This document shows, in pieces, positions 1 to 64,000 of a DNA stretch of 64,000 nt. The notes beneath the pieces were generated by a model. That model saw nothing but the letters and a program-made list of their open reading frames with translations. It did no database searches and was not told where the DNA came from. Source of the DNA: [Phialemoniopsis] sp. UDSM-2020. Taxonomy: Eukaryota; Ascomycota; Sordariomycetes; Thyridiales; Thyridiaceae. Position 1 is the first letter of the stretch; the number at the start of each line of letters is the position of its first letter. Position numbers and translations under genes: made by a program. Location: assembly GCA_018873225.1 (NCBI GenBank), contig JAEILZ010000001.1:5952001-6016000 (forward strand), written 5' to 3'.

Positions 1-1290
1 CGCGTTGGTCTATCTAGTTTTGCGCCCCCTCTGTACATGACTAGAGTAGTGTGTGTAGCGCCAAATATCCACCACGTGAGAAAAGCACACCAAAAATCAA
101 GGCACAGAAAACCGCCAATTTCAAGGACGAGATTCTCAGGGGCAGACGCTAAGAGAGATCTTAGCGGCAGCGCCTAGAAGGGTCCAGTGGAGTTTCTGTG
201 GTTCTAGGGTCCTGTTTCGTACCGCATGCGAGATGTGGCCGTGGCTTGGCGTAGGTCATTTACGCGTTGCAAGGTCTGCTGCGGTCCGATGCCCAGGCGC
301 GGCTGTCGGCCCTGCTGCTGCTGTTGGAGAAGACCGGTCCTCAACGACCTGCCCCTAACGGCGTCCACTAGCAAGGATGGAAAGGCCGGTCGGTTGGTAC
401 CAAGGCTTGACAAGGCACAGAAAGGGGGGGTAAAAGGTCGGCGGTCGGCGGGCAAGACGGGAAAAGAGGCCATTTCGTGGCCCCCCCGTGGGCAGGGCAG
501 CTCTGGTGGGCACAGGACGGAGAAACTACCCTTTTTACGAAACACCGGGGGGAGGGAAGGAGGCGTGCTTCGTCTGCAATTGACCAGAGATTGCTCCATG
601 TCGAACCCGCTTCCACATGCGCCAGCCCAGGCACACCACATCAATTCACACCAAGCGCAAGCGGACCAGCCTGCCCCGTGTCCGACTGTACGAGGAGACG
701 AGAATGGCGACCGAGTCCCCTTTTGTACCAAGCCACCGGCGCTCGCATCGCATCGCCCAGACGCCTGTTTCGTTTAGGCCGCGCGTTATGCTGGGCTCGC
801 TCGTTGGCTCAATCTGAGGCATTTCCAGCCCACACAGAGAGAGAGCTCCAAGCCCGCCTGCCCTTTCTCGCCACTGCCCACCCGTGGTAGCTCCTCTCGT
901 TCGTACTGCCCCTGTGCGATATGCGGATTTTCCCAAAAGAAGGTCCACAAGAAGTCCACACGGCTTGGTCCAGTCTCCTTGTTTCCCAGCATGCCCAGGT
1001 TCAATTGTGTCGATTGATTAAAAGTCCGGCCAGGCCCTAGGAGATCTGCACCCCCTGTAGCGAAGTCGATAACAGGTTTGTTCTCGTGCTGCCGCCTCTC
1101 TCGGTCTGAGATTCCCATCACTTTCTCGACACTTCGCCAGAGGGAAAACAATCAAATCATTCTCGAGAGACAACCCGACGTCGCACAATTCTTTGGACGC
1201 GCTCGATTGACCAATTTCCCTTCGGTGCCTCTCGGTGCCTCGAAGCACAACGTCCAAGCACCATCGACCATCGACCGTCAACCATCGACC
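1..1290. other. Upstream region of the desaturase gene, no gene seen
   Basis: This GC-rich stretch is open in several overlapping frames on both strands, but none gives a recognisable protein. A CACGTG E-box core lies at 73-78. Just before the start codon, about 1260-1290, the leader repeats the unit GACCATC/CATCGACC several times. It is best read as promoter and 5' leader of the gene starting at 1291. Confidence 0.5.
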
Positions 1291-3547
1291 ATGGCAGCGC
1301 CCACGACAGGCCGCGACCGAGTCTTGTCGCCACGCGAGGTGGAAGGCATGATCGCCGAGGGCAAGGTCATTGTCATCTTCGAAGACTTCGTCTTGCGACT
1401 CGATTCATGGCTGGACAAACACCCGGGAGGTCGACTGGCCATCCTCCACATGGTGGGCAAGGACGCGACCGACGAGATGAGCGTGTAGGTGCATCCCCTC
1501 CCATAACTTCATTCTTTGCGCCCTCATCCCCTCCATATCCATTGCGCATTCACCCGTTTCATTTTATCAATTGCGCGCCCGCGTGTGTGTGCGCACTCTG
1601 GGGAATCGAGAAAGAGAGAAGAAGAGGGCACGAGAAAAAGAAGTGGAGACGCGCGCGCCAAGAAAAAAGCTCCCCAAGTGCCGTGATGGCAATCAGAAGA
1701 AGAAAAGAGTTGAAATCAGAGAAATCCCGATGCAAAATCTGGGGGAGGGCAGGCTCTCCATTTAAGCTTAAAGCTGCATTAATGCATGGTCGATTACAGT
1801 GCTGACATATCCCATTTTATCATGGTTGCAGGTACCATTCCGCCGCCACCCTCCGCACCATGAAGGCCTACCGGATAGGCCGGAAGCCAATGGGTCCCTG
1901 GCCCAGCATGACACCGCCAATTAGAGGTGGCATCTATCGACTCCCCCACGACAAGGAGACCACCACTACAGCTACCGAGACAGAGACAGAGGCCCGTCCC
2001 GCTTCTGTTGCTCTTGCTCTTGCTGTCGAGGGCAGCAGTGGTGACCAGTCCGACTCGGATGAGAGCGTCTCCACTGGCTACCAGTGCCGGGACAAGGGTC
2101 TCGGTCTCAGTCTCAATGTGCCCGACACCTGCATCGCCCGCACTGGTTCGACAATCCAGAGGGCGAGCACACCGGACATCGAGGCCGGTGTCAAGGGGAG
2201 CTTCAAGCTCGACCCCAGTGGCCGCGGTGCCGCCCTCATGGACCCTGTCAAGTACACCGACTGGGCCATCCAACAGGGCATTGACGAGGACCTCCGGGAC
2301 TACCCCTCCCTCGACAGCGAGGTGCAGCAGGACATCATCCGCAAGTACCGCCTCCTGCACCAGCAGATCATCGACGAGGGCCTGTACGACTGCCCGTACT
2401 GGAAGTACGGCAGGGAGATGATCCGATATACCCTCCTGTTTGCACTGTTTGTGATGACGCTGCGTCGCGGCTGGTACACGACGTCGGCCGTCTTTTTGGG
2501 CCTCTTTTGGGTACGTTACTCACCTTTCTCCACCTTAGTCCAGCTCACTAACAAACTGCCAGCACCAAATCATGTTCACCGCGCACGACGCGGGCCATCG
2601 TGCCATCACCGGCAACTTTGTCGTCGACACCCTGATTGGCATGTTCATTGCCGATTTCTGCTGCGGCCTGTCCATCGGATGGTGGAAGAGCAGCCACAAC
2701 GTTCACCACCTCATGACCAACCAAACAGTGAGTACTGCCCGCTTCAATGGGATTGCGCATCGAATCCAGCTAACCAGGGTCTCCCCTCCTCAAGGAACAC
2801 GATCCTGACATCCAGAACGTGCCCCTTTTTGCCACATGTCCCTCCTTCTTCCGCTCCATCCACTCCACCTACTACGACTTCTCCTTTGTCTGGGACGCCG
2901 CGGCCGACTTCCTCGTCCCCTTCCAGCGCTACACCTACTACCCCGTCATGGGCATCGCCCGCTTCAACCTCTACCTGCTCTCCTGGCTGCACGTCCTGTC
3001 GGCCAAGTCATCTTCCCTCGGCGGCACCACCGCGTGGTGGATCCGCCCGACCGAGATAGCCTTCATGGCCGGCTACTGGCTCATCTTTGGCTACGGCCTG
3101 CTCTGGTGCACCCTGCCCACCTGGCGCGCGCGCATCCTCTTCGTCCTCGTCTCGCACATCGTCACCATGCCCCTGCACGTGCAGATCACCCTGTCGCACT
3201 GGGGCATGTCGACGGCTGAGCTCGGCGAGCGCGAGTCCTTCGCCCAGCGCCAGCTGCGCACCACCATGGACGTCGACTGCCCGGCCTGGCTCGACTGGAT
3301 CCACGGCGGGCTGCAGTTCCAGACCGCGCACCACCTGTTCCCGCGCGTGCCGCGGCACAACCTGCGCCGCGTGCAGGAGCTCGCCATGCAGTTCTCGCGC
3401 GACGTCGGCATCCCCTACCAGATCATGGGGTTCGTCGACGGCAACAAGAAGGTCATGGGCCGGCTCGGGCAGGTCAGCGAGCAGCTGCGCATCCTCGTGA
3501 GCTGCCAGCGGTACATGGCCGAGACGGGGGAGAGCGGACTCCATTGA
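1291..3547 (+). CDS. Cytochrome b5-fused delta-8 sphingolipid desaturase-like enzyme
   Basis: Exons are 1291-1484, 1832-2510, 2563-2727 and 2795-3547, giving 596 aa. The N-terminus is a cytochrome b5 domain with the haem-binding HPGG motif (about residue 50). An acidic, low-complexity insertion follows, then a membrane fatty-acid desaturase domain. The three histidine boxes are visible: HDAGH, HNVHH, and the third box QTAHH, whose leading Gln marks b5-fused front-end desaturases. Length and order fit fungal delta-8 sphingolipid desaturases, which unsaturate the long-chain base of glucosylceramide in the ER. A front-end fatty-acid desaturase is the alternative. The start ATG sits in a good context (accATGg). 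Intron 1 is long (347 bp); the other two are 52 and 67 bp. Substrate is inferred from family only. Confidence 0.9.
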
Positions 3548-3665
3548 GTGTTGTTTGTTTTGTTTTGTATTATACATTAGACTTTGGGGGCGTTATGGAA
3601 TTAGAGAAAAATGCAAACACGATCAAATTTTGTGATGAACAGTAGTCACGATGCGTTCTGACATG

Positions 3666-5801
3666 TCAAGCAAGCAGCATGAAAACAGCAACGCCGCCGG
3701 CCATCCATGCCGCCATCCCAGCCACAGCAGTCGCCCTCGCGGCAGAGCTGCCCTTCCCACCGCCGGCCCCAGTACTCGCTGCAGGCCCCTGAGTCGCAGT
3801 ACTATCTGCCTTTTGTACCATTTGGATCCGCACCGCCTGCGCCTGTATGTCAGGACAGTTGCCGTTGACCAGGTCCTGCATCGAGGACCCGCGCTTCCCG
3901 ATCCGGCCGCTCCGGGGGTCCTTCCACTTGCACTCGCCGTCCTTGTACCCGCGCCGGTAGGTCAGGTACCGCGCGAACATGGCTGCTTTTTGGTCAGTGG
4001 TGAAGCCCTTGGCTCCGCCGCGGCATGACGAGAACTGTGGTCGGTTAGCATCCACGACGAACATCTGTGTATGGAGCGAGAAATTTTGCACAAGGGACCT
4101 ACGCTCATGTAGTTGGTGATCTGCTCGGGAGCCGAGCCAAGCGGCTTGTAGCACGGAACCTGGTCGCACTGGTAGATCCAAGTGTCCTGCCCTCGTGTCT
4201 GAGTCGTGTCTAGCAGGCCGTCGTCGGCCTTGCAGTCATCTGCCGCGCTGCTGACGATGTTGCCGAAGACGTGTGATAGGCCCATCCAGTGCCCGATCTC
4301 GTGGACCAGGGATGACGGATCGACGCCGCCGACTCGGAATTGCTGGATTACTATGCCGTCCTGGCTACCGTACAAGTCGTAGTCCTCGGGGTACGTGGTG
4401 TACTGTCAGGGATCTTAGCTGCCACTTGGTGTGTCTCGTGGACAACAATCACTCACGCCATTGAGACTTGTTTTCCCGTCCCGGTTGGTCAGACCGTTGA
4501 CGAGCCAAATGTTCAAGTCAGTCTTGCCGCCGGTGTAAGTCTGCTTCTGCCACGTCGCTAGCCGGCCATCGCCCCTGGTGATGCTGTTCCAGTCGCTGTT
4601 GGGGCCCTTGGCAGGCGGTTGCCACACCCGGAAGCTGCTCGAGACAAAGTTGATACCGAGCGGACCAAAAACTTCTTTCAGTGTCGCCATCTGCGCAAAT
4701 CATTCGTTAGCATTCATTGATCGGTATTCACGCAACGGAGCAAGCACGAACCTGCTGCTCCACTCGGCTCTTCAAAGCACTCTCCCCGGCACCCGGGACA
4801 CCCGCCCCATTGCTCCTCTTGACATAGTTCCAATGCACATCAATCGACAGCTCTCGCACAGGCGTACACCCCTCGAGTCCCCCCAACAAGCGCCGCGCCA
4901 GACTCCCACCTCCACCGCTGCCACCACCACCGCTGCCCATCACAAAAGACGCAAGTCGCTCACTACCGAGCAGACTCGCGCGCCGCCGCAGCTCGCACCC
5001 CGAGACGTTGGCCGGCAGGAGCGCGCGCCCGACGTCGGCCGGCGCGGGCGCGTGCCGCGCAAAGTCGTCGAAGAAGATGGTCTCCATGGCGGCGACCTCG
5101 CGGGCCGTGGCCTCGTCAACCTGCGTCGAGGGAAGGTTGGCCCTGAGCTCGGCGCCGTGCTGGTCGGGCGTCGTGGCGTCGGGCGGGATCTCCTCGTCCG
5201 ACTCGGTGATGTCTTGGTCGTCCATCGGGGCGACGTCGTCGGTCGAGGCCGGGGTCGGTGCGGAAGTCGTTGCTGAGGGAGAGGTGGATCCGGAGTTGGA
5301 GGTTGGGGCAAGGGTGGTGAAGCCTGAGTTGGATGTGGCGGGTGTTAATGTTGTAGGTTCGTTTGTTGATTGCTGTGTTCCGGATGTGACTGCCGTCTCG
5401 CTCACGGAGGATGATGGTGGTTCTGTCCCCGTTTCGCTGCCGGAGATGGCTGTCGAAGGCTCCTGAGAGGTTCCGGATGTTGAAGTGGTGGTCTCGGATG
5501 CCGAGGATGAGGATGATGTACTTACTGTAGTCAAGCTTCCCGATGGCGAGGTCGATGTTGTCGAGTCCATGTCAGAAGGTGAGGTGCTAGGGTCCGAGAC
5601 AGAGGGCGTGGTCGTCGGGCCGCTGGGGCCGGGCGAGGTGATCGCATCGCCGGCCGGGACCGAACCTGCAGGAGTGGTTGAGCCTGAATCAACAACGGGC
5701 GTAGTAACGTCTGCAGCACCACCGGGTGAAGAAATCTGGCCGGCGACCAGGCCATGTCCAGCCAGTGCCGCGAGGAGTATGGCATGGACAAACAGCTTCA
5801 T
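3666..5801 (-). CDS. Secreted GPI-type M43 (pappalysin-like) metalloprotease with Ser/Thr-rich N-terminal region
   Basis: Exons on the minus strand are 5801-4752, 4690-4457, 4402-4103 and 4034-3666, giving 650 aa. A signal peptide is followed by about 170 residues rich in Thr, Ser and Pro, which look mucin-like and O-glycosylated. A cysteine-bearing region with two Gly4-Ser-like runs comes next, then the catalytic domain. The zinc motif HEIGHWMGLSH matches HExxHxxGxxH of metzincins, and NYMS provides the Met-turn; both are M43 hallmarks. The C-terminus is small residues followed by a hydrophobic tail ending MLLA, as in GPI signals. The protein is probably wall- or membrane-anchored and faces outward. 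Introns are short (61, 54 and 68 bp) with phases that restore the family sequence. Substrate unknown. Confidence 0.88.
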
Positions 5802-6882
5802 CGTGATAAGACGCGTACTCTGCTACTTTGCTGCGCAGAGAATGACAGGACTCAGCAGCCTGGCAGACTTATGTCATGTCTAATAAATACCTGTTGCAGT
5901 CTCCGCCACTTGACCACACTGCGGCTGATAGAACGTCATTCGAGCTAACAAAGGGCGGGTACTGCGACAAACTTCTTACGGAATCCAGCTGAGCCTTGGT
6001 GACTTATATACAAGCTTAGCATGCTCGCTTAGAAAGATGCCATCCACCACTTGTTAACGAGCAAACTGTAAGGATGTGGGGGACGATTCTTGTTCAGATC
6101 TAGTATCTGGTGGTATCAGCTCATAAATCTCCCTCAGTATGAATAGGCCTACTCCACAAACAGAAAGGCATTCCAATAGCCGGGAGTCTGTGTTCAAGAT
6201 CAGTGGGTTGAAATATGGCCATCGCAACACCAAAAGACGTTCTGGGCCACCCGCTACCTGATAAAAGTCGAGCGCTAAGCTGAGTGGCCTTGTTTGTCTC
6301 GCAGCTCTTGGGTGCGCCTCAATCTGGGGCTGAGACATGCCCGAAACCCGCAGTCGTCTGGATTGGTCCCAGGCCTTTCGGTCACTCGAGGATGGGAGCG
6401 CACTACTGGATTCGGCTCCCATAATTCGTCGGCCCCAGAGCTGTTCAATTCAGCCCCCGTGATACAAGGTTTGGCTAAACGGCTTGGCTGTTGACAGCGT
6501 GTTGGCTGCTGTCAATGCTTCTCTTTGTCTCATCAGCTTGATATCCTCTTAGCGGCAAGCCACTCAAAGCCTAGGCGCCCTTGCACACCCACGTTGATGA
6601 ACAGAAGCGGCATCATGCAGAACACCTGAAGGTTTCCGGGAGAATTGTGACTGCTCATGGAGGTTGAGTGGACAGCGCGCCAATTGACCTGGGTGATGAG
6701 CAATTCTTGTCCGCGGCACCAGTGACTATAACCAGTTTAGGGGCGATAGGTTGCTAACATGACGGGATTATAATAGACATGGGACAATGTCAGCGTCGTT
6801 AATGATGGGTACGAGCGAATTTCTCAATTGATCAGCGATGCTTCTGACCCTGCAGAATAAAAATCATCGTTCTTGAAATTCT
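5802..6882. other. Intergenic, no gene seen
   Basis: This is promoter space of the metalloprotease (minus strand) and 3' region of the SDR (minus strand). Short ORFs, for example 6054-6422 minus, show no family features and no coding-like composition. Confidence 0.5.
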
Positions 6883-7875
6883 TCAACTCGTCAACCCTAC
6901 AAGCTTCTCCGACAAAGCCCAAAATTTGGCCTCCTTTTCCTCATTATAGGCATGAGCAGCATGACCAGGTGCCCATTCGCCGTCTGCAGGATTCCACGGC
7001 TTGGAAATCTGGACATCCTCAAGATACTTTCCACCTATCCCTTCCAGGTCCTTGGACACAGCTGCCCAGACCGAGGTGGCAGCGCCCTGCTCCGGCGTCT
7101 TGAATATCTTGGCCAGCGCAGGGTCCGACTGCGATGCTGCAATGTCTTCCGGTGACATGTGCTGGTACAGGCTGGTTGCGGTGGGGCCAGGCTGAACGCT
7201 GAAAGCATGTAGCCCCTGTGCGCCATATCGTCGGTCAATCTCGTTGGCTGTCCAGGCATTGGCGAGCTTGCTCTGGGCATAAGCAACCCAGGGGTGATAC
7301 TCATTGTCGAGGTTGATGTTGTCAAAGTGCACCTCTCCAGTCCGATGTGCGATGGAAGATAGAAGGACGACACGAGAATTGTGGTCCGGGGTTGCTGATC
7401 TTAGCAGCGTCGGCTTGAGAAGGTTGAACAACAAGAAGTGGGCGAGGTGGTTGATGCCAAGCTGAGTCTCAAAGCCGTCCTTGGTGCGGCCTGGGGGCGT
7501 CATCATGACACCAGCATTGGCGATGAAGACATTCAAGCGAGTGCTCTGGGAGAGAAACTCGGAGGCAGCGGCCTTCACACTCTCGAGGGAGTTGAGGTCG
7601 AGCTCGAGCAGGTGAACTCTGTCGCTCTTCGCTACATCGCCGAGGGCAGCCCGCGCCTTGTCAAGGTCTCTCGCGGTGAGGTACAGAGTGACTCCGGTAG
7701 GTAGGAGTGCACGCGCTGTTTCAACTCCGAGCCCGGAGGAGCAACCAGTGATCAAGATTACCATGCCGCTGAGCTTTCCTCTCAGTCCAGCATCTGTGAT
7801 GATCTGCTCTGCGCGAGGGCGAGCGTCCCCTGGCCCATTTGGCGTCTCATGAACTTTGGCATAGGGAGAGCTCAT
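6883..7875 (-). CDS. Short-chain dehydrogenase/reductase (retinol dehydrogenase/WWOX-like)
   Basis: Single-exon gene of 330 aa. The Rossmann cofactor motif TGCSSGLG lies near residue 43. The NAG motif (IANAG) is near 118 and the catalytic YxxxK appears as YAQSK near 199, preceded by the conserved serine in LLSSIA. This is a classical SDR of the NADP-using retinol dehydrogenase-like group common in fungi, which reduces or oxidises small carbonyl or alcohol substrates. The start ATG is the first in frame, and the N-terminal 30 residues before the Rossmann fold are typical of this group. It lies tandem to a P450 on the same strand (460 bp apart), which might suggest shared metabolism, but no further biosynthetic genes flank them. 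Confidence 0.88.
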   Translation of the reverse strand: MSSPYAKVHETPNGPGDARPRAEQIITDAGLRGKLSGMVILITGCSSGLGVETARALLPTGVTLYLTARDLDKARAALGDVAKSDRVHLLELDLNSLESVKAAASEFLSQSTRLNVFIANAGVMMTPPGRTKDGFETQLGINHLAHFLLFNLLKPTLLRSATPDHNSRVVLLSSIAHRTGEVHFDNINLDNEYHPWVAYAQSKLANAWTANEIDRRYGAQGLHAFSVQPGPTATSLYQHMSPEDIAASQSDPALAKIFKTPEQGAATSVWAAVSKDLEGIGGKYLEDVQISKPWNPADGEWAPGHAAHAYNEEKEAKFWALSEKLVGLTS

Positions 7876-8336
7876 TGTTAGATAGGCAAATGGAGGTAGG
7901 AGTCAAATAGGACCACGATGATCGAACACTATCTCGACGAAGCAAATTAGACACGCACACTAAAGGAGCCATGGTTTTATAGTCATGCGTAGAAATGCTG
8001 ATTAAGCCTCTCCAAGCCGCCTAAAGTGTAGATAACATGGAAAATGGTGACCAGCCGTGTAAGTGGGCATGGGGAGTTCTTCGCATTTTCTAGCTCATAT
8101 GGCTGACCAATCTGCTAAACCACTTTGGATCAAGCGTCTTACCACCAACATCATTACAAGCCTGAATTCTCAAGACGCTGATTGTTGTTTTGCGCACACA
8201 TACAATACGTGAACAAATTTACGAAGTAGGTCCCATTCGCCGTCTCCTTGGTTCCTCTTCCCCTTTATTTACATCTTAGATCGTGCTCGATCCGCGCCTA
8301 ATGCATGGAATAGCGAATGTCTTCTTCGATTTCTCC
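7876..8336. other. Intergenic between P450 and SDR
   Basis: AT-richer spacer between two minus-strand genes. It holds the P450 3' end and the SDR promoter. No ORF or repeat of note. Confidence 0.5.
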
Positions 8337-9926
8337 CTATCTAATATTCTTGCGCGTGCGAAATTGCAGCCAAGGTCCCTTTTTCTGGGCAGTTATATGT
8401 TCGAATAGCTGATATTCCTTTGCTCGATGCCGACCCATCTCAGCGCCTGCTCTACCACTTCCGACAGACCCTAGATTTACCTGGTCGGCGATCCTGAAGT
8501 CGCCCTGCCACATAAGACGTGCCAGGGTTAGCATCGTCTCGGCCCGCGCCAGTCCCGCACCCAGACAGTTCCGAGCACCGATGGAGAAGGGCATAAAGGC
8601 CGCACGAGCTCTTTCGATGCTACCCATCCCGTCGTCCTCGAGCCATCGCTCAGGTCGGTAAGCAAACGGGTCCGTGTACTGCTTCTCGCTGTGCTGGACG
8701 GAGTAGATGGACATTCCCACATCGACCCCGTGCGGCACATGGAGCCCGTCGACCGTGAGTCCCTCTCCCGCGATGACCTCGCGCCATAAACACGCTGGTG
8801 CTGGAGGCGACATTCGCAATGCCTCGTCGATGCAAGCTTGAAGATATCTGCACGAGACTAGCTGAGGCCCCATCCTGACCGCGTCGGAGGACCCAAAGGT
8901 CGAACGAACTTCCTTGGAGACCTTATCGTAGGCCACGGGGTGACGCGAGAGGTAGAAAAGTATAGCTGAAATCCCAGTGGACGTTGTATCTCCTCCGGCT
9001 ACAATAAGGGTCGTGCTCTCGGCGGCTAGCTCGTTTGTTGCCAGGTTCTCGCGCGTCTCTGGGTCTTTGGCATCGGCCAGCACTGCGAATAGATCGCTCT
9101 CGCTTTTCGAGTCTGTCAATGTTGTCTTTCGAAGTCGCTCTGCCACGACGCGCGTGACAAATTTGATGAAGCGATTACGCGCATTGATGCTATCGCAGAG
9201 GATGTATTTGTCTAGCCTGAACCAGGTCAATTCTGGAAAGTAGATGAGGATGCCCAGGCGAAAGTTGGAACGGTCGATGCAGTCGACCACGTAGCGGAAG
9301 CGCTCGGCACCCAGGAGGTTGTATCGTGCATCGAAGACGATGTCGGACATGAGATCGAAGGTGAGATAATTCGTCCACTTTGACATGTCGAGCGGCGACG
9401 ACCAGCCGCCCTCGGCTTCTTTCTCTTGCGGTTGTCCTTCATACATGATGTCGCAGAAATGGTCGATATGTCTCAGGATGCGGCCTTCGTACCGCCGCAG
9501 AGATTGATCCGACAGACCCTGGCCCATGATGCGCCGCCGCCGAGCGTGGTCCTTGCCTCCCCGCATGGTGATGGAGCTTGGTGCTCGGTGTACCGCTACG
9601 GAATACATCTTGCTCTTAAGAACCTTGCCGCTGGAGCTATGGCCGTAGATGTCCCTCATCGAGCCGGCCGTATTGAAAAGGAGGGAGTTTGGCTTGTATC
9701 GCACGACATCGCCGTATCTCTGGTGGCACCTCCACATGTCCAGGTGCAAGTCGCCACGCCATGCGTGGTACGTAGCGTGAAGACGTGATACTTTTGCTAA
9801 AGGGGGCCCCGGGTATTTTGCGAGAGGATGGAAATAGAGGTTGTATATGGCATTCGCGATAAGCGTGACAGCCAGTACGCTGAACACGAGGAGAAGAACA
9901 GCCTCAGTCAGCGAGTAGGCACTCAT
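8337..9926 (-). CDS. Cytochrome P450 monooxygenase
   Basis: Single-exon gene of 529 aa. An N-terminal hydrophobic anchor (about residues 8-28) is followed by the Pro-rich hinge HPLAKYPGPPLAK. The I-helix oxygen-binding motif reads AGGDTTS, the K-helix ExxR is EALR, the PERF-like motif is PERW, and the haem-binding loop is FSIGARNCLG with the axial Cys. All hallmark motifs are intact, so an active ER-bound enzyme is expected. The sequence style (KYPGPPLAKVSRL) resembles the isotrichodermin C-15 hydroxylase-type P450s of ascomycetes, but the substrate cannot be assigned. A CGGTCCG heptamer occurs upstream at 9999-10005. Confidence 0.93.
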   Translation of the reverse strand: MSAYSLTEAVLLLVFSVLAVTLIANAIYNLYFHPLAKYPGPPLAKVSRLHATYHAWRGDLHLDMWRCHQRYGDVVRYKPNSLLFNTAGSMRDIYGHSSSGKVLKSKMYSVAVHRAPSSITMRGGKDHARRRRIMGQGLSDQSLRRYEGRILRHIDHFCDIMYEGQPQEKEAEGGWSSPLDMSKWTNYLTFDLMSDIVFDARYNLLGAERFRYVVDCIDRSNFRLGILIYFPELTWFRLDKYILCDSINARNRFIKFVTRVVAERLRKTTLTDSKSESDLFAVLADAKDPETRENLATNELAAESTTLIVAGGDTTSTGISAILFYLSRHPVAYDKVSKEVRSTFGSSDAVRMGPQLVSCRYLQACIDEALRMSPPAPACLWREVIAGEGLTVDGLHVPHGVDVGMSIYSVQHSEKQYTDPFAYRPERWLEDDGMGSIERARAAFMPFSIGARNCLGAGLARAETMLTLARLMWQGDFRIADQVNLGSVGSGRAGAEMGRHRAKEYQLFEHITAQKKGPWLQFRTRKNIR

Positions 9927-10721
9927 GATGATTCTATGGCTGCGCTTGCCGACTTCAGGTGAAGGAAGACTTGTATCGGAGAAACTTTCTCGAGTTTTCG
10001 GTCCGTGACACCAAGTTTCTCGGGTCGATCAAGTGAAAGATGGCAATGACACCCATTCAATATTCGACCAAAACTCGTATTTCGTAATTGCTAAGAATAG
10101 GATTAAGATATCGCTAATCACGGGCTAGCTACCAAAACCGGGGTTTTCGTCAAGGTCCGGAACATGGAAGCTGCAGTCAGGGCCATGTCATACCAAGCAA
10201 CCACCGTTGCCAATACCGTGTTCCCGACTGGTCGTGCTGGTGTAAATGGGGGCCAAGAAGTGGACCAAGGCTGTCTTGTCCTTTGTACAATGCTGACAGC
10301 ATCAATGCCAAACCCAAAGCGATGGCACTCTCCACTACAGCTTACGTGTGACGGCAATACTTCTGAATCAGTGTCGGGTAGATGCTAGCTAATCCGCCCA
10401 AAGCGAGGGTCTCTCAACCTTTCTTATTTAACTTGATATTGAAATTTCCGGGGTAATATTGAGACCTTTACGCATGACTGTTTGGACGATTTGATCCCTA
10501 GGTCGTAAAGGTATGCAAATGTTTCATATTCACCCTGTTTGTTATCCATCAACTTCCGATAACATCTATGTCCTCAGGCCTTTGCTGTGGACACTCGTAC
10601 ATTAATTCTCCCATAAGCAAAATGGCAAAATGCCAGCTACTTTTGCTGTGTCTAATCCTCCCACCGGCTAGAATTCCCTGACTTTCACTGTCATCTGTAT
10701 CAAGACGGCTGAACACATCCA
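9927..10721. other. Intergenic upstream of P450
   Basis: Promoter of the P450 plus the 3' flank of the coiled-coil gene. No supported ORF. Confidence 0.5.
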
Positions 10722-11933
10722 CTATTTTGGACGACTCCCATCCTGCCGAGCTGCCTTCAGTTGAGCCTCTAACAGCGACACTTTAGCCTCTAACTCCGCC
10801 GTACTCTTACTGAGGTGCTCGCGAGCTTCAACTACCTGGTTGCGCTCCCGGTCAGTTGTCTCCAGCTGAACTTCCAACCATGACTCTCGTGCTGCTGCTT
10901 GTGTCAGCTGCCACTCCAATTGTTTGCATTTCTCGGAAGCCTCTCGAAAAGTCGACTGGGATGAGGCCAGTTGGGTCTCTAGCCAGGCATTTTGTGTTGT
11001 TGCTTGCTGTAGATCCCACTTCAACTTGTCACACTCCACCGTAGCTTGTTGTTGAGCAGACTGAGCCGGCTTTAGTTGGCTCTCAAGCCAGGAACGCTGT
11101 GCCTGTGCCTGCGTCATTGCCCATCTAAACCCGTCTCGCTCTTTGGTCACAGCTTGCAATTCTTTCCTGGCAGCTTGCTTGTCGGTTTGCGCTCGCATGA
11201 GATTGCGCGCGGACACGTCTTGTGCGTGCGCCTTCCTCCTTGACTGGTCTTTTAAATACGAGGCGTAATCAGAGAGCTCGCTTTGAAGCTCAGATATAAC
11301 ATCTCGGTCTCGGGTTGCATCCGCTTGAAGAGATGCGATCGTCGACAAATGCTGGCTAATCTGGCTGTTCTGTGATACGTTTTCTCGATGTAAGATGCTT
11401 GCTTTCGCTGTTTCGGAGCTTGCCAGTTCGTGTAGTCGTTGGATATTCTCGTGCTCTAAGCTTTCCAAACGACGGGCCTCCTCCTCTAGGGTTGAGTTGA
11501 TGCCCTGTAGGCAATAGACATCACCTCTTAGGCGAGCATTTTCAACCTGGAACATGTTTAGTTTTCTGATTTCCATATTGACCTCGTTCAGGCGCGACTC
11601 GATACTGCCAAGACGCTCGCCTCCTGCAGCTGGCATAGCCTTGACTCTGTCAGCCTGTGGGAGCGTACCACTACCCTCGATGGCAGTAATGACGGATCGC
11701 AGTCGGGCGCATTCAACCCTCAGTTCCTTCTGGTGAGCTTCAGTCGCTGCGACGATGTTACCGTAGTCCTGCCTCAGATTCCACAGAAGGCTGCGAATCG
11801 GGCCTTCGGATCCGTGGCCTGTATCGTGTTGGGCATTCTCCCCGTCCAGACCACTCGTGTGGTCGAGAGCTATTTGTAGCTGTGCCACGACAGCTCGGCC
11901 AGTCGACTCGACGTCGACGAGAATATTCTCCAT
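10722..11933 (-). CDS. Coiled-coil protein with three 35-residue tandem repeats
   Basis: The protein is 403 aa if it starts at 11933 (MENILVDVES). An in-frame ATG at 12071 would add 46 residues, but these look like untranslated sequence, so I prefer 11933. Nearly the whole protein is heptad-rich alpha-helix. In the C-terminal third, three consecutive 35-residue units (five heptads each) start with Trp and carry a second invariant block: RSWLESQL, NAWLETQL, ESWLEVQL. No catalytic domain is visible. It lies next to the GTPase gene at 12291-14561 and on the same strand, at the edge of a cluster of GTPase/coiled-coil genes, so a scaffold or partner role is a reasonable guess. Function unknown. 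Confidence 0.75.
   Translation of the reverse strand: MENILVDVESTGRAVVAQLQIALDHTSGLDGENAQHDTGHGSEGPIRSLLWNLRQDYGNIVAATEAHQKELRVECARLRSVITAIEGSGTLPQADRVKAMPAAGGERLGSIESRLNEVNMEIRKLNMFQVENARLRGDVYCLQGINSTLEEEARRLESLEHENIQRLHELASSETAKASILHRENVSQNSQISQHLSTIASLQADATRDRDVISELQSELSDYASYLKDQSRRKAHAQDVSARNLMRAQTDKQAARKELQAVTKERDGFRWAMTQAQAQRSWLESQLKPAQSAQQQATVECDKLKWDLQQATTQNAWLETQLASSQSTFREASEKCKQLEWQLTQAAARESWLEVQLETTDRERNQVVEAREHLSKSTAELEAKVSLLEAQLKAARQDGSRPK
10758..11085 (-). repeat. Three 105-bp coding repeats (35 aa each), approximate bounds
   Basis: These are the DNA copies of the three repeat units of the coiled-coil protein. At protein level the units align without gaps at a period of exactly 35 residues. 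Shared positions are an initial Trp and the block WLExQL at residues 12-17 of each unit. The DNA has diverged, so this is an old internal duplication. Confidence 0.7.
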
Positions 11934-12290
11934 TGATGTGAATGCAAAACGCTCAGCTGGGTAGTGATACCTTGGTGTGAGTGTTGGGTACGTAAAGCTG
12001 AATCTGATGAGCAGGTGAAATTTTCTTGAGGAGCGAGATCTAACCTCCTCGGTGATTCGAGCTTGACGCATTAGTCACAGAGGGAAGACCTTTCAGCAAG
12101 TGAAGCAAAACGAGCTCATATTAATCATGTTCGCAAACAAAGTACATCGACTGTGTGCTTCACGCATAATTAGAGTCCAAGCCCCGGCACCACAATGCTC
12201 GCTAATGTCATTTTTACACTACAGCACCCCTGATCCTTCTGTCTACTCCATGAAATGTGCATTTAACAGACTGTATTACTGTGAAGCAGA

Positions 12291-14561
12291 TTATCGACAG
12301 AGCCGAACCAGCTCCTCCCATCTCGTCGAGTCACACCAGTAAACCTCCTTCAACTGCTGAAATACATCGTCCCACTGATCTGGCCGCGATTCCCGGAGGC
12401 TTTCCTTCAAGGCAGCGAGAACCCCGATATAGTGTTCCTTCTTCGAAATGATCTTTTGTACCAATTCCGCTGCTGCCACAGAAGCCTCCAAGTCAGATAG
12501 CTTGCTCCTGTACGCTTCTTCCATTGATCGGCTCTTCTCAACTAGGGGCTTCAACTTGGTAAGGCCCCGGGTAAGCAGCTCCTGACGCTGTTGGAGCATC
12601 TCGCCCCGGGCATGAAGTGCATCTTCCACCGCTGTTTTTCCATGTTCTGAGTTCGAGGTCATTTGTGCCTCGAATTCTCGAAAGAGCTGCTCTGCATCTT
12701 TGTTCGAGGCCGAGAACGGCGATGCTTCCCAGACTTTGACACCCTTAAGGTCAGCCATAGTGGATGAGATGCGAGCCTCGACGGACTCGAGGCTCTCTTG
12801 CAGTGACTTGATGCACTTCTCCTGCGTATTGATGTTGTCTTTCAGTCTGGCCAGGGCCTTCTCGCTGGTTGCGGCCATGGCCCTGCTGTTTGTCTCTTTG
12901 GTCTGGAAACTGGTCTTGTTGCCGCCCTTGACTTGCGATTCATCAAGAGCCAGACTGGTCGCGAGCTTATCTGACAATTGCAGTCCCTTGCTGTAGCTGA
13001 TAATGCTCGAGCTGGCAAAGTATTGTGCGTTTGTCTTGAGCGTCTCCATGGTGATGAAGTCTTGGGCAAGACACTCTTGCCTGGATTTGAAGGCGCTGCT
13101 TTTGACCGTGAGAGCGTTGATCTCTCGGACGGCCTTCTCTATGTCCGACTCCAGGCCCGAGACGCGGTGCTTGGTTGCCTGATAGTCACTCCACGCTTCG
13201 CCCTCCTCGCTCTTCTTCGCTGTTAGCTCATCTGCCTTTGCCTCCTTCTTCCAACCGAAGAGGGTGACCGAGCCCTGAATCGACGTGTTCCAGCCGTCCC
13301 CAACCAGATCTGCACCGCACGAGCTGGAACCTACCACGTCGCTTTGGCTTGGCCCTCCACTCGACCAGTACGAATCCGAGCAGCGGTCAAGGTCAAATCT
13401 TCGAATGGTGGATTTTCCCGTGACGTAAAAGTAGAGACGGCTGGTGCCGAAGATGTGCGCTCTTTCGTACTTTTGCTGATAGCCAACCTGCACCAGCTCC
13501 TCGGTATCCAGGTCCTGGACTTGCCGGTAAAGAGCGTGCCAGCTGTCGTGCTCGGAACTGGCGCGGGTTTCGAGGTATCTCTTGCTTGAAGCCCATTGGT
13601 CTTTTTGAGAGCGCAGCCTTGCCAGTTCGTTTCTCCACTCGACTTCTTGGGTGTTGAGCGTCACCTTCAACACCTCATCCATGTATTTGTGGGCATCCGA
13701 CTTGGGGTATTTCAATCCTTGGACAAGTTGCGCTCTGCAAGACTTCAGGCTAGCCAGCAGGACCGCAAGACCGAGATGTGAGAAATGCGTTGCAATTGGG
13801 TCGTCCGGGAGATTGTTTATGCAGTGATGCGAAGATTTGCCCGATGTGCCAAAGGTTTTGTCGACCATTGCCGGCCGACCTTGAGCTTTCGCATTGAAAA
13901 GCTTATCCACGTCGACCTTTGTATGGGCAAAGTGGAACGAGGCGTTCAGTTTGGACATGTTGAAGATGTCTAGGTACTCCCGGAACCGCCCCTGAATGGT
14001 CATGCCCAGACTGCTGCCAATGTCCAGCACGAAACAGACGGCGTGGATCCGGCCTAGACTCGCGATGGCGCGGAGGACAGCGAACTTGTGTCTCTCGTCC
14101 ACGACGCGCACCTGTGCACTGTTCGCATTGTGCGCTTGAGACTTTTCTGCCTCCTTGGCATTGTTGGAGTCATCAAGACCGGGCGTGTCAATGATTCTCA
14201 GATGGATGTGCTCTGCCGAGGTCGACGTTGAAGGGGTGAGCTCGTACAGGTCGTCCGGCTCTTCTTTGGTCCAGTCTATCGTGCGCACCTTGCCGGAAGC
14301 GTCCCTCAAGACGTGATTCTTAATGTTGACGCGCACAACAAACTCCTTGGTGTCTTGGGTTGTGGAATTATTGCCGAAATTTCCAATCTTGACGCGATCT
14401 GCCTGGTCCCTGTAGCCCCCGTAGTCGAGAATGGACCGGATTAGGGAGCTTTTGCCGTGTTGTGTACACCCTACCAGTACCACGACCTTTTCCTCCTGTC
14501 CGCATTTGCAGGACTGTGGACTTTTGCCCAATTCAACAGGGGCTTCAGCGTTTGGTGCCAT
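12291..14561 (-). CDS. P-loop GTPase with long coiled-coil tail and beta-rich insert (fungal AIG1/TRAFAC-like)
   Basis: Single-exon gene of 756 aa. The G domain fills the first 290 residues: G1 GCTQHGKS (31-38), G3 DTPGLDDS (about 125-132) and G4 TKVD (214-217), so it is the most canonical of the three GTPases here. Coiled coil follows (about 310-345), then a Tyr/Trp/Ser-rich beta-type segment (about 375-450) ending in LFGWKKEAKADEL, then long coiled coils to the C-terminus. There is no transmembrane segment or signal peptide. The fold fits the septin/AIG1/dynamin-like TRAFAC class, whose members assemble on membranes. The beta segment plus its flanking helices recur in the three neighbouring genes. 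Role unknown; defence, vesicle and heterokaryon functions are all possible. Confidence 0.85.
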   Translation of the reverse strand: MAPNAEAPVELGKSPQSCKCGQEEKVVVLVGCTQHGKSSLIRSILDYGGYRDQADRVKIGNFGNNSTTQDTKEFVVRVNIKNHVLRDASGKVRTIDWTKEEPDDLYELTPSTSTSAEHIHLRIIDTPGLDDSNNAKEAEKSQAHNANSAQVRVVDERHKFAVLRAIASLGRIHAVCFVLDIGSSLGMTIQGRFREYLDIFNMSKLNASFHFAHTKVDVDKLFNAKAQGRPAMVDKTFGTSGKSSHHCINNLPDDPIATHFSHLGLAVLLASLKSCRAQLVQGLKYPKSDAHKYMDEVLKVTLNTQEVEWRNELARLRSQKDQWASSKRYLETRASSEHDSWHALYRQVQDLDTEELVQVGYQQKYERAHIFGTSRLYFYVTGKSTIRRFDLDRCSDSYWSSGGPSQSDVVGSSSCGADLVGDGWNTSIQGSVTLFGWKKEAKADELTAKKSEEGEAWSDYQATKHRVSGLESDIEKAVREINALTVKSSAFKSRQECLAQDFITMETLKTNAQYFASSSIISYSKGLQLSDKLATSLALDESQVKGGNKTSFQTKETNSRAMAATSEKALARLKDNINTQEKCIKSLQESLESVEARISSTMADLKGVKVWEASPFSASNKDAEQLFREFEAQMTSNSEHGKTAVEDALHARGEMLQQRQELLTRGLTKLKPLVEKSRSMEEAYRSKLSDLEASVAAAELVQKIISKKEHYIGVLAALKESLRESRPDQWDDVFQQLKEVYWCDSTRWEELVRLCR

Positions 14562-15384
14562 GTTTACTCAACGAACATGGCAATTCGAGCGTCCGAATCG
14601 GCTCTCGATAATGGGAGAAGGTCACAGCAAGTCCCAATTAATCACATACGAAGTAGGCAATCAAGATCATCACTCACTCCAGGACCCTGTGTCCAAATGT
14701 GGGATGGGAGCCCTCGACGCGGGGGTCAAGCCTTTCCGACAGTCTGGGCTGGTAACCCAACCCCTGTCAGAAGCGTCGGTACTTGTTCAGCTTGTACCGG
14801 CATCTCGTGCGCACCGCACCTCCAGCTTGGACGACACACACCACATGCCTGATTGATAGTCTAGCCCCAGGTTCACGCTATACCGTGATGGACTTGATTT
14901 CAGGCTAGTCGAGGCTCGACGCCGCCACGCTTCCCATTCCAGTAAACGAACCTTCGCCCGGCCAAGCAGAGCCACGGTCGGCAGGCATCGAGCCCTCAAT
15001 AGATTTCAGCTTCATTGCCAACCCTTGTAAGTCCGAGCATTCCGGATATCTGCTAACATGAGGTGATGGTGGCGAAACCAGTCCCAAGGCTGGAGATAAG
15101 GCATGATGTGATTTATTACGCGAAGTGATGGGTGATAGTCGACGTGGTGCTGATGCGTGCGGAACGGCTGAAAGTGCAGGGCAGACTTTGGCATTGTCCT
15201 GGAACTGCCTTCCTGCGCGAAGGCCTCCGCATGTGCGTCTGTGGATGTGAGTGAGATCTTCAAGGAAGATTTGCGGTAGTCCACCACTATTCTTGAAAAC
15301 ATTCAAGTGTAAGATAGTGACCAAAGGCAGTCCCTTTCTGCTTAGTCCTACATCGAGCTCACAACGCCCAAGATCCCGCTACCT
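14562..15384. promoter_or_regulatory. Divergent promoter between two GTPase genes
   Basis: About 820 bp separate the ATGs of the minus-strand GTPase (14561) and the plus-strand GTPase (15385). Two words, TAACCCAACCCC (14753-14764) and GTCGGTACTT (14775-14784), recur in the other divergent promoter of this cluster (19340-19386). No ORF here is convincing. Confidence 0.45.
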
Positions 15385-17086
15385 ATGATGCGTGTGCCCG
15401 ACGCAATAGACGAAGCTCCTCCCCAGTACTCTGATATTCCTGTAGAGATGGATGCCTCTGACAACAGCACACCTGCTCCCGACCAAACCCCAGCCGAAAA
15501 GCCGCTCAACGTCTTGATTCTCGGAGAGACAGCCAATGGAAAAAGCACCTTGATCCGTCAATTGGGTGTCTATGCCGGTAACAGAACCCCTGAGGTGAAG
15601 ATCGGCTATGGTTAGTATCGCCGAGTATCGACGACCTGAGCTTCTCTTTACTGACCATGGAGCAGGCAACGTTTCTTGCACCAAGGAGGTTGGGAGATAC
15701 CCACTTTCAACACCACTCCGCGGATTCTTTCTCCAGGACCACAGTGGCCATGAGGTGAAGAACGTCAAGTATTCCGACCTTGTCGACTTTACCGAAGACG
15801 ACGCCACTGTGGTCGCACACAAGCCAGAGGAGAACGGCAAGCGTTTCAACTTCGAGCTCATCGATACGCCGGGCCTCGATGATTCCGATGGCAACGATAT
15901 GGAGATCATGACGGAGATCATCGCCAAGGTCAGCGAGCTTTCTCATCTGAATGCTGTCATCTACGTTCGGTCCATGAACAAGCCGTTCGGAACCTCGTTT
16001 GTGCGCTTCTACGACTACATTGCCCGATGTATGCCCATGGTCAGCAACGGTCTCATCGTCGTACATTCTGGCTACACCATTGATCGTGTCGACGAGGCCC
16101 TGTCTCGGAAGCGCGACCTGGCAGCCGAGCGTGAGAAGGCCTTCCAAAAGGCGACCAAGGGCAAGATGAGTCTGGCGCACTTCTTCATGGACAATAACCC
16201 GGACGATACCAACCCGTTCGCCATAATGGAATCTCTGAACGGCTGCTTCAAGCTTCTGAAGCTGTTGTCCACACAGTTGCCGCTTGACATTTCCAATCTC
16301 AAACTACTCAAGGCGCCCAACATGATCAACGTAGACACCCACGTCATCCTTGCGCTCGAGCGCCTTGGGGCACGCCTCAAGAAGAAGCTCGACGATGAGC
16401 TAGCAGCGGCCAACAAGTCCAAGAATGCCATCCTGCGCACTAAGCGCGAGATCGCCCGGCTGAAGAGCAAGCAGGAAGAGTACACCGAGGAGCTCAACCG
16501 CCTTGACCGCAGCACAGAGATCATCCTTGGCACCAAGACTGTGGCCGAAGACTACGGCATGAAAGAGCTCCTGTTCGATGGTGCTCTGTGGCTCGACAAG
16601 CGCGACGTCAACTTTGACAGCGACTGCCCCATCACCGACGTCCGCAAGACGGTCGGCAGCGGGTGCAAGTGGCTCAACGAGGACCGGCGCGGCACGACGT
16701 GGCGTGCTACCCTGAAGTCGGGCATCTTCCGCAGCATGGAGGGCACGGCGACGTTCTACACCACGACTCAGCTCAAGCACAGGGGCGAAATCGAGGCGCT
16801 TAGGGCGCGGCTCAGAGATGACAAAGGCACCATCGAGTTCCACGACACGACACTGGCCAGCCTCGGGTCACTCGACGAGCACGACACGGGAACAGTGAAG
16901 CTCGGTGAGGATGTTGACCGTTGCGCGGCGACGGTGGAGAGGATTCAGCGCGACACGTTTGAGGCGAATTTGTGGCCGCTACTTCGTCAATTCTACGTCG
17001 GACATAAGAAGCCGTCCAACTCTGATGTGGTGGAGTTTGTAGAGGTGTATGACCCAAAGACGGCCGAGTTGCTGTATAATATTTGA
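15385..17086 (+). CDS. P-loop GTPase with coiled coil and beta-rich C-terminal module
   Basis: Exons are 15385-15610 and 15666-17086 (intron 55 bp), giving 548 aa. A disordered, acidic N-terminus of about 40 residues precedes the G domain: G1 GETANGKS (47-54) and G3 DTPGLDDS (about 132-139). The expected G4 NKxD/TKxD is replaced: after the strand LIVVH comes SGYTID, so nucleotide specificity may be altered. A long heptad region (about 300-365) follows, then the beta-type segment with several Trp residues (about 385-440), then a second helical region. The domain order matches its two GTPase neighbours, so they are diverged paralogues. It is transcribed divergently from the gene at 12291-14561. 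Cellular role unknown. Confidence 0.85.
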
Positions 17087-17236
17087 TCGAAGATGTCTCG
17101 TAGTTACTCAGGGCGTTTCAATTCACTCTGGTCTCTGATGCGATGCTTGTATGGCTAAACAACGTGTCTCTACTTGATTTTCATTATGGCTAAAAATGAC
17201 TTCTTTAAAGATTGGCTCAACAACTGGAGTCTAGGA

Positions 17237-18919
17237 CTAGGTCAACAAAAGGGCTGCCTTGAGCGGCTTGAGGAGGTCGGGCTTGACCTCTTCCACCAAT
17301 GCATACAAATCTTCGTGGCGAATATCACGCGGTGACTTTCTGTACCTTAGCTTGGACGCCTCGCTATACGCCTGATCGACCGGCGGCGTTGGGTGACCCA
17401 GGATCTGAGACAGGTCGTTGGCTGCCTCGATTTGAAACACCAACCTATCCATGACGGAGTTTTCCTTGGAAGAATTGCTATCCACACTGCCCATCCTTTC
17501 GTCCCACTGCAGCTGGTTCTCGGCCAGGGACGCCTTTTCGCGACGCAACTGCGTATTGAGGATGCTAATGTGACTCCTGTGCTTGACGCGATTCGTAGTA
17601 TGGCTGCGCGCCACGAGGTTAGGCACCTTGCCGGGCGTGCCCTCATACTCGCCTGTCCAGGTGCGCGTGCTCGGGTCGTAGCTCTTGGACACCCAGGTTG
17701 CGCGCGACGAGTTCTCGGCACTCACGTCGAACTCCGAGTACTCGTCCTCCTTGATCGGCAGCGTGTTGCGAATGTGCCGGCGAAAGACCCATTTACCGAA
17801 CAGTGCGAGGACACTGGGGTCGTCCTGCGTCGTGTACGTCTTGATGGTGAACTCTGTGTCGTTGTCGTAGCGGTCGAGGTCCGACTGCAGGCGAGTGATC
17901 GAGTTCTCGAGCTCCTCCTTGCGCTGCACGAGTGTGCTGCGGAACGCGTCGCGGTCGCTGGCGCTGCGGCGCGCAGTCTTGAGCTCGCCGGCCCAGACGT
18001 CGGTGGCGGCCTGCAGGTACAGCTGCAGGCGCTTGTCGACGGCCTGCATGGCCTCGGTCTTGACGAGGCGCATCTGGCTGATGGGCATGGGCTTGGCGCC
18101 CGTCCAGAAGGTGACGATGTCGTGGATCGCGTTGCGCGACAGCAGCTCGTCGTACGCGAGGCGCTCCTTGGGCTTGTTGTCGATGAAGAAGTGCGTCGGC
18201 GCGAGGTCGCCGCCGAAGATCTTGCGGAAGTCTTCGGCGCGGGCGCGCAGGACGCGGGCCCGCGCGCTCTCGCCCGTGCCGAGCAGCTTGTCGCGCAGCA
18301 GGTGCTGGCGCCGCGACGAGAGCGCCGAGATGCTAAAGTGCGTGTTGACGACGGACAGCCCGCCGAACAGGTTGGGCATGCAGCGGTGGTAGTCCTTGAT
18401 GATGCTCTGGAACGAGTAGGAGAAAGACGATTCGGCGTTGTAGACAAGCACGACCGCATTGACTTTGGACTCCCAGGGGGTGGGAGATTTGGCAAGTTGA
18501 TTGAGGGTTGCGAGCACGTCGCTCATATTCTCAAAGTCTTTGCCCTCCGAGTCGTCTAAACCGGGCGTGTCGATGAGCCGGATCTTGACTGTGGGTGCTC
18601 TTGGATGACATGGCTCCAAACGAAACTTGGCCAGTGTCTGCTTGCGCCACCAGGCATTGTTGAGGATCTTTTCCTCGTCGGTGATGTCTGGCACATCATA
18701 CTCCTTGCCCGTGGCGAGGTCCAGCAGGTAGTAGTCTGTCAAAGGTATCTCGAGATCGAAAAAGCTGCAAGCTGTGGTGCACTTGAAGTGGCCATCGCCC
18801 TCTGTGCCGAACGGGACTTTGTTGACAGCGAGCTTGATGAGCCGGTTGATGAACGTCGTTTTGCCATTTTGGGATGGCCCAATTATGAGCACTGTGATCG
18901 GGTCGGAGGGTGTCGCCAT
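17237..18919 (-). CDS. P-loop GTPase with coiled coil and beta-rich C-terminal module
   Basis: Single-exon gene of 560 aa. G1 is GPSQNGKT (14-21) and G3 is DTPGLDDSEG (117-126). As in the plus-strand neighbour, the G4 position (after GGLSVV) reads NTHFS instead of NKxD. Heptads run through about 305-350 (RKEELENSITRLQSDLDRYD). A beta-rich, Trp-containing module covers about 375-440 (RATWVSKSYDPSTRTWTGEY), followed by another helical region. It is convergent with the gene at 15385-17086 (150 bp between stops) and divergent from the GTPase-less relative at 19617. The shared layout GTPase, coil, beta module, coil defines the family in this cluster. Function unknown. Confidence 0.85.
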   Translation of the reverse strand: MATPSDPITVLIIGPSQNGKTTFINRLIKLAVNKVPFGTEGDGHFKCTTACSFFDLEIPLTDYYLLDLATGKEYDVPDITDEEKILNNAWWRKQTLAKFRLEPCHPRAPTVKIRLIDTPGLDDSEGKDFENMSDVLATLNQLAKSPTPWESKVNAVVLVYNAESSFSYSFQSIIKDYHRCMPNLFGGLSVVNTHFSISALSSRRQHLLRDKLLGTGESARARVLRARAEDFRKIFGGDLAPTHFFIDNKPKERLAYDELLSRNAIHDIVTFWTGAKPMPISQMRLVKTEAMQAVDKRLQLYLQAATDVWAGELKTARRSASDRDAFRSTLVQRKEELENSITRLQSDLDRYDNDTEFTIKTYTTQDDPSVLALFGKWVFRRHIRNTLPIKEDEYSEFDVSAENSSRATWVSKSYDPSTRTWTGEYEGTPGKVPNLVARSHTTNRVKHRSHISILNTQLRREKASLAENQLQWDERMGSVDSNSSKENSVMDRLVFQIEAANDLSQILGHPTPPVDQAYSEASKLRYRKSPRDIRHEDLYALVEEVKPDLLKPLKAALLLT

Positions 18920-19616
18920 CGTGATCGACTAGGCCGGTTGATGATTTGTATCTGGTCTAAGTGAATCACAACAATGCTGGGCATCTGCTTGCCGAAAGCT
19001 TCATATCAGCGCAGAAGTGCAATACACACTCCTCGAGATCCTTCGTTACATGCTTCATTCCTCGGACCCGAATTCATGGGCCTCTCCAAGATGGTGTTTC
19101 AGCTCTGCAAGCCACTATATTTCTTGCACAGGTAGTCAACCCCGAGTCGAGGCCAGCTGCCCAGTGCTCTGAAGGCCAGGAATTGGATGGCGACCATGGA
19201 TTACAAAAGATCTTTGGGTCTAGACTCGGCAGTGCTGAAATCCCCTTGGAAGGCTACCCGTCTTGGCATAGTGCCCCAGAGCTGAGTTGTTATCACATCA
19301 CTAGTCTCATGCACCCCGAAGCCACGCGAATCACATGGTGTCGGTACTTCACTTACTTGTAGCATCCATCTCGCTAACCCAACCCCAATTTGATCAAGCT
19401 TTATCCAAGGGTCCTAGCTGAGGCGATCATCCAACATTCCGGTCGCTCCCTTTGTCGACTCAGGAACCTCAGTGGGTAGCATATTCTGCTGTCGTTGATT
19501 TCTTGACAATCCCGCATAGATCTGGTCTGTCGAATGGTGCATTCGAGCAGCGTTCCCCCTTCTTCATTGTGACGTGAATAAGCGATCGACTTTTGGAACA
19601 TCGCTGCATCATTGCC
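18920..19616. promoter_or_regulatory. Divergent promoter between GTPase and GTPase-less genes
   Basis: About 700 bp. It contains GTCGGTACTT (19340-19349) and TAACCCAACCCC (19375-19386), the same two words as in the 14.6-15.4 kb promoter but in the opposite order. I looked for a remnant G domain upstream of 19617 in all frames and saw none. Confidence 0.45.
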
Positions 19617-21014
19617 ATGGTGGCCACGACCTCGGTGCTGCTCAGCCCAGTTGCAATTGAGCAGGCAGACACCGGCAAAGACAAAAACCCCGTTACCGAT
19701 AAACTCAGCTTGATCTGCACGAGTCTCAATAATGCGCTACAGTTATTGGATCAATCCCTGGTATCCAAGATACAGGCGCTAGATGTCCAAAGACAAGAGT
19801 ACATGGCTAAGATCGAAGCAATTCGTGCAGACATCACACAAACCGGGATAGGAAAGGACTCGACAGACTCCAGAGTGGACTATCTTGACCAGGAGGAGCT
19901 CGAGCTCTTAGAAGATGTCGAGGGGCCGACCTCAATGGTCTACGTCCACAAGTGGCACAAGAGGACACCTAAGTTTCAATGTTCCGTCGAAACTAAGGCT
20001 CCCATCCGTAGTTTCACGCTCAGTGAAAATGGCGTCTGGACTGATGTCGACTGTATCATTGGGTGGCATACCTTTTCCGCAACGTGGAAGCACAAGAGCA
20101 ACAACAAAGAAGGAATAGCGGAAGTAGTGCTCCAAGGCTGGAGGAAGGAGATCCGAGCAGACGAGCTAGCGACAACAAGGGCTCAGTCTGCAATACTCAA
20201 GAAGAAGATCGAGGACTTGGATCAGCAAATCGCCGTCATCAGCGCACTGGTCTCGGGGTCCGACGCCAAGCACATTCAGCTCGTGGACCAGCGGCGAGGT
20301 TGCGAAATGGACCGCACTTTGCTCCAAAGCCTTGGCTGGGATATTTGGTGGGAAGGGCGTACACCCGAACTTCGATTTGGAGCGTCACGCTGTCTTGACG
20401 AGAACAGTCCCTCAGGATTCGCAGCGCTGTACTCATTGGAGTCTCTATCAGATCTGGCCCAATTTGACACCACTTCGAGCACTGGCCAGGCGGCAGCAAA
20501 GCTTATGGAAGCTCTGATTAGAAATGGCAAATCTGGTCTGGGGACGCTGAGGAAACAGCAACAAAGCATCGTGGAATCCAAGAGAGAAACATCGGCCATG
20601 GTCAGCAATATCGACAAAGGTATCAAATCGACCCTTGATAGTGCTGGGCGACATGAGTTAGGCAGATACTTAGGACAGAGGGCGTCCTCATCTGCTGAGA
20701 CCAATCAGTTCACGAATGCCACGGTTGATGAGTTGGGTAAGGTTGAGGGTAGCTGGAATGGGGAGATAGAAGCTATCAAGAAGGAACTAGGCCGCACGAA
20801 ACGACACGTCACAGAAGGAGACGTGCCTGTCAATAAGTTGACGGCCGCTATCACGTCAACGCAGCGGGATTTGGAGGCAATGGTGTCGGCAAAAGGGTTG
20901 GTGACGAGTTCGGTAAAGCCGATCGGTGTTGCTGCGGCGATCCACAACACTCAAGACATGGTTGATGTTTGGCGATCGGTTTATGCTGGGGAAAGGATTC
21001 GTTTGAGTCTATAA
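19617..21014 (+). CDS. GTPase-less relative of the clustered coiled-coil GTPases
   Basis: Single-exon gene of 465 aa. The first true ATG is 19617 in a good context (gccATGg). No P-loop or DTPG motif is present. The protein starts directly in coiled coil (about 25-85, including a Lys/Gln-rich heptad run) and continues into the beta-type module (about 105-175), which contains VYVHKWHKRTPKF and ends VLQGWRKEIRADEL. That end closely parallels LFGWKKEAKADEL of the GTPase at 12291-14561. Helical segments fill the rest. It therefore looks like the tail of the family without the motor. It could act as a regulator or decoy, or be a truncated but still open gene. The intact 465-codon frame argues against recent decay. 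Confidence 0.75.
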   Translation: MVATTSVLLSPVAIEQADTGKDKNPVTDKLSLICTSLNNALQLLDQSLVSKIQALDVQRQEYMAKIEAIRADITQTGIGKDSTDSRVDYLDQEELELLEDVEGPTSMVYVHKWHKRTPKFQCSVETKAPIRSFTLSENGVWTDVDCIIGWHTFSATWKHKSNNKEGIAEVVLQGWRKEIRADELATTRAQSAILKKKIEDLDQQIAVISALVSGSDAKHIQLVDQRRGCEMDRTLLQSLGWDIWWEGRTPELRFGASRCLDENSPSGFAALYSLESLSDLAQFDTTSSTGQAAAKLMEALIRNGKSGLGTLRKQQQSIVESKRETSAMVSNIDKGIKSTLDSAGRHELGRYLGQRASSSAETNQFTNATVDELGKVEGSWNGEIEAIKKELGRTKRHVTEGDVPVNKLTAAITSTQRDLEAMVSAKGLVTSSVKPIGVAAAIHNTQDMVDVWRSVYAGERIRLSL

Positions 21015-21166
21015 TATCAAGCAGTGGCGATTTCCTAGCTTTCTATTGTCAAAGTTTAGATGATCACTGATATTGATCTTTATTCGGCATGCCTAAGCTA
21101 CACTATCACTCGATGATCTTTCATCACCCCGCTCACCGCTGATGCTCATAGATGTCAGCCAGGAGA

Positions 21167-24031
21167 CTATGCAGTAGGGGCTGCTAGACACGAGCAGGCA
21201 GAAGAGATCCGAGATGTGTCTTGCTTGCACTGCGATACAAAAGCAGGTAGGCTAGTTGTCGCCGTCTGCAGAGCCTGCGTGTAGGTGGCACAGAAGCTGC
21301 CGACAACTGTGGTAGACCCGAGGAACTGGCGCAAGCAGTTGTCGTGATTGCACTTCATGCCGTCAGTGGCGCTAGAAGGTGGTTGCGTAGTGCTTGAAGG
21401 GGTTTGAGAAGTGCTTGATACCGGCGAAGTCGTAGTCGAGGTAGCATCAGCATCGGTCCCATACACCGAGATCTCGTAGACGGCAGCCTCCCAATCAGCC
21501 TCTTTGCCGTGAATGACGTCGAAAACACTGAGGACCTCGACCCGAATGTAGCGGAAGTTTCCAGTCAGGTCATGTGCCCTGTAGCCGGGGTTCGAGTTGG
21601 CAGTGTTGTCGACGAGTGGGTAGAAGTAGAACCCGTCGCGGCTGCCGGTGATCGTGTAGCGAGCGACCGCGTCCGAGCCGCCAACACTCATGAATGATAG
21701 ACCAATCCACGACATGCTGTACTCTTTCTCAAGATCTACTTGCCAGTAATATGGTACACGGCTGGGCTTGTAGTACTCTTGAATATCATCGTTAACGTTG
21801 ATATCGTAGTCGATGCCGTCATTGGCCCTCTCAGGGCTGTAGTCATATGTTCCACTGGCGATCTGCTCATCAGTCAGACTTGCTGGGGGAGTAGCATTGA
21901 CCGGTTTGTTCAGCGAGAGCAGCTTCCACTTGGGCTCAGCGACCGCCCCCTTTGCGACGTCGATCCCAGGGTAAGGATTGTATACAACGTCGATGGAGCC
22001 GTTGCCCTGAGCGCCTGTGACTGACACACCAGTATCATTGATTGGAAGTGGTAGGAAAACGTATCTCGACTTCCAGAGCTCAGCCGCATTCCACTGGTCG
22101 CCGACGTAGATATAAGGTCCCGAACCACCCTTGCTGATGTCGATGATAAAAGTAGGCTGACTGTAGAATGTTGATGGGTTGGCGAAAGGAGTCAGATCCG
22201 ACCAAGCGGCATTGCCTTTTCGATAACCAGTGACGGGATCTCTGGCGGCACTGAATCCCGCAGTGACATCCTTGGTCCGAACGAACATGGCCTGATTAGG
22301 GTACCAACCCGACTGAGTTGACGTGAGGAGGTATACATATTCGCCCGTCTTCCCACCATGACGAACAAGCGCCGGGGCCTCACGGGACTGCCGGGTGAAC
22401 ACATCATACTCCATGTCGGGCATGACGTCGGTGTAGTCCTCACTGAGCTTCCAGAAACGCATGTAGACGTTGTCAGAGGCGGTGATCAGGTATGCGGCAT
22501 CATCCTTGGGATCGACCCAGATGTTTTCATCACGAGACCGATATCCGATGTTGTCCCCGCGCATGTTGGGCTTTGGATCGTTGCCATCCATTGTATAATA
22601 GCACTCGGTGTTGTATGAAGGACAGTAGATCTTGACTGACTTGGGTTGAAAGGCTGTATCGTTGGGCTTGTAGGTTCCAGGTGGGATCGACAAAAATGGG
22701 CGGAAGACCGTAACAAGCGTGCTGTTGCTAACCACCGTGTAGGTCTGGCTTGCCACTTCGCTAGTCTCGTTGTTAAGGGCGCAGACAGCCTTGATCGTCA
22801 GGTTTGTGCCCTCCGTGCCCTGAACGAAAATTCTTGTACCGCTCCAGTATTGCGAGCTGCTGATTGAGGGCGTTGATCCGTCTGTGGTATAGTAGATGGT
22901 CGAGTCGGTTGTGTTGCATGTGAGAAACGCTGCGTCTCCACTGTGAACAAGAACGGATTCATCAGAGGCCGACTCATCCAACCCGGGCCGAATGTCAGGC
23001 TTGACCAGTGCTGTTCTCGCACCCCCTGGGTCTCCCATGACGAAGTCGAAGGTCGTGACCTCGGAGCGTTCCTCTGTCGGATACCGTATCACGTAAGTGC
23101 TTGCGTCGATCTTCCAATATGGGGAGTACATGTCGTAGTAAGTTCGGTCCCACGGTGTCATCTTGACTGAGATCAGCTTGACAGTCAAGTCGAAGTGTAC
23201 GTCTGTAAGCTCGTATGTCCCCGAAGTACCTCTCTGGGCAGTGCCGTAGTTCTGAGACTGATTGAGGTAGGCAACGTCGTTTGGGTTCTTAATGTTGAAG
23301 TCGGTGTACTGAAGGGCCCTGGGTGGGTAGTCCATGCCCGAAATGGGTTTGTACGGGCGACTTGCGTTGCCCGCCGTGATCGGTGCAGCGCTATAGTCCT
23401 CAAGCAAGCCGCCAGCCCTATCTCCCATGGCGGTTTCGTCCTGATACCCTTCTCCAGGTCGAAAAGAGTTCTTCTTCGTGACAGTATAAGGGCCCTCGAT
23501 GTTGTCTGAGGTAGCCACAATCACCCGAGAAGGACTGTAGCTCGCCTTCTCTTCCCAGTGAGCCCATAGAACATATTTCTTGGTCTTGGCATTGAAGATG
23601 ACCTTCGGGCGTTCGATCTTGCAGTATGTGAGAGGCCTTTTGCCGGACACGTCCGGGGTGTATCGAGAAAGGACTGGCCCAACGTAGTCCCAGTTCATCA
23701 GATCTGTCGACTTGTACATGTTGACGTGTATTGCGTTCCATGGGGCGCCGAGGTCCTCTTTCTTTGACTCACCAACCCAATAGTACCAGCCGTTGACCTT
23801 GATGAAGCCACCACCATGGCTGTCGATTGGGTTGCCGCTGTTGTCGTACCAAGTCTGCGCGTTAGGTATAGACGAGTATTTCGGGTCGCCGGGAAGGGAG
23901 TTGATTACGGCGCGCTCTTGTAGCGTCCCAGACTCGTGGGGCACATCTTGCTTCACCACAAGATCGCGCGGTGTCCCATAAGCAAGGAAGAAGAGGCTCG
24001 AAAGAGCGGTAAACAGTAAGCTGGACTTCAT
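21167..24031 (-). CDS. Large secreted multidomain carbohydrate-active protein (GH43-like propeller, chitobiase-C-like and discoidin-like modules)
   Basis: Single-exon gene of 954 aa. A signal peptide covers about residues 1-19. Residues about 50-340 look like a five-bladed beta-propeller of the GH43/GH32 type (HGGGFIKVNGWYYWVG, WNAIHVNMYKSTDLMNW). A chitobiase C-terminal-type module follows (about 365-440, TIYYTTDGSTPS), and propeller-like sequence resumes near 500-690. About 720-880 resembles a discoidin/F5-8C carbohydrate-binding domain (YWQVDLEKEYSMSWIGLSF). A Thr/Ser/Pro linker then leads to a C-terminal Cys domain ending SSACSCLA, a type common on secreted fungal proteins. Many Asn-X-Ser/Thr sites support secretion. 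Likely role: hydrolysis or binding of a plant or microbial glycan. Family assignment is by pattern; catalytic residues were not mapped. Confidence 0.75.
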   Translation of the reverse strand: MKSSLLFTALSSLFFLAYGTPRDLVVKQDVPHESGTLQERAVINSLPGDPKYSSIPNAQTWYDNSGNPIDSHGGGFIKVNGWYYWVGESKKEDLGAPWNAIHVNMYKSTDLMNWDYVGPVLSRYTPDVSGKRPLTYCKIERPKVIFNAKTKKYVLWAHWEEKASYSPSRVIVATSDNIEGPYTVTKKNSFRPGEGYQDETAMGDRAGGLLEDYSAAPITAGNASRPYKPISGMDYPPRALQYTDFNIKNPNDVAYLNQSQNYGTAQRGTSGTYELTDVHFDLTVKLISVKMTPWDRTYYDMYSPYWKIDASTYVIRYPTEERSEVTTFDFVMGDPGGARTALVKPDIRPGLDESASDESVLVHSGDAAFLTCNTTDSTIYYTTDGSTPSISSSQYWSGTRIFVQGTEGTNLTIKAVCALNNETSEVASQTYTVVSNSTLVTVFRPFLSIPPGTYKPNDTAFQPKSVKIYCPSYNTECYYTMDGNDPKPNMRGDNIGYRSRDENIWVDPKDDAAYLITASDNVYMRFWKLSEDYTDVMPDMEYDVFTRQSREAPALVRHGGKTGEYVYLLTSTQSGWYPNQAMFVRTKDVTAGFSAARDPVTGYRKGNAAWSDLTPFANPSTFYSQPTFIIDISKGGSGPYIYVGDQWNAAELWKSRYVFLPLPINDTGVSVTGAQGNGSIDVVYNPYPGIDVAKGAVAEPKWKLLSLNKPVNATPPASLTDEQIASGTYDYSPERANDGIDYDINVNDDIQEYYKPSRVPYYWQVDLEKEYSMSWIGLSFMSVGGSDAVARYTITGSRDGFYFYPLVDNTANSNPGYRAHDLTGNFRYIRVEVLSVFDVIHGKEADWEAAVYEISVYGTDADATSTTTSPVSSTSQTPSSTTQPPSSATDGMKCNHDNCLRQFLGSTTVVGSFCATYTQALQTATTSLPAFVSQCKQDTSRISSACSCLAAPTA

Positions 24032-24856
24032 TGTGCAGGGAACAATGCGATAATGGCTGTAGCCCGGCTGGCTGGGTCGCCGAAATGGAAGGCTCTAGAG
24101 GGCGGGAGGAAGACGCATAGGTTCTTATGTAACAAGATGTACCTCATGCAAGTCAAGGTGAGCTAAGATCCAGAATAATTATTTAGACAACAACCCGTCT
24201 GATCGTCCGTGTGGCCGAGCACAAGACGCTACACGAGGTGGAAATGACACCAACCGATAGATTCTCGGTACAGTCCACCGCGAGCGGGCCCCAAACGAAG
24301 GAAGCACTCTCAGTCATGGTGAAGGTGGCATGGCCTTCCCCACAACACTTTGCGGGGTGTAGCTTGAAGCAATAAGCTGGGGTATGCTTGGTTATTGGCA
24401 TCCTCAGACCGGACCGGCTGGAGTATCGGTTCTCCAAACTCCGATCCCGCACAAGGTGAGCCGTTGCATGACCGCGACACGAGAACCCACTTCCGAGCTA
24501 CGCCGACGCTCACCCGAAGCCCGATATGTCATCAGGGTGCTGATACCCGCTGTCATCCCAATGATTGAACAGTGGGTTGAGGACCATGCTGATTGTGGTA
24601 TTTTCTCGGATGTGGGCTTCGAGAATTATTGGGGTGCTCGCGAGACTTTGTCGCGGTTCATTTGAACATCAATTCAGTATAATATCACGGTGCAATATAG
24701 CTGCTGGACTTATCGCACTTCATTGAGAGCGTCCATACCACTCTCCTCGAACACTTGTTTCGGCTCAGAATTGCTGCTCTGTCATTGAAAGCATCCTTAT
24801 TGACTCGTCAATGCTTATCGATTTCTCAACGATTACAACTAACGCTTGAAGATCTG
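24032..24856. other. Intergenic, no gene seen
   Basis: Promoter of the secreted protein and 3' flank of the reductase at 24857. One CGGACCG heptamer lies at 24410-24416. ORFs at 24183-24452 and 24384-24665 have no recognisable content. Confidence 0.45.
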
Positions 24857-25855
24857 TTATCTTCTTTCAATGACAGAACCAGCTACCGTTTCTACAAAAC
24901 TATTCCCAAAAACTTGCGAAGGCGTCTGAAACCCAGAACGAGCCTCGCCTGCCAGTGCTCTCTTGGCAGCTTCTGCCGATGCTCTCGCGGTAAAGGCATA
25001 TCCATTGACAGTATGCAGCACGGCCTTGTAGATTTCCCCATCGGTGGTTGTGACGGTAACGGCCGCATGATAGGGCCAAGCCTGCATTTGCTCTTCCGTT
25101 GGGCCGTCCGGCAGCGATGCTAGACCCTCAGCTGGGAACGCATCTCCCGATGCGTGGACGTAGGTTCTGATGTTCCCGACACTTGTCGATCTCCAAATAG
25201 TGATCAGATCTGGAAGGGTGATTGGGAAGCAGTCCACAGCGCCATTGCCATCTCCAAAGTCGAATTTCACAGAAGCAGCCCCGACCTCGTTATCTAGGCT
25301 GGTGAGGTCCCCTCCGTCACGTATAAGCGTTGACTGGTTCATATTCTCAACTGCGCTCAGCGCTGAGCCACGCGACATGGACCCGGCGACGTGCAGTGCA
25401 ATGTCGATACGAGCAGGGTGGCGGCTCTGCTCCACAACCTGCCCAGCAAGGCAGCCCAACATGGCAACGCTGCCTCCACACCCTGGTAGCAGCATGACGC
25501 CGGCTGTGTCAGCATCGGCAGCTAGTTTCTCTGCCAGTCGATAGCTGTCTAGCTCAGCGGCGATGTCGAGGTAGTGAGTCCGATTTCGAATGCATGCCTG
25601 CATCAGAGGCACTGCGGTCCGCATGAACGGCCCCGCACAGTTCAGCAAGACTTTGACCCCCTGCAGTTTTGAGTCGATGGTGCCTGGGTCTTCAAGACCG
25701 AATACGTGATAGGTTACATCAAGCGAGGATGTCAAGACTCTAAGTGTCGCTTCCGTTCTGCCTCCTATCGAAAAGTCGAGTCCAAGTTTCTTGGCGTTGG
25801 CCGCGACTATGCGGCCAGTGTACCCCGTGGCGCCGTATATCAACAACGCCGGCAT
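24857..25855 (-). CDS. Saccharopine dehydrogenase-like NAD(P) oxidoreductase
   Basis: Single-exon gene of 332 aa. The N-terminal Rossmann fold shows GATGYTGR (about 9-16) and the following IGGRTE. The LLNCAGPF block near 70 and HYLDIAAE near 93 are hallmarks of the saccharopine dehydrogenase/trans-acting enoyl reductase superfamily. PGCGGSVAMLGC follows. It is shorter than lysine-pathway saccharopine reductases and matches the uncharacterised trans-acting enoyl reductase-like group. The start lies 10 bp before the Rossmann strand, as expected. Substrate unknown; a role in lysine synthesis is unlikely given the length. Confidence 0.85.
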   Translation of the reverse strand: MPALLIYGATGYTGRIVAANAKKLGLDFSIGGRTEATLRVLTSSLDVTYHVFGLEDPGTIDSKLQGVKVLLNCAGPFMRTAVPLMQACIRNRTHYLDIAAELDSYRLAEKLAADADTAGVMLLPGCGGSVAMLGCLAGQVVEQSRHPARIDIALHVAGSMSRGSALSAVENMNQSTLIRDGGDLTSLDNEVGAASVKFDFGDGNGAVDCFPITLPDLITIWRSTSVGNIRTYVHASGDAFPAEGLASLPDGPTEEQMQAWPYHAAVTVTTTDGEIYKAVLHTVNGYAFTARASAEAAKRALAGEARSGFQTPSQVFGNSFVETVAGSVIERR

Positions 25856-26301
25856 GACGTCTGGACGTATTCGATTACTTGAGTTTCATCAATGTCTATT
25901 CAAGAGGATTTGGTGCTCCGGATATGGTATATATGTCAAATTTTGGCATTCAATGTCTTTTCTCGGGGTACAGAGGTTCATGAGTTCATGTACATAGGTT
26001 CGTTAGGCGTGAACCCGGAGTTCCGAGTGACCTGCAAGCCCATCTCCATTCGCCCACCATCATTACTAATTGAGCCTTCCGCGTCCTTCACGGGCAGAAT
26101 ACCCTGAGGTCATTCGCCATGTGACTAAGAATGGCACACGGTCTATGTTCTACGTCTGAACCCCTTCACGCAAAGATGGGTTTTCTCAAGATGTAAGAGG
26201 TGCATACGAATTTTTGACTAGCTCCAAATACCTTTTCTAAGCAAACTGATACTAAGGTGCCTGACACCTGAAAGACTCCCCCACAAACATTTTAACGAAG
26301 A
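25856..26301. other. Intergenic, no gene seen
   Basis: Promoter of the reductase at 24857 (minus) and 3' flank of the SDR at 26302 (minus). Nothing recognisable. Confidence 0.5.
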
Positions 26302-27356
26302 TCACTCCAGTTTTTTAGCCCACTGTTTAGTGCCGTTGTAGCTCAAGAAAGAACCGCCGTACCCATCACTCAACGAAGAACGATCAATCGCTTTCAAGCA
26401 GCGCTGTGCCGACTCCACCGGGGTCATGGGAGTCGTGTTTAGGCCGTAGTCTTCAAACTTCTTTTGTATAGCCTGCAGACGCACAATATCCTCATCTGAT
26501 ACTACAAAAAAGTTAGTGAGCTTATGGGCACCGACAGATGAATGATACGTACTTGTGCTGCCGCCCTTGATAGCGGCTGTATCCACCAAACCTGGGCAGA
26601 GCGTCATGAATAGAATTCCCTGGTGACGATAGGCAGCATTGAACTTTGCGAATAGCGTACTCAATGCGGCCTTGCTGAGGGCGTATGGAGCGGCCTGAGC
26701 CACTTCATATGTATTGATGAAGTCTGTTTAATGTCAGGGCTCGATTGCTCCTGCGACGAATCCTCCTCGTCCGTGCAGCACTCACCAATATCACCCATGC
26801 CACTGGAGATCCCGACGATCTTTTTCAGTTCGCCTTTTTGTATAAGCGGCAAGAATGCAAGCACAGTTTTGTAGACGCCAAAAAGATTGACATCCAAGCT
26901 TTTCTGGGTGTCTTGAAGCACCAAGGTGGGATTCTGTTCGCTATTACACGCTGTCAGCACTGCCAGCTGTCGCTTTGGATCATGGAGACATCGCCCACAG
27001 GTCCTTGAGAGACGTCGCGCCAGTCAGGTCGCTGACGTATCCAGCATTGTTTATCAGTACGTCCAGACCCTTTCCATCGAGGATCTTGCTCGCTTCGTGG
27101 GCCGCGTGTTTGAGGGATTCCTCATCAGTGATGTCCCCTTGCAATACGTGGACGTTGGTGATCCCATCGGCCCTGAGTCGGTCCTCTGTGGCTTTAACGT
27201 CGCGGGCTAGTCCTATTACAATGTTGTCTTCCTTTGAGGCAAGTGTCCGTATAAATCCATACTACATCACAGTGTTAGAAGGGCCCGAATTATGGCTAGG
27301 GAATGGAGGCTCACGCCAAGGCCTCGAGAGGCTCCAGTGACAACGTAGCTCGGCAT
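26302..27356 (-). CDS. Short-chain dehydrogenase/reductase (sepiapterin reductase/CsgA-like)
   Basis: Five exons on the minus strand: 27356-27315, 27261-26999, 26940-26786, 26723-26553 and 26501-26302, giving 276 aa. The first exon encodes only MPSYVVTGASRGLG, the TGxxxGxG cofactor site. Exon 2 carries DITDEESL and LINNAG; exon 3 carries the catalytic serine (GISSGMG); exon 4 carries YALSK (YxxxK). The mid-protein region (DVNLFGVYKTV) matches classical SDRs of the fungal sepiapterin reductase/CsgA-like group. All introns are short (49-62 bp), with phases that keep the family sequence continuous. Substrate unknown. It is transcribed away from the regulator gene at 27905. Confidence 0.85.
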
Positions 27357-27904
27357 TGCTGTGATCACAAAAATACGAAAATTCTCGAAGGATAGTTGCA
27401 ATTGCAAGCTTGTATTGACTTGTGTTGGATTGGAACAGGACAATCAAGCGCCAAACATACTTATACAGCTGATCACCCTCATCAGGCGGGCATGCTAAAC
27501 AGAACCCATGTGTAATCAAGATTGGTAAGCCCCTCTGTTTTGAGTGCTGGAACCTGCTGCCTGGCCAAATCTTTTTGTAATCGGCTGTACGTACTAGAAA
27601 GGCAGCATACGAAATGTTTGCTGCTGTTGAAGTTTGAACTCGTTTGCACTTGGCTGGAGTGAGGTCAACCCGGAACTCCGAGCTCCGAAAAACGAGTGGA
27701 ACCCCAATTCAGAGCGCAGCCAGTGAATACACTGGATGTGCTGCCCGGGAGTGGAGACACCCTAGTCCACGACGCCAAACAAGAGTCAGCAACCAAAAAG
27801 TAATCAACTTTGTCTTCGCCCAGCTGCCTGCCCCTGTCTCAAGTATTGTACTTTACACATAACTCCGGCGAAGCACAGATGTAATGTAAAGATTTCAGCC
27901 AACC
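27357..27904. other. Divergent promoter, SDR and C2H2/Zn2Cys6 regulator
   Basis: About 550 bp between the two ATGs. The divergent arrangement makes shared control of the SDR by the regulator possible. No distinct site was recognised. Confidence 0.4.
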
Positions 27905-29425
27905 ATGGCGGGCGACGAAATCGATGACAGGGTTGCGGCGGAAAGCCATGAACCGTTGATTTGTCATCGCTGCGCGCAGCAATTCACTCAGAGTCAGTGC
28001 TCGGAGTCGCGTTACGCGCCCGGATACGCATGGCACATCCATCCAAGTCGGCAAGCTAACAATGATACAGAATCCTCTCTCGTGCGTCACCTAAAGCGCC
28101 ACGCGCAGGATCGTCCAGCGCCGTCGCGGCAAAAGACCTGCAGGAATTGCTCGACGGCCAAGGTACGATGTGATCTTAATCGCCCCAGCTGTGGGAGATG
28201 TAGCGCGCGGTCTCTTGTATGTCAATTTGCGTCTGGGAATGGTGCAATTGCCCTTCCACTGCAGCGTCATATTGACAGTCCCCAAACATTGCCTGATCGA
28301 GGCACCGGCTCTGTCCTTCCGGAGGAATCAACAACCTCAACCTCGTTGCCTGGGTCGGTAGTGCCTGATGGGGATGATCAAGCCGAAGCATATTGGCCAA
28401 CTGCCGAACCCGGGACTCCTGCAGTTGCACCGGAGTTGGTGGTCTCGGAACACCGGCGCCAGGTGCTGTTGGGAACTGCACCCAACGCCGCTCCGTCTAC
28501 CAATATCGTCGCTCGCCACACCATGCGTTTCCTTATTCGCGTCCTCAGGTCCTGGCCGCGCAAGGTGATTATGCATCATACCACCCATTTACCGCCCATA
28601 ATTCACACACTGCAAACGGATAACGGGGTTCCGAAGCCATTAGCCAACTGTTTCACGCTTGTCAAGATGTGGCTGGGGCGTACAGATGGCAGCGATGAGC
28701 TGGTCAGGAGCACGCTACTCCAGGAGATCCGGAGGATTCTTAACGAGGTGAGACCCTCGATTCCCTATCATGCACAGAGTTAATCTGATCCGGCGTTCTT
28801 CAAGCATACTTCTTATAGCGAGCTAGACCTCCTCGCAGCAACACAGTCACTAGTACTTCTATTGATCATCGTCCTCTTCGACACCGACCGAGGGTCCCCT
28901 GTGGCTCATCCGACAGACGCACAGCTTCTCATCGACTCCTGGGGCGTCAAACATAGCCTTGCCGCTACGGGATTGTTCCTGGCGCACGAGGCGACGAATA
29001 CGATACCAGATTGGAGACAGTGGGCTATCGTGTCCGCAAAGAGGCGAACAATACTAGCATTACACCATGTCGAATGGGCATGGTCGCTCTTGCACGGCTA
29101 CCCGATCCTCACCTGCTTCGAGCTTGGACTGCTTCCCGGCCCTGCGGCAGGGTATCTCTGGCAAGAGGCCGATGCGGATCGGTGGAAGCTGCGTTATCGT
29201 GCGTGGCTGGCGCAGTGGCCGCGCGGAAGTTACAAGATGGCCGAGTTCTTTCACATCGACCCAAGAAAGGAGCTAGATCCGAGAAGCGAAATGTGGCTCG
29301 CTGAAGCCGACGAATTTGGCATGATGCTGATGGCAGAAGGTATGTTCACCTCTGATACTTGCTCGCATAGGATAAAACATTGAGCTTATTCGGCAATAGT
29401 CAATGCATTCGGGGAAGAGGAGTAA
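27905..29425 (+). CDS. Transcription factor with C2H2 finger plus Zn2Cys6 binuclear cluster
   Basis: Exons are 27905-27992, 28071-28747, 28805-29339 and 29400-29425, giving 441 aa. Splicing of intron 1 joins CHRC..F to L..HLKRH and recreates an exact C2H2 finger (C-x2-C-x3-F-x5-L-x2-H-x3-H). Unspliced, the frame stays open because the intron is 78 bp. Directly after it comes a Zn2Cys6 cluster (C-x2-C-x6-C-x5-C-x2-C-x6-C, beginning TCRNCSTAKVRC). The C-terminal half (WGVKHSLAATGLF, DWRQWAIVSAKRRTILALHH) matches the conserved region after the DNA-binding part in fungal C2H2-C6 factors. The last exon is only 26 bp. It is a nuclear DNA-binding regulator; the divergent SDR and the MFS gene downstream are candidate targets. 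Confidence 0.88.
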
Positions 29426-29703
29426 GCGAGACGTGAAGATCTTCATGACGTCTATCACGCGGCGACTTTTCGTGTCGTAGAGTGGATGCGACCCAAGGTT
29501 AGCACCGGCATCGGGTGGAGAGCCGTAGCTCACACACCCGGTCGTCGAAGGGCGTACATGACGACCACGTCAATCCTGAGGTGGGGTATTAGTCACACAT
29601 TTCAAGAGTCAGACAATCTTGCTCACCAACAGAAGATTTTGTCGACTTCACATACATCGTAAACAATCAAGGCATCTAGAGAGCAAATTCTCATTCACGC
29701 AAG

Positions 29704-31116
29704 ATGAGCAGGACCGCCGAAACCGAGACCATCGCCATCGAACTGCAGCCACGACTGGAAGAGCTACCGGTAGCTGATGGCGGCGGTGAGATCTTGGGCA
29801 GAACTCCGCGCGTTCAGCAGCTGAAGCCGGTTGATCGGGGGCGAGATGCTTGGATAATATTGATCGCCGCCTTCATCTTCGAAGCCTTTTTCTGGGGTGA
29901 GTAGTAATTTTGCAGCAGCTAATCGGTGCAAGCTGGGCCCAGACTAACGCTGTCCACAGGCTTCCCAATGTGCTTCGGTGTCTTCCAAAACTACTATTCG
30001 CATCTTCCCGAGTTCCGGCAGGACAGCGACAACATCGCACTCATCGGCGTCTTAGCGCAGGGCCTGCCATTGCTGGCCACGCCACTCTCTACGATGCTGA
30101 TGCAGATGTTCCCGAAATATCATCGGCACCAGATCTGGATCGGCTGGCCCATGCTAATCCTAGGGCTCTTGACAGCGTCCTTTGCCCAGTCGGTGGACGG
30201 GCTCATCGGCACGCAAGGGGTCCTATACGGCATTGGCTTTGTCACAGTCTTGTGCCCGATCTTCGGCATGATCAACCAGTGGTTCGTCGCACGCAAGGGC
30301 ATGGCCTTTGGCGTCCTCTCGTCGGCGTCTGGTGCCACGGGTGCGGTGATGCCGTTCATCATTGAGGTGCTCCTGGCGAAATACGGTTATCGGACTACCC
30401 TTCGCGCTTGCGCCGTGGCCATGACCATTGTCACGGCGCCGCTGATCCCGCTGTTCAAAGACCGACTTCCGGCTTCGGAGCAAGTCGTATTGGCGAGGAC
30501 TGACTGGTCGTTCCTCCGCAAGCCGCTCTTTTGGGTGTACGCCGTCACCGTCCTCGTCCAGGGTCTGGGCTTCTACTTCCCCGTCGTCTTCCTGCCCACC
30601 TACGCGTCCGCGGTCGGCCTGCCTTCGATCCAGGGTGCCCTGCTCGTGGCGCTCATGTGCATCTCCCAAGTCCTTGGGCAGCTGTTCTTTGGCTACATGT
30701 CAGACAGGCTGTCTGTCAGTTTCCTGGCCTTGGTCTGCTGCGTGGCTGCTTCCATCGCGACTTTTGTCTTCTGGGGCTTGGGCAAATCGATCGCATTCCT
30801 GGTCGTGTTTAGCTTGGTCTACGGCTTCTTCGGCTTCGGATTCGGCACGATGAGGATCGCGATGGGCCGCGCCGTGAGCGACGACCCTGCGACTGTGTTC
30901 ACCATCTTCTCCATCTACGTGTTTCTGATGGGGATTGGCAACGTCCTCGTCGGGCCCATCAGCGCGGCCCTTCAATCCTCGGGGGGACTCACCCGCACGA
31001 GTTATGCGGCTGGCAAATACGAGGGCACCGTCATCATGACCGGAACGTCATCCTTGGCTGCCGGTCTCATATTGGTCCTGTGGCATGGCTACGACAAGGT
31101 GCTCCGCGTCAAGTAA
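29704..31116 (+). CDS. MFS transporter, monocarboxylate porter type
   Basis: Exons are 29704-29896 and 29960-31116 (intron 63 bp), giving 449 aa. A cytosolic N-terminus of about 45 residues leads into 12 predicted membrane helices. The first is GRDAWIILIAAFIFEAFFWG and continues across the splice as FPMCFGVFQNYY, a signature of fungal monocarboxylate-permease-like MFS members. The motif after helix 4 (QWFVARKGMAFGVLSSASGATGAV, split here as QWFVARKG and MAFGVLSSASG) is typical of that group. Likely substrates are small organic acids or related metabolites. It is 278 bp downstream of the C2H2/Zn2Cys6 factor on the same strand and convergent with the P1B ATPase. Confidence 0.9.
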
Positions 31117-31366
31117 TACAGCAGACTTCTCAGTGCCACTAGTGCCAGGCATCTAAGGTGATGTTTCACCGTGCATGGCAGTCCTGGATGGAAGGCAAAG
31201 GGATCCGAACGTGTTTGCAGGGCATGTTTTAGATCTCAGAAAGGGGATCTCCTATAATGTTCAGAGGTTCTCGAGAGTCATGAAGGAGAAGACGGTCAGA
31301 TTAGTCTATCTTGTGTATGAGCTTGAGTCTGATTCGCAAACAATCGCTTCTGAATGGTCGAATTTG

Positions 31367-34245
31367 TTACTTGTGATCGGCTTTGATGATATCATCCAGA
31401 CGTGCTCGCAAACGGAAGCTTTGAAGAGTCAAAAATATAGATGACCCTGACATGAGCAGAGCGGCAAGGGATCTGTGTCACTCGCGGTCAGGTACAGTGA
31501 ACAAGGTCGAGAAAGGTGGGTTCAGATAGGGACAAGGAGTGCTTGTACTCACGGCGACATTGAAATGGGCATGGGATTATATAGATCCGCGGCCAGGCTG
31601 ATTGCAACCACGTTGTAGACCAGAATCCAGTAGACGTTGAATCTCACTTGATCCATGGTCAATTTGGCCATTTCGTACAGGTCGAGCAATGATTGAAGGT
31701 TCGAATTCACGATGATAACGGCTCCGCCGGCAGCACTAAGGGCCGAATCTGTTTGAAGGCCGACCCCAACACCCGCCACCGCGAGTGACGGAGCATCGTT
31801 GAGGCCGTCTCCCACCTTGTCTTTAGGTTAGCACGTGGGAATCGAAGCACCGAGACCACTAGAGAGCATACCATTGTCACGACTTGGCCCGACTGTTGCA
31901 AAGCCTCGATGCATTCTTTCTTGTCTTCGGGTAATGCTTGGGCTTTGATGATTGGCAGGTTCAGTTGTCGAGAGACGCGTGAAGCAGCGCCGTGGGTATC
32001 CCCGGTGAGCTTCGCACATGCTAATATCAGTAATCATTCGGACAGTGAACACTCTCAAGGTTATTATCCATACCATCCCGCACGAGTAACCTTCCGAGAC
32101 CAGGGCGTCGACGACAGTTGAGGCTTCGTCTCTTACCAGATCCTATGAAAATTAGTCAGGCCTCCGCAGCTCTGGAGCAGGAAGATCTTTCTTACGCTTA
32201 TGAGCATCGATCCAGCATATTTCCCGTCAAATCCAATGTGGACGACAATCGTTCCGGTGGTGTGGGCTGCAAGACGTTCGGGAACACCCTCCACTCCACC
32301 CTCTTCAAGGTAACGCGTGCTCCCTAAGATGACCTGACGCCATGGTTGCGTCGGAATCTGCACGTCACCTGTGATACCCTTGCCAGCATCGCAAACGATA
32401 TTCCGATGGGTCAGGGAAGGCTGCTTCTTTAACCAAGCGGCACCTCCCACGCGCCTCAGTCCTGCGCTGAAAATAGCACGGGCGATGGGATGTTGATTAA
32501 GTACTTGACCTTCTAGAATGCAAGCATATTCCCACAGTAAACTTTGGCTATTTTCCCAACTAGGTGAGACGAGCAAGCCTTCCACGTCGAGCTTGGCATG
32601 CGTAAGGGTTCCCGTTTTGTCAAAGACCACTGTGCGAGACCTCTGGAGCTTTGAAATTGTGCTGATGCCGCCAGTGATGATAATCCCTTGTCGACTGGCA
32701 TATACTGCGGAGAATGGTGACTGTGAGTTCATGATTTCAATTGTCTATCGAATGTTCAAGGAGAGATATAAGCAACATACCGACAGCAGCGACCACGGCC
32801 GAAGGAATGGCCAATCCGACGGCGCATGGGCACGCGCTTGTGAGGATGGTGATTACTCGCGTGACATACTCGTGGAATAACTCATATCGTGGCATCTCAT
32901 CGGCGTGCGGATAGAGCTTGTAGATGGGTGCAGTGATGGCGATGAATATGACGACTGATACGAAATAGTTCGTAACAACATCGAGCAGCTTGTATTCTCC
33001 GGAGCTGTTGGCGTTCGAATCCGTCGCGCACTGCACGAGCTTCGTATGGAACGAGTCGCTTTGTTCTCTCTGCACCGCACAGATCAAGGGTTCGCTCAGA
33101 TTGCGTGTCCCTCCGAGGAGAAGATCTCCTGTTGCCTTCCTGACCGGTAATGATTCCCCTGATATGATGGCTTCTCCGATGAGTGAGGAGCCTTCAAGAA
33201 CACAAGAGTCGCATGGGATGAGCGAGTGCGGCTGGACCACGATCTTGCCACCCGCTCTGAGGTATGAGCTTGGTACTACCTGTCATCAGCTTAATAGTCT
33301 GATCATCTTCCACTTTTTGAAATATCACATCAAGAATGGACATACCTCTAAGCTGGGCCACAGAGTGGCTAACTCCGTCTCCAAGACAGGTTCATAGATA
33401 CGAACAAGCTCGCTCGATGCTGATCGTCGTGACAGCACGTCAATATACCTGCCTCCCACGACAACAAGCCCCAGTCCAACCACAGTGGTGTAAAACGAAC
33501 TAGATGCGACGGAACCCTTTACAACCCAGTCCATGAAGGGGAGAAGAGAGCCCAGGATCATCGCCAAAGACGTCAACGAGTTCATGTTGGGATGGGCACC
33601 TCGTAAAGATCTCCAGCCGTCCTCGTGTATCCATCTAACTGGGAAGAGCTGGACATACCATACGATTGCCAGGGACGACAGGTGTATTCCGGACCTAGCG
33701 CCCCGGGCCAAGGAAGACTCGTGGGAGGTGAAATATAGCAGCAAAGCTAGTCCTTGGAGGAGCGCCGTATGTCGTCCGAGGTGGGAGAACGTGGAAGCCA
33801 GTTGCTCCACGGCTTCCCCGTGCTGGAGAATCTCGATGATCTGCCGCGGCGATCGAGGCCCCAGTTCAGCCTCGTATCCGAGGTCGCGAATGCTTGCGAG
33901 CACTTGATTCACATCCAAGCTTTGATTCGGAAGAGCAATAACAGTAGCTTGCTGGATGGTCAACGACACGCGGACCTTGTCCACTGTCGGAAGTGCCGAC
34001 ACTGCATATTCTACGGCGCTGGTGCAGGCGCCGCAAGTCAGACCGCCGAGTGAAACAATGAGCGACGATGACTGGGCATGGCTGTTTCCAGTGCCACCGG
34101 CTCGAAGCTGATGAGATCTGGTGGATCCAGCACTCCAGGAATGTTGCTTGTCTTCATTGTATCTTATGCCGTCACCAATGTCTAGAAACTGACACGCTTT
34201 GACGAGTTGGCCGATACAGAACGCGGCGATGTAGCAGCAAGCCAT
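31367..34245 (-). CDS. Copper-type P1B ATPase with one N-terminal HMA domain
   Basis: Seven exons on the minus strand: 34245-33346, 33279-32781, 32704-32196, 32142-32074, 32009-31872, 31815-31553 and 31472-31367, giving 827 aa. One heavy-metal domain carries GLTCGACTSA. Core motifs are SGES, the transport-site CPC (SACPCAVGL), DKTGT phosphorylation site, QHPIARA (HP motif), MLTGD and VGDGLNDAP. The tail contains the YN of helix 7 and MSGSS of helix 8, as in Cu+ pumps. Several family motifs span introns and appear only after splicing. The last exon, carrying helix 8, is easily missed. The first ATG is 34245; codons upstream stay open until a TGA, and a small upstream exon cannot be excluded. 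Function: copper (or silver) export or delivery. Confidence 0.88.
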
Positions 34246-34865
34246 GGTAAGGGAAACTTCTGGTCGTGCCAATGCGTACGAGGGGTCAAAGATTCAGAAA
34301 ATATAGCAGACTGTCACTCTAGTCAGTTATCCAGAGGACATCTCAGCTCTGAGTGATACTCACGTTGGAGGAACAACCGTTCAGCACAAGTTGGACCGGA
34401 TCGGGAAGCCTATGGCGGAGATCGTGTGGGGCTGGGTATGAGCGCTCCGAGGCGGACCGCGACAGGCCTAACCAAAAGTGGATGATCCGTCTTAAGGAGG
34501 AGACGGTTGAACACTCCGAATATTACCAGTTTCAGGAGGATCTTCAACTAGCCATAGATCGTTCGACGGTAATTCGACTCCAAGATAAGGTAATTGAGAA
34601 GCTGAGTACAATGATTTGGTGTGTTGGACCTTTGAGAACATTGCCAAGTTATCAGGACCTTGATCATTAGCTTTGAACCGGTGATGGCTTTTACAGGCAA
34701 CGGTGGCGGTCCGAACAGACCCACACCACAACCCGGGGAGACACTCTATCACGGGCGGCTATAAGGGAGCCGCCCTTGGCCAATGGGATGCCAAATTGGG
34801 GATCAGCCGATGCATCCCTTTCTCGTGTGTAAGCTACTCCAACTGATTTCACAAAGTCTGCAAAA
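34246..34865. promoter_or_regulatory. Divergent promoter with two CGG(A/T)CCG sites
   Basis: The region lies between the copper ATPase (minus) and the acyl-CoA synthetase (plus). CGGACCG occurs at 34453-34459 and CGGTCCG at 34707-34713. The heptamer is an inverted CGG pair with a 1-nt spacer, the kind of site bound by Zn2Cys6 dimers, and recurs between the genes up to 47.2 kb. Confidence 0.55.
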
Positions 34866-36831
34866 ATGGCTAGTTTTCAAAGCCCCCAACAGCCTCTCGA
34901 CGCTCCAGCCATCGTTGCGGGCCCGACAACACCAAGCCTGTGGCGAAAGACACTGGGAACGCTCATTGCGGAACAGGCAGATCGCTTTGGGTCAGCAGAT
35001 GCAGTGGTTGTTCCATGGCAGGCCAGGCGTCTCTCGTACCGGCATGTTGCCGACCGGAGCATGCAGGTCGCAAGACGTCTCCTGGCCCTGGGACTGAGAC
35101 ATGGCGATTCGGTCGGAGTCATGGCTGGCAATCGTGTTGAGTACGTCGAGGTCTTCATGGGCGCTGGGAGAATCGGCTGCCACGCGGTAGTGCTCAATAA
35201 CACGTACTCTCCAAGCGAGCTCTGTCAGGCGGTACTTCGAGCGGGTAAGTGTTGACCCTCGCCGTAGTTGATCTGGCGAAGCTAAGCGAAGAGCAGATTG
35301 CAAGGTCCTCTTCATGGCAACAAAGATCGGACCAAAGTCACTTGGCGCACACATCTCGAAAGTACTCGAACTATCTCGGACACAAACGAATCTGCAACAT
35401 ATCTTCTGCTTTGGCAAATACTCGCCTGCGGGTTTTGGAGCTCAAACGTATAACGAGTTTCATCACGGCTCGATGGCTGATATAGATCAGGTGAAGCAAG
35501 CCGAAAGCCGTGTTGTGGCATCTGATATCTTGAATCTCCAGTTTACCTCCGGTATGTCTTTTCCCCTCAATGGGAGTGAGTGAGTGACCAGAAGCTAAAT
35601 AGTGTTGCTCAGGAACCACTGGAGTACCCAAAGCGGTTTGCCTAACACACTCGTGAGTATACAAGCCGCGAAGCCTGGTACAGAACCGAGAACTGACGCT
35701 ATAAAGAAACGTGCTTAACGATGCTAGATTCGTTGGACGTGCGATGCGCTTGACAACGGCTGACATCGTGTGTTGCCCTCCGCCGCTGTTCCACTGTTTT
35801 GGCTTGGTTATGGGCCTTCTTGCCAGCTTCTGCTATGGGAGTACTATCATCTTTCCATCCGATAACTTCGATGCCGATTTGACAGTGCAGGCTGTCGTCA
35901 GAGAGCACGCAACCGCGCTCCTGGGCGTACCGACAATGTTTATAGCTGCGATGGAAGTAGTCAAACGGAAGGGTTACCAGCTGACGAGCGTCCGCACTGG
36001 TCTTGCAGCGGGAGCCATGGTGACTCCGGCCTTAATGAACGGTATTCGAGAAAAACTTAATATCGAAGGGATGCTCATTGCGTACGGAATGACCGAGACT
36101 AGCCCCGTCACGTTCATTACCTCCCTTGACGATAGCCCGGAGAAGCGGTATACGAGCATTGGGCGAGTTCTACCCCATACCATGGCCATGGTTGTGGACA
36201 GCCAGTGTTCAGCCCTCCCCTTTGGACAAAAAGGGGAGATCTGCACTGCAGGATTTGCACTTCAGAAGGGATATTGGAAGGACGAGGAACGGACTAAACA
36301 AGTCATGAGATACGATGAGAATGGAGTCAGGTGGATGCACACAGGCGACGAAGGGTTCATCAGCGCCGACGGATACGGCCACGTTACTGGTAGGATCAAA
36401 GATCTCATCATTAGAGGTAATGCGTTCCCGATGATTCTCTTGGTCTCAATAAACACTGCTAACTCAAGGATGGTCTAGGTGGGGAGAATATTTCCCCCAG
36501 CGAGATCGAGGATCGGCTGCTGGAACATCCAGACATCGGCGAGAGCTGCGTGGTGGGTCTTGAGGATCCAAGATATGGAGAAGCGGTTGCCTGCTTCCTT
36601 GGCCAGTCACAGGGTTCGAGCGAGAGACCGTCCCACGATGACGTGCGCAGCTGGGTGTCGCAGAAGCTGGGTCGTATAAAGGAGCCTCATCATATCTTCT
36701 GGGTCGGCGACCCGGGCGTTGGCCATGAGATACCAAAAACTGGCAGCGGCAAGTATCAGAAGCATTTGGTACGGAAAATCGGAAATGGGTTACTCAAGCT
36801 GATAGAAAGACATCCAACGCCCAAGCTTTGA
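34866..36831 (+). CDS. AMP-forming acyl-CoA synthetase / CoA ligase
   Basis: Exons are 34866-35244, 35297-35551, 35613-35652, 35707-36416 and 36479-36831, giving 578 aa. The adenylate-forming P-loop TSGTTGVPKA is assembled across introns 2 and 3. Further motifs are YGMTET, HTGDEG, the hinge GRIKDLIIRGGENISP (split by intron 4) and the catalytic-lysine region KTGSGKYQK. All are intact, so an active ANL-superfamily acyl-CoA synthetase is expected. The C-terminus ends PKL, a weak non-canonical peroxisomal signal. It is the first gene of a six-gene catabolic-type cluster and carries two CGG(A/T)CCG sites upstream. The substrate is inferred to be a medium or branched carboxylate (geranate in the monoterpene hypothesis). 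Confidence 0.88.
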
Positions 36832-37653
36832 GATGCCACGAGATCTGGGTGTGGACGGGTATCACAGACTAGATGCGGTTAGATCGAAGAGAAGCTGTTA
36901 CTTGTCATTCTCTTGGCTCGGTGCTACAACACATCTATCACGGTTATTGAATCCCGTCTTACACCCGTCTTTGTCCAGTTAGCCCCCCGGAGGAATCCTC
37001 ACAGTGTAAAGACTTAGGGCGCTTTGTTGATACCCCACACAGTATCAAAGTGTGGTCATTGAGCGGGGTCCGCGAGAAAGACGGCTCGAGGATCTTGTCC
37101 CAATATGAATAAGGGGGGAAGTTCTTTCAAAGCATACGATTCAGACAACATCCTGACTTTTACAATTCATCGATATGCCGGGTAGAATGGGTCGTAGTAC
37201 TAGATATGAAAACATCAAATAACAATCTCAGATGTGTAGATCGGGGTTGCAAAGTTAATGGTCTCTGACCAGAGGATAGACTCAGTGTAGGATATGCGAT
37301 GAAACCTAGGATCGACCCCATGGGGTTGTCGATGGGGCAGCACCCACACATCAGCTCATTCGCACGACTCCCGTATGCCAACGAGCCAAGCACTGCTTAG
37401 CGTAATTAGTAGCAGGGTGGGTGCCATGGTGCAAGGTCGATTTCCCCGCCTTCGAATTCTCACGAGCTGCTCGGGGGCTCTTTGCGCTTTGCTCTCTCTG
37501 CAAACCCCTCTTGTCCCCGGTGTCGTCACTCTTCTCGCTCCCGAACCCCCAAGTTCCAATCCAGTCCCCGACCGTGAAGACGACACAAAACTGTTGAAAG
37601 CCTGCAGCGGTGCAGTCGAATTGCGCTCTATGTAAGGACGGGGTCTGTCGACA
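36832..37653. promoter_or_regulatory. Promoter region of cluster regulator
   Basis: 822 bp without a supported ORF. A related half-site pair, CGGGGTCCG (CGG-N3-CCG), lies at 37064-37072. Otherwise nothing distinctive. Confidence 0.4.
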
Positions 37654-40291
37654 ATGACGGTCCCTGGCCCTCCGAATGAGATGCTTTCGTGGCACTCCCC
37701 TCCAGATCAGTCGGCCCCGTGGTTTGGAGCGAATGAGCGCAATCCGACCATGACTGGCGCCATCCGACGGATCCGTCAAGCATGCAGACACTGCCGGTAC
37801 GTCTTACGGAACGAGCTCTGTGGTCTTTCACTCCCGTCTTGTCTGGCGCATGGCTGGACTGTCGGTACTGGGTTGAAAAGCCGCAGAGCTTGACACATTA
37901 AGCGCCGAGGTCTTGGATGGATTGCTGACATTGTCTCTTCTCTAGTCATCGCAAGACTAAATGTTCCGGCGAAAAGCCAAGGTGTAAGAACTGTCAGAAG
38001 GCTGGTCGAAGTTGTCACTACGAGCCCTTTCACCGGACCCAGCCATCGAGAGGCTCAACTGAGACGCGGGCATCTACATCCCTTGCTATGGACTCCTTGG
38101 GTCCAGAACTACAAAATGTATGATCCGGCCTAGCCGCTGTATTTGGTACTTGAGCCGTTCCACTGACCCCCTAGGATAGCCTGCTTTGCTCAAGAGAATC
38201 AAACACATCGAGAGCCAGCTGGACTGGTTGAAGCAGTTGACGGTGCCTGACGACCAGGACACGAATGATACAAGGTTCGGCACGAACTCATATTCGCTTC
38301 ACTGGATCATGTAAAGCTAATACGTCTGCCAGAAATGCTGCCATGGATCAGGGTACCAGTCCTGTCTCCGTGTCTAGCTCCGACTTCCCCATCCTACAGA
38401 CGCAAGGATTGCAACACGCATCTTCTACCTCCCCAACTCAACGACGACTATCACAGACGATTACGCATAGGTCGGACTCCTTTGATGTACCGTGAGTTAC
38501 AGCAGGCCCAGTACCCATGCGTGTTGACGTGCACGACACTCAGAGATGAGACAATTGACGAGTATGTGTAGACGTTTTTCAACACTTCCTCCACATCCGG
38601 TCATGCAATCATTGGTCGATACATACTTTCAGCATGCCCACAACCAACCGTACTCGTACTTTCAGGAACAAAGCTTTCGAGAAGGCCTAGCACTGGGCCA
38701 CCTGCCCAAGTGCTTAGTATATGCAGTTCTCGCGTCGGCACTCAGATTCTCCAAAGATGCGTATTTCAACGGCGCGAAGGAACAGGCCATAGAAGCCTAT
38801 GCCAGGGAGGCTTGGCTGTCAGTGCTGAATGATCATATGACGTTAGAGAACTGTCCCAATCTACATGTCGCCCAGACAACCAACATACTGGCAATTATAG
38901 ACTTTACAGGTGAGCCACAAGACTGGAGTCAACGAGTATCTTATTGTGGGAGTACCAGCTGACTCGACCGGCCGCCAAAGCTGGGCGGACTAGTTCGGGA
39001 TGGCTGAAGATCGGCCTGGCTGTGCGGATAGGCCAGGACCTGCAACTGATGAAAGAGCCTTCTCCTACATACCCCGTCATCGAGCAAGAACAGCGCAGGC
39101 GGGTGTTCTGGTCAATATACCTTCTAGACAAGCTGGTCTCCTGCGGCCGGAGCCGCCCGCCCGGGATTCATGACGAAGATTGTCAGGTCCAGCTGCCCTG
39201 TGACGAAGACATGTTTCGCAAGGGCGAGTTTCAACGAACAGCCACGCTGCACCAGATCTCAAATTGGGCCACAGAGTCGGATCATATCGGCGGCAACTTT
39301 GCTTTGACGATACTTGCAGCGTCTGCTCTCGGGAGATGTGCACGCTACACTCTGCACCAGTGTGAGATGGACGAGATGGCCCCTTGGGACGCAAGGTCCG
39401 AGTACGCCTCCATCAACAATTATCTCAACCTTGTCAACCACCATTTGTGCGTCGAGACCACGCCAATTCAGAGGATCATGGAAAAGTGTACAGGACCAGA
39501 CGGCTTGCCTAACTGGAGGGATGCGGCGCACTTGATATTCTCTCACGCGATATATCATCTCTCCTACTGTCTCCTCAACCACCCCTTTCTACTAAGGCTT
39601 CGACTCCAGAAGCTCAAGGCTCGCACTCCTGTCATCTTCTTAGAACGCTCAATACAGGCGAGCTGTGAGCATGCAAGCATGATGATTGACCTCCTGAGCA
39701 AGGCCTCAGAAGCCGGTTTCCCCGTTCAGGCGTCGTTCTACGCGTACGCAACAACGCTCGCCGGTAGCATCATCACTATGGCAATCAAAAATGCAAAAGC
39801 ACCAACTACCGCTTCTGTTACGACGCTTCAAGAAAATGCCCAACAGGCACTGTCTATACTAGAACGAATGGGCCATGTTTGGGAGCATGCCTCCAAGATG
39901 GTGAGTCAATTTCGCTGTTGGACATCCCTACTTTCATGATACTGATGCCTGGTCCCATAACGTAAAGCACCAACAATTGATTCTATTTGGCGCCAGTGAG
40001 GTTGCATCTACAGTTATTCTAGATGCCAACACGTCAGCGGACACAAGCCCGGAACTCGAGGAGATGATGTGGCCAATAGTTGACTATGGCCTCATGTGTA
40101 GTCGGTCCCAAGTATCTGATGAAAGTGCCTTAAGACCACAACAGCCAATGTTTGAAGATACGTCTTGGCTTTCGGCCCTGGATTTCAGTACCGGCCTCGA
40201 CCCGACTACCGAACTCGCAGATTGTGGTCTGGATATTGGTGATGCTATGGGACAAGATTTCCTCGCGTACAACATAGAATGTTCGATTTGA
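37654..40291 (+). CDS. Zn2Cys6 transcription factor within the catabolic cluster
   Basis: Seven exons: 37654-37796, 37946-38117, 38180-38274, 38333-38491, 38572-38909, 38981-39900 and 39968-40291, giving 716 aa. The zinc cluster is split by intron 1 and reads C-x2-C-x6-C-x6-C-x2-C-x6-C (ACRHC ... KTKC ... RCKNC ... SC). A short linker and heptads (ALLKRIKHIESQLDWLKQL) follow, then the fungal-specific TF domain (LPPHPVMQSLVDTYF; RRRVFWSIYLLDKL). The acceptor of intron 4 is the least certain (38572, or 38551 or 38563, all in phase). It sits inside the LDI/ADH/ALDH/CoA-ligase cluster, so it is the natural candidate to bind the CGG(A/T)CCG sites. Targets are inferred, not shown. Confidence 0.85.
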
Positions 40292-40859
40292 AACTGGGAT
40301 TGTAATGTAATTATTCCTGTCATCGGCTTCCAACAGGCTGTTTAATGACAACACTTGATTAACACAGTATCGAGATGTCCAATCAGACATTCGGCGGTGG
40401 ATGCTTGAAGTGCCTTGCCAACGCCTTGCCGGGAGGGTACATGTGTCCCACCTCCTCTAAGAGAGCCGACCGCGCGGACCGTCCCTTGCCAGTCCGACTT
40501 AACCCGGACCGGAGAGCGGCACGGTTGGTTGGCCCAACAGATGTTTACCCGCTCGGACAGCGGGGACAAGTTTCCAAAAGGTCTAATGCAACTTGAGTAA
40601 AAGTCCTGCCAACCGAATTCGCCTGGCTCTTTCTGTAGCTTGAGTGCACTATGATCAAGCGTTGCGATGATCTTTGATGCATAGTTCAAGACGGTCCGGA
40701 TCGACTCATTCCATGAGGCGGAAGGCAGAGACTGCAAACATTAAACCCGAGTTCTTCCCATCTCATTACGAATCTGTTAATATCAAACACTAGCTGGCGA
40801 GATTTAAATTAGATATCTTCAAATCTGCTACCATTACTCAAAGCATCACTCTTTCCACC
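40292..40859. promoter_or_regulatory. Transporter promoter with three CGG(A/T)CCG sites
   Basis: CGGACCG occurs at 40475-40481 and 40505-40511, and CGGTCCG at 40692-40698, within 400 bp of the transporter ATG. The region also has a longer inverted pair TCCG-N8-CGGA around 40493-40508. No ORF. Confidence 0.6.
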
Positions 40860-41974
40860 ATGTCTGCTCCACACGCCGAGATCAAAGCCAATGGCAAAAC
40901 TGCTCTCGACCTTGAAACCGCAGAGGACAATGGCCTCCGAGCCCTCCGCTCCGCCCAAAGCGTGACTTTAAGTCCCGAGCTATTCGAAAAGCTCTATCTC
41001 TCACCACCTAACAAAGCTGGTGGGAACCTTCGGCGCACGTTCGGCAATCCGACACCAATGTAAATAAAGGCTATCTCAGTGTCATGATTTCTCGGAGGCC
41101 ACTTACTAATAGATTACAGCGCCATCGTGGGGTTTCTACTTTCACTGATGCCCTTATCATGCGACTTGATGGGCTGGCGAGGAGCCGGTGATTTTGGCGT
41201 TGCGACCATGTACGTACTGATCTACAGCCCCAAGGTCGGGTGATCTAACACGGCTTCATTAAACAGAGCGGTGTACTTCTTCATGGGTGGTCTCTTGATG
41301 TTCCTAAGCGGCCTTCTCGAATGGGTAGTTGGCAACAGCTTCCCTGCAACAGTCTTCACCAGTTTCGGCGGTTTCTGGCTGGCTTTTGGGGGTACCCTGA
41401 ATCCAAGCTTCGGCGCGTATAGCTTCTATGCCACGGACCCTGATACACCAAAAACAGGCATGGCCGCCGCCAAGTTCAATGCCAGCTTGGGTAAGCCTCT
41501 TTGACTTGTTGAGCGGAATGCAGATTCTCGCCCCCACGTTCTTTTCTTCGGAAAGCTCACACCCATGTCATCTCAGGTTTTTGGCTACTGTGTATGGGCC
41601 TTCTCGCATTCGTGTACCTCATCTGTGCTTTGCGCACAAACATCGTCTTTGTCATCATCTTCATGAGTCTACTACCGGCGTTCGGCATGCTCACTGCCGC
41701 ATTCTGGGCGATGGCGGCCGACTATGAAGGGAGCTCAGCCAAAGTAAACAAGTTATTCGTGGTAAGGTTTTCTTCTACGTTGTTCCGTTTTGGATTTTCG
41801 ACTCTATTCCATGCTAACACGGTTCAAAAGGGGGCCGGGGCGTCACTCTTCGTGACGTGTTTCGCGGGCTGGTATATCCTCGTTGCCATCATGTTTGAGA
41901 TTGTTGACTTTCCATTTCAGATTCCTGTGGGAGACTTGTCTACCGTGATCAAGGGAAGAAGTCAAAGAAAGTAG
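40860..41974 (+). CDS. GPR1/FUN34/YaaH-family carboxylate (acetate) transporter
   Basis: Exons are 40860-41059, 41120-41209, 41267-41490, 41577-41761 and 41831-41974, giving 280 aa. The family signature NPxPxxxxGF is created across intron 1 (FGNPTP then IAIVGF). Six membrane helices are visible, including the conserved FGGFWLAFG. The N-terminal 80 residues are cytosolic. Known fungal members (Ady2/Ato1, AcpA) move acetate and related short carboxylates with protons; some are linked to ammonium export. The place in the cluster and three upstream CGG(A/T)CCG sites suggest uptake or release of a pathway carboxylate. Substrate specificity is not visible in the sequence. Confidence 0.92.
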
Positions 41975-42728
41975 GGGAGCACGTCAAAGGAATGCTAGCG
42001 GTGTAAAAAGCTTACAGACGATGACCAGGATTTGCGTAAAAGAATAGGAGAGATAACGGTTGAAAATTGATAAATGGTAGTGAGAAACCGATTAGATCGA
42101 TTCTGAATGTGGAAAACTGTGCTCGACTTATTGACGCAACTGTGACCTGACTAGTCTTGATGCCCATTTCTAAAGTGTATGAACATCGTCAAAGTCCTGT
42201 CATCCACACAATCCTTCCAACCCTTGCAACTTAGACTACCACATTCTGCCTGCGGGCAGTCTTCCCCTCACCAGCGTGTTGCATATCGAAATCTCGAACT
42301 ACGCGATGGAGTCTTAGCACGAGACCTAGAGGTGGAATATGCCGGCCTACGTCATTCTGGGCTGTTGTTTAGGGGTGATCCATCCTCTCCTGAGACCTAC
42401 TGAATCAGCCGGTCCGTCGCTAAACGGTCCAGGCCTACGAACCGTGTAGTCCGCTACGCTAGGCAGGTACACAGTATGGAAACCTCTCCGTCACCACTGA
42501 GCCCCGCTGCGCCGAGCGCTAGGCCTAATATGCAATTCAAACATCTCGGGGTCAGCGGCAACATGCGGACCGCAGTGAACGGCTAGGCTAGCAGATTGGT
42601 GTTGAGGATTCGATTTAATGACCTTGAAAGCCTGAAACTCTGAGACATGAGCGGCAACAAAGCAGCCCTTTACTTTCTTAGCCACTGTTAACGACATCAT
42701 CTCAACACACCATCAGTTCGAGTACATC
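41975..42728. promoter_or_regulatory. Aldehyde dehydrogenase promoter with CGGTCCG site
   Basis: CGGTCCG lies at 42410-42416, with a near copy ACGGTCCA about 15 bp downstream. No convincing ORF in the remaining 750 bp. Confidence 0.5.
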
Positions 42729-44599
42729 ATGGCCCCATCTGCAGTCACAGTCGTGGCAGATCAGCTGAAGACAAAGGGCCCAAGTCTGAATTTTGACGAT
42801 GACTTTGTGCAAATCATCGACGGAAAAGCAAGTCCCACCAAAGAAGCGAGGCACGGCATAAATCCAGCGAACTTGGAACCGAAAGCAAATGTGCCACTTG
42901 CAACAAAGCAGGACCTTGACGATGCTGTCGCGAGTGCGAGGGATGCTTTCAAGTCTTGGTCCCAAGTGCCGTATGAGGAGCGGCGCCGTGCCGTTCTGGC
43001 TTATGCGGATGCCGTCGACCAGCATAGGAAGGAGTTCCAGAGTCTTCTCACCTCAGAACAGGGGAAGCCGGCAAGTAAACCCTTTCCATCTAATCTGCTC
43101 GAGGGCTGTCTCGCTAATTGGACATCACCAGATCCCACAAGCGGCTTATGAGACGGACGCGGCCATCGAGTGGATGCGTGGAATGGCCAACATAGAACTC
43201 CCAGAAGATGTGATCGAGGATAACGAAAAACATACCGTGATCACTCGATATGTCCCAATCGGTGTCGTCGGTGCTATAGTCCCGTGGAACTTTCCATTGC
43301 TTCTTGCGACTGGCAAGATTGCTCCTGCGCTACTGACTGGGAACGTCATCATCGTCAAGCCATCGTTAGTAACCAGTTGTCTACTTCCAACAGTTCCAAT
43401 AGTATATGGATTCCGAGGGAAAGCTGCTAACAAGCTTTGTTTAGGCCGTTCACGCCATACTGTGGACTCAAGCTCGTAGAGCTTGCACAGCGTTTCTTCC
43501 CGCCCGGCGTTGTTCAGTCTTTGAGTGGTGATGACAATCTTGGGCCGTGGCTGACCAGTCACCCTGGGATTGACAAGATCAGTTTCACCGGCTCAACCAA
43601 TACCGGAAAGCTCGTCCTTCAAAGTGCAAGCAAAACCCTCAAGCGTGTGACCCTAGAGCTGTAAGTGATGCCAGTCAACCGCCCCCTCGTCATCGGCGTG
43701 TCACTGACGAAAGGTCTTCAAGTGGCGGAAACGATCCGGCTATTATTCTCCCTGATATCGATATCGATAAGGTTTCCCAGCAGGTAAGCCTTAATTATTA
43801 GGAGAGGCGACGTGGCTTACGGAAAGAGAGAACTGACATAAGCTGGCAGGTCGCATTCTATGCATTCTTGAACTCTGGCCAGGTGGGTTTCCCCGTCATC
43901 AAATATCGCACTATTGAGATACTGACACGTTTAATAGATCTGTTTGAACCTCAAGCGCATCTACATCCACAAGTCCATATATGAAGAGTTCAGGGACGCC
44001 GTTGTCAAACATGTTAGGTCCTATGTGGTGGGCGATGGATCTAAGGACGGCACGAGCCACGGCCCACTGCAGAATAGCATGCAGTATGAGCGTGTCAAGA
44101 CATTCTTTGACGACATTGAGAAGCAGGGCTGGAAGGTGGCAACCGGTGGCAAGATTGAGCCATCTTCAGGGTATTTCGTGACACCCACCGTTATCGACAG
44201 GCCCGCGGAAGACTCAAGAATTGTGGTCGAGGAGCCTTTTGGTAAGTATTGACCAGTGGGACCTTGCCGAGGAGTTCTAGGAGATGCTAATGCGGTGGCA
44301 TAGGCCCAATCGTCCCCCTTCTGTCCTGGGAAACAGAAGAGGAGGTCATCGCACGAGCCAACAACACAACCATGGGTCTTGGTGCTTCTGTTTGGAGCAA
44401 CGATATCAAGAGAGCGACGAGGATCGGCAAATCCATACAGGCAGGAAACGTATGGATCAATACGCACTTCGATCTTTCGCCCATGGCCCCGTTCGGCGGG
44501 CACAAGCAAAGCGGCATCGGCACGGAATGGGGATCTAACGGTCTCAAGGGATTTTGTAACGTGCAGACCATATTCTGCAACAAACAGATTGTTCAGTAG
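42729..44599 (+). CDS. NAD(P)-dependent aldehyde dehydrogenase with a GC-AG first intron
   Basis: Seven exons: 42729-43070, 43132-43364, 43445-43660, 43723-43783, 43850-43882, 43938-44241 and 44304-44599, giving 494 aa. Key motifs are [17 protein letters not shown] (cofactor loop), LELGGNDP (general-base Glu, across intron 3), GQICLN (catalytic Cys at the exon 5/6 junction) and EEPFGPIVP (across intron 6). Intron 1 starts GCAAGT. Using it gives EQGKPIPQAAYE with family spacing, whereas a GT four bases on (43075) would delete two residues. The enzyme oxidises an aldehyde to the acid. In the cluster it would act after the alcohol dehydrogenase and before the CoA synthetase. Confidence 0.93.
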
Positions 44600-45241
44600 C
44601 CGTGTAGAGCCGGGCAGATGCCAGCAGCTATCCGTTGTTCCCGATAACAGTACCCGCACATTCAATTTTGGCTTTCAAATTGGACCTTTCAGTAATACTG
44701 CCGATAACCTAAAACAAAGATGCTATCGTGAACATTTTTTACTACTGGATGTTACTAAATCAAGTGACCTGCACCCAGAGGAAAGGGACTCGACGTGCTT
44801 GACACCATTCTGGTCACAATGTACAAGGGCTGCACAGAGCCAAACCCCTCCCTCGTTCTCGTCTCCAGATAGCCGGGGCAGCTTGTTACTTGCACATTGC
44901 ACAGGGACACATGCCTGTCAGATCTCATGTCCAGGATGCCACCATCCATCCCCACTGGCGGCGCTTGTCCTCGACACGCGCAACATGCTAGACAGTTCTC
45001 CGCATTCCTGAACCCGGTCCGCCTCTCGGACCGCGCCGTGCGACACTGACAGCGACACTGTGCTTCCTTCATCATGAGGAGCATCTCATATCTTGACTTT
45101 GGTTTGCGGGGTAACCCAGTCTTAGCTGCACTTCATGGTCTGACAACAACATCAATGTAATCAATCTATTCGCTATCAGCCCAAAGCAACCCCTCATGAC
45201 CCCATCACCAAGAAGTCTGTCGTCCCGCTCGCAGCAAATCG
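44600..45241. promoter_or_regulatory. Convergent spacer with a 7-bp inverted repeat of the cluster heptamer
   Basis: Between the ALDH and ADH stop codons lies a perfect inverted repeat, CGGTCCGCCTCTCGGACCG (45015-45033), with arms of 7 bp and a 5-nt spacer. It is the only paired copy of the heptamer. A regulator site in a convergent 3' region is unexpected. No ORF of note. Confidence 0.55.
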
Positions 45242-46767
45242 TCACCAAACGAGGACTGGCTTGATCGTGGTGCCGCTCTCCATGTCTTCGATCGCTTGCT
45301 GGTACTCCTCCACCTGTTCCACGTCAATTTCACTATTTGTATATCCAATGATTGAGAGGACATAATGATAGCAACTCACCGGATAGAATTTCACCAGCTT
45401 TTCCACGGGGAAGCGCCCCGATTGATACCATCGAATCATTTTGGGTATGTACTGCGCACGCGGATTCAGCTGTACTAGCTCGTAGACGATAGATTACCCA
45501 TATCTTACCTCTTCAGGGTAGACACCGCCTTCCATGCTGCCAAGAAGCATTTTGCCCGTCTACTTGAGATTAGATTCATGTCTACTCAGAATAGCCCCTC
45601 CCCATTGCTCTTGACAGCACTTACCACCATGTAGGGGACGATCTGGATCTGCAATCCGGCGTCCATCGGTGCAACACCGAGCAAGATCATCTTGCCTTGG
45701 TGGGCAGTAAACTCAATCCCTTGCTGGATCAGGGGAACGACACCAGTCGCATCGATGGTGATTGTAGAACCAACACCGTTTGTGATTTTGCGTACCTCGT
45801 CAGTCAAGGAACCGCTCATACTGCTCGTGTCTATGCCGTGAGTGGCGCCAAGGGACTTTGCCAATTTGATGCGACTTGGTACACGATCGATTCCGATGAT
45901 CTGCTTGCAGCCCTGGAGTTTTGCACCCTAAGCAGAATCCAAGCATCAGCACGGCATACAACAGGTATAAGTCACAGAGATGAAAGTACCATGATGGCCG
46001 CGAGTCCGACTCCTCCAAGACCTAGGATCGCAACAGTATCATCAGGCTTTGCACTTGCCAACTCCGTGACAGTACCGGCCCCAGTCTGTAAGTACACCTT
46101 GTTAGCTGCACAACCCACCTAACCGACCACTCCTGTATCGCTACCACGAACCTGGATACCACACCCTAACGGCGCAAGGAGTTTAAGATCCTCCGGGGTC
46201 TTCACCAAGTGATTGACCTTGACCATGGAAGTCTCTTGAACTTTGGTCAACCTCGAGAAGCTTGACTGGCCGAAAAAGGAACCACCGATGCCTTGACTAT
46301 GATCCTTCGGGACAGAAAATGCTGTCTTATCGCCAGTAAAGTTGAGCTCTGAGAACTTGGAACAATACCCAGGAGCACCAAACTGGCAATTGTGGCACTG
46401 TGTGCAGAATGCAAAGGACAAGAGAACGAAGTCTCCGGGTCCAACTTTGCTGACTTTAGAGCCCACTTCCCTGACGATACCGGCACCTGTTCAAAGTTGA
46501 GTATTATTTTTCTAGGGGAGTAAGACTCTGACACTTACCCTCGTGCCCAAGAACACGGGGATATGGTGGTACCGGAAAACCGGGCGTCCCATCTGGAGCG
46601 GTTCCGCATCCCAGGTCCGTATGGCAGATACCAGAGGCGACGATCTCTACGGTGGCTTCGAACTCAGCAGGCTTGCCAATCTTGATGTCTTCGAGAAGCC
46701 ATTGTCTTTTGCCGTCCACTGGGTGGTGCGATACGATGGCCTGGGTAGAATGAAGCTTTGTCGCCAT
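45242..46767 (-). CDS. Zinc-dependent alcohol dehydrogenase (aryl/allylic alcohol DH type, MDR family)
   Basis: Seven exons on the minus strand: 46767-46539, 46486-46152, 46085-45990, 45927-45625, 45559-45509, 45451-45380 and 45313-45242, giving 385 aa. Catalytic zinc ligands are in SGICHTD and GHEGAG (across intron 1). The structural-zinc cysteines are CTQCHNCQFGAPGYC. The NAD loop is GLGGVGLAA, and the acidic residue GID after it favours NAD. The layout (PYPRVLGHEG, FYPVEEYQQAI) resembles benzyl/aryl alcohol and geraniol dehydrogenases. The last acceptor (45313) was chosen because the nearer one gives an immediate stop. It is transcribed divergently from the LDI-domain gene, with three CGG(A/T)CCG sites between them. 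Confidence 0.92.
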
Positions 46768-47320
46768 GGTGTCTGTAATTACTTGCTGTGCGGGATAAGA
46801 AAGTAGACAACCGAGAAGATTGGGAAAGAAAATTCATGAACTGACATTAGTCTATGTGTTACGCACAACCCTCCTTAGATGCTCGAGCTGGGTGGCACCC
46901 CGGCTTCTTTACCATGTCTTGACGGACCGCTGATAATCAAAGTACCTAGGTAGCTACTACAATCATCCCATCACCTCCCGCTCGGTCCGGTCGCCTTTGG
47001 GACCGCCGCTAGTACTGTGATGTGGTTCTAAGTCTCCGTGTCGGACCACTTCAACAAGGACTAGACAATCGTTTCCCTGTTCAGTTCCCCGCCTCCCCGC
47101 CCCCAAGGTCCTCCCACCAAACGAATGCGGAGATACCTGCAAAGTCAATGGGGCGCGGAGGCGGTCCGCACTGGCTTTTTGGTATTGCCCCGGAGGATAT
47201 TTGCACACGCTTCGATAAACCATCTATAACTATATCTTTCGATGTTACGTCCCTCCAATCTTTTTCCAAATAGTGTCATACTTCATTACATGTCATTGAA
47301 CACGGAGACTTATATTGATC
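46768..47320. promoter_or_regulatory. Divergent ADH/LDI promoter with three CGG(A/T)CCG sites
   Basis: CGGACCG at 46923-46929, CGGTCCG at 46983-46989 and CGGTCCG at 47162-47168 lie in the 553 bp between the two start codons. This is the densest divergent promoter of the putative regulon. Confidence 0.6.
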
Positions 47321-49709
47321 ATGTCTTTGACCGTGAGTGAATCTTTCCGGTTGCTCTCCCTTATTATATGCTAATGTTCTTAAACAGCTCACAAAAGCCC
47401 TTCCGGCTACGAATGGCGTTGTCGACGACCAGCCTCTGGCTCTTGCAATGGTCAATGGAAAAGCCGATGCCCACAGCGCGGATGTCGGTGAAGTACTAGG
47501 GACCACCAAGTATCAGAATGAAGCTGTCGGAGACTTCGGCTGGGGCCCGTGGATGATCAAAGACGTCTTGATCCCTCCTAGCGCCGGGCGTGGCCTCATC
47601 AAGAAGTACCATCAGCGCCGTACTCTGTACCAGTACCTGGCCCTTTCCCTTGGGGGACTCTGGACTTTCTACAACGTACAAAGCACTTCCCACCGCGCTG
47701 CTGCTCTCGGCCTGCTCTTTCCCGGAGCTGGATTTACTGCAGTGGCAACCTTCCCGGCTCTTCTGGGCTTTGTCGTCACCGTAGCTCTGCTCCCGGTAAC
47801 AATCTTTGCCTGGTTCGGCATGGGTGGTATTTTCTTCCCTCTTGCCTTGTGGTTTGGCAGCGCAATCTTATCTGGTTTCATGGCTGGCGACAAATTGTTC
47901 GATTGGAGCGCTATTTTCTGGGCCGCCTTTTGCTATGGTGGTGTCATGTGGTTGATGAGCAACGCTCGATCACTAAATGCTGCCGGCTACTCCAAGGCCC
48001 AAGAGAGGAACAAGTACCTCGTCAAAGCCGTGGAACAGCAAATGGAGAATGCCAAGCCCGCGCCGCCTCCTGGATCTCGCGAGCTGTCGTTGGAGACGCT
48101 GCGCCATGTCCAGCACGTCCTTGAGCGTGGTCTCAGCGCCCGTGACGACTTCAGCTACCACGACGTCATTGATCAGTTCCAGACCGGCGCCGTGCGCTAT
48201 CAGCTCTACGGAGTAGTAGACGTACTGAGTCTATACCAGTGTCACTACGCTCCTGGATTCCATGGCTACCTCTCGAAGGCTTCCCAGAATTGCATCGAGA
48301 AAAGTCTGCAGAAGAGCATCATGTCGTGAGCACTCCTTCCCCATACCCTCGCTAAGAGCATATTTCTGACAAGAATTCCAAGTTACTGGAAGTGGGAGTC
48401 GATCTTTGGCAGGTTCACTTTGAGCGACTGGAATCCAATCAAGAAGGATAACATTGTGAGTGATTGTGCCTGCAACAAATACAGTCTTCATTCTCTGACA
48501 GTCTTCAACAGATGGTAACTGGATACTTGAGTTCGGCCATCGGTCTCTACGCTCAGGCTTCAGGTGACAAACAATATGCTGCAAAGGACGCCCTGGAGTT
48601 CGTCATTGATGATGGAAAGCACTACAAGACCAACTATGAGGGACTCGCAGATGCTCTATACGAGAATATGACCGATAATCCCTACTGCCTGTATCCATGC
48701 GAGCCGAATTGGACATACTCTCTCTGCAAGTAAGTCGGACTGCGTTTGAGCAAAATGCTCCGAACTGAATTGACCTGACTGACGCTCTTAACAAAAAGTC
48801 TAACTGGCATGGCTGGTCTCGTCATCTCGGACAGGATCCTCGGACGCGACCTTGGCCAGAAGCTTCGGAACCGCTTCGAGAGATCGCTCGAGGAGGAGTT
48901 CACTGAGTGCGATGGGCGCATCCTGCCAATTCGCAGTGAATTTACTGGCCTTACTGTAAGCCAGACCACGTCACTGAAACCTAGCTTGCCGATCCTAACA
49001 AGATGTTGCTCCTCAGCTCCCCGGACTCTGCGGCACGCTGACCGACTGCATCAACGCCATGCTTCTGACCGCCTATCTTCCCCATCTCGCGCACCGCAAC
49101 TGGGCCATCATCCGCAAGGAGTTCATCACCTACGACAAGAACGGCCAGCTCGGCGTCAAGGGGCTCAAGGGCGCCGACAAGATGGACCCCGGCAACTACC
49201 GAGGCGGCGAGGGGTGTCTTCGGGCTTTTCTGGCCGCGACGGCCGCCGAGTTTGGTGACGAGAAGATTCGCCAGGAGGCCCTGGACCAGCTGGACCACGT
49301 GTACTTCCCCGTCGAGACCACCAAGTCGGGCGCGCACTACAACAAGGGACTGTCGACCACCTCGCAGAACATCGCCCTCATGGCCCGGCTCGTCAAGCAC
49401 CGCGACCTGGCCAACGCCACTCTGCACGGTCCGAGCCAACAAGCCCTGACGGGGCCTCTGCTGGAGGAAGCTCCGTTCCCAGAGGTACTGGTTGCCAAGG
49501 CCTACAGCCACGACGGGAAGAATCTGGACTTGGTGCTCTACAATGGAAACGAGCCTGGAACCTTTGAGCTCGGTTTTGAACGACTTATCCCTAATCAGCG
49601 CTACTCACTAAGCACTGGCGAATACCTCACCGCGGACAGAGCTGGTAAGGCGGCCTACAGGGCCAAGATTAATGGCCGCACCCAAATCGTTCTCTCTCCC
49701 GAAGTTTGA
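47321..49709 (+). CDS. Membrane protein with linalool dehydratase/isomerase (LDI)-like catalytic domain
   Basis: Exons are 47321-47332, 47388-48325, 48383-48455, 48512-48729, 48799-48955 and 49017-49709, giving 696 aa. The first exon is 12 bp (MSLT); an upstream ATG at 47290 is out of phase. Residues about 85-205 contain several hydrophobic segments (membrane anchor), followed by an (alpha/alpha)-barrel-type domain. The block YCLYPCEPNWTYSLCN (C-x3-CEP-x6-CN, split by intron 4) matches the cysteine-rich active-site loop of bacterial linalool dehydratase/isomerase. RYQLYGV and the YWKW segment also fit that fold. Bacterial LDI interconverts myrcene, linalool and geraniol. The substrate here is inferred from the neighbouring ADH, ALDH and CoA-ligase genes. 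Confidence 0.85.
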
Positions 49710-50016
49710 ACTGCTATTCACTCCTTTTCTGTTTATTGTTATCGGATCTCATATTGCATGGATACATTCCGCTATCAAATTGAGGAGGTGATGACACTTT
49801 TGGTGATGACACTTTAGAAACTTGATCATAGAACAGGACTATCTATCCCTATGCTTCTTACAAGCTTGAATAAACTGATTGGCATTGATCTTTATTTTTC
49901 TATTATCTACAAGCTTATTGCGAAAAGGGACATCTCACTATTCCAACCCATGATATTGGCAGGTAGCAGAAGGGACAAGGGGGTAAATTTGTCACACTAG
50001 GTACGACTAGCACAAA
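49710..50016. other. 3' flank with a 15-bp tandem duplication
   Basis: A direct tandem pair GGTGATGACACTTT(T/A) lies at 49787-49801 and 49802-49816. The remainder is AT-rich 3' flank of the LDI-domain gene. Confidence 0.6.
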
Positions 50017-50210
50017 CTATTCTCGACTCAACATCGAAAGCGTCATCTTTCCAGTCATGCTTTTTTAGATCCAATAAATCTCTCCCAGGCCACGAAGGCC
50101 GTAGTGATCACCACCCCACCGACGAGCAGGCCGATCACCTTGGGTGCTTTCCATGGCTCGCTCTGCCCGCGTACTGCATGGCGACAATGCTAGGCCCCTG
50201 TGCTAGAACT
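50017..50210 (-). pseudogene. Decayed MFS transporter fragment (DHA-type, middle of protein)
   Basis: On the minus strand, three adjoining reading frames encode consecutive pieces of a drug:H+ antiporter-type MFS protein. IVAMQYAG is followed after a shift by QSEPWKAPKVIGLLVGG and VVITTAFVAWERF, then after a stop or shift by MTLSMLSRE. The middle of 14-TMS MFS pumps reads LALQYGGQ..PW..P.VIGLLVG..V...F..WE in this order. Only about 55 codons remain, with no start, no flanking helices and at least two frame breaks. It is therefore a relic, perhaps of a transporter that once belonged to the neighbouring cluster. Confidence 0.65.
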
Positions 50211-50521
50211 GTCCCTACTACTTGTGATGACCCGACCGGCGAATTCCTTATCTTCAAGGGTTGTCTCCACTACACCACACTAACCGAGATCTAGCGTGGA
50301 GGTCAAGGTGTGGCTCGGATGACGTGCAATCGGATGCTGTGTTCGGATGATGAGCACTCGGATGCTGTGCACTCGGACGCCGTGCACACGCGCCTCGTTG
50401 ATTCATGCAGCAGGCAGAATAGTTTCAATCGTTGCGATCGAGGAGACAGGAACAATGACCTTGGCAACCGTCCCGTTCTGGAACAAGCCTTGATGTTTGT
50501 GAACAGTAGCTAGATAGATTC
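50211..50521. repeat. Five imperfect 13-15 bp tandem units in an intergenic stretch
   Basis: Units starting TCGGA(T/C)G and ending near GTGCAC run at 50315-50329, 50330-50342, 50343-50357, 50358-50372 and 50373-50387. The rest of the interval shows nothing else. Confidence 0.6.
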
Positions 50522-53248
50522 TCATGGAAACGGCCAAAAAGACGGACCCATCATATTCCTGTTGAGCACGTTTAACGACGGGTCGATTGGGATGTAAAAC
50601 GGTGCTGCTGATTGTGCCGCTCCAGGGCTGGCTTGCATGTGCTGCCCATTTGATAGCATCCCTGGTATGTTTGAATCGGGCGCGATTGGTGAATTCGACC
50701 AGTCATGCCTTAAACTGTCGTCGTTGAGCCAGGAAAGGAAGTCTAGTCCCTCTGACTCGAGATCGACCGACATGTTGCTGTCCGATGTGACTGGGTTCGG
50801 CGGTGCGGGAAAGCTGCCGGAGTTCACTCGCAGCCAGGATTTGTTAGCATTGCTACTACCAGCGTTTCTTCCAGTCCATTCGCGCCAAGCCTGTCTCCCA
50901 CGGATCTCGCGGTCAGGCTTATCCGGCAGAGCTTCGGAGGTTGCGAGATTCTCGGTCGGAGATGACTTTGCAGATGGCGCTTTCAAAACTCGGAGGATGT
51001 AGCACAGGCTGCTCGCAGCTATCTCGCTGCCTCGAGCAAGTTTTCGTAGTATTGCCAGACCGCGGCGTAGGACTTCCTTTGGCACTGCAATGAAGCCAGT
51101 AAGCTTACGCTCTGCAAGGAGCAAAACGTGCAGAGCCATGCTACAATGCAGAGGATCTCGAAATGAGTGCGGGCTTAGAAGAGAGTACATGTCAAGTTCA
51201 GACAAGACAGATATGACTCGTATCGCTGCTTTCACGCACTCCTGGCTCTGCTCCCTAAGGAAATCCTCTTCTTCTTTGCGTATCGACGCTAGCGATTGCT
51301 GCATCGTGACGGCGCAGAGGAGACATGGCCGGGTCAGCATGACTTTTGCTTGGTAATAAGTCATGGCAAGGTGAGCTGTAGGCCGCGTGGAGTAATCCTC
51401 GAGAGCTATAGCGGCTGGCATATCGGCCTTCCACGCCTTTAAGTCGTTGTGCAGGTTTCGAAAGATGTCCGGCCTGATCATTGTGCTGACCTCGTCGGTG
51501 GACGACCGGCAGTAGATCTTTTCGATAATCTTCCCCAAGAGTCGACAAAGCTTAGCCAGAGCCACAATGTTGTCAATGTTCGCAATTCCCAGACTGCTAT
51601 TGTCAAACTGGGGGACCTTTACGGGGAATGGTGTCTCAATCTCGGCATCACTGATGGACAGGGGCTTGCCCATGTCGACACTGAACAGACGTTCTGCAAT
51701 GTAGAGGCTCCACCACAGCCGGGTCCGCATTTCACGGACATGCGTGTGTAAGAACCCATCATCATCCGCATATTGCAAATTCGCAGGCGTACGATGGAGA
51801 CCCTTGTTGACGGCCATTCGGAGGGCCAGTCCCAGCATGTTGTATCCCGTGTCATGATCCGACGTGCTTGGCAAATATATGCCCTGCAAAAGGCATACTT
51901 GCACACTGCTTATAGATGACGACGATATGACGTCTGGAAGGAGCTGACGAGAGAGCTCATAGAACGGCCATCCGGGGCTTTGTGATAGAACAGGGATTGT
52001 CGTCTGAGATAATTGATCGGAAGGAAGCCTATCAAGATCTTGTGCTTGTAGATCATCATCCCCAATCTTGTCAGCTATCTCCGCAAACTGGCTACCAATA
52101 GCGAGGACCATGAGCAGTGTCGAGGTAAACTGGATGCCTCGCCTGGAAGCGGAGTGATCTGATGCACCAAAATCGTGGGTGCCGTCGTAGAACGCAGCGA
52201 GCTTGCGGGAAAATAGCTCTGGGTGTACGCAGAAGTAGTTTGCCTGCCCGTAGCGAAAGAAAGCCATGGAGAGAAAGTCGACAACTGGTCGTGGCGGAAG
52301 CGCCCCGAGAATGCCTGTCCTCCAATCGGAGCCGAATGTTTGAACAGGCGATGTCTGGTGCACTGCACTTGCGCAATGGTCCTAAGAGTCGTTGCATTAG
52401 ATCACCGGAAGTGTACGTATCTTCAGGGGGTTTGATTGCGTAGAAAGTGGGAATAGCAGCATGCATGCATCAACTTACAGCTTCGCAATCATCCTGTACC
52501 TGCATGGTATCGTCTGTCACGGTCAACCGCACAGAATTTACCAATGACCAGTATGAGGATTGGCCTTTGGTATCTTCAAAAAGAAGTCAGCTTGCGTGTT
52601 CTCCGCATGTTGAGGCCAAGGATTACGCACGAGTATCCCAGTCGTGGACCGCGAACACAGAGCGTTTTCTAGTCTGTGCATTTGCCGCAGCTGACGCTTC
52701 ATGAGAGCGTAGGCTCGCGGGTTGCTCACGAGGCACTGGCATTGATCTTTGCGCAGCCAGCACTGAAGCTCTTGGGAGAATTTGGGGCTCATTCCTAACA
52801 TGGAACGTTGAGGGACTGGTGGTTGGATGGGCCCTGCCAGTTTGCTCGAGCTGTGTTGATGCTTCAATGGCGGCTTGATCTGTCGTATCGATAGCCGTCT
52901 CCGGCGTGGACCTCGACGCGGACGTTGAGCCTGCCCTCGCTGGTGACGAAGGGAGCGCGGTGTACTGGCAAGGTCGCCCAGCACTACGACAGCGTTGACA
53001 AGGGACGACCCCATCGCATCGCAGCTTTGATTTCTTGCAAAACTCGCAACTATTTCCATGGTATGAGCTGATGTCTCGACCCAGACTGTAATGTATGAAG
53101 GAGCCTACGCATTTCTCACACGCTTCCTCTGCTGGTCAGGGACCGGCGTCCTTCTTGGCCGCCTGCCACGTGCGCCTCCAGGCCGCGCGCGCATCGGTTG
53201 GATCGCGTGGGAGGTGTCAGGTGGCACCTCGTCGCTGAGGGATGCCAT
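50522..53248 (-). CDS. Zn2Cys6 transcription factor
   Basis: Exons on the minus strand are 53248-53109, 53049-52631, 52513-52479 and 52354-50522, giving 808 aa. Intron 1 splits the zinc cluster entry: RKRVRNA joins CEFCKKSKLRC, giving C-x2-C-x6-C-x5-C-x2-C-x6-C. A Ser/Thr-rich linker of about 110 residues follows, then a large last exon with the fungal-specific TF domain (LPPRPVVDFLSMAFFRYGQANYF; RTRLWWSLYIAERLFS). Exon 3 is only 35 bp and its edges are the least certain. The frame running through 52538-53059 in the other phase is a shadow without the Cys pattern. It lies 0.8 kb from the LDI-domain gene but lacks the CGG(A/T)CCG word upstream, so membership in that regulon is open. Confidence 0.83.
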
Positions 53249-53565
53249 CCTTGTGTCTGGCAGTCTTTCGTCGTGGGTATGATGATATGGAGCACTGCTG
53301 GACAAAGGCGAGGTTCAGTGAGAACTGTGAGGTCAACGGAGCGATAAGGGAGAGCGAGCCGGGTGGGGTAAAACACTCACGACCGAATCATAGGAGGAAC
53401 TACCCGGTACGCAACGCTAACCTTCATAGAGCTTGGTTTATGTTTGGGCCCTCACTAACACATAATTATGCCCGAGGAATGCCAACCACTAGATATAGGT
53501 AACGCCGAATCTTCCTGTCCTTGTTCCAGCATTCCCATTTATTCCAAATATTGTTCCAAATATTG
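53249..53565. other. Spacer between regulator and small secreted protein gene
   Basis: 317 bp holding the regulator's promoter and the 3' flank of the secreted-protein gene. A duplicated ATTGTTCCAAATATT-like pair lies around 53546-53568; otherwise empty. Confidence 0.45.
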
Positions 53566-54050
53566 CTAGAATGCACCATCTTCGCCGTCCTTCTCGCAGT
53601 TCGCCTGAACACGTCCGCGGCCCGAGCATCCAAGTCCGGATGGTGAAAGGCTGCAGTGGATCTTTCCCGATCCCTGTATCGAGGTTTCGGCGCCAGTTAT
53701 GTTGAGCATTTGTGAGAGCTTGACCACTAAAAAGCGAACCGATGTTGAGCGGATGTCTTGCAAAGTTTTGAAGGCTTCAATCACTTACTTGCAGAGTCCA
53801 AATCATATTCACCCCGGAAGGATGCGTCGTCGCGATAGACAGTCAGACTGGCATCTTCTATGCTCTGAATCCAGGTATCACGAGTAGTAACCCCCGGGGT
53901 GCCGGAGTAGTTGGCCTCGACGCCTCCGTTCTGATCCGAGTATATTGGCCAGCCTTTGTAGACCATCACGTCCCAGTATCCGCAATCTTGCTCGCTGGCC
54001 AGAATTAGAGGCATAGCCCCCAGAATGGCGATGTATGTGTTCAGCCGCAT
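53566..54050 (-). CDS. Small secreted Cys-containing protein, unknown function
   Basis: Exons on the minus strand are 54050-53789 and 53726-53566, giving 140 aa. A signal peptide (MRLNTYIAILGAMPLILAS) is followed by EQDCGYWDV. The mature part is acidic, with Tyr/Trp and one N-glycosylation site in exon 1. Exon 2 contributes the cysteines IHCSLSPSGLGC and NCEKDGEDG, giving an even number suited to disulfides. Start 54050 was chosen because longer in-frame ATGs upstream would bury the signal peptide. The exon 2 acceptor (TTTTTAG) is the only nearby one that keeps a Cys-bearing frame. I recognise no family. Size, secretion and cysteines fit the small secreted proteins of fungi, but no role should be assumed. 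Confidence 0.65.
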
Positions 54051-54757
54051 TGAGTAAAGCTTTGAAAGGGTTGAGAAAGGCTGAGACATGCTAAGTGAGA
54101 GCTCGAAATTTGGGTAGCGGGCCGGAAACATGATGGGGCCTGGTCCTTGAAATGGAGCTTATATCTACACGTCTTGGAGCGGTCTTGGTTCTGAAATTGG
54201 TAGTAACGTTGCAGTGTCTTGGGTAACGCGCTCTTCACGTTATGATTCAATACATCACGGCTGTCGTCTTCGGGGTAACTCGTGATGGAGGGCGGCGAAG
54301 ATCACCACGGGGGACAACATAGAAAGGAGCAATAGGAACCCCACTGGCCTCGGAGCAGCCTTCTCCGGAGACGAATGCGGTATCGTTCTGCTGCCCCTAA
54401 AGCGTATCCGTTCCGTGTCAAGGTCTTGTGAAAAGCGCTGAAAGTTTCATTAGCCTGATACTCCCTTGTAATGAACAGCTGTGAGTACGTGAGATGAAAT
54501 CTTACGGTTCAAGACCGCTAAAAGCGACGTGAGACATCCTAGACGGTAAGGGCCAAGATGCTTTCCCTAATTCTTTTTAAATGCAAGTAACGATGCATGT
54601 CGTGTCAAAACATAATTAGAGAATGTCCAAGCCGGCTGTGCATAAGTGCTACTGGCATGATCTGGTGAATTATCAAGCTGAACTTCAATCGCCTCTCCGC
54701 TTAGGTCCTGCTACAAGGCTGGACTGCAATTACTTCTTCAGTCCACCTTGTACTGCG
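54051..54757. other. Intergenic, no gene seen
   Basis: Promoter of the small secreted protein (minus) and 3' flank of the large amidohydrolase (minus). No repeat or ORF of note. Confidence 0.5.
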
Positions 54758-57700
54758 TCACTCCTCCTCGGCATTCCTTCTGCCCAAATCTTGTGTCCTT
54801 CCCTCAACCGGCCAGACTTCAACTAGGCCGTGGTCATTATCAACTCCGAGGACTTTGCCCCGGCTTACCACCCACTTCATATCTCGCTTGAACTCCCAGG
54901 CGGTTTTCAAGTTGGCAACTTCTGGTGGGTAGACCACCAAGTCAGCCAGCTTGCCCACCTCAACAGAACCGAGAGACTCCGACAATCCCATACTCATAGC
55001 GTTGCCCATGGTCGCACTGTACAACACCTCATAGGCGGACTGACCACCTAGCATCATCATGTCCATTTCCGAATGAAACAAGTATCCAATGGGCTGTTCG
55101 CCGTGCGCTCCGACATTGGTCCGAACGCCTCTATCCTTGAGTTTCCGTGTCGAGATGGTGGTATTGAAGAACTGGTAAGATGAATTGGGCGCCTGTTTGA
55201 CTTCTGTCAAACTTTCTAGAATAGCGTGAGGAAGGAAGCGTCTCAGCTTCTGGTCAGAGGGCAGATGTGTCGACTGGTGGATCCAGTGTTGCCCAAATAT
55301 CCCGCCATAATTCATCACTGCAAGAGGTGTGTACGAACTTCCGCTCGCAGCGATCAGCGAGAGCACGTCGTCGTACAGCGAAGGGATAGGAACCGGGTGC
55401 TCCAGAGTTGTATACCCATCGATGAAGTAGGTCAGGTCCCAGTCGAGAGACCACCCGCCCTCAGGAACGACATGCATGCCGAGACTTTTGGCCTCGTGCA
55501 ACAGCCGTTGTCGGGCAGACCTGGCCACCAGCTGGTAGTTCTTGACGCTGAGCGAGCTATTGCCGCCCTCAACCTTGACTCTCAACAGCGCATCTCTTGC
55601 ATCTTGCAGCGAGTTGATCTCGGTGTAGACACTGGGCTGTGTAGAGCCGTACAGAACATCGCCGGTATGGAACACTCGAGGACCCCACATTTTGCCCTTT
55701 TCGATCCGGTTCCGTTCTGACATACCAGCAACATTCTTGCTTGCCGGGTTGTGAATGGTAGTCACACCGTACGCCAAGAGTATTTCCATCTCCCATGACT
55801 TGATAGGGTAGTTCGATAGAAACCCACCCCAATGGCCGTGGATATCGATAAAGCCAGGCATAACGACGCCTCCACCGACATCAAAGACCCGGGCATTGGA
55901 TGGAAGAGACGCAGATCTCCCGGGACCGACCTGAGTGAAGACCCCGCGATGTACAACAATGGTCGCATTCTGCATGAGCTGGGGCGACTCAGACGCCATG
56001 CTGATCAGCGAGGCATTCACAAATGCCAATGGGATATCCTCCGACTCAGCAATGTGTTGTCCCAGGGCGCTAGGACTTGTAATGTTCAAGCTCAAGGTCG
56101 AAACGACGCTTTGACTGCATTGGCCGCTGTCCCTGGCTTGCATAGAGGCCCCATGGCACTCACGCTCAATCTCATCGACTTCGGCGCGAAAGATAGTAGG
56201 TCCGAACAGCCAGAAAATGTGCATCCCGTCGCCAGAAAACGCAACATCATGGCCACCGTGAGTTGACAGCCTCACGAGCCCAGCCGGGCTGCTGGGATCT
56301 CCTGGTTTGCTCCAAATACTGAGCATAGGGCTTTCGGTATCCAATGGAGCTAGCCAGACGTGTTGGAAATCGCGAAAGGCGACGTGACCAGAGCTATGAT
56401 GCCCGCCACTGGAGGCCATTTCCACTGATGTCTTTCCCGTCGCAATCAAGGCCGGTTTTCCCGACGACACATCGTAGAGAGTAACTGAATCAGGATTGTG
56501 AATCAGCAGCTCGATCGTGCCAGCAGACTGTCTAAGCAACAGCCTTGTTTCTTGGATACCGGTCACCCCGTCGATGAGCCGAAGATCTCTGACGGACGCC
56601 TCGCTCTCATTCCGAGACAACTTGCCTATCCATACGCCTTGCCCCAATGTTTCCTCAAATGCGCCTGTCATATAGTCGGCCCCCGTTCGCACAAATGCTA
56701 TCGTTGTCTCGACAACTATGGGGGAGATGTATCGACCCTTCGGTATCCCAGCAATTTGGGTCACCTTACTCAAGGAGTCCCCTTCGGCCAGGTGAAGGGT
56801 TGTAAAGTTCCGATCACTCCAGCAGGCCTGAATGAGGGAGTCTGTGCCCGCGATGAAAGATGGGGAGTAGCAATTGGTGTCTCCGTCTGGCTTGCCCACT
56901 TTCTTGACTGCTTCACTTTTGAGATGTACGACATAGCTGTCGCCAGCTGCTTCGAATGCAACTCTCTGACCTCGAAAGTCGCTGGTGAGACTGGCCATGC
57001 TGGTGGTCTCGTGGTGCACGGATACCTCCGTGGACAGAATATCCTGCTCGTTGTAGCGAGTCTCTCCCAGCTCAAGATCTATCTCTGCCTCGAACGACAA
57101 CTGGAGGGGCGGCCCATTCGCTATTCTTTCACCGAGAGAGTTGCACCGCAAGGGAACCCTCCAGATCTGTCCTTCGGCCCAGATAATAACCGCCGAACCT
57201 TTAGCGGTAAAACCATAGTTTGGATATGCGCCCATGAAAGCTGGAATCATGCTGACATCGAAAGTGAGCCCGTCCCACGCATAATGGACTGTCCCTGAGC
57301 GCATATCTTTCAGAGCTAGAACGCTTTTATCGTCGACCCGTCTCACGAAAGCCAATGTCTGGCCATCTGGAGACAGGCGTGGCATGCTCGCGCCACCAGG
57401 GTTAGCCGGCTTATTGGGAGCTGATTTGGATGATACAACCAGCCCTGTTGTCTGGCTCGTCGAAGTATTGAGCATAAATACCGAGTTGATCCCAGCATGT
57501 ACGTCTTTGTTGTATGAAAATTTGCCGGTTGCGTCGTCGTGGGTATTTCTGGTGAAGATGACAGCACTTCCGTCTGGATGATATCGCGCTTGCTCTGCTC
57601 CCAGTTGGCTTTCGAAATATCGACTCTGCGGCCAACCAGCGGGAAGCTTCCGGCTGACAAGTCGATCTCCGACGTGCTCGGGCAAAGTCCCGGGAAGACT

Positions 57701-58432
57701 CTTCTGCTCGGGGACTTCCCAAATTTCCCCAGCTCCATTCGGTCGCCCGGTCAAGAACCATTTGGTAGCCACAATCTTAGGCTCTGAAGGGTGAAAAGCG
57801 GGAGAAGAGTAGAATCGAAAAGTAGAGTTTGTTTGCTGAATGGCGGTTGACCGGATATTTCCAGTCTGTGCCCGAGATATCATCTCATCACAGGTTGTGT
57901 ATGGTATTGTCCAAACGTTATCGACTCCAAAGCCAGCATCTGATATAAAGACGATCTTTGAGCCATCACTCGCGAACTCTGCTTCTTTGTCGAATGGGAT
58001 CCCTGTGAGAAACGCCTGAGCCTTACGCAGAGCTGGGCTCGACGATGTACTCATGCAGTAAAGATCGCCAAGCATGTCGAAGACTATCTCGTCTCGCGAA
58101 GGATGAACAGCGATCCGCAGCCATGATCCTTCTCTGACTGAACGTTTCAGTCTCTTGGGGTATGTTGCATTCACGGAAATGTCCCATGGCTCTTTTGCTG
58201 GACGCAGGGGATAATCGCTATCCGCGTACACGTCCACAAATCGCGCAGCCTGCGGAGCTTGTGTCGACTGAACTGTCCAATACTTGATAAGTGAGACCAC
58301 CAGCGCCCCGACAATCAAGATACGCGTCACAGTATCTCGGCTAACAGCATACCTCTTACGGTATTCTGTACGCTCGAGATGCAGTGTTGTATATTTGTGG
58401 CTCTTCTCCATGGTCGGATCGACGCGATGCAT
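54758..58432 (-). CDS. Membrane-anchored TolB-like/PD40 repeat protein fused to an amidohydrolase
   Basis: Single-exon gene of 1224 aa. A short cytosolic N-terminus with a single transmembrane helix (about 37-55) suggests a type II membrane protein. Residues about 95-790 form PD40/TolB-type beta-propeller repeats (IAVHPSRDEIVFD, FYSSPAFHPSEPKIVA, ARYHPDGSAVIFTR, MPRLSPDGQTLAFVRR). Residues about 830-1205 are an amidohydrolase: VVMPGFIDIHGHWG (HxH metal ligands), TLEHPVP, GAHGEQP and GSVEVGKLADLVVYP. The same fusion occurs in bacterial TolB-amidohydrolases. The second ATG (58411) has the better context. It is divergent from a second, stand-alone amidohydrolase, so the two may act on related amides or lactams. 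Substrate unknown. Confidence 0.85.
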   Translation of the reverse strand: MHRVDPTMEKSHKYTTLHLERTEYRKRYAVSRDTVTRILIVGALVVSLIKYWTVQSTQAPQAARFVDVYADSDYPLRPAKEPWDISVNATYPKRLKRSVREGSWLRIAVHPSRDEIVFDMLGDLYCMSTSSSPALRKAQAFLTGIPFDKEAEFASDGSKIVFISDAGFGVDNVWTIPYTTCDEMISRAQTGNIRSTAIQQTNSTFRFYSSPAFHPSEPKIVATKWFLTGRPNGAGEIWEVPEQKSLPGTLPEHVGDRLVSRKLPAGWPQSRYFESQLGAEQARYHPDGSAVIFTRNTHDDATGKFSYNKDVHAGINSVFMLNTSTSQTTGLVVSSKSAPNKPANPGGASMPRLSPDGQTLAFVRRVDDKSVLALKDMRSGTVHYAWDGLTFDVSMIPAFMGAYPNYGFTAKGSAVIIWAEGQIWRVPLRCNSLGERIANGPPLQLSFEAEIDLELGETRYNEQDILSTEVSVHHETTSMASLTSDFRGQRVAFEAAGDSYVVHLKSEAVKKVGKPDGDTNCYSPSFIAGTDSLIQACWSDRNFTTLHLAEGDSLSKVTQIAGIPKGRYISPIVVETTIAFVRTGADYMTGAFEETLGQGVWIGKLSRNESEASVRDLRLIDGVTGIQETRLLLRQSAGTIELLIHNPDSVTLYDVSSGKPALIATGKTSVEMASSGGHHSSGHVAFRDFQHVWLAPLDTESPMLSIWSKPGDPSSPAGLVRLSTHGGHDVAFSGDGMHIFWLFGPTIFRAEVDEIERECHGASMQARDSGQCSQSVVSTLSLNITSPSALGQHIAESEDIPLAFVNASLISMASESPQLMQNATIVVHRGVFTQVGPGRSASLPSNARVFDVGGGVVMPGFIDIHGHWGGFLSNYPIKSWEMEILLAYGVTTIHNPASKNVAGMSERNRIEKGKMWGPRVFHTGDVLYGSTQPSVYTEINSLQDARDALLRVKVEGGNSSLSVKNYQLVARSARQRLLHEAKSLGMHVVPEGGWSLDWDLTYFIDGYTTLEHPVPIPSLYDDVLSLIAASGSSYTPLAVMNYGGIFGQHWIHQSTHLPSDQKLRRFLPHAILESLTEVKQAPNSSYQFFNTTISTRKLKDRGVRTNVGAHGEQPIGYLFHSEMDMMMLGGQSAYEVLYSATMGNAMSMGLSESLGSVEVGKLADLVVYPPEVANLKTAWEFKRDMKWVVSRGKVLGVDNDHGLVEVWPVEGRTQDLGRRNAEEE

Positions 58433-58990
58433 GTGTGAAGACGAAGCTGTTCAATACAGACTGGGTCTTTCCGCGATGTCTCTGACGCCGACAGCGAGGT
58501 GATGGGATGCAACCTAAGCGCCAAGTTTGCATCTATGTGTGGACCGAACGACACACCTAAAGAAGTCTAGTCCCGGCCCGCGGTATTGCCCCAGCCATGA
58601 GAAAGCAATTCTAGGGGATCAATGCCAGACGACTAATTGTGCAGTGTCAGGGGCCGTGATCGGAAGCTGTCGCATCATGGTCGGAAGAGCTCCCCCGATT
58701 GTGTCTCCACTTTGGTGCTCGGGAGAAAATTACCGGCATGGCACTTTCAGTAAACGCCGGTGATGGAGTGGGGCGTCGTCCTTGTCCGCCAGGCCAGCCT
58801 CCGACAACCAAAGCTACCCAAGGTCGAGTCATGATTACAGCCGGTCGATCATTGGCTACCAGTGGGCCAAAGTAGCTCCTTAGGTTCGGAAGTAATGTAC
58901 TGCATAGACCTGCTTATTTAACAGTATGAGCTATCATCGATTCGGGGTGGGCAGCTTAACAAATCTAATCTGTACTGAATTCTTTGATGG
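58433..58990. promoter_or_regulatory. Divergent promoter of two amidohydrolase genes
   Basis: 558 bp between the ATGs at 58432 and 58991. No ORF or clear site seen. The head-to-head layout suggests joint regulation. Confidence 0.4.
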
Positions 58991-60541
58991 ATGATTATGC
59001 TTGGCTCTGACACTGTCACGGACCACCCAGATCATCTATGCGATATGACAACATTTGACTTTATTGAACGGGATGAGATCCCCTCGCTAGCGACCAGTGG
59101 GATGGCCATCCGGTCCGGAGTATCCCACCTCGCTGGGCACAATGCGGTCCAGTCATTCTCCGATCTCAAGAGTGCAGTCTACCCACCGGATCCAAAGTAC
59201 GACATATCAGAGAAGCCATGGCTTCCAGGTCCTCAAAAGCCCTACCTGCTGTACAACTGCAGGGTGATCGACCCTCGGGCTGGCAAGGTCATGCCCGGTA
59301 TGACTCTGCACCTCGCCAATGGCAAGATCACCCGGGTATCGTCAACGACTACAGCAGACATTAATGGAGAGTTTTACATGGGAGATCAAAAGGTGATCAA
59401 GGTGGACGCGAGCGACTTCTTCGTCTGCCCGGGGCTGATCGACTGCCATGTGCACCTCATGGCGGTGCACGGAAGCGGGACGCTCCATGGCGCGTTTACC
59501 TTTCCTCACGAGACGGCCATTCTGCGTAGCGCAGGCACGCTGAGAGGTATCATCGCGAACGGATTCACGACGGTCCGAGATACGGGTGGCGCCACGATCG
59601 CGCACGCAATGGCGACAGAGGAGTTCCTGATCCCTGGCCCGCGAGTCTTCCAAGGCGGCCGAATGCTATCCCAGACTGGTGGACACGGCGACGACACTGA
59701 AGTCTGGAACGACACCCACTGTTGCATTAGTAGCGGCATCGCTTCCTCAGCACTAGGTCGGGTCTGCGACGGTGTCCCGGAGTGTCTGGTCGCGGCGCGC
59801 GATAACATGCGCAAGGGCGCGCAACACCTCAAGGTGTGCACATCCGGCGGCATCGCGTCGGCTACCGACAAGCTCGAGTCCCTGCAGTTCACCGTGGATG
59901 AGCTTCGTGCAATCACAGACGTGAACAAGAACATGGGCGGCACGCTCGTAACTGCGCACTGTTACACCGCCGAGGGAGTCAGGCACGCCATTGCCGGTGG
60001 TGTCAGGGGCATCGAGCACGGCAACATGATTGACGTGGATACCGCCAAGTTGATGGCTAAGCACAACGTGTTCATGACCCCAACCCTGGCACTGCACACC
60101 TTTGTCACCATGCCTCCTTACGACAAGTTTGAGACGCCAGAAGGCCTTCGAAAGAATGCCATCGTGGGAGATGCTGGCATCAAGGCTATCCGGTATGCCG
60201 AAGAGGCCGGGGTGACGGTGTGCTATGGCACGGATACAACTGGACCAACACTAGTCATGCAGACGTACGAGTTTGTGGTCAGAAGCAAATTGCTACCCAG
60301 TCCCGTGGTTCTTCGTCAGGCGACCGTCAACGGGGCAAAACAGCTAGGCATGGAGGGCAAGTTAGGCGAGCTAGTGGAAGGCGCTTTTGCTGATTTGCTG
60401 TTCTTGCAAGCGAGCCCGCTTGAGGATGTCAGCTGCTTGGATAGAACCGAGGAAACACTGGCACTGGTCATGAAGGATGGACGCATCGTGAAGAGTCGGA
60501 TCGAGGGACTCAGGCCAGAGAGGAACTGCGAGTGGAACTAG
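58991..60541 (+). CDS. Metal-dependent amidohydrolase (prolidase/imidazolonepropionase-like)
   Basis: Single-exon gene of 516 aa. PGLIDCHVHL gives the HxH ligands near residue 155. The Lys of LKVCTSGG is the likely carboxylated ligand, TAHCY and GIEHGN give the two further histidines, and GTDTTG the catalytic Asp. GELVEGAFADLLFL is the usual closing motif. It belongs to the cytosolic amidohydrolase group that includes molinate hydrolase-like and Xaa-Pro dipeptidase-like enzymes. The first ATG gives an N-terminal extension of about 70 residues before the metal-dependent hydrolase fold; later Met residues (for example M19) are possible starts. No signal peptide. The head-to-head partner is the TolB-fused amidohydrolase, and an MFS gene follows tail-to-tail. 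Confidence 0.9.
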   Translation: MIMLGSDTVTDHPDHLCDMTTFDFIERDEIPSLATSGMAIRSGVSHLAGHNAVQSFSDLKSAVYPPDPKYDISEKPWLPGPQKPYLLYNCRVIDPRAGKVMPGMTLHLANGKITRVSSTTTADINGEFYMGDQKVIKVDASDFFVCPGLIDCHVHLMAVHGSGTLHGAFTFPHETAILRSAGTLRGIIANGFTTVRDTGGATIAHAMATEEFLIPGPRVFQGGRMLSQTGGHGDDTEVWNDTHCCISSGIASSALGRVCDGVPECLVAARDNMRKGAQHLKVCTSGGIASATDKLESLQFTVDELRAITDVNKNMGGTLVTAHCYTAEGVRHAIAGGVRGIEHGNMIDVDTAKLMAKHNVFMTPTLALHTFVTMPPYDKFETPEGLRKNAIVGDAGIKAIRYAEEAGVTVCYGTDTTGPTLVMQTYEFVVRSKLLPSPVVLRQATVNGAKQLGMEGKLGELVEGAFADLLFLQASPLEDVSCLDRTEETLALVMKDGRIVKSRIEGLRPERNCEWN

Positions 60542-60697
60542 CAAACGAGCGACTGTGTAGGAAATAGCTGTTGCTTTTTATCACTTGAATTAAACAACCA
60601 TCATGAGAGGTCATTCAACTTAGAACGCCTAATTGGTAGTCCGGACGGTATAACGTGGTTGATATCAAGAGATAAGACTGCTAGTAATTGTGTGATG

Positions 60698-62356
60698 TTA
60701 TATATGGCGTGGAGAAGCCCAAACTGCAGAGACCGTCAATCGACAAAACACTAGTGTTCCAAAGGCGATAGCTGATGTAGCCTAATTCAAACGATATGTT
60801 AGAGACCATATGATATTGTTTGGAAGGATTGCTTACCGCCATGCAGTAGAAGACCAGGGAAGTGCGGTCAACTGCGAACAATATTGTGAATGCTGAGCCG
60901 AAGAGCACAATTGCAGAGAGCATCGCCGCGTTTTCCACAATGTACATACGTCTCGAGATATTCTCCTTACTCTCCGACGTGCACATCTCAGCTATGACTC
61001 GTTCTCTCGAAATGTTGGATCCGCTTGCAAGTGGTAATAGGAAGCCGATCAGATAGAGCTGCCATCTCTTGGTGGCGAGGGCCGCGCCAACTGTTACCAG
61101 AACCTCGGCAAAGGCGGAACAACTGAGGAAGTCAAGGTCAAAGAGGGCTCTAGAAGCAGAGACTGAGCATAAAGGTGACTCCGCAGGTTCTTGATCGGAT
61201 GACCCATCAAGGCATGGATCTCGATCATACAGGTTTGGGCCCTGTTGCTGAGCATCTGTGCTTTTCCGAACAGCCTTGCGTATGGGTCTGGAATACAAAG
61301 ATCTACCCTTCTTGACGATTGTGGGGTGTATGAACAGGACGCAGATGCCGCGGATGAGTGCAATGAGGCCCATCAAGTATCCATTCTCAGATGCGCTGTA
61401 ACGATACATTGCTGTGGCATGCACCTGTAAGATGAGAGGTGTGAATGCTGTTGCAAACACACTTAGGAAAACTCCGAAACTGAGAAGGAGAATGTCGAAG
61501 CGCCTTGCCGGTTTACTGATGGCACCTCTCAAGCTTTGAGGAGCTGTCGTGTCCATAGCAAAATCCGAAACGTTGATGGAGGGAATGAAGGCCGCGGCAT
61601 AGAAGCAAATGGCCACAAAAAGAAGAAAGGCGCCTTGAAACGATTTGAGAAACCCCCAAGTGTCACCGGTGATGGCTCCAAGCCACAAGCCTACGGCTGT
61701 TCCAAGTACAGTGCTCGCTTGAAATTTCCAGGTAGTAGACCTGGACTCAGTAGTCTCTGCAATATTGCTGGCGAGGGTTCTCAGTGCTAAAAGGCAACCT
61801 GAAGATCCTCCCAGGAGGTACAAGGTCTGAGTGACATGGATGATCGTTACCCCAATACGAGCGCCCACCGTAACCGCGCTAACCTGGCAGAGGAGACGTA
61901 TGGCAAGGAAGGCAACTTGTCGGACAACAACTTTCTTAGGACCGTGCTTGTGTAGGTTCCTTTTGGCTAGATGTAAATTCAACATGGCATAGCACGTTGT
62001 TGAGAAACTGAGTAGACAGACATTTCCGGCTGTTCGCGCGTTGAGTTCGCTTCGCATGCACCGTCTTGCAGTGTCCGTGGAAGGCGGGTTATTTCGATAG
62101 TATTCATCGCACTCCATCGCCCGAAACATATAGAGCATTCTATTTCAGGTCCAGTGTCAGTGGTCTTGGCTAAACTGCAGCAAGCCGAAGGATCACGAGA
62201 GCGACTGGGACGTGCTTACGGAATCTGAGTGAATCTTGTTGCTACTGAGATGATGAAACTAGCGAAGAGTATCCTCGACAATGGCGAGAAAATGGGGCCT
62301 GCAAAAGCTTCCGTCTCATTGCTCCTCAGGAGCGGCGTGCTCGGTCCAACCGTCAT
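60698..62356 (-). CDS. MFS transporter (12 TMS), substrate unknown
   Basis: Exons on the minus strand are 62356-62220, 62139-60837 and 60781-60698, giving 507 aa. Exon 1 supplies the cytosolic N-terminus and helix 1 (SRILFASFIISVATRFTQIP), and splices in phase to MLYMFRAMECDEYY. Exon 3 encodes the last helix (SAIAFGTLVFC) and the stop; unspliced, the frame runs on into an unrelated tail. A central loop (about 290-345, rich in Arg, Ser and Gln) separates the two halves. It resembles the uncharacterised fungal MFS group related to proton-coupled folate/TetA-like carriers. It is tail-to-tail with the amidohydrolase at 58991-60541, so export or import of that enzyme's substrate is plausible. Confidence 0.8.
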
Positions 62357-63076
62357 ATCTTGCCTTATTGACTAGGGATGGCTCGTACACGTTTAGTAGC
62401 AAATGCGCCAGCTCGATAGTTCGGCGTAGGTACGAAAGATCACTTATCTCTCGCATCTTGAAAGCATTATCAATCATGTTGTTCATCGGTCATGTAAGAA
62501 AGCTCATCATCGATGCTCGTTATCCGAGCAATGCCTCCTCAAGGCCAGCCAGTTGATACACAGTTGACACAGCATTCCTTCAACCTCTTCCGAGTGGTAA
62601 ATCTCGGATTGCAAAAATATCACCGCGCCACCAACCTTCCGGGCTGCCTTTGGTCGTAATCACAGGCATGTGAGCGTATAGATATCAGAATTATCGTCGG
62701 CTTTCTTGAGAGACACCGGTGATTTAAGACGCCGGCGCGGGGGAACTTGAGGCTAGCAAGATAGGCGCAGGCCTAGACAGAACCTAGTCAGGAATCCCCG
62801 CAAAGACTGCTTGGGTGTGGAGGTCTGGTGCAACCCTTATCTGTGGAGTGCGTTCTTTGCCCCCGGAATTGAGTCCCTGGTGCCCTAATTCCACTGCGAA
62901 GCTAGTGATAAGGACCAGCATTTGACGATGATTGCGATTGCTACTAAAACCCTTCCTTCCCTTCATGGCTCTCTTCACCTCGGGAAGTTGTTGGCCATCC
63001 CTCCCATCACTTTCAACCCGCAACTTTCATAACCTTTCTTCTGTTGTCATCATTGAACTGCTTACTTGGTTTAGCC
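62357..63076. other. Divergent spacer between two MFS genes
   Basis: 720 bp with the promoters of the MFS gene at 60698-62356 (minus) and the Dal5-like permease (plus). Short ORFs on the minus strand (62784-63023, 63013-63345) show no family features. Confidence 0.45.
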
Positions 63077-64000
63077 ATGGCGTCCAAAGCAGACGGCTCG
63101 CGGTTGCACAGGATCAAAGGTGAGACTAGCCGAGCCATGCCACCACAGTCAGACCGTGACGGTTCGGATGCAGCACGCTCACCCATTGATACTGACTGGG
63201 CAAATAGTTTTGATCCTGGGAGATGAAGCGCAGAGTAAAGAAGAGGCTTGGCTCGTGCGAAAGCTCGGTACGTATCGCGCATCAATCGGAGATGGCACCT
63301 GGGAATAGAGTAAAAGCTAACCTGCATGTTTCCAGACTTTTTCATCTTGGTATGGAGAGCGCATGGATGTCCATGCCTGAGACAGACCTAACTTACTTCA
63401 CAGACATACTGCTGCGTCAGCTTTTTCTTCAACTATCTCGGTATGTTCTCGTCTTCAGCCATCATGAAGAGTTGCGAAGTCACTGACCATCATCTTGCAG
63501 ATCGGTCCGCCTTTGCCAATGCCTACGTTAGTGATCTCGACTTTCAATCACTCCCCTGACGGTCTGATTCTGATGTTATCGATCACAGGTTGCAGGATTG
63601 AAGGAAGCTTTGAACCTTGACGGGTCCAACTACAATGTCTTGTTGTCCATGACAACTGCAGGGTCAGTGGCAACCTACATCTCGACTCCAGATGTAAATT
63701 AACATACTGTCAGGTATACAATCGGTCAAATACCTCATGGAATTGTTATTCAAAAGATCGTCCCTCGCATCTGGTTCCCTTCCATGGTCATCATCTGGGC
63801 CGCCCTCACAATGTGTTCAGCTGCTTGCAAGACATACGCCCAGCTCTGCGCTGTCCGGTTCCTGATGGGCTTGGTAGAGGCCAGCACCTACTGCGGAGCG
63901 GTATATGTCATCGGTAGCTGGTACAAGCCGCTGGAGATCGCCAAGCGAACTGCCTTCTTCACTGCCTCTGGACAAGCCGGGAGCATGTTTGCCGGAGTCA
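63077..64000 (+). CDS. MFS permease of the Dal5/allantoate (anion:cation symporter) family, 5' part
   Basis: The gene is cut by the window edge. Exons are 63077-63119, 63208-63267, 63336-63349 (only 14 bp), 63404-63440, 63501-63526, 63589-63662 and 63714 to beyond 64000. The joined start reads MASKADGSRLHRIK, then EEAWLVRKLD, helix 1 (FFILTYCCVSFFFNYLDRSA), NAYVAGLKEAL, helix 2 onward (GYTIGQIPHGIVIQKI), VRFLMGLVEAS and GSWYKPLEIAKRTAFF. These blocks are the signature of the Dal5/Tna1/Seo1 group: LDR-x2-x-NA, then the region around helix 4 with W-Y-x(4)-E-x(2)-R/K. Members import allantoate, nicotinate, biotin precursors and other small anions. The exact substrate cannot be told from the visible half. 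Confidence 0.88.

Follow-up and report, generated by a model that had tools for sequence, protein, structure and literature searches.

A putative fungal regulon joining an LDI-domain protein to relatives of the bacterial GeoA, GeoB and GeoC enzymes

Within the 64,000-nucleotide stretch of DNA analysed here (the window), six intron-containing genes occupy positions 34866-49709. Five of these, which encode an acyl-CoA synthetase (ACS), a GPR1/FUN34/YaaH-type carboxylate transporter, an aldehyde dehydrogenase (ALDH), a zinc alcohol dehydrogenase (ADH), and a protein with an Ldi domain (LDI), carry a CGGWCCG palindrome at a near-fixed distance before their predicted starts and therefore likely form one regulon; the remaining gene encodes a Zn2Cys6 transcription factor, TF1. 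Judged from gene content, the cluster most likely processes a tertiary terpene alcohol, linalool for instance, to an acyl-CoA, and whether the five genes together take such an alcohol as far as geranyl-CoA appears to us evenly poised. What is new here is the palindrome before the five non-regulator genes. If correct, a co-regulated LDI-ADH-ALDH-ACS set would provide, for the fungal use of linalool-type alcohols, a route that can be tested gene by gene, and the promoter site would provide a handle for finding the remaining members of the regulon.

The exon-intron models come from manual splicing of the DNA sequence alone, and the ATGs are predicted ones (Table 1). The first-pass annotation had placed an LDI-domain protein, an ADH, an ALDH, an ACS, a carboxylate transporter, and a Zn2Cys6 regulator at this position; all of these genes are directly seen, and the models of the four enzymes and the transporter are open, with no internal stops. 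In TF1 the modelled fifth exon hits a stop, yet the stop-to-stop frame 38528-38962 is open; the spliced frame shows C-x2-C-x6-C-x6-C-x2-C-x6-C, and there is a Pfam match to Fungal_trans (E 6e-18). The other Pfam matches are AMP-binding for ACS (E 6e-79), Gpr1_Fun34_YaaH for the transporter (E 5e-33), Aldedh for ALDH (E 2e-146, scored on a 497-aa model that is one splice site off the 494-aa model), and ADH_N plus ADH_zinc_N for ADH. Motif matches are found for the zinc ligands of ADH, the catalytic Cys and Glu of ALDH, and the P-loop and A10 lysine of ACS. The nearest solved relative of ADH is benzyl alcohol dehydrogenase, and ACS is similar to CoA ligases for medium/long-chain fatty acids (in NCBIfam, PRK12583 matches best, followed by FadD types, all below the curated cut-offs).

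Table 1. Gene models and intergenic CGGWCCG sites of the cluster (window positions)
Feature	Position	Strand	Remarks
Acyl-CoA synthetase (ACS)	34866..36831	+	5 exons, 578 aa; GeoC homologue (27%)
Zn2Cys6 transcription factor TF1, candidate regulator of the cluster	37654..40291	+	partial model
GPR1/FUN34/YaaH-type carboxylate transporter	40860..41974	+	5 exons, 280 aa
Aldehyde dehydrogenase (ALDH)	42729..44599	+	7 exons, 494 aa; GeoB homologue (35%)
Zinc alcohol dehydrogenase (ADH), benzyl/allylic type	45242..46767	-	7 exons, 385 aa; GeoA homologue (35%)
LDI-domain protein	47321..49709	+	6 exons, 696 aa; hydrophobic segments residues 108-170, Ldi domain 274-576
CGGWCCG	34453..34459	.	413 bp upstream of ACS ATG
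CGGWCCG	34707..34713	.	159 bp upstream of ACS ATG
CGGWCCG	40475..40481	.	385 bp upstream of transporter ATG
CGGWCCG	40505..40511	.	355 bp upstream of transporter ATG
CGGWCCG	40692..40698	.	168 bp upstream of transporter ATG
CGGWCCG	42410..42416	.	319 bp upstream of ALDH ATG
CGGWCCG	42566..42572	.	163 bp upstream of ALDH ATG
CGGWCCG	45015..45021	.	gap between convergent ALDH and ADH
CGGWCCG	45027..45033	.	ALDH/ADH convergent gap, 5 bp from site 45015..45021
CGGWCCG	46923..46929	.	divergent ADH/LDI promoter, 162 bp upstream of ADH ATG
CGGWCCG	46983..46989	.	divergent ADH/LDI promoter
CGGWCCG	47162..47168	.	divergent ADH/LDI promoter, 159 bp upstream of LDI ATG

The palindrome is present 13 times in 34294-50300, and 12 of the 13 copies are intergenic although the intergenic share is 28% (P 2e-6). 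Given the density of the site in the genome (4481 copies in 44.18 Mb), the 12 copies per 12.7 kb compare with 1.29 expected (P 1.4e-8). In an unselected count, CGGWCCG also ranks first among the 7-mers (P 3.9e-11, or ~3e-7 when all 8192 are allowed for), and it alone is strong among 78 gapped motifs. In particular, the spacing to the predicted starts can be observed directly: one copy lies 159-168 bp upstream of the predicted ATG in 5/5 non-regulator genes (P 3.5e-5 for random placement). A CGG-type site common to the promoters of all the structural genes is the arrangement of fungal pathway-specific Zn2Cys6 regulons. A search of TF1's own promoter gave 0 copies, and the pair at 45015/45027 is upstream of no known gene. 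(A CGGWCCG pair within 30 bp is found at 16 other places in the genome; in four of these, read as ORFs by eye, no gene looks terpene-related.)

The genome also contains LDI paralogues at C8:430434 and C4:2960715-2961921, and within 16 kb of them there are no relatives of ADH, ALDH, or ACS. Both adjoin transporter-like ORFs, and the palindrome around them is at chance level (1 and 3 copies per 30 kb). These paralogues would fit a chance neighbourhood, in which the LDI gene of the cluster simply lies beside catabolic genes and takes no part in their pathway. Only one of the three LDI loci in the genome has relatives of all three enzymes within 16 kb. For a 16-kb stretch picked at random, the probability of holding all three families is ~1e-5 (assuming independent scatter, and with gene counts that are lower bounds), and together these figures argue that the cluster is not the product of chance. 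As the LDI gene also has the position-fixed promoter site in common with four other genes, we consider a fortuitous neighbourhood highly improbable.

The LDI-domain protein is a member of the Ldi family (PF18566), which it matches over residues 274-576 with 269.5 bits (E 6e-80, cut-off 26.1), a higher score than the 202.1 bits of the Castellaniella enzyme. In C. defragrans LDI, Cys170 and Cys179 are catalytic, and a Cys48-Cys101 disulfide caps the cavity (PMC6600392). Like this enzyme (PDB 5hlr, 5g1u), the fungal protein has an Ldi domain with the previously claimed C-x3-CEP-x6-CN loop (Cys400, Cys404, and Cys413), in which Cys404 and Cys413 align to Cys170 and Cys179; Glu171 and Tyr65 of the bacterial protein are also conserved in the alignment. 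Unlike it, the fungal protein has a tyrosine (Tyr346) at the position of His128, no Cys at either position aligned with the capping disulfide, and an extra N-terminal half that is hydrophobic and membrane-like (segments 108-170). In addition, Tyr44 aligns to Gln and looks replaced, and two alignments pair Asp38 with Asp263, within a weakly aligned region; His128, Tyr44, and Asp38 are active-site residues of the bacterial enzyme. The earlier statement that all enzyme motifs appear intact applies to ADH, ALDH, ACS, and both LDI cysteines, but not to the His128 position or the Cys48-Cys101 pair. If true, the cluster would offer biocatalysis a new form of LDI, one that has a membrane anchor and whose active site differs.

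The changes in the active site also bear on a different reading of the locus, in which the LDI protein has another chemistry and acts on something other than a terpene, and the cluster as a whole is a catabolic alcohol-to-acyl-CoA regulon of a generic sort, serving aromatic or branched alcohols, for instance. The relationship of ADH to benzyl alcohol dehydrogenase is consistent with this idea, though a GeoA type could show likewise, as is the presence of other ADH/ALDH/ACS groups in the genome (e.g., at C4:215-228 kb). Nevertheless, conservation of both catalytic cysteines and of the CEP-x6-CN loop, together with the location of the LDI gene in one putative regulon with the oxidising enzymes, makes a generic regulon of this kind unlikely.

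Bacterial LDI accepts C5 and C15 tertiary alcohols such as 2-methyl-3-buten-2-ol and nerolidol. The same regulon and chemistry might act on another substrate, either converting 2-methyl-3-buten-2-ol via prenol to 3-methylcrotonyl-CoA, which would lead straight into the MCC pathway, or converting nerolidol via farnesol to farnesyl-CoA. The altered LDI pocket, with Tyr for His128 and the disulfide gone, hints at such a substrate change, and the C5 route would have no need for a geranyl-CoA carboxylase, given that an MCC/isovaleryl-CoA dehydrogenase locus is present. However, the likeness of ACS to medium/long-chain ligases argues against a different substrate, and a C10 compound is a better fit for a GeoA-type ADH and for the extra Atu-type carboxylases. 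A C5 or C15 alcohol is, in our estimate, a somewhat unlikely substrate.

The preferred reading, catabolism of a monoterpene alcohol, draws on the bacterial pathway of Castellaniella, in which geoA, geoB, and geoC are encoded near ldi (Petasch et al. 2014, PMC4109377). Like the C. defragrans ldi-geoA-geoB-geoC island described there, the fungal cluster has an LDI-domain protein together with homologues of GeoA (geraniol dehydrogenase), GeoB (geranial dehydrogenase), and GeoC (CoA ligase), a family match that is plainly seen, and the gene order in L030 agrees with the published island. Unlike the island as described, the fungal cluster has introns, a Zn2Cys6 regulator, a common palindrome, and a GPR1-type transporter, its LDI is fused to a membrane-like N-terminal half, its enzymes are 27-35% identical to their Geo counterparts, and the genome contains relatives of GeoB and GeoC that are closer than the ALDH and ACS of the cluster. 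Against GeoA, the cluster ADH scores 218.5 bits, above the 184, 180, and 171 bits of the three ADH frames that rank highest elsewhere in this fungus, which are single frames that cover GeoA in part with 37-40% identity, compared with 35% for the cluster enzyme. Against GeoB, other genes in the genome score 334.6 and 320.8 bits versus 283.8 for the cluster ALDH, and against GeoC another gene scores 223.8 bits versus 139.0 for the cluster ACS. Because these nearer relatives lie elsewhere in the genome, block transfer of the bacterial ldi-geo island is unlikely. The "same enzyme set" as in bacteria, put forward in the first-pass annotation, is therefore a family-level match rather than orthology throughout, and its monoterpene-alcohol reading keeps the family-level gene set, the shared palindrome, and the downstream loci while losing ALDH/ACS orthology and a full LDI active site.

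Within the literature found, the ldi-geo route is described only in bacteria, and a fungal LDI cluster is absent among the matches listed in the open-licence literature. A 2014 review states that fungi growing on monoterpenes as sole carbon source were long not known, with Grosmannia clavigera as a recent exception (PMC4097962). The 30-gene terpene-responsive cluster of G. clavigera resembles the present one in that fungal genes are tied to monoterpene use; this likeness is by description only, and LDI goes unmentioned in the available portion of that source (PMC3680317).

These features suggest how the cluster may work. When substrate is present, TF1 would bind CGGWCCG. The LDI protein, probably held at the membrane by its N-terminal half, would use its two conserved cysteines to isomerise linalool to geraniol, or to dehydrate/hydrate linalool; ADH would then convert geraniol to geranial, ALDH geranial to geranic acid, and ACS geranic acid to geranyl-CoA. 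One of the two Atu-type loci, with the MCC/isovaleryl-CoA dehydrogenase locus, could complete the breakdown to acetyl-CoA and acetate, and the GPR1-type protein may move acetate or the substrate acid. In its fullest form, the proposal is a eukaryotic linalool-isomerase regulon, in which a membrane-anchored LDI is switched through CGGWCCG together with ADH, ALDH, CoA ligase, and acid transporter to yield geranyl-CoA, duplicated Atu-type loci finish the pathway, and the whole came together within fungi, separately from the bacterial ldi-geo island; this we advance tentatively, as a reasonable possibility that falls short of probable.

The downstream loci themselves are directly seen. Two Atu-type loci (C1 and C7) each have a carboxyltransferase of the MCC/GCC clade, a biotin carboxylase, and AtuA, with an enoyl-CoA hydratase at one and an acyl-CoA dehydrogenase plus ALDH at the other; as predicted from their sequences, these carboxylase loci could carry on from geranyl-CoA. 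In this content they are like the Pseudomonas Atu/Liu acyclic terpene pathway (PMC4097962); unlike it, they lie away from the cluster, have the cluster site at chance level, and have a putative role with geranyl-CoA. Their membership in the same regulon is rejected, each having 1 CGGWCCG per 20 kb where ~2 are expected. AtuA alone is also rejected as a marker of terpene use, because the genome has ~19 AtuA loci, whose neighbours are mixed. For the C1 carboxyltransferase the scores are 455 bits against MCC and 410 against GCC; for one exon of that of C7 they are 170 and 150. A separate MCC, apart from the two Atu-type loci, adjoins isovaleryl-CoA dehydrogenase and scores 659 bits to MCC and 446 to GCC.

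Manual splicing of window positions 34300-50400 in the 44.18-Mb, 11-contig assembly yields five complete genes and one regulator modelled in part; the presence of introns and of Zn2Cys6 genes shows the genome to be fungal. Together with Pfam matches that are well over the cut-off (for the aldehyde dehydrogenase, scored on an earlier model with one splice site wrong), these models recover the entire co-located set named in the first-pass annotation: a linalool dehydratase/isomerase-type (LDI) protein, a zinc alcohol dehydrogenase (ADH), an aldehyde dehydrogenase (ALDH), an acyl-CoA synthetase (ACS), a transporter, and a Zn2Cys6 regulator (TF1). The enzyme motifs, which had been called intact, are found in ADH, ALDH, and ACS. 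Once spliced, TF1 shows a canonical cluster of six cysteines, and it also has a Fungal_trans domain; its model is incomplete with one exon boundary wrong, and it is not read as a broken gene. With ADH, ALDH, and ACS counted at 50, 68, and 67 merged places, respectively (each a lower bound), and assuming independence, their joint presence in a random 16-kb stretch has an expectation of ~1e-5; this independence is incomplete, since 1 of 19 AtuA loci also holds all three within 16 kb.

Hand-spliced genes of the cluster (window positions), with the distance from CGGWCCG to the predicted ATG
Gene	Position	Strand	Distance (bp)
ACS	34866-36831	+	159
TF1, Zn2Cys6 regulator (partial model)	37654-40291	+	
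GPR1/FUN34 transporter	40860-41974	+	168
ALDH	42729-44599	+	163
ADH	46767-45242	-	162
LDI protein	47321-49709	+	159

A heavy-metal P-type ATPase adjoins the cluster on the minus strand (window 32136-34293) as fragments in separate frames (HMA, E1-E2, and a weak HAD match), a split that may reflect introns or decay. Three adjacent ORFs at window 12294-18928 have P-loop and LIDTPGLDDS-like motifs in common and are possibly a local family of GTPase-like proteins.

The sequence argues strongly that the cluster is a co-regulated catabolic set that includes the LDI gene. A palindrome, CGGWCCG, was first spotted by eye in the intergenic DNA and tested afterwards. Thirteen of its 20 copies in the window lie within the 16 kb of the cluster; 12 of these are intergenic, and the remaining one (49427) is inside the last LDI exon. 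The genome has 4481 copies (9945 for a control, the pattern read backwards), and from this density 1.29 would be expected in 12.7 kb, versus the 12 observed (P 1.4e-8). Because the motif had been chosen by eye, all 7-mers were also compared, without selection, between the cluster intergenic DNA and the rest of the window; CGGWCCG ranked first (P 3.9e-11, or ~3e-7 corrected for 8192 7-mers). CGG-N1-CCG was the only strong motif among 78 gapped motifs with CGG/CCG and TCC/GGA half sites, and two of the 18 places genome-wide with a pair of sites ≤30 bp apart are in the cluster. Equal agreement of the site-to-ATG spacing arose in 3.5e-5 of 200,000 trials in which the same number of sites was placed at random. 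CGGWCCG is absent from the ACS-TF1 gap and immediately 3' of LDI; thus, the marked set is bounded at the LDI end, and TF1 itself is unmarked. We infer that TF1 binds CGGWCCG. Two sites, 5 bp apart (window 45015-45033), are also present in the gap where the convergent ALDH and ADH genes end; no gene is apparent there, and the gap may hold a transcript that escaped detection.

The cluster LDI protein scores 269.5 bits against PF18566, compared with 202.1 for the Castellaniella enzyme and 418.2 for a paralogue on C8 of the same genome. Using mature Castellaniella numbering, Cys170, Glu171, Cys179, Met124, and Tyr65 are conserved (as Cys404, Glu405, Cys413, Met342, and Tyr275, respectively), and Asp38 aligns tentatively to Asp263; Tyr44 is aligned to Gln. 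Asp38, Tyr44, and His128 have active-site roles in the bacterial enzyme. The C-x3-CEP-x6-CN loop noted in the first-pass annotation is retained, with Cys404/Glu405/Cys413; His128 is changed to Tyr346, and positions 48 and 101 are without Cys. As described in PMC6600392, Cys170 and Cys179 are catalytic in Castellaniella, and a Cys48-Cys101 disulfide caps the cavity. Hydrophobic segments at residues 108-170, seen from hydropathy alone, suggest that the fungal protein is membrane-held. The protein likely carries out chemistry of the LDI kind, with a tertiary allylic alcohol as substrate. The active-site and N-terminal differences leave room for another substrate, and the chance that linalool is the natural one is about even, with a C5 or a C15 alcohol as the main rivals.

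Two further LDI-domain genes (L010, C8:430209-431897, and L013, C4:2960301-2962125) keep the GH and CEP-x6-CN motifs and adjoin transporter-like ORFs; the C8 protein is without the membrane-like half. That fungi have LDI-like proteins was already on record, since a Stereum hirsutum protein (25%) was the closest LDI relative tabulated in 2014 (excerpt of PMC4109377). No fungal LDI cluster is described among the matches listed in the open-licence literature, excerpts of which report the LDI of Castellaniella, an isomerisation resembling it in Thauera, and growth of one fungus on monoterpenes [review PMC4097962]; two AtuA proteins in Phacidium infestans (PMC12148953); and a terpene-responsive cluster of 30 genes in Grosmannia clavigera (PMC3680317).

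A Castellaniella LDI fragment from PDB alignments, used as the query for bacterial loci, retrieves loci of C. defragrans (strain DSM 12141) and Denitromonas. At the C. defragrans locus, each of the four fungal enzymes has a homologue, which fits the claim of a shared enzyme set at family level, and the gene order agrees with the published 65Phen island: GeoC (CoA ligase), one ORF, GeoA (geraniol dehydrogenase), four ORFs, LDI, and, further on, MarR and GeoB (geranial dehydrogenase) (Petasch et al. 2014, PMC4109377, in excerpt). (The names GeoA/B/C for the DSM 12141 genes rest on gene order and homology; an ORF beside its ALDH has weak, below-cut-off MarR-type matches.) Identities are 35% for ADH/GeoA, 35% for ALDH/GeoB, and 27% for ACS/GeoC. 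However, other genes of the fungal genome score 334.6 and 320.8 bits with GeoB versus 283.8 for the cluster ALDH, and one scores 223.8 bits with GeoC versus 139.0 for the cluster ACS. An exon-by-exon search with GeoA ranked other places above the cluster ADH; like for like, the spliced ADH scores 218.5 bits and the three best other frames 184, 180, and 171, these spanning GeoA in part at 37-40% identity versus 35%. The closer GeoB and GeoC relatives outside the cluster indicate that the fit is one of composition and that descent as one block is unlikely; they likewise disfavour a simple transfer of the bacterial island.

Four carboxyltransferase loci are present in the genome. One is a probable acetyl-CoA carboxylase (a single 2141-residue frame), and that on C5 is methylcrotonyl-CoA carboxylase (MCC; 659 bits to solved MCC), adjoining an isovaleryl-CoA dehydrogenase that scores 463 bits against solved structures of this enzyme. 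Those on C1 and C7 each have biotin carboxylase and AtuA, together with ALDH and acyl-CoA dehydrogenase on C1 and enoyl-CoA hydratase on C7. By its scores, the C1 carboxyltransferase groups with MCC-like enzymes (MCC 455 bits, an AccD1-named entry 449, a PCC-named one 446, geranyl-CoA carboxylase (GCC) 410, and the next PCC types ≤209). One exon of the C7 enzyme scores in the same manner (MCC 170 bits, GCC 150), and 81 of 92 residues in it are identical to C1. Given these two loci, the genome could process geranyl-CoA; CGGWCCG occurs at 1 per 20 kb at each, not above chance. The AtuA family (PF07287) has ~19 loci in the genome, several beside ADH, ALDH, or ACS genes. At L044-L045 (C4:213001-231000), where CGGWCCG is absent, reading by eye finds another group that looks catabolic, with ACS, AtuA, ADH, and ALDH adjacent to a Zn2Cys6 regulator and a gene resembling quinone oxidoreductases.
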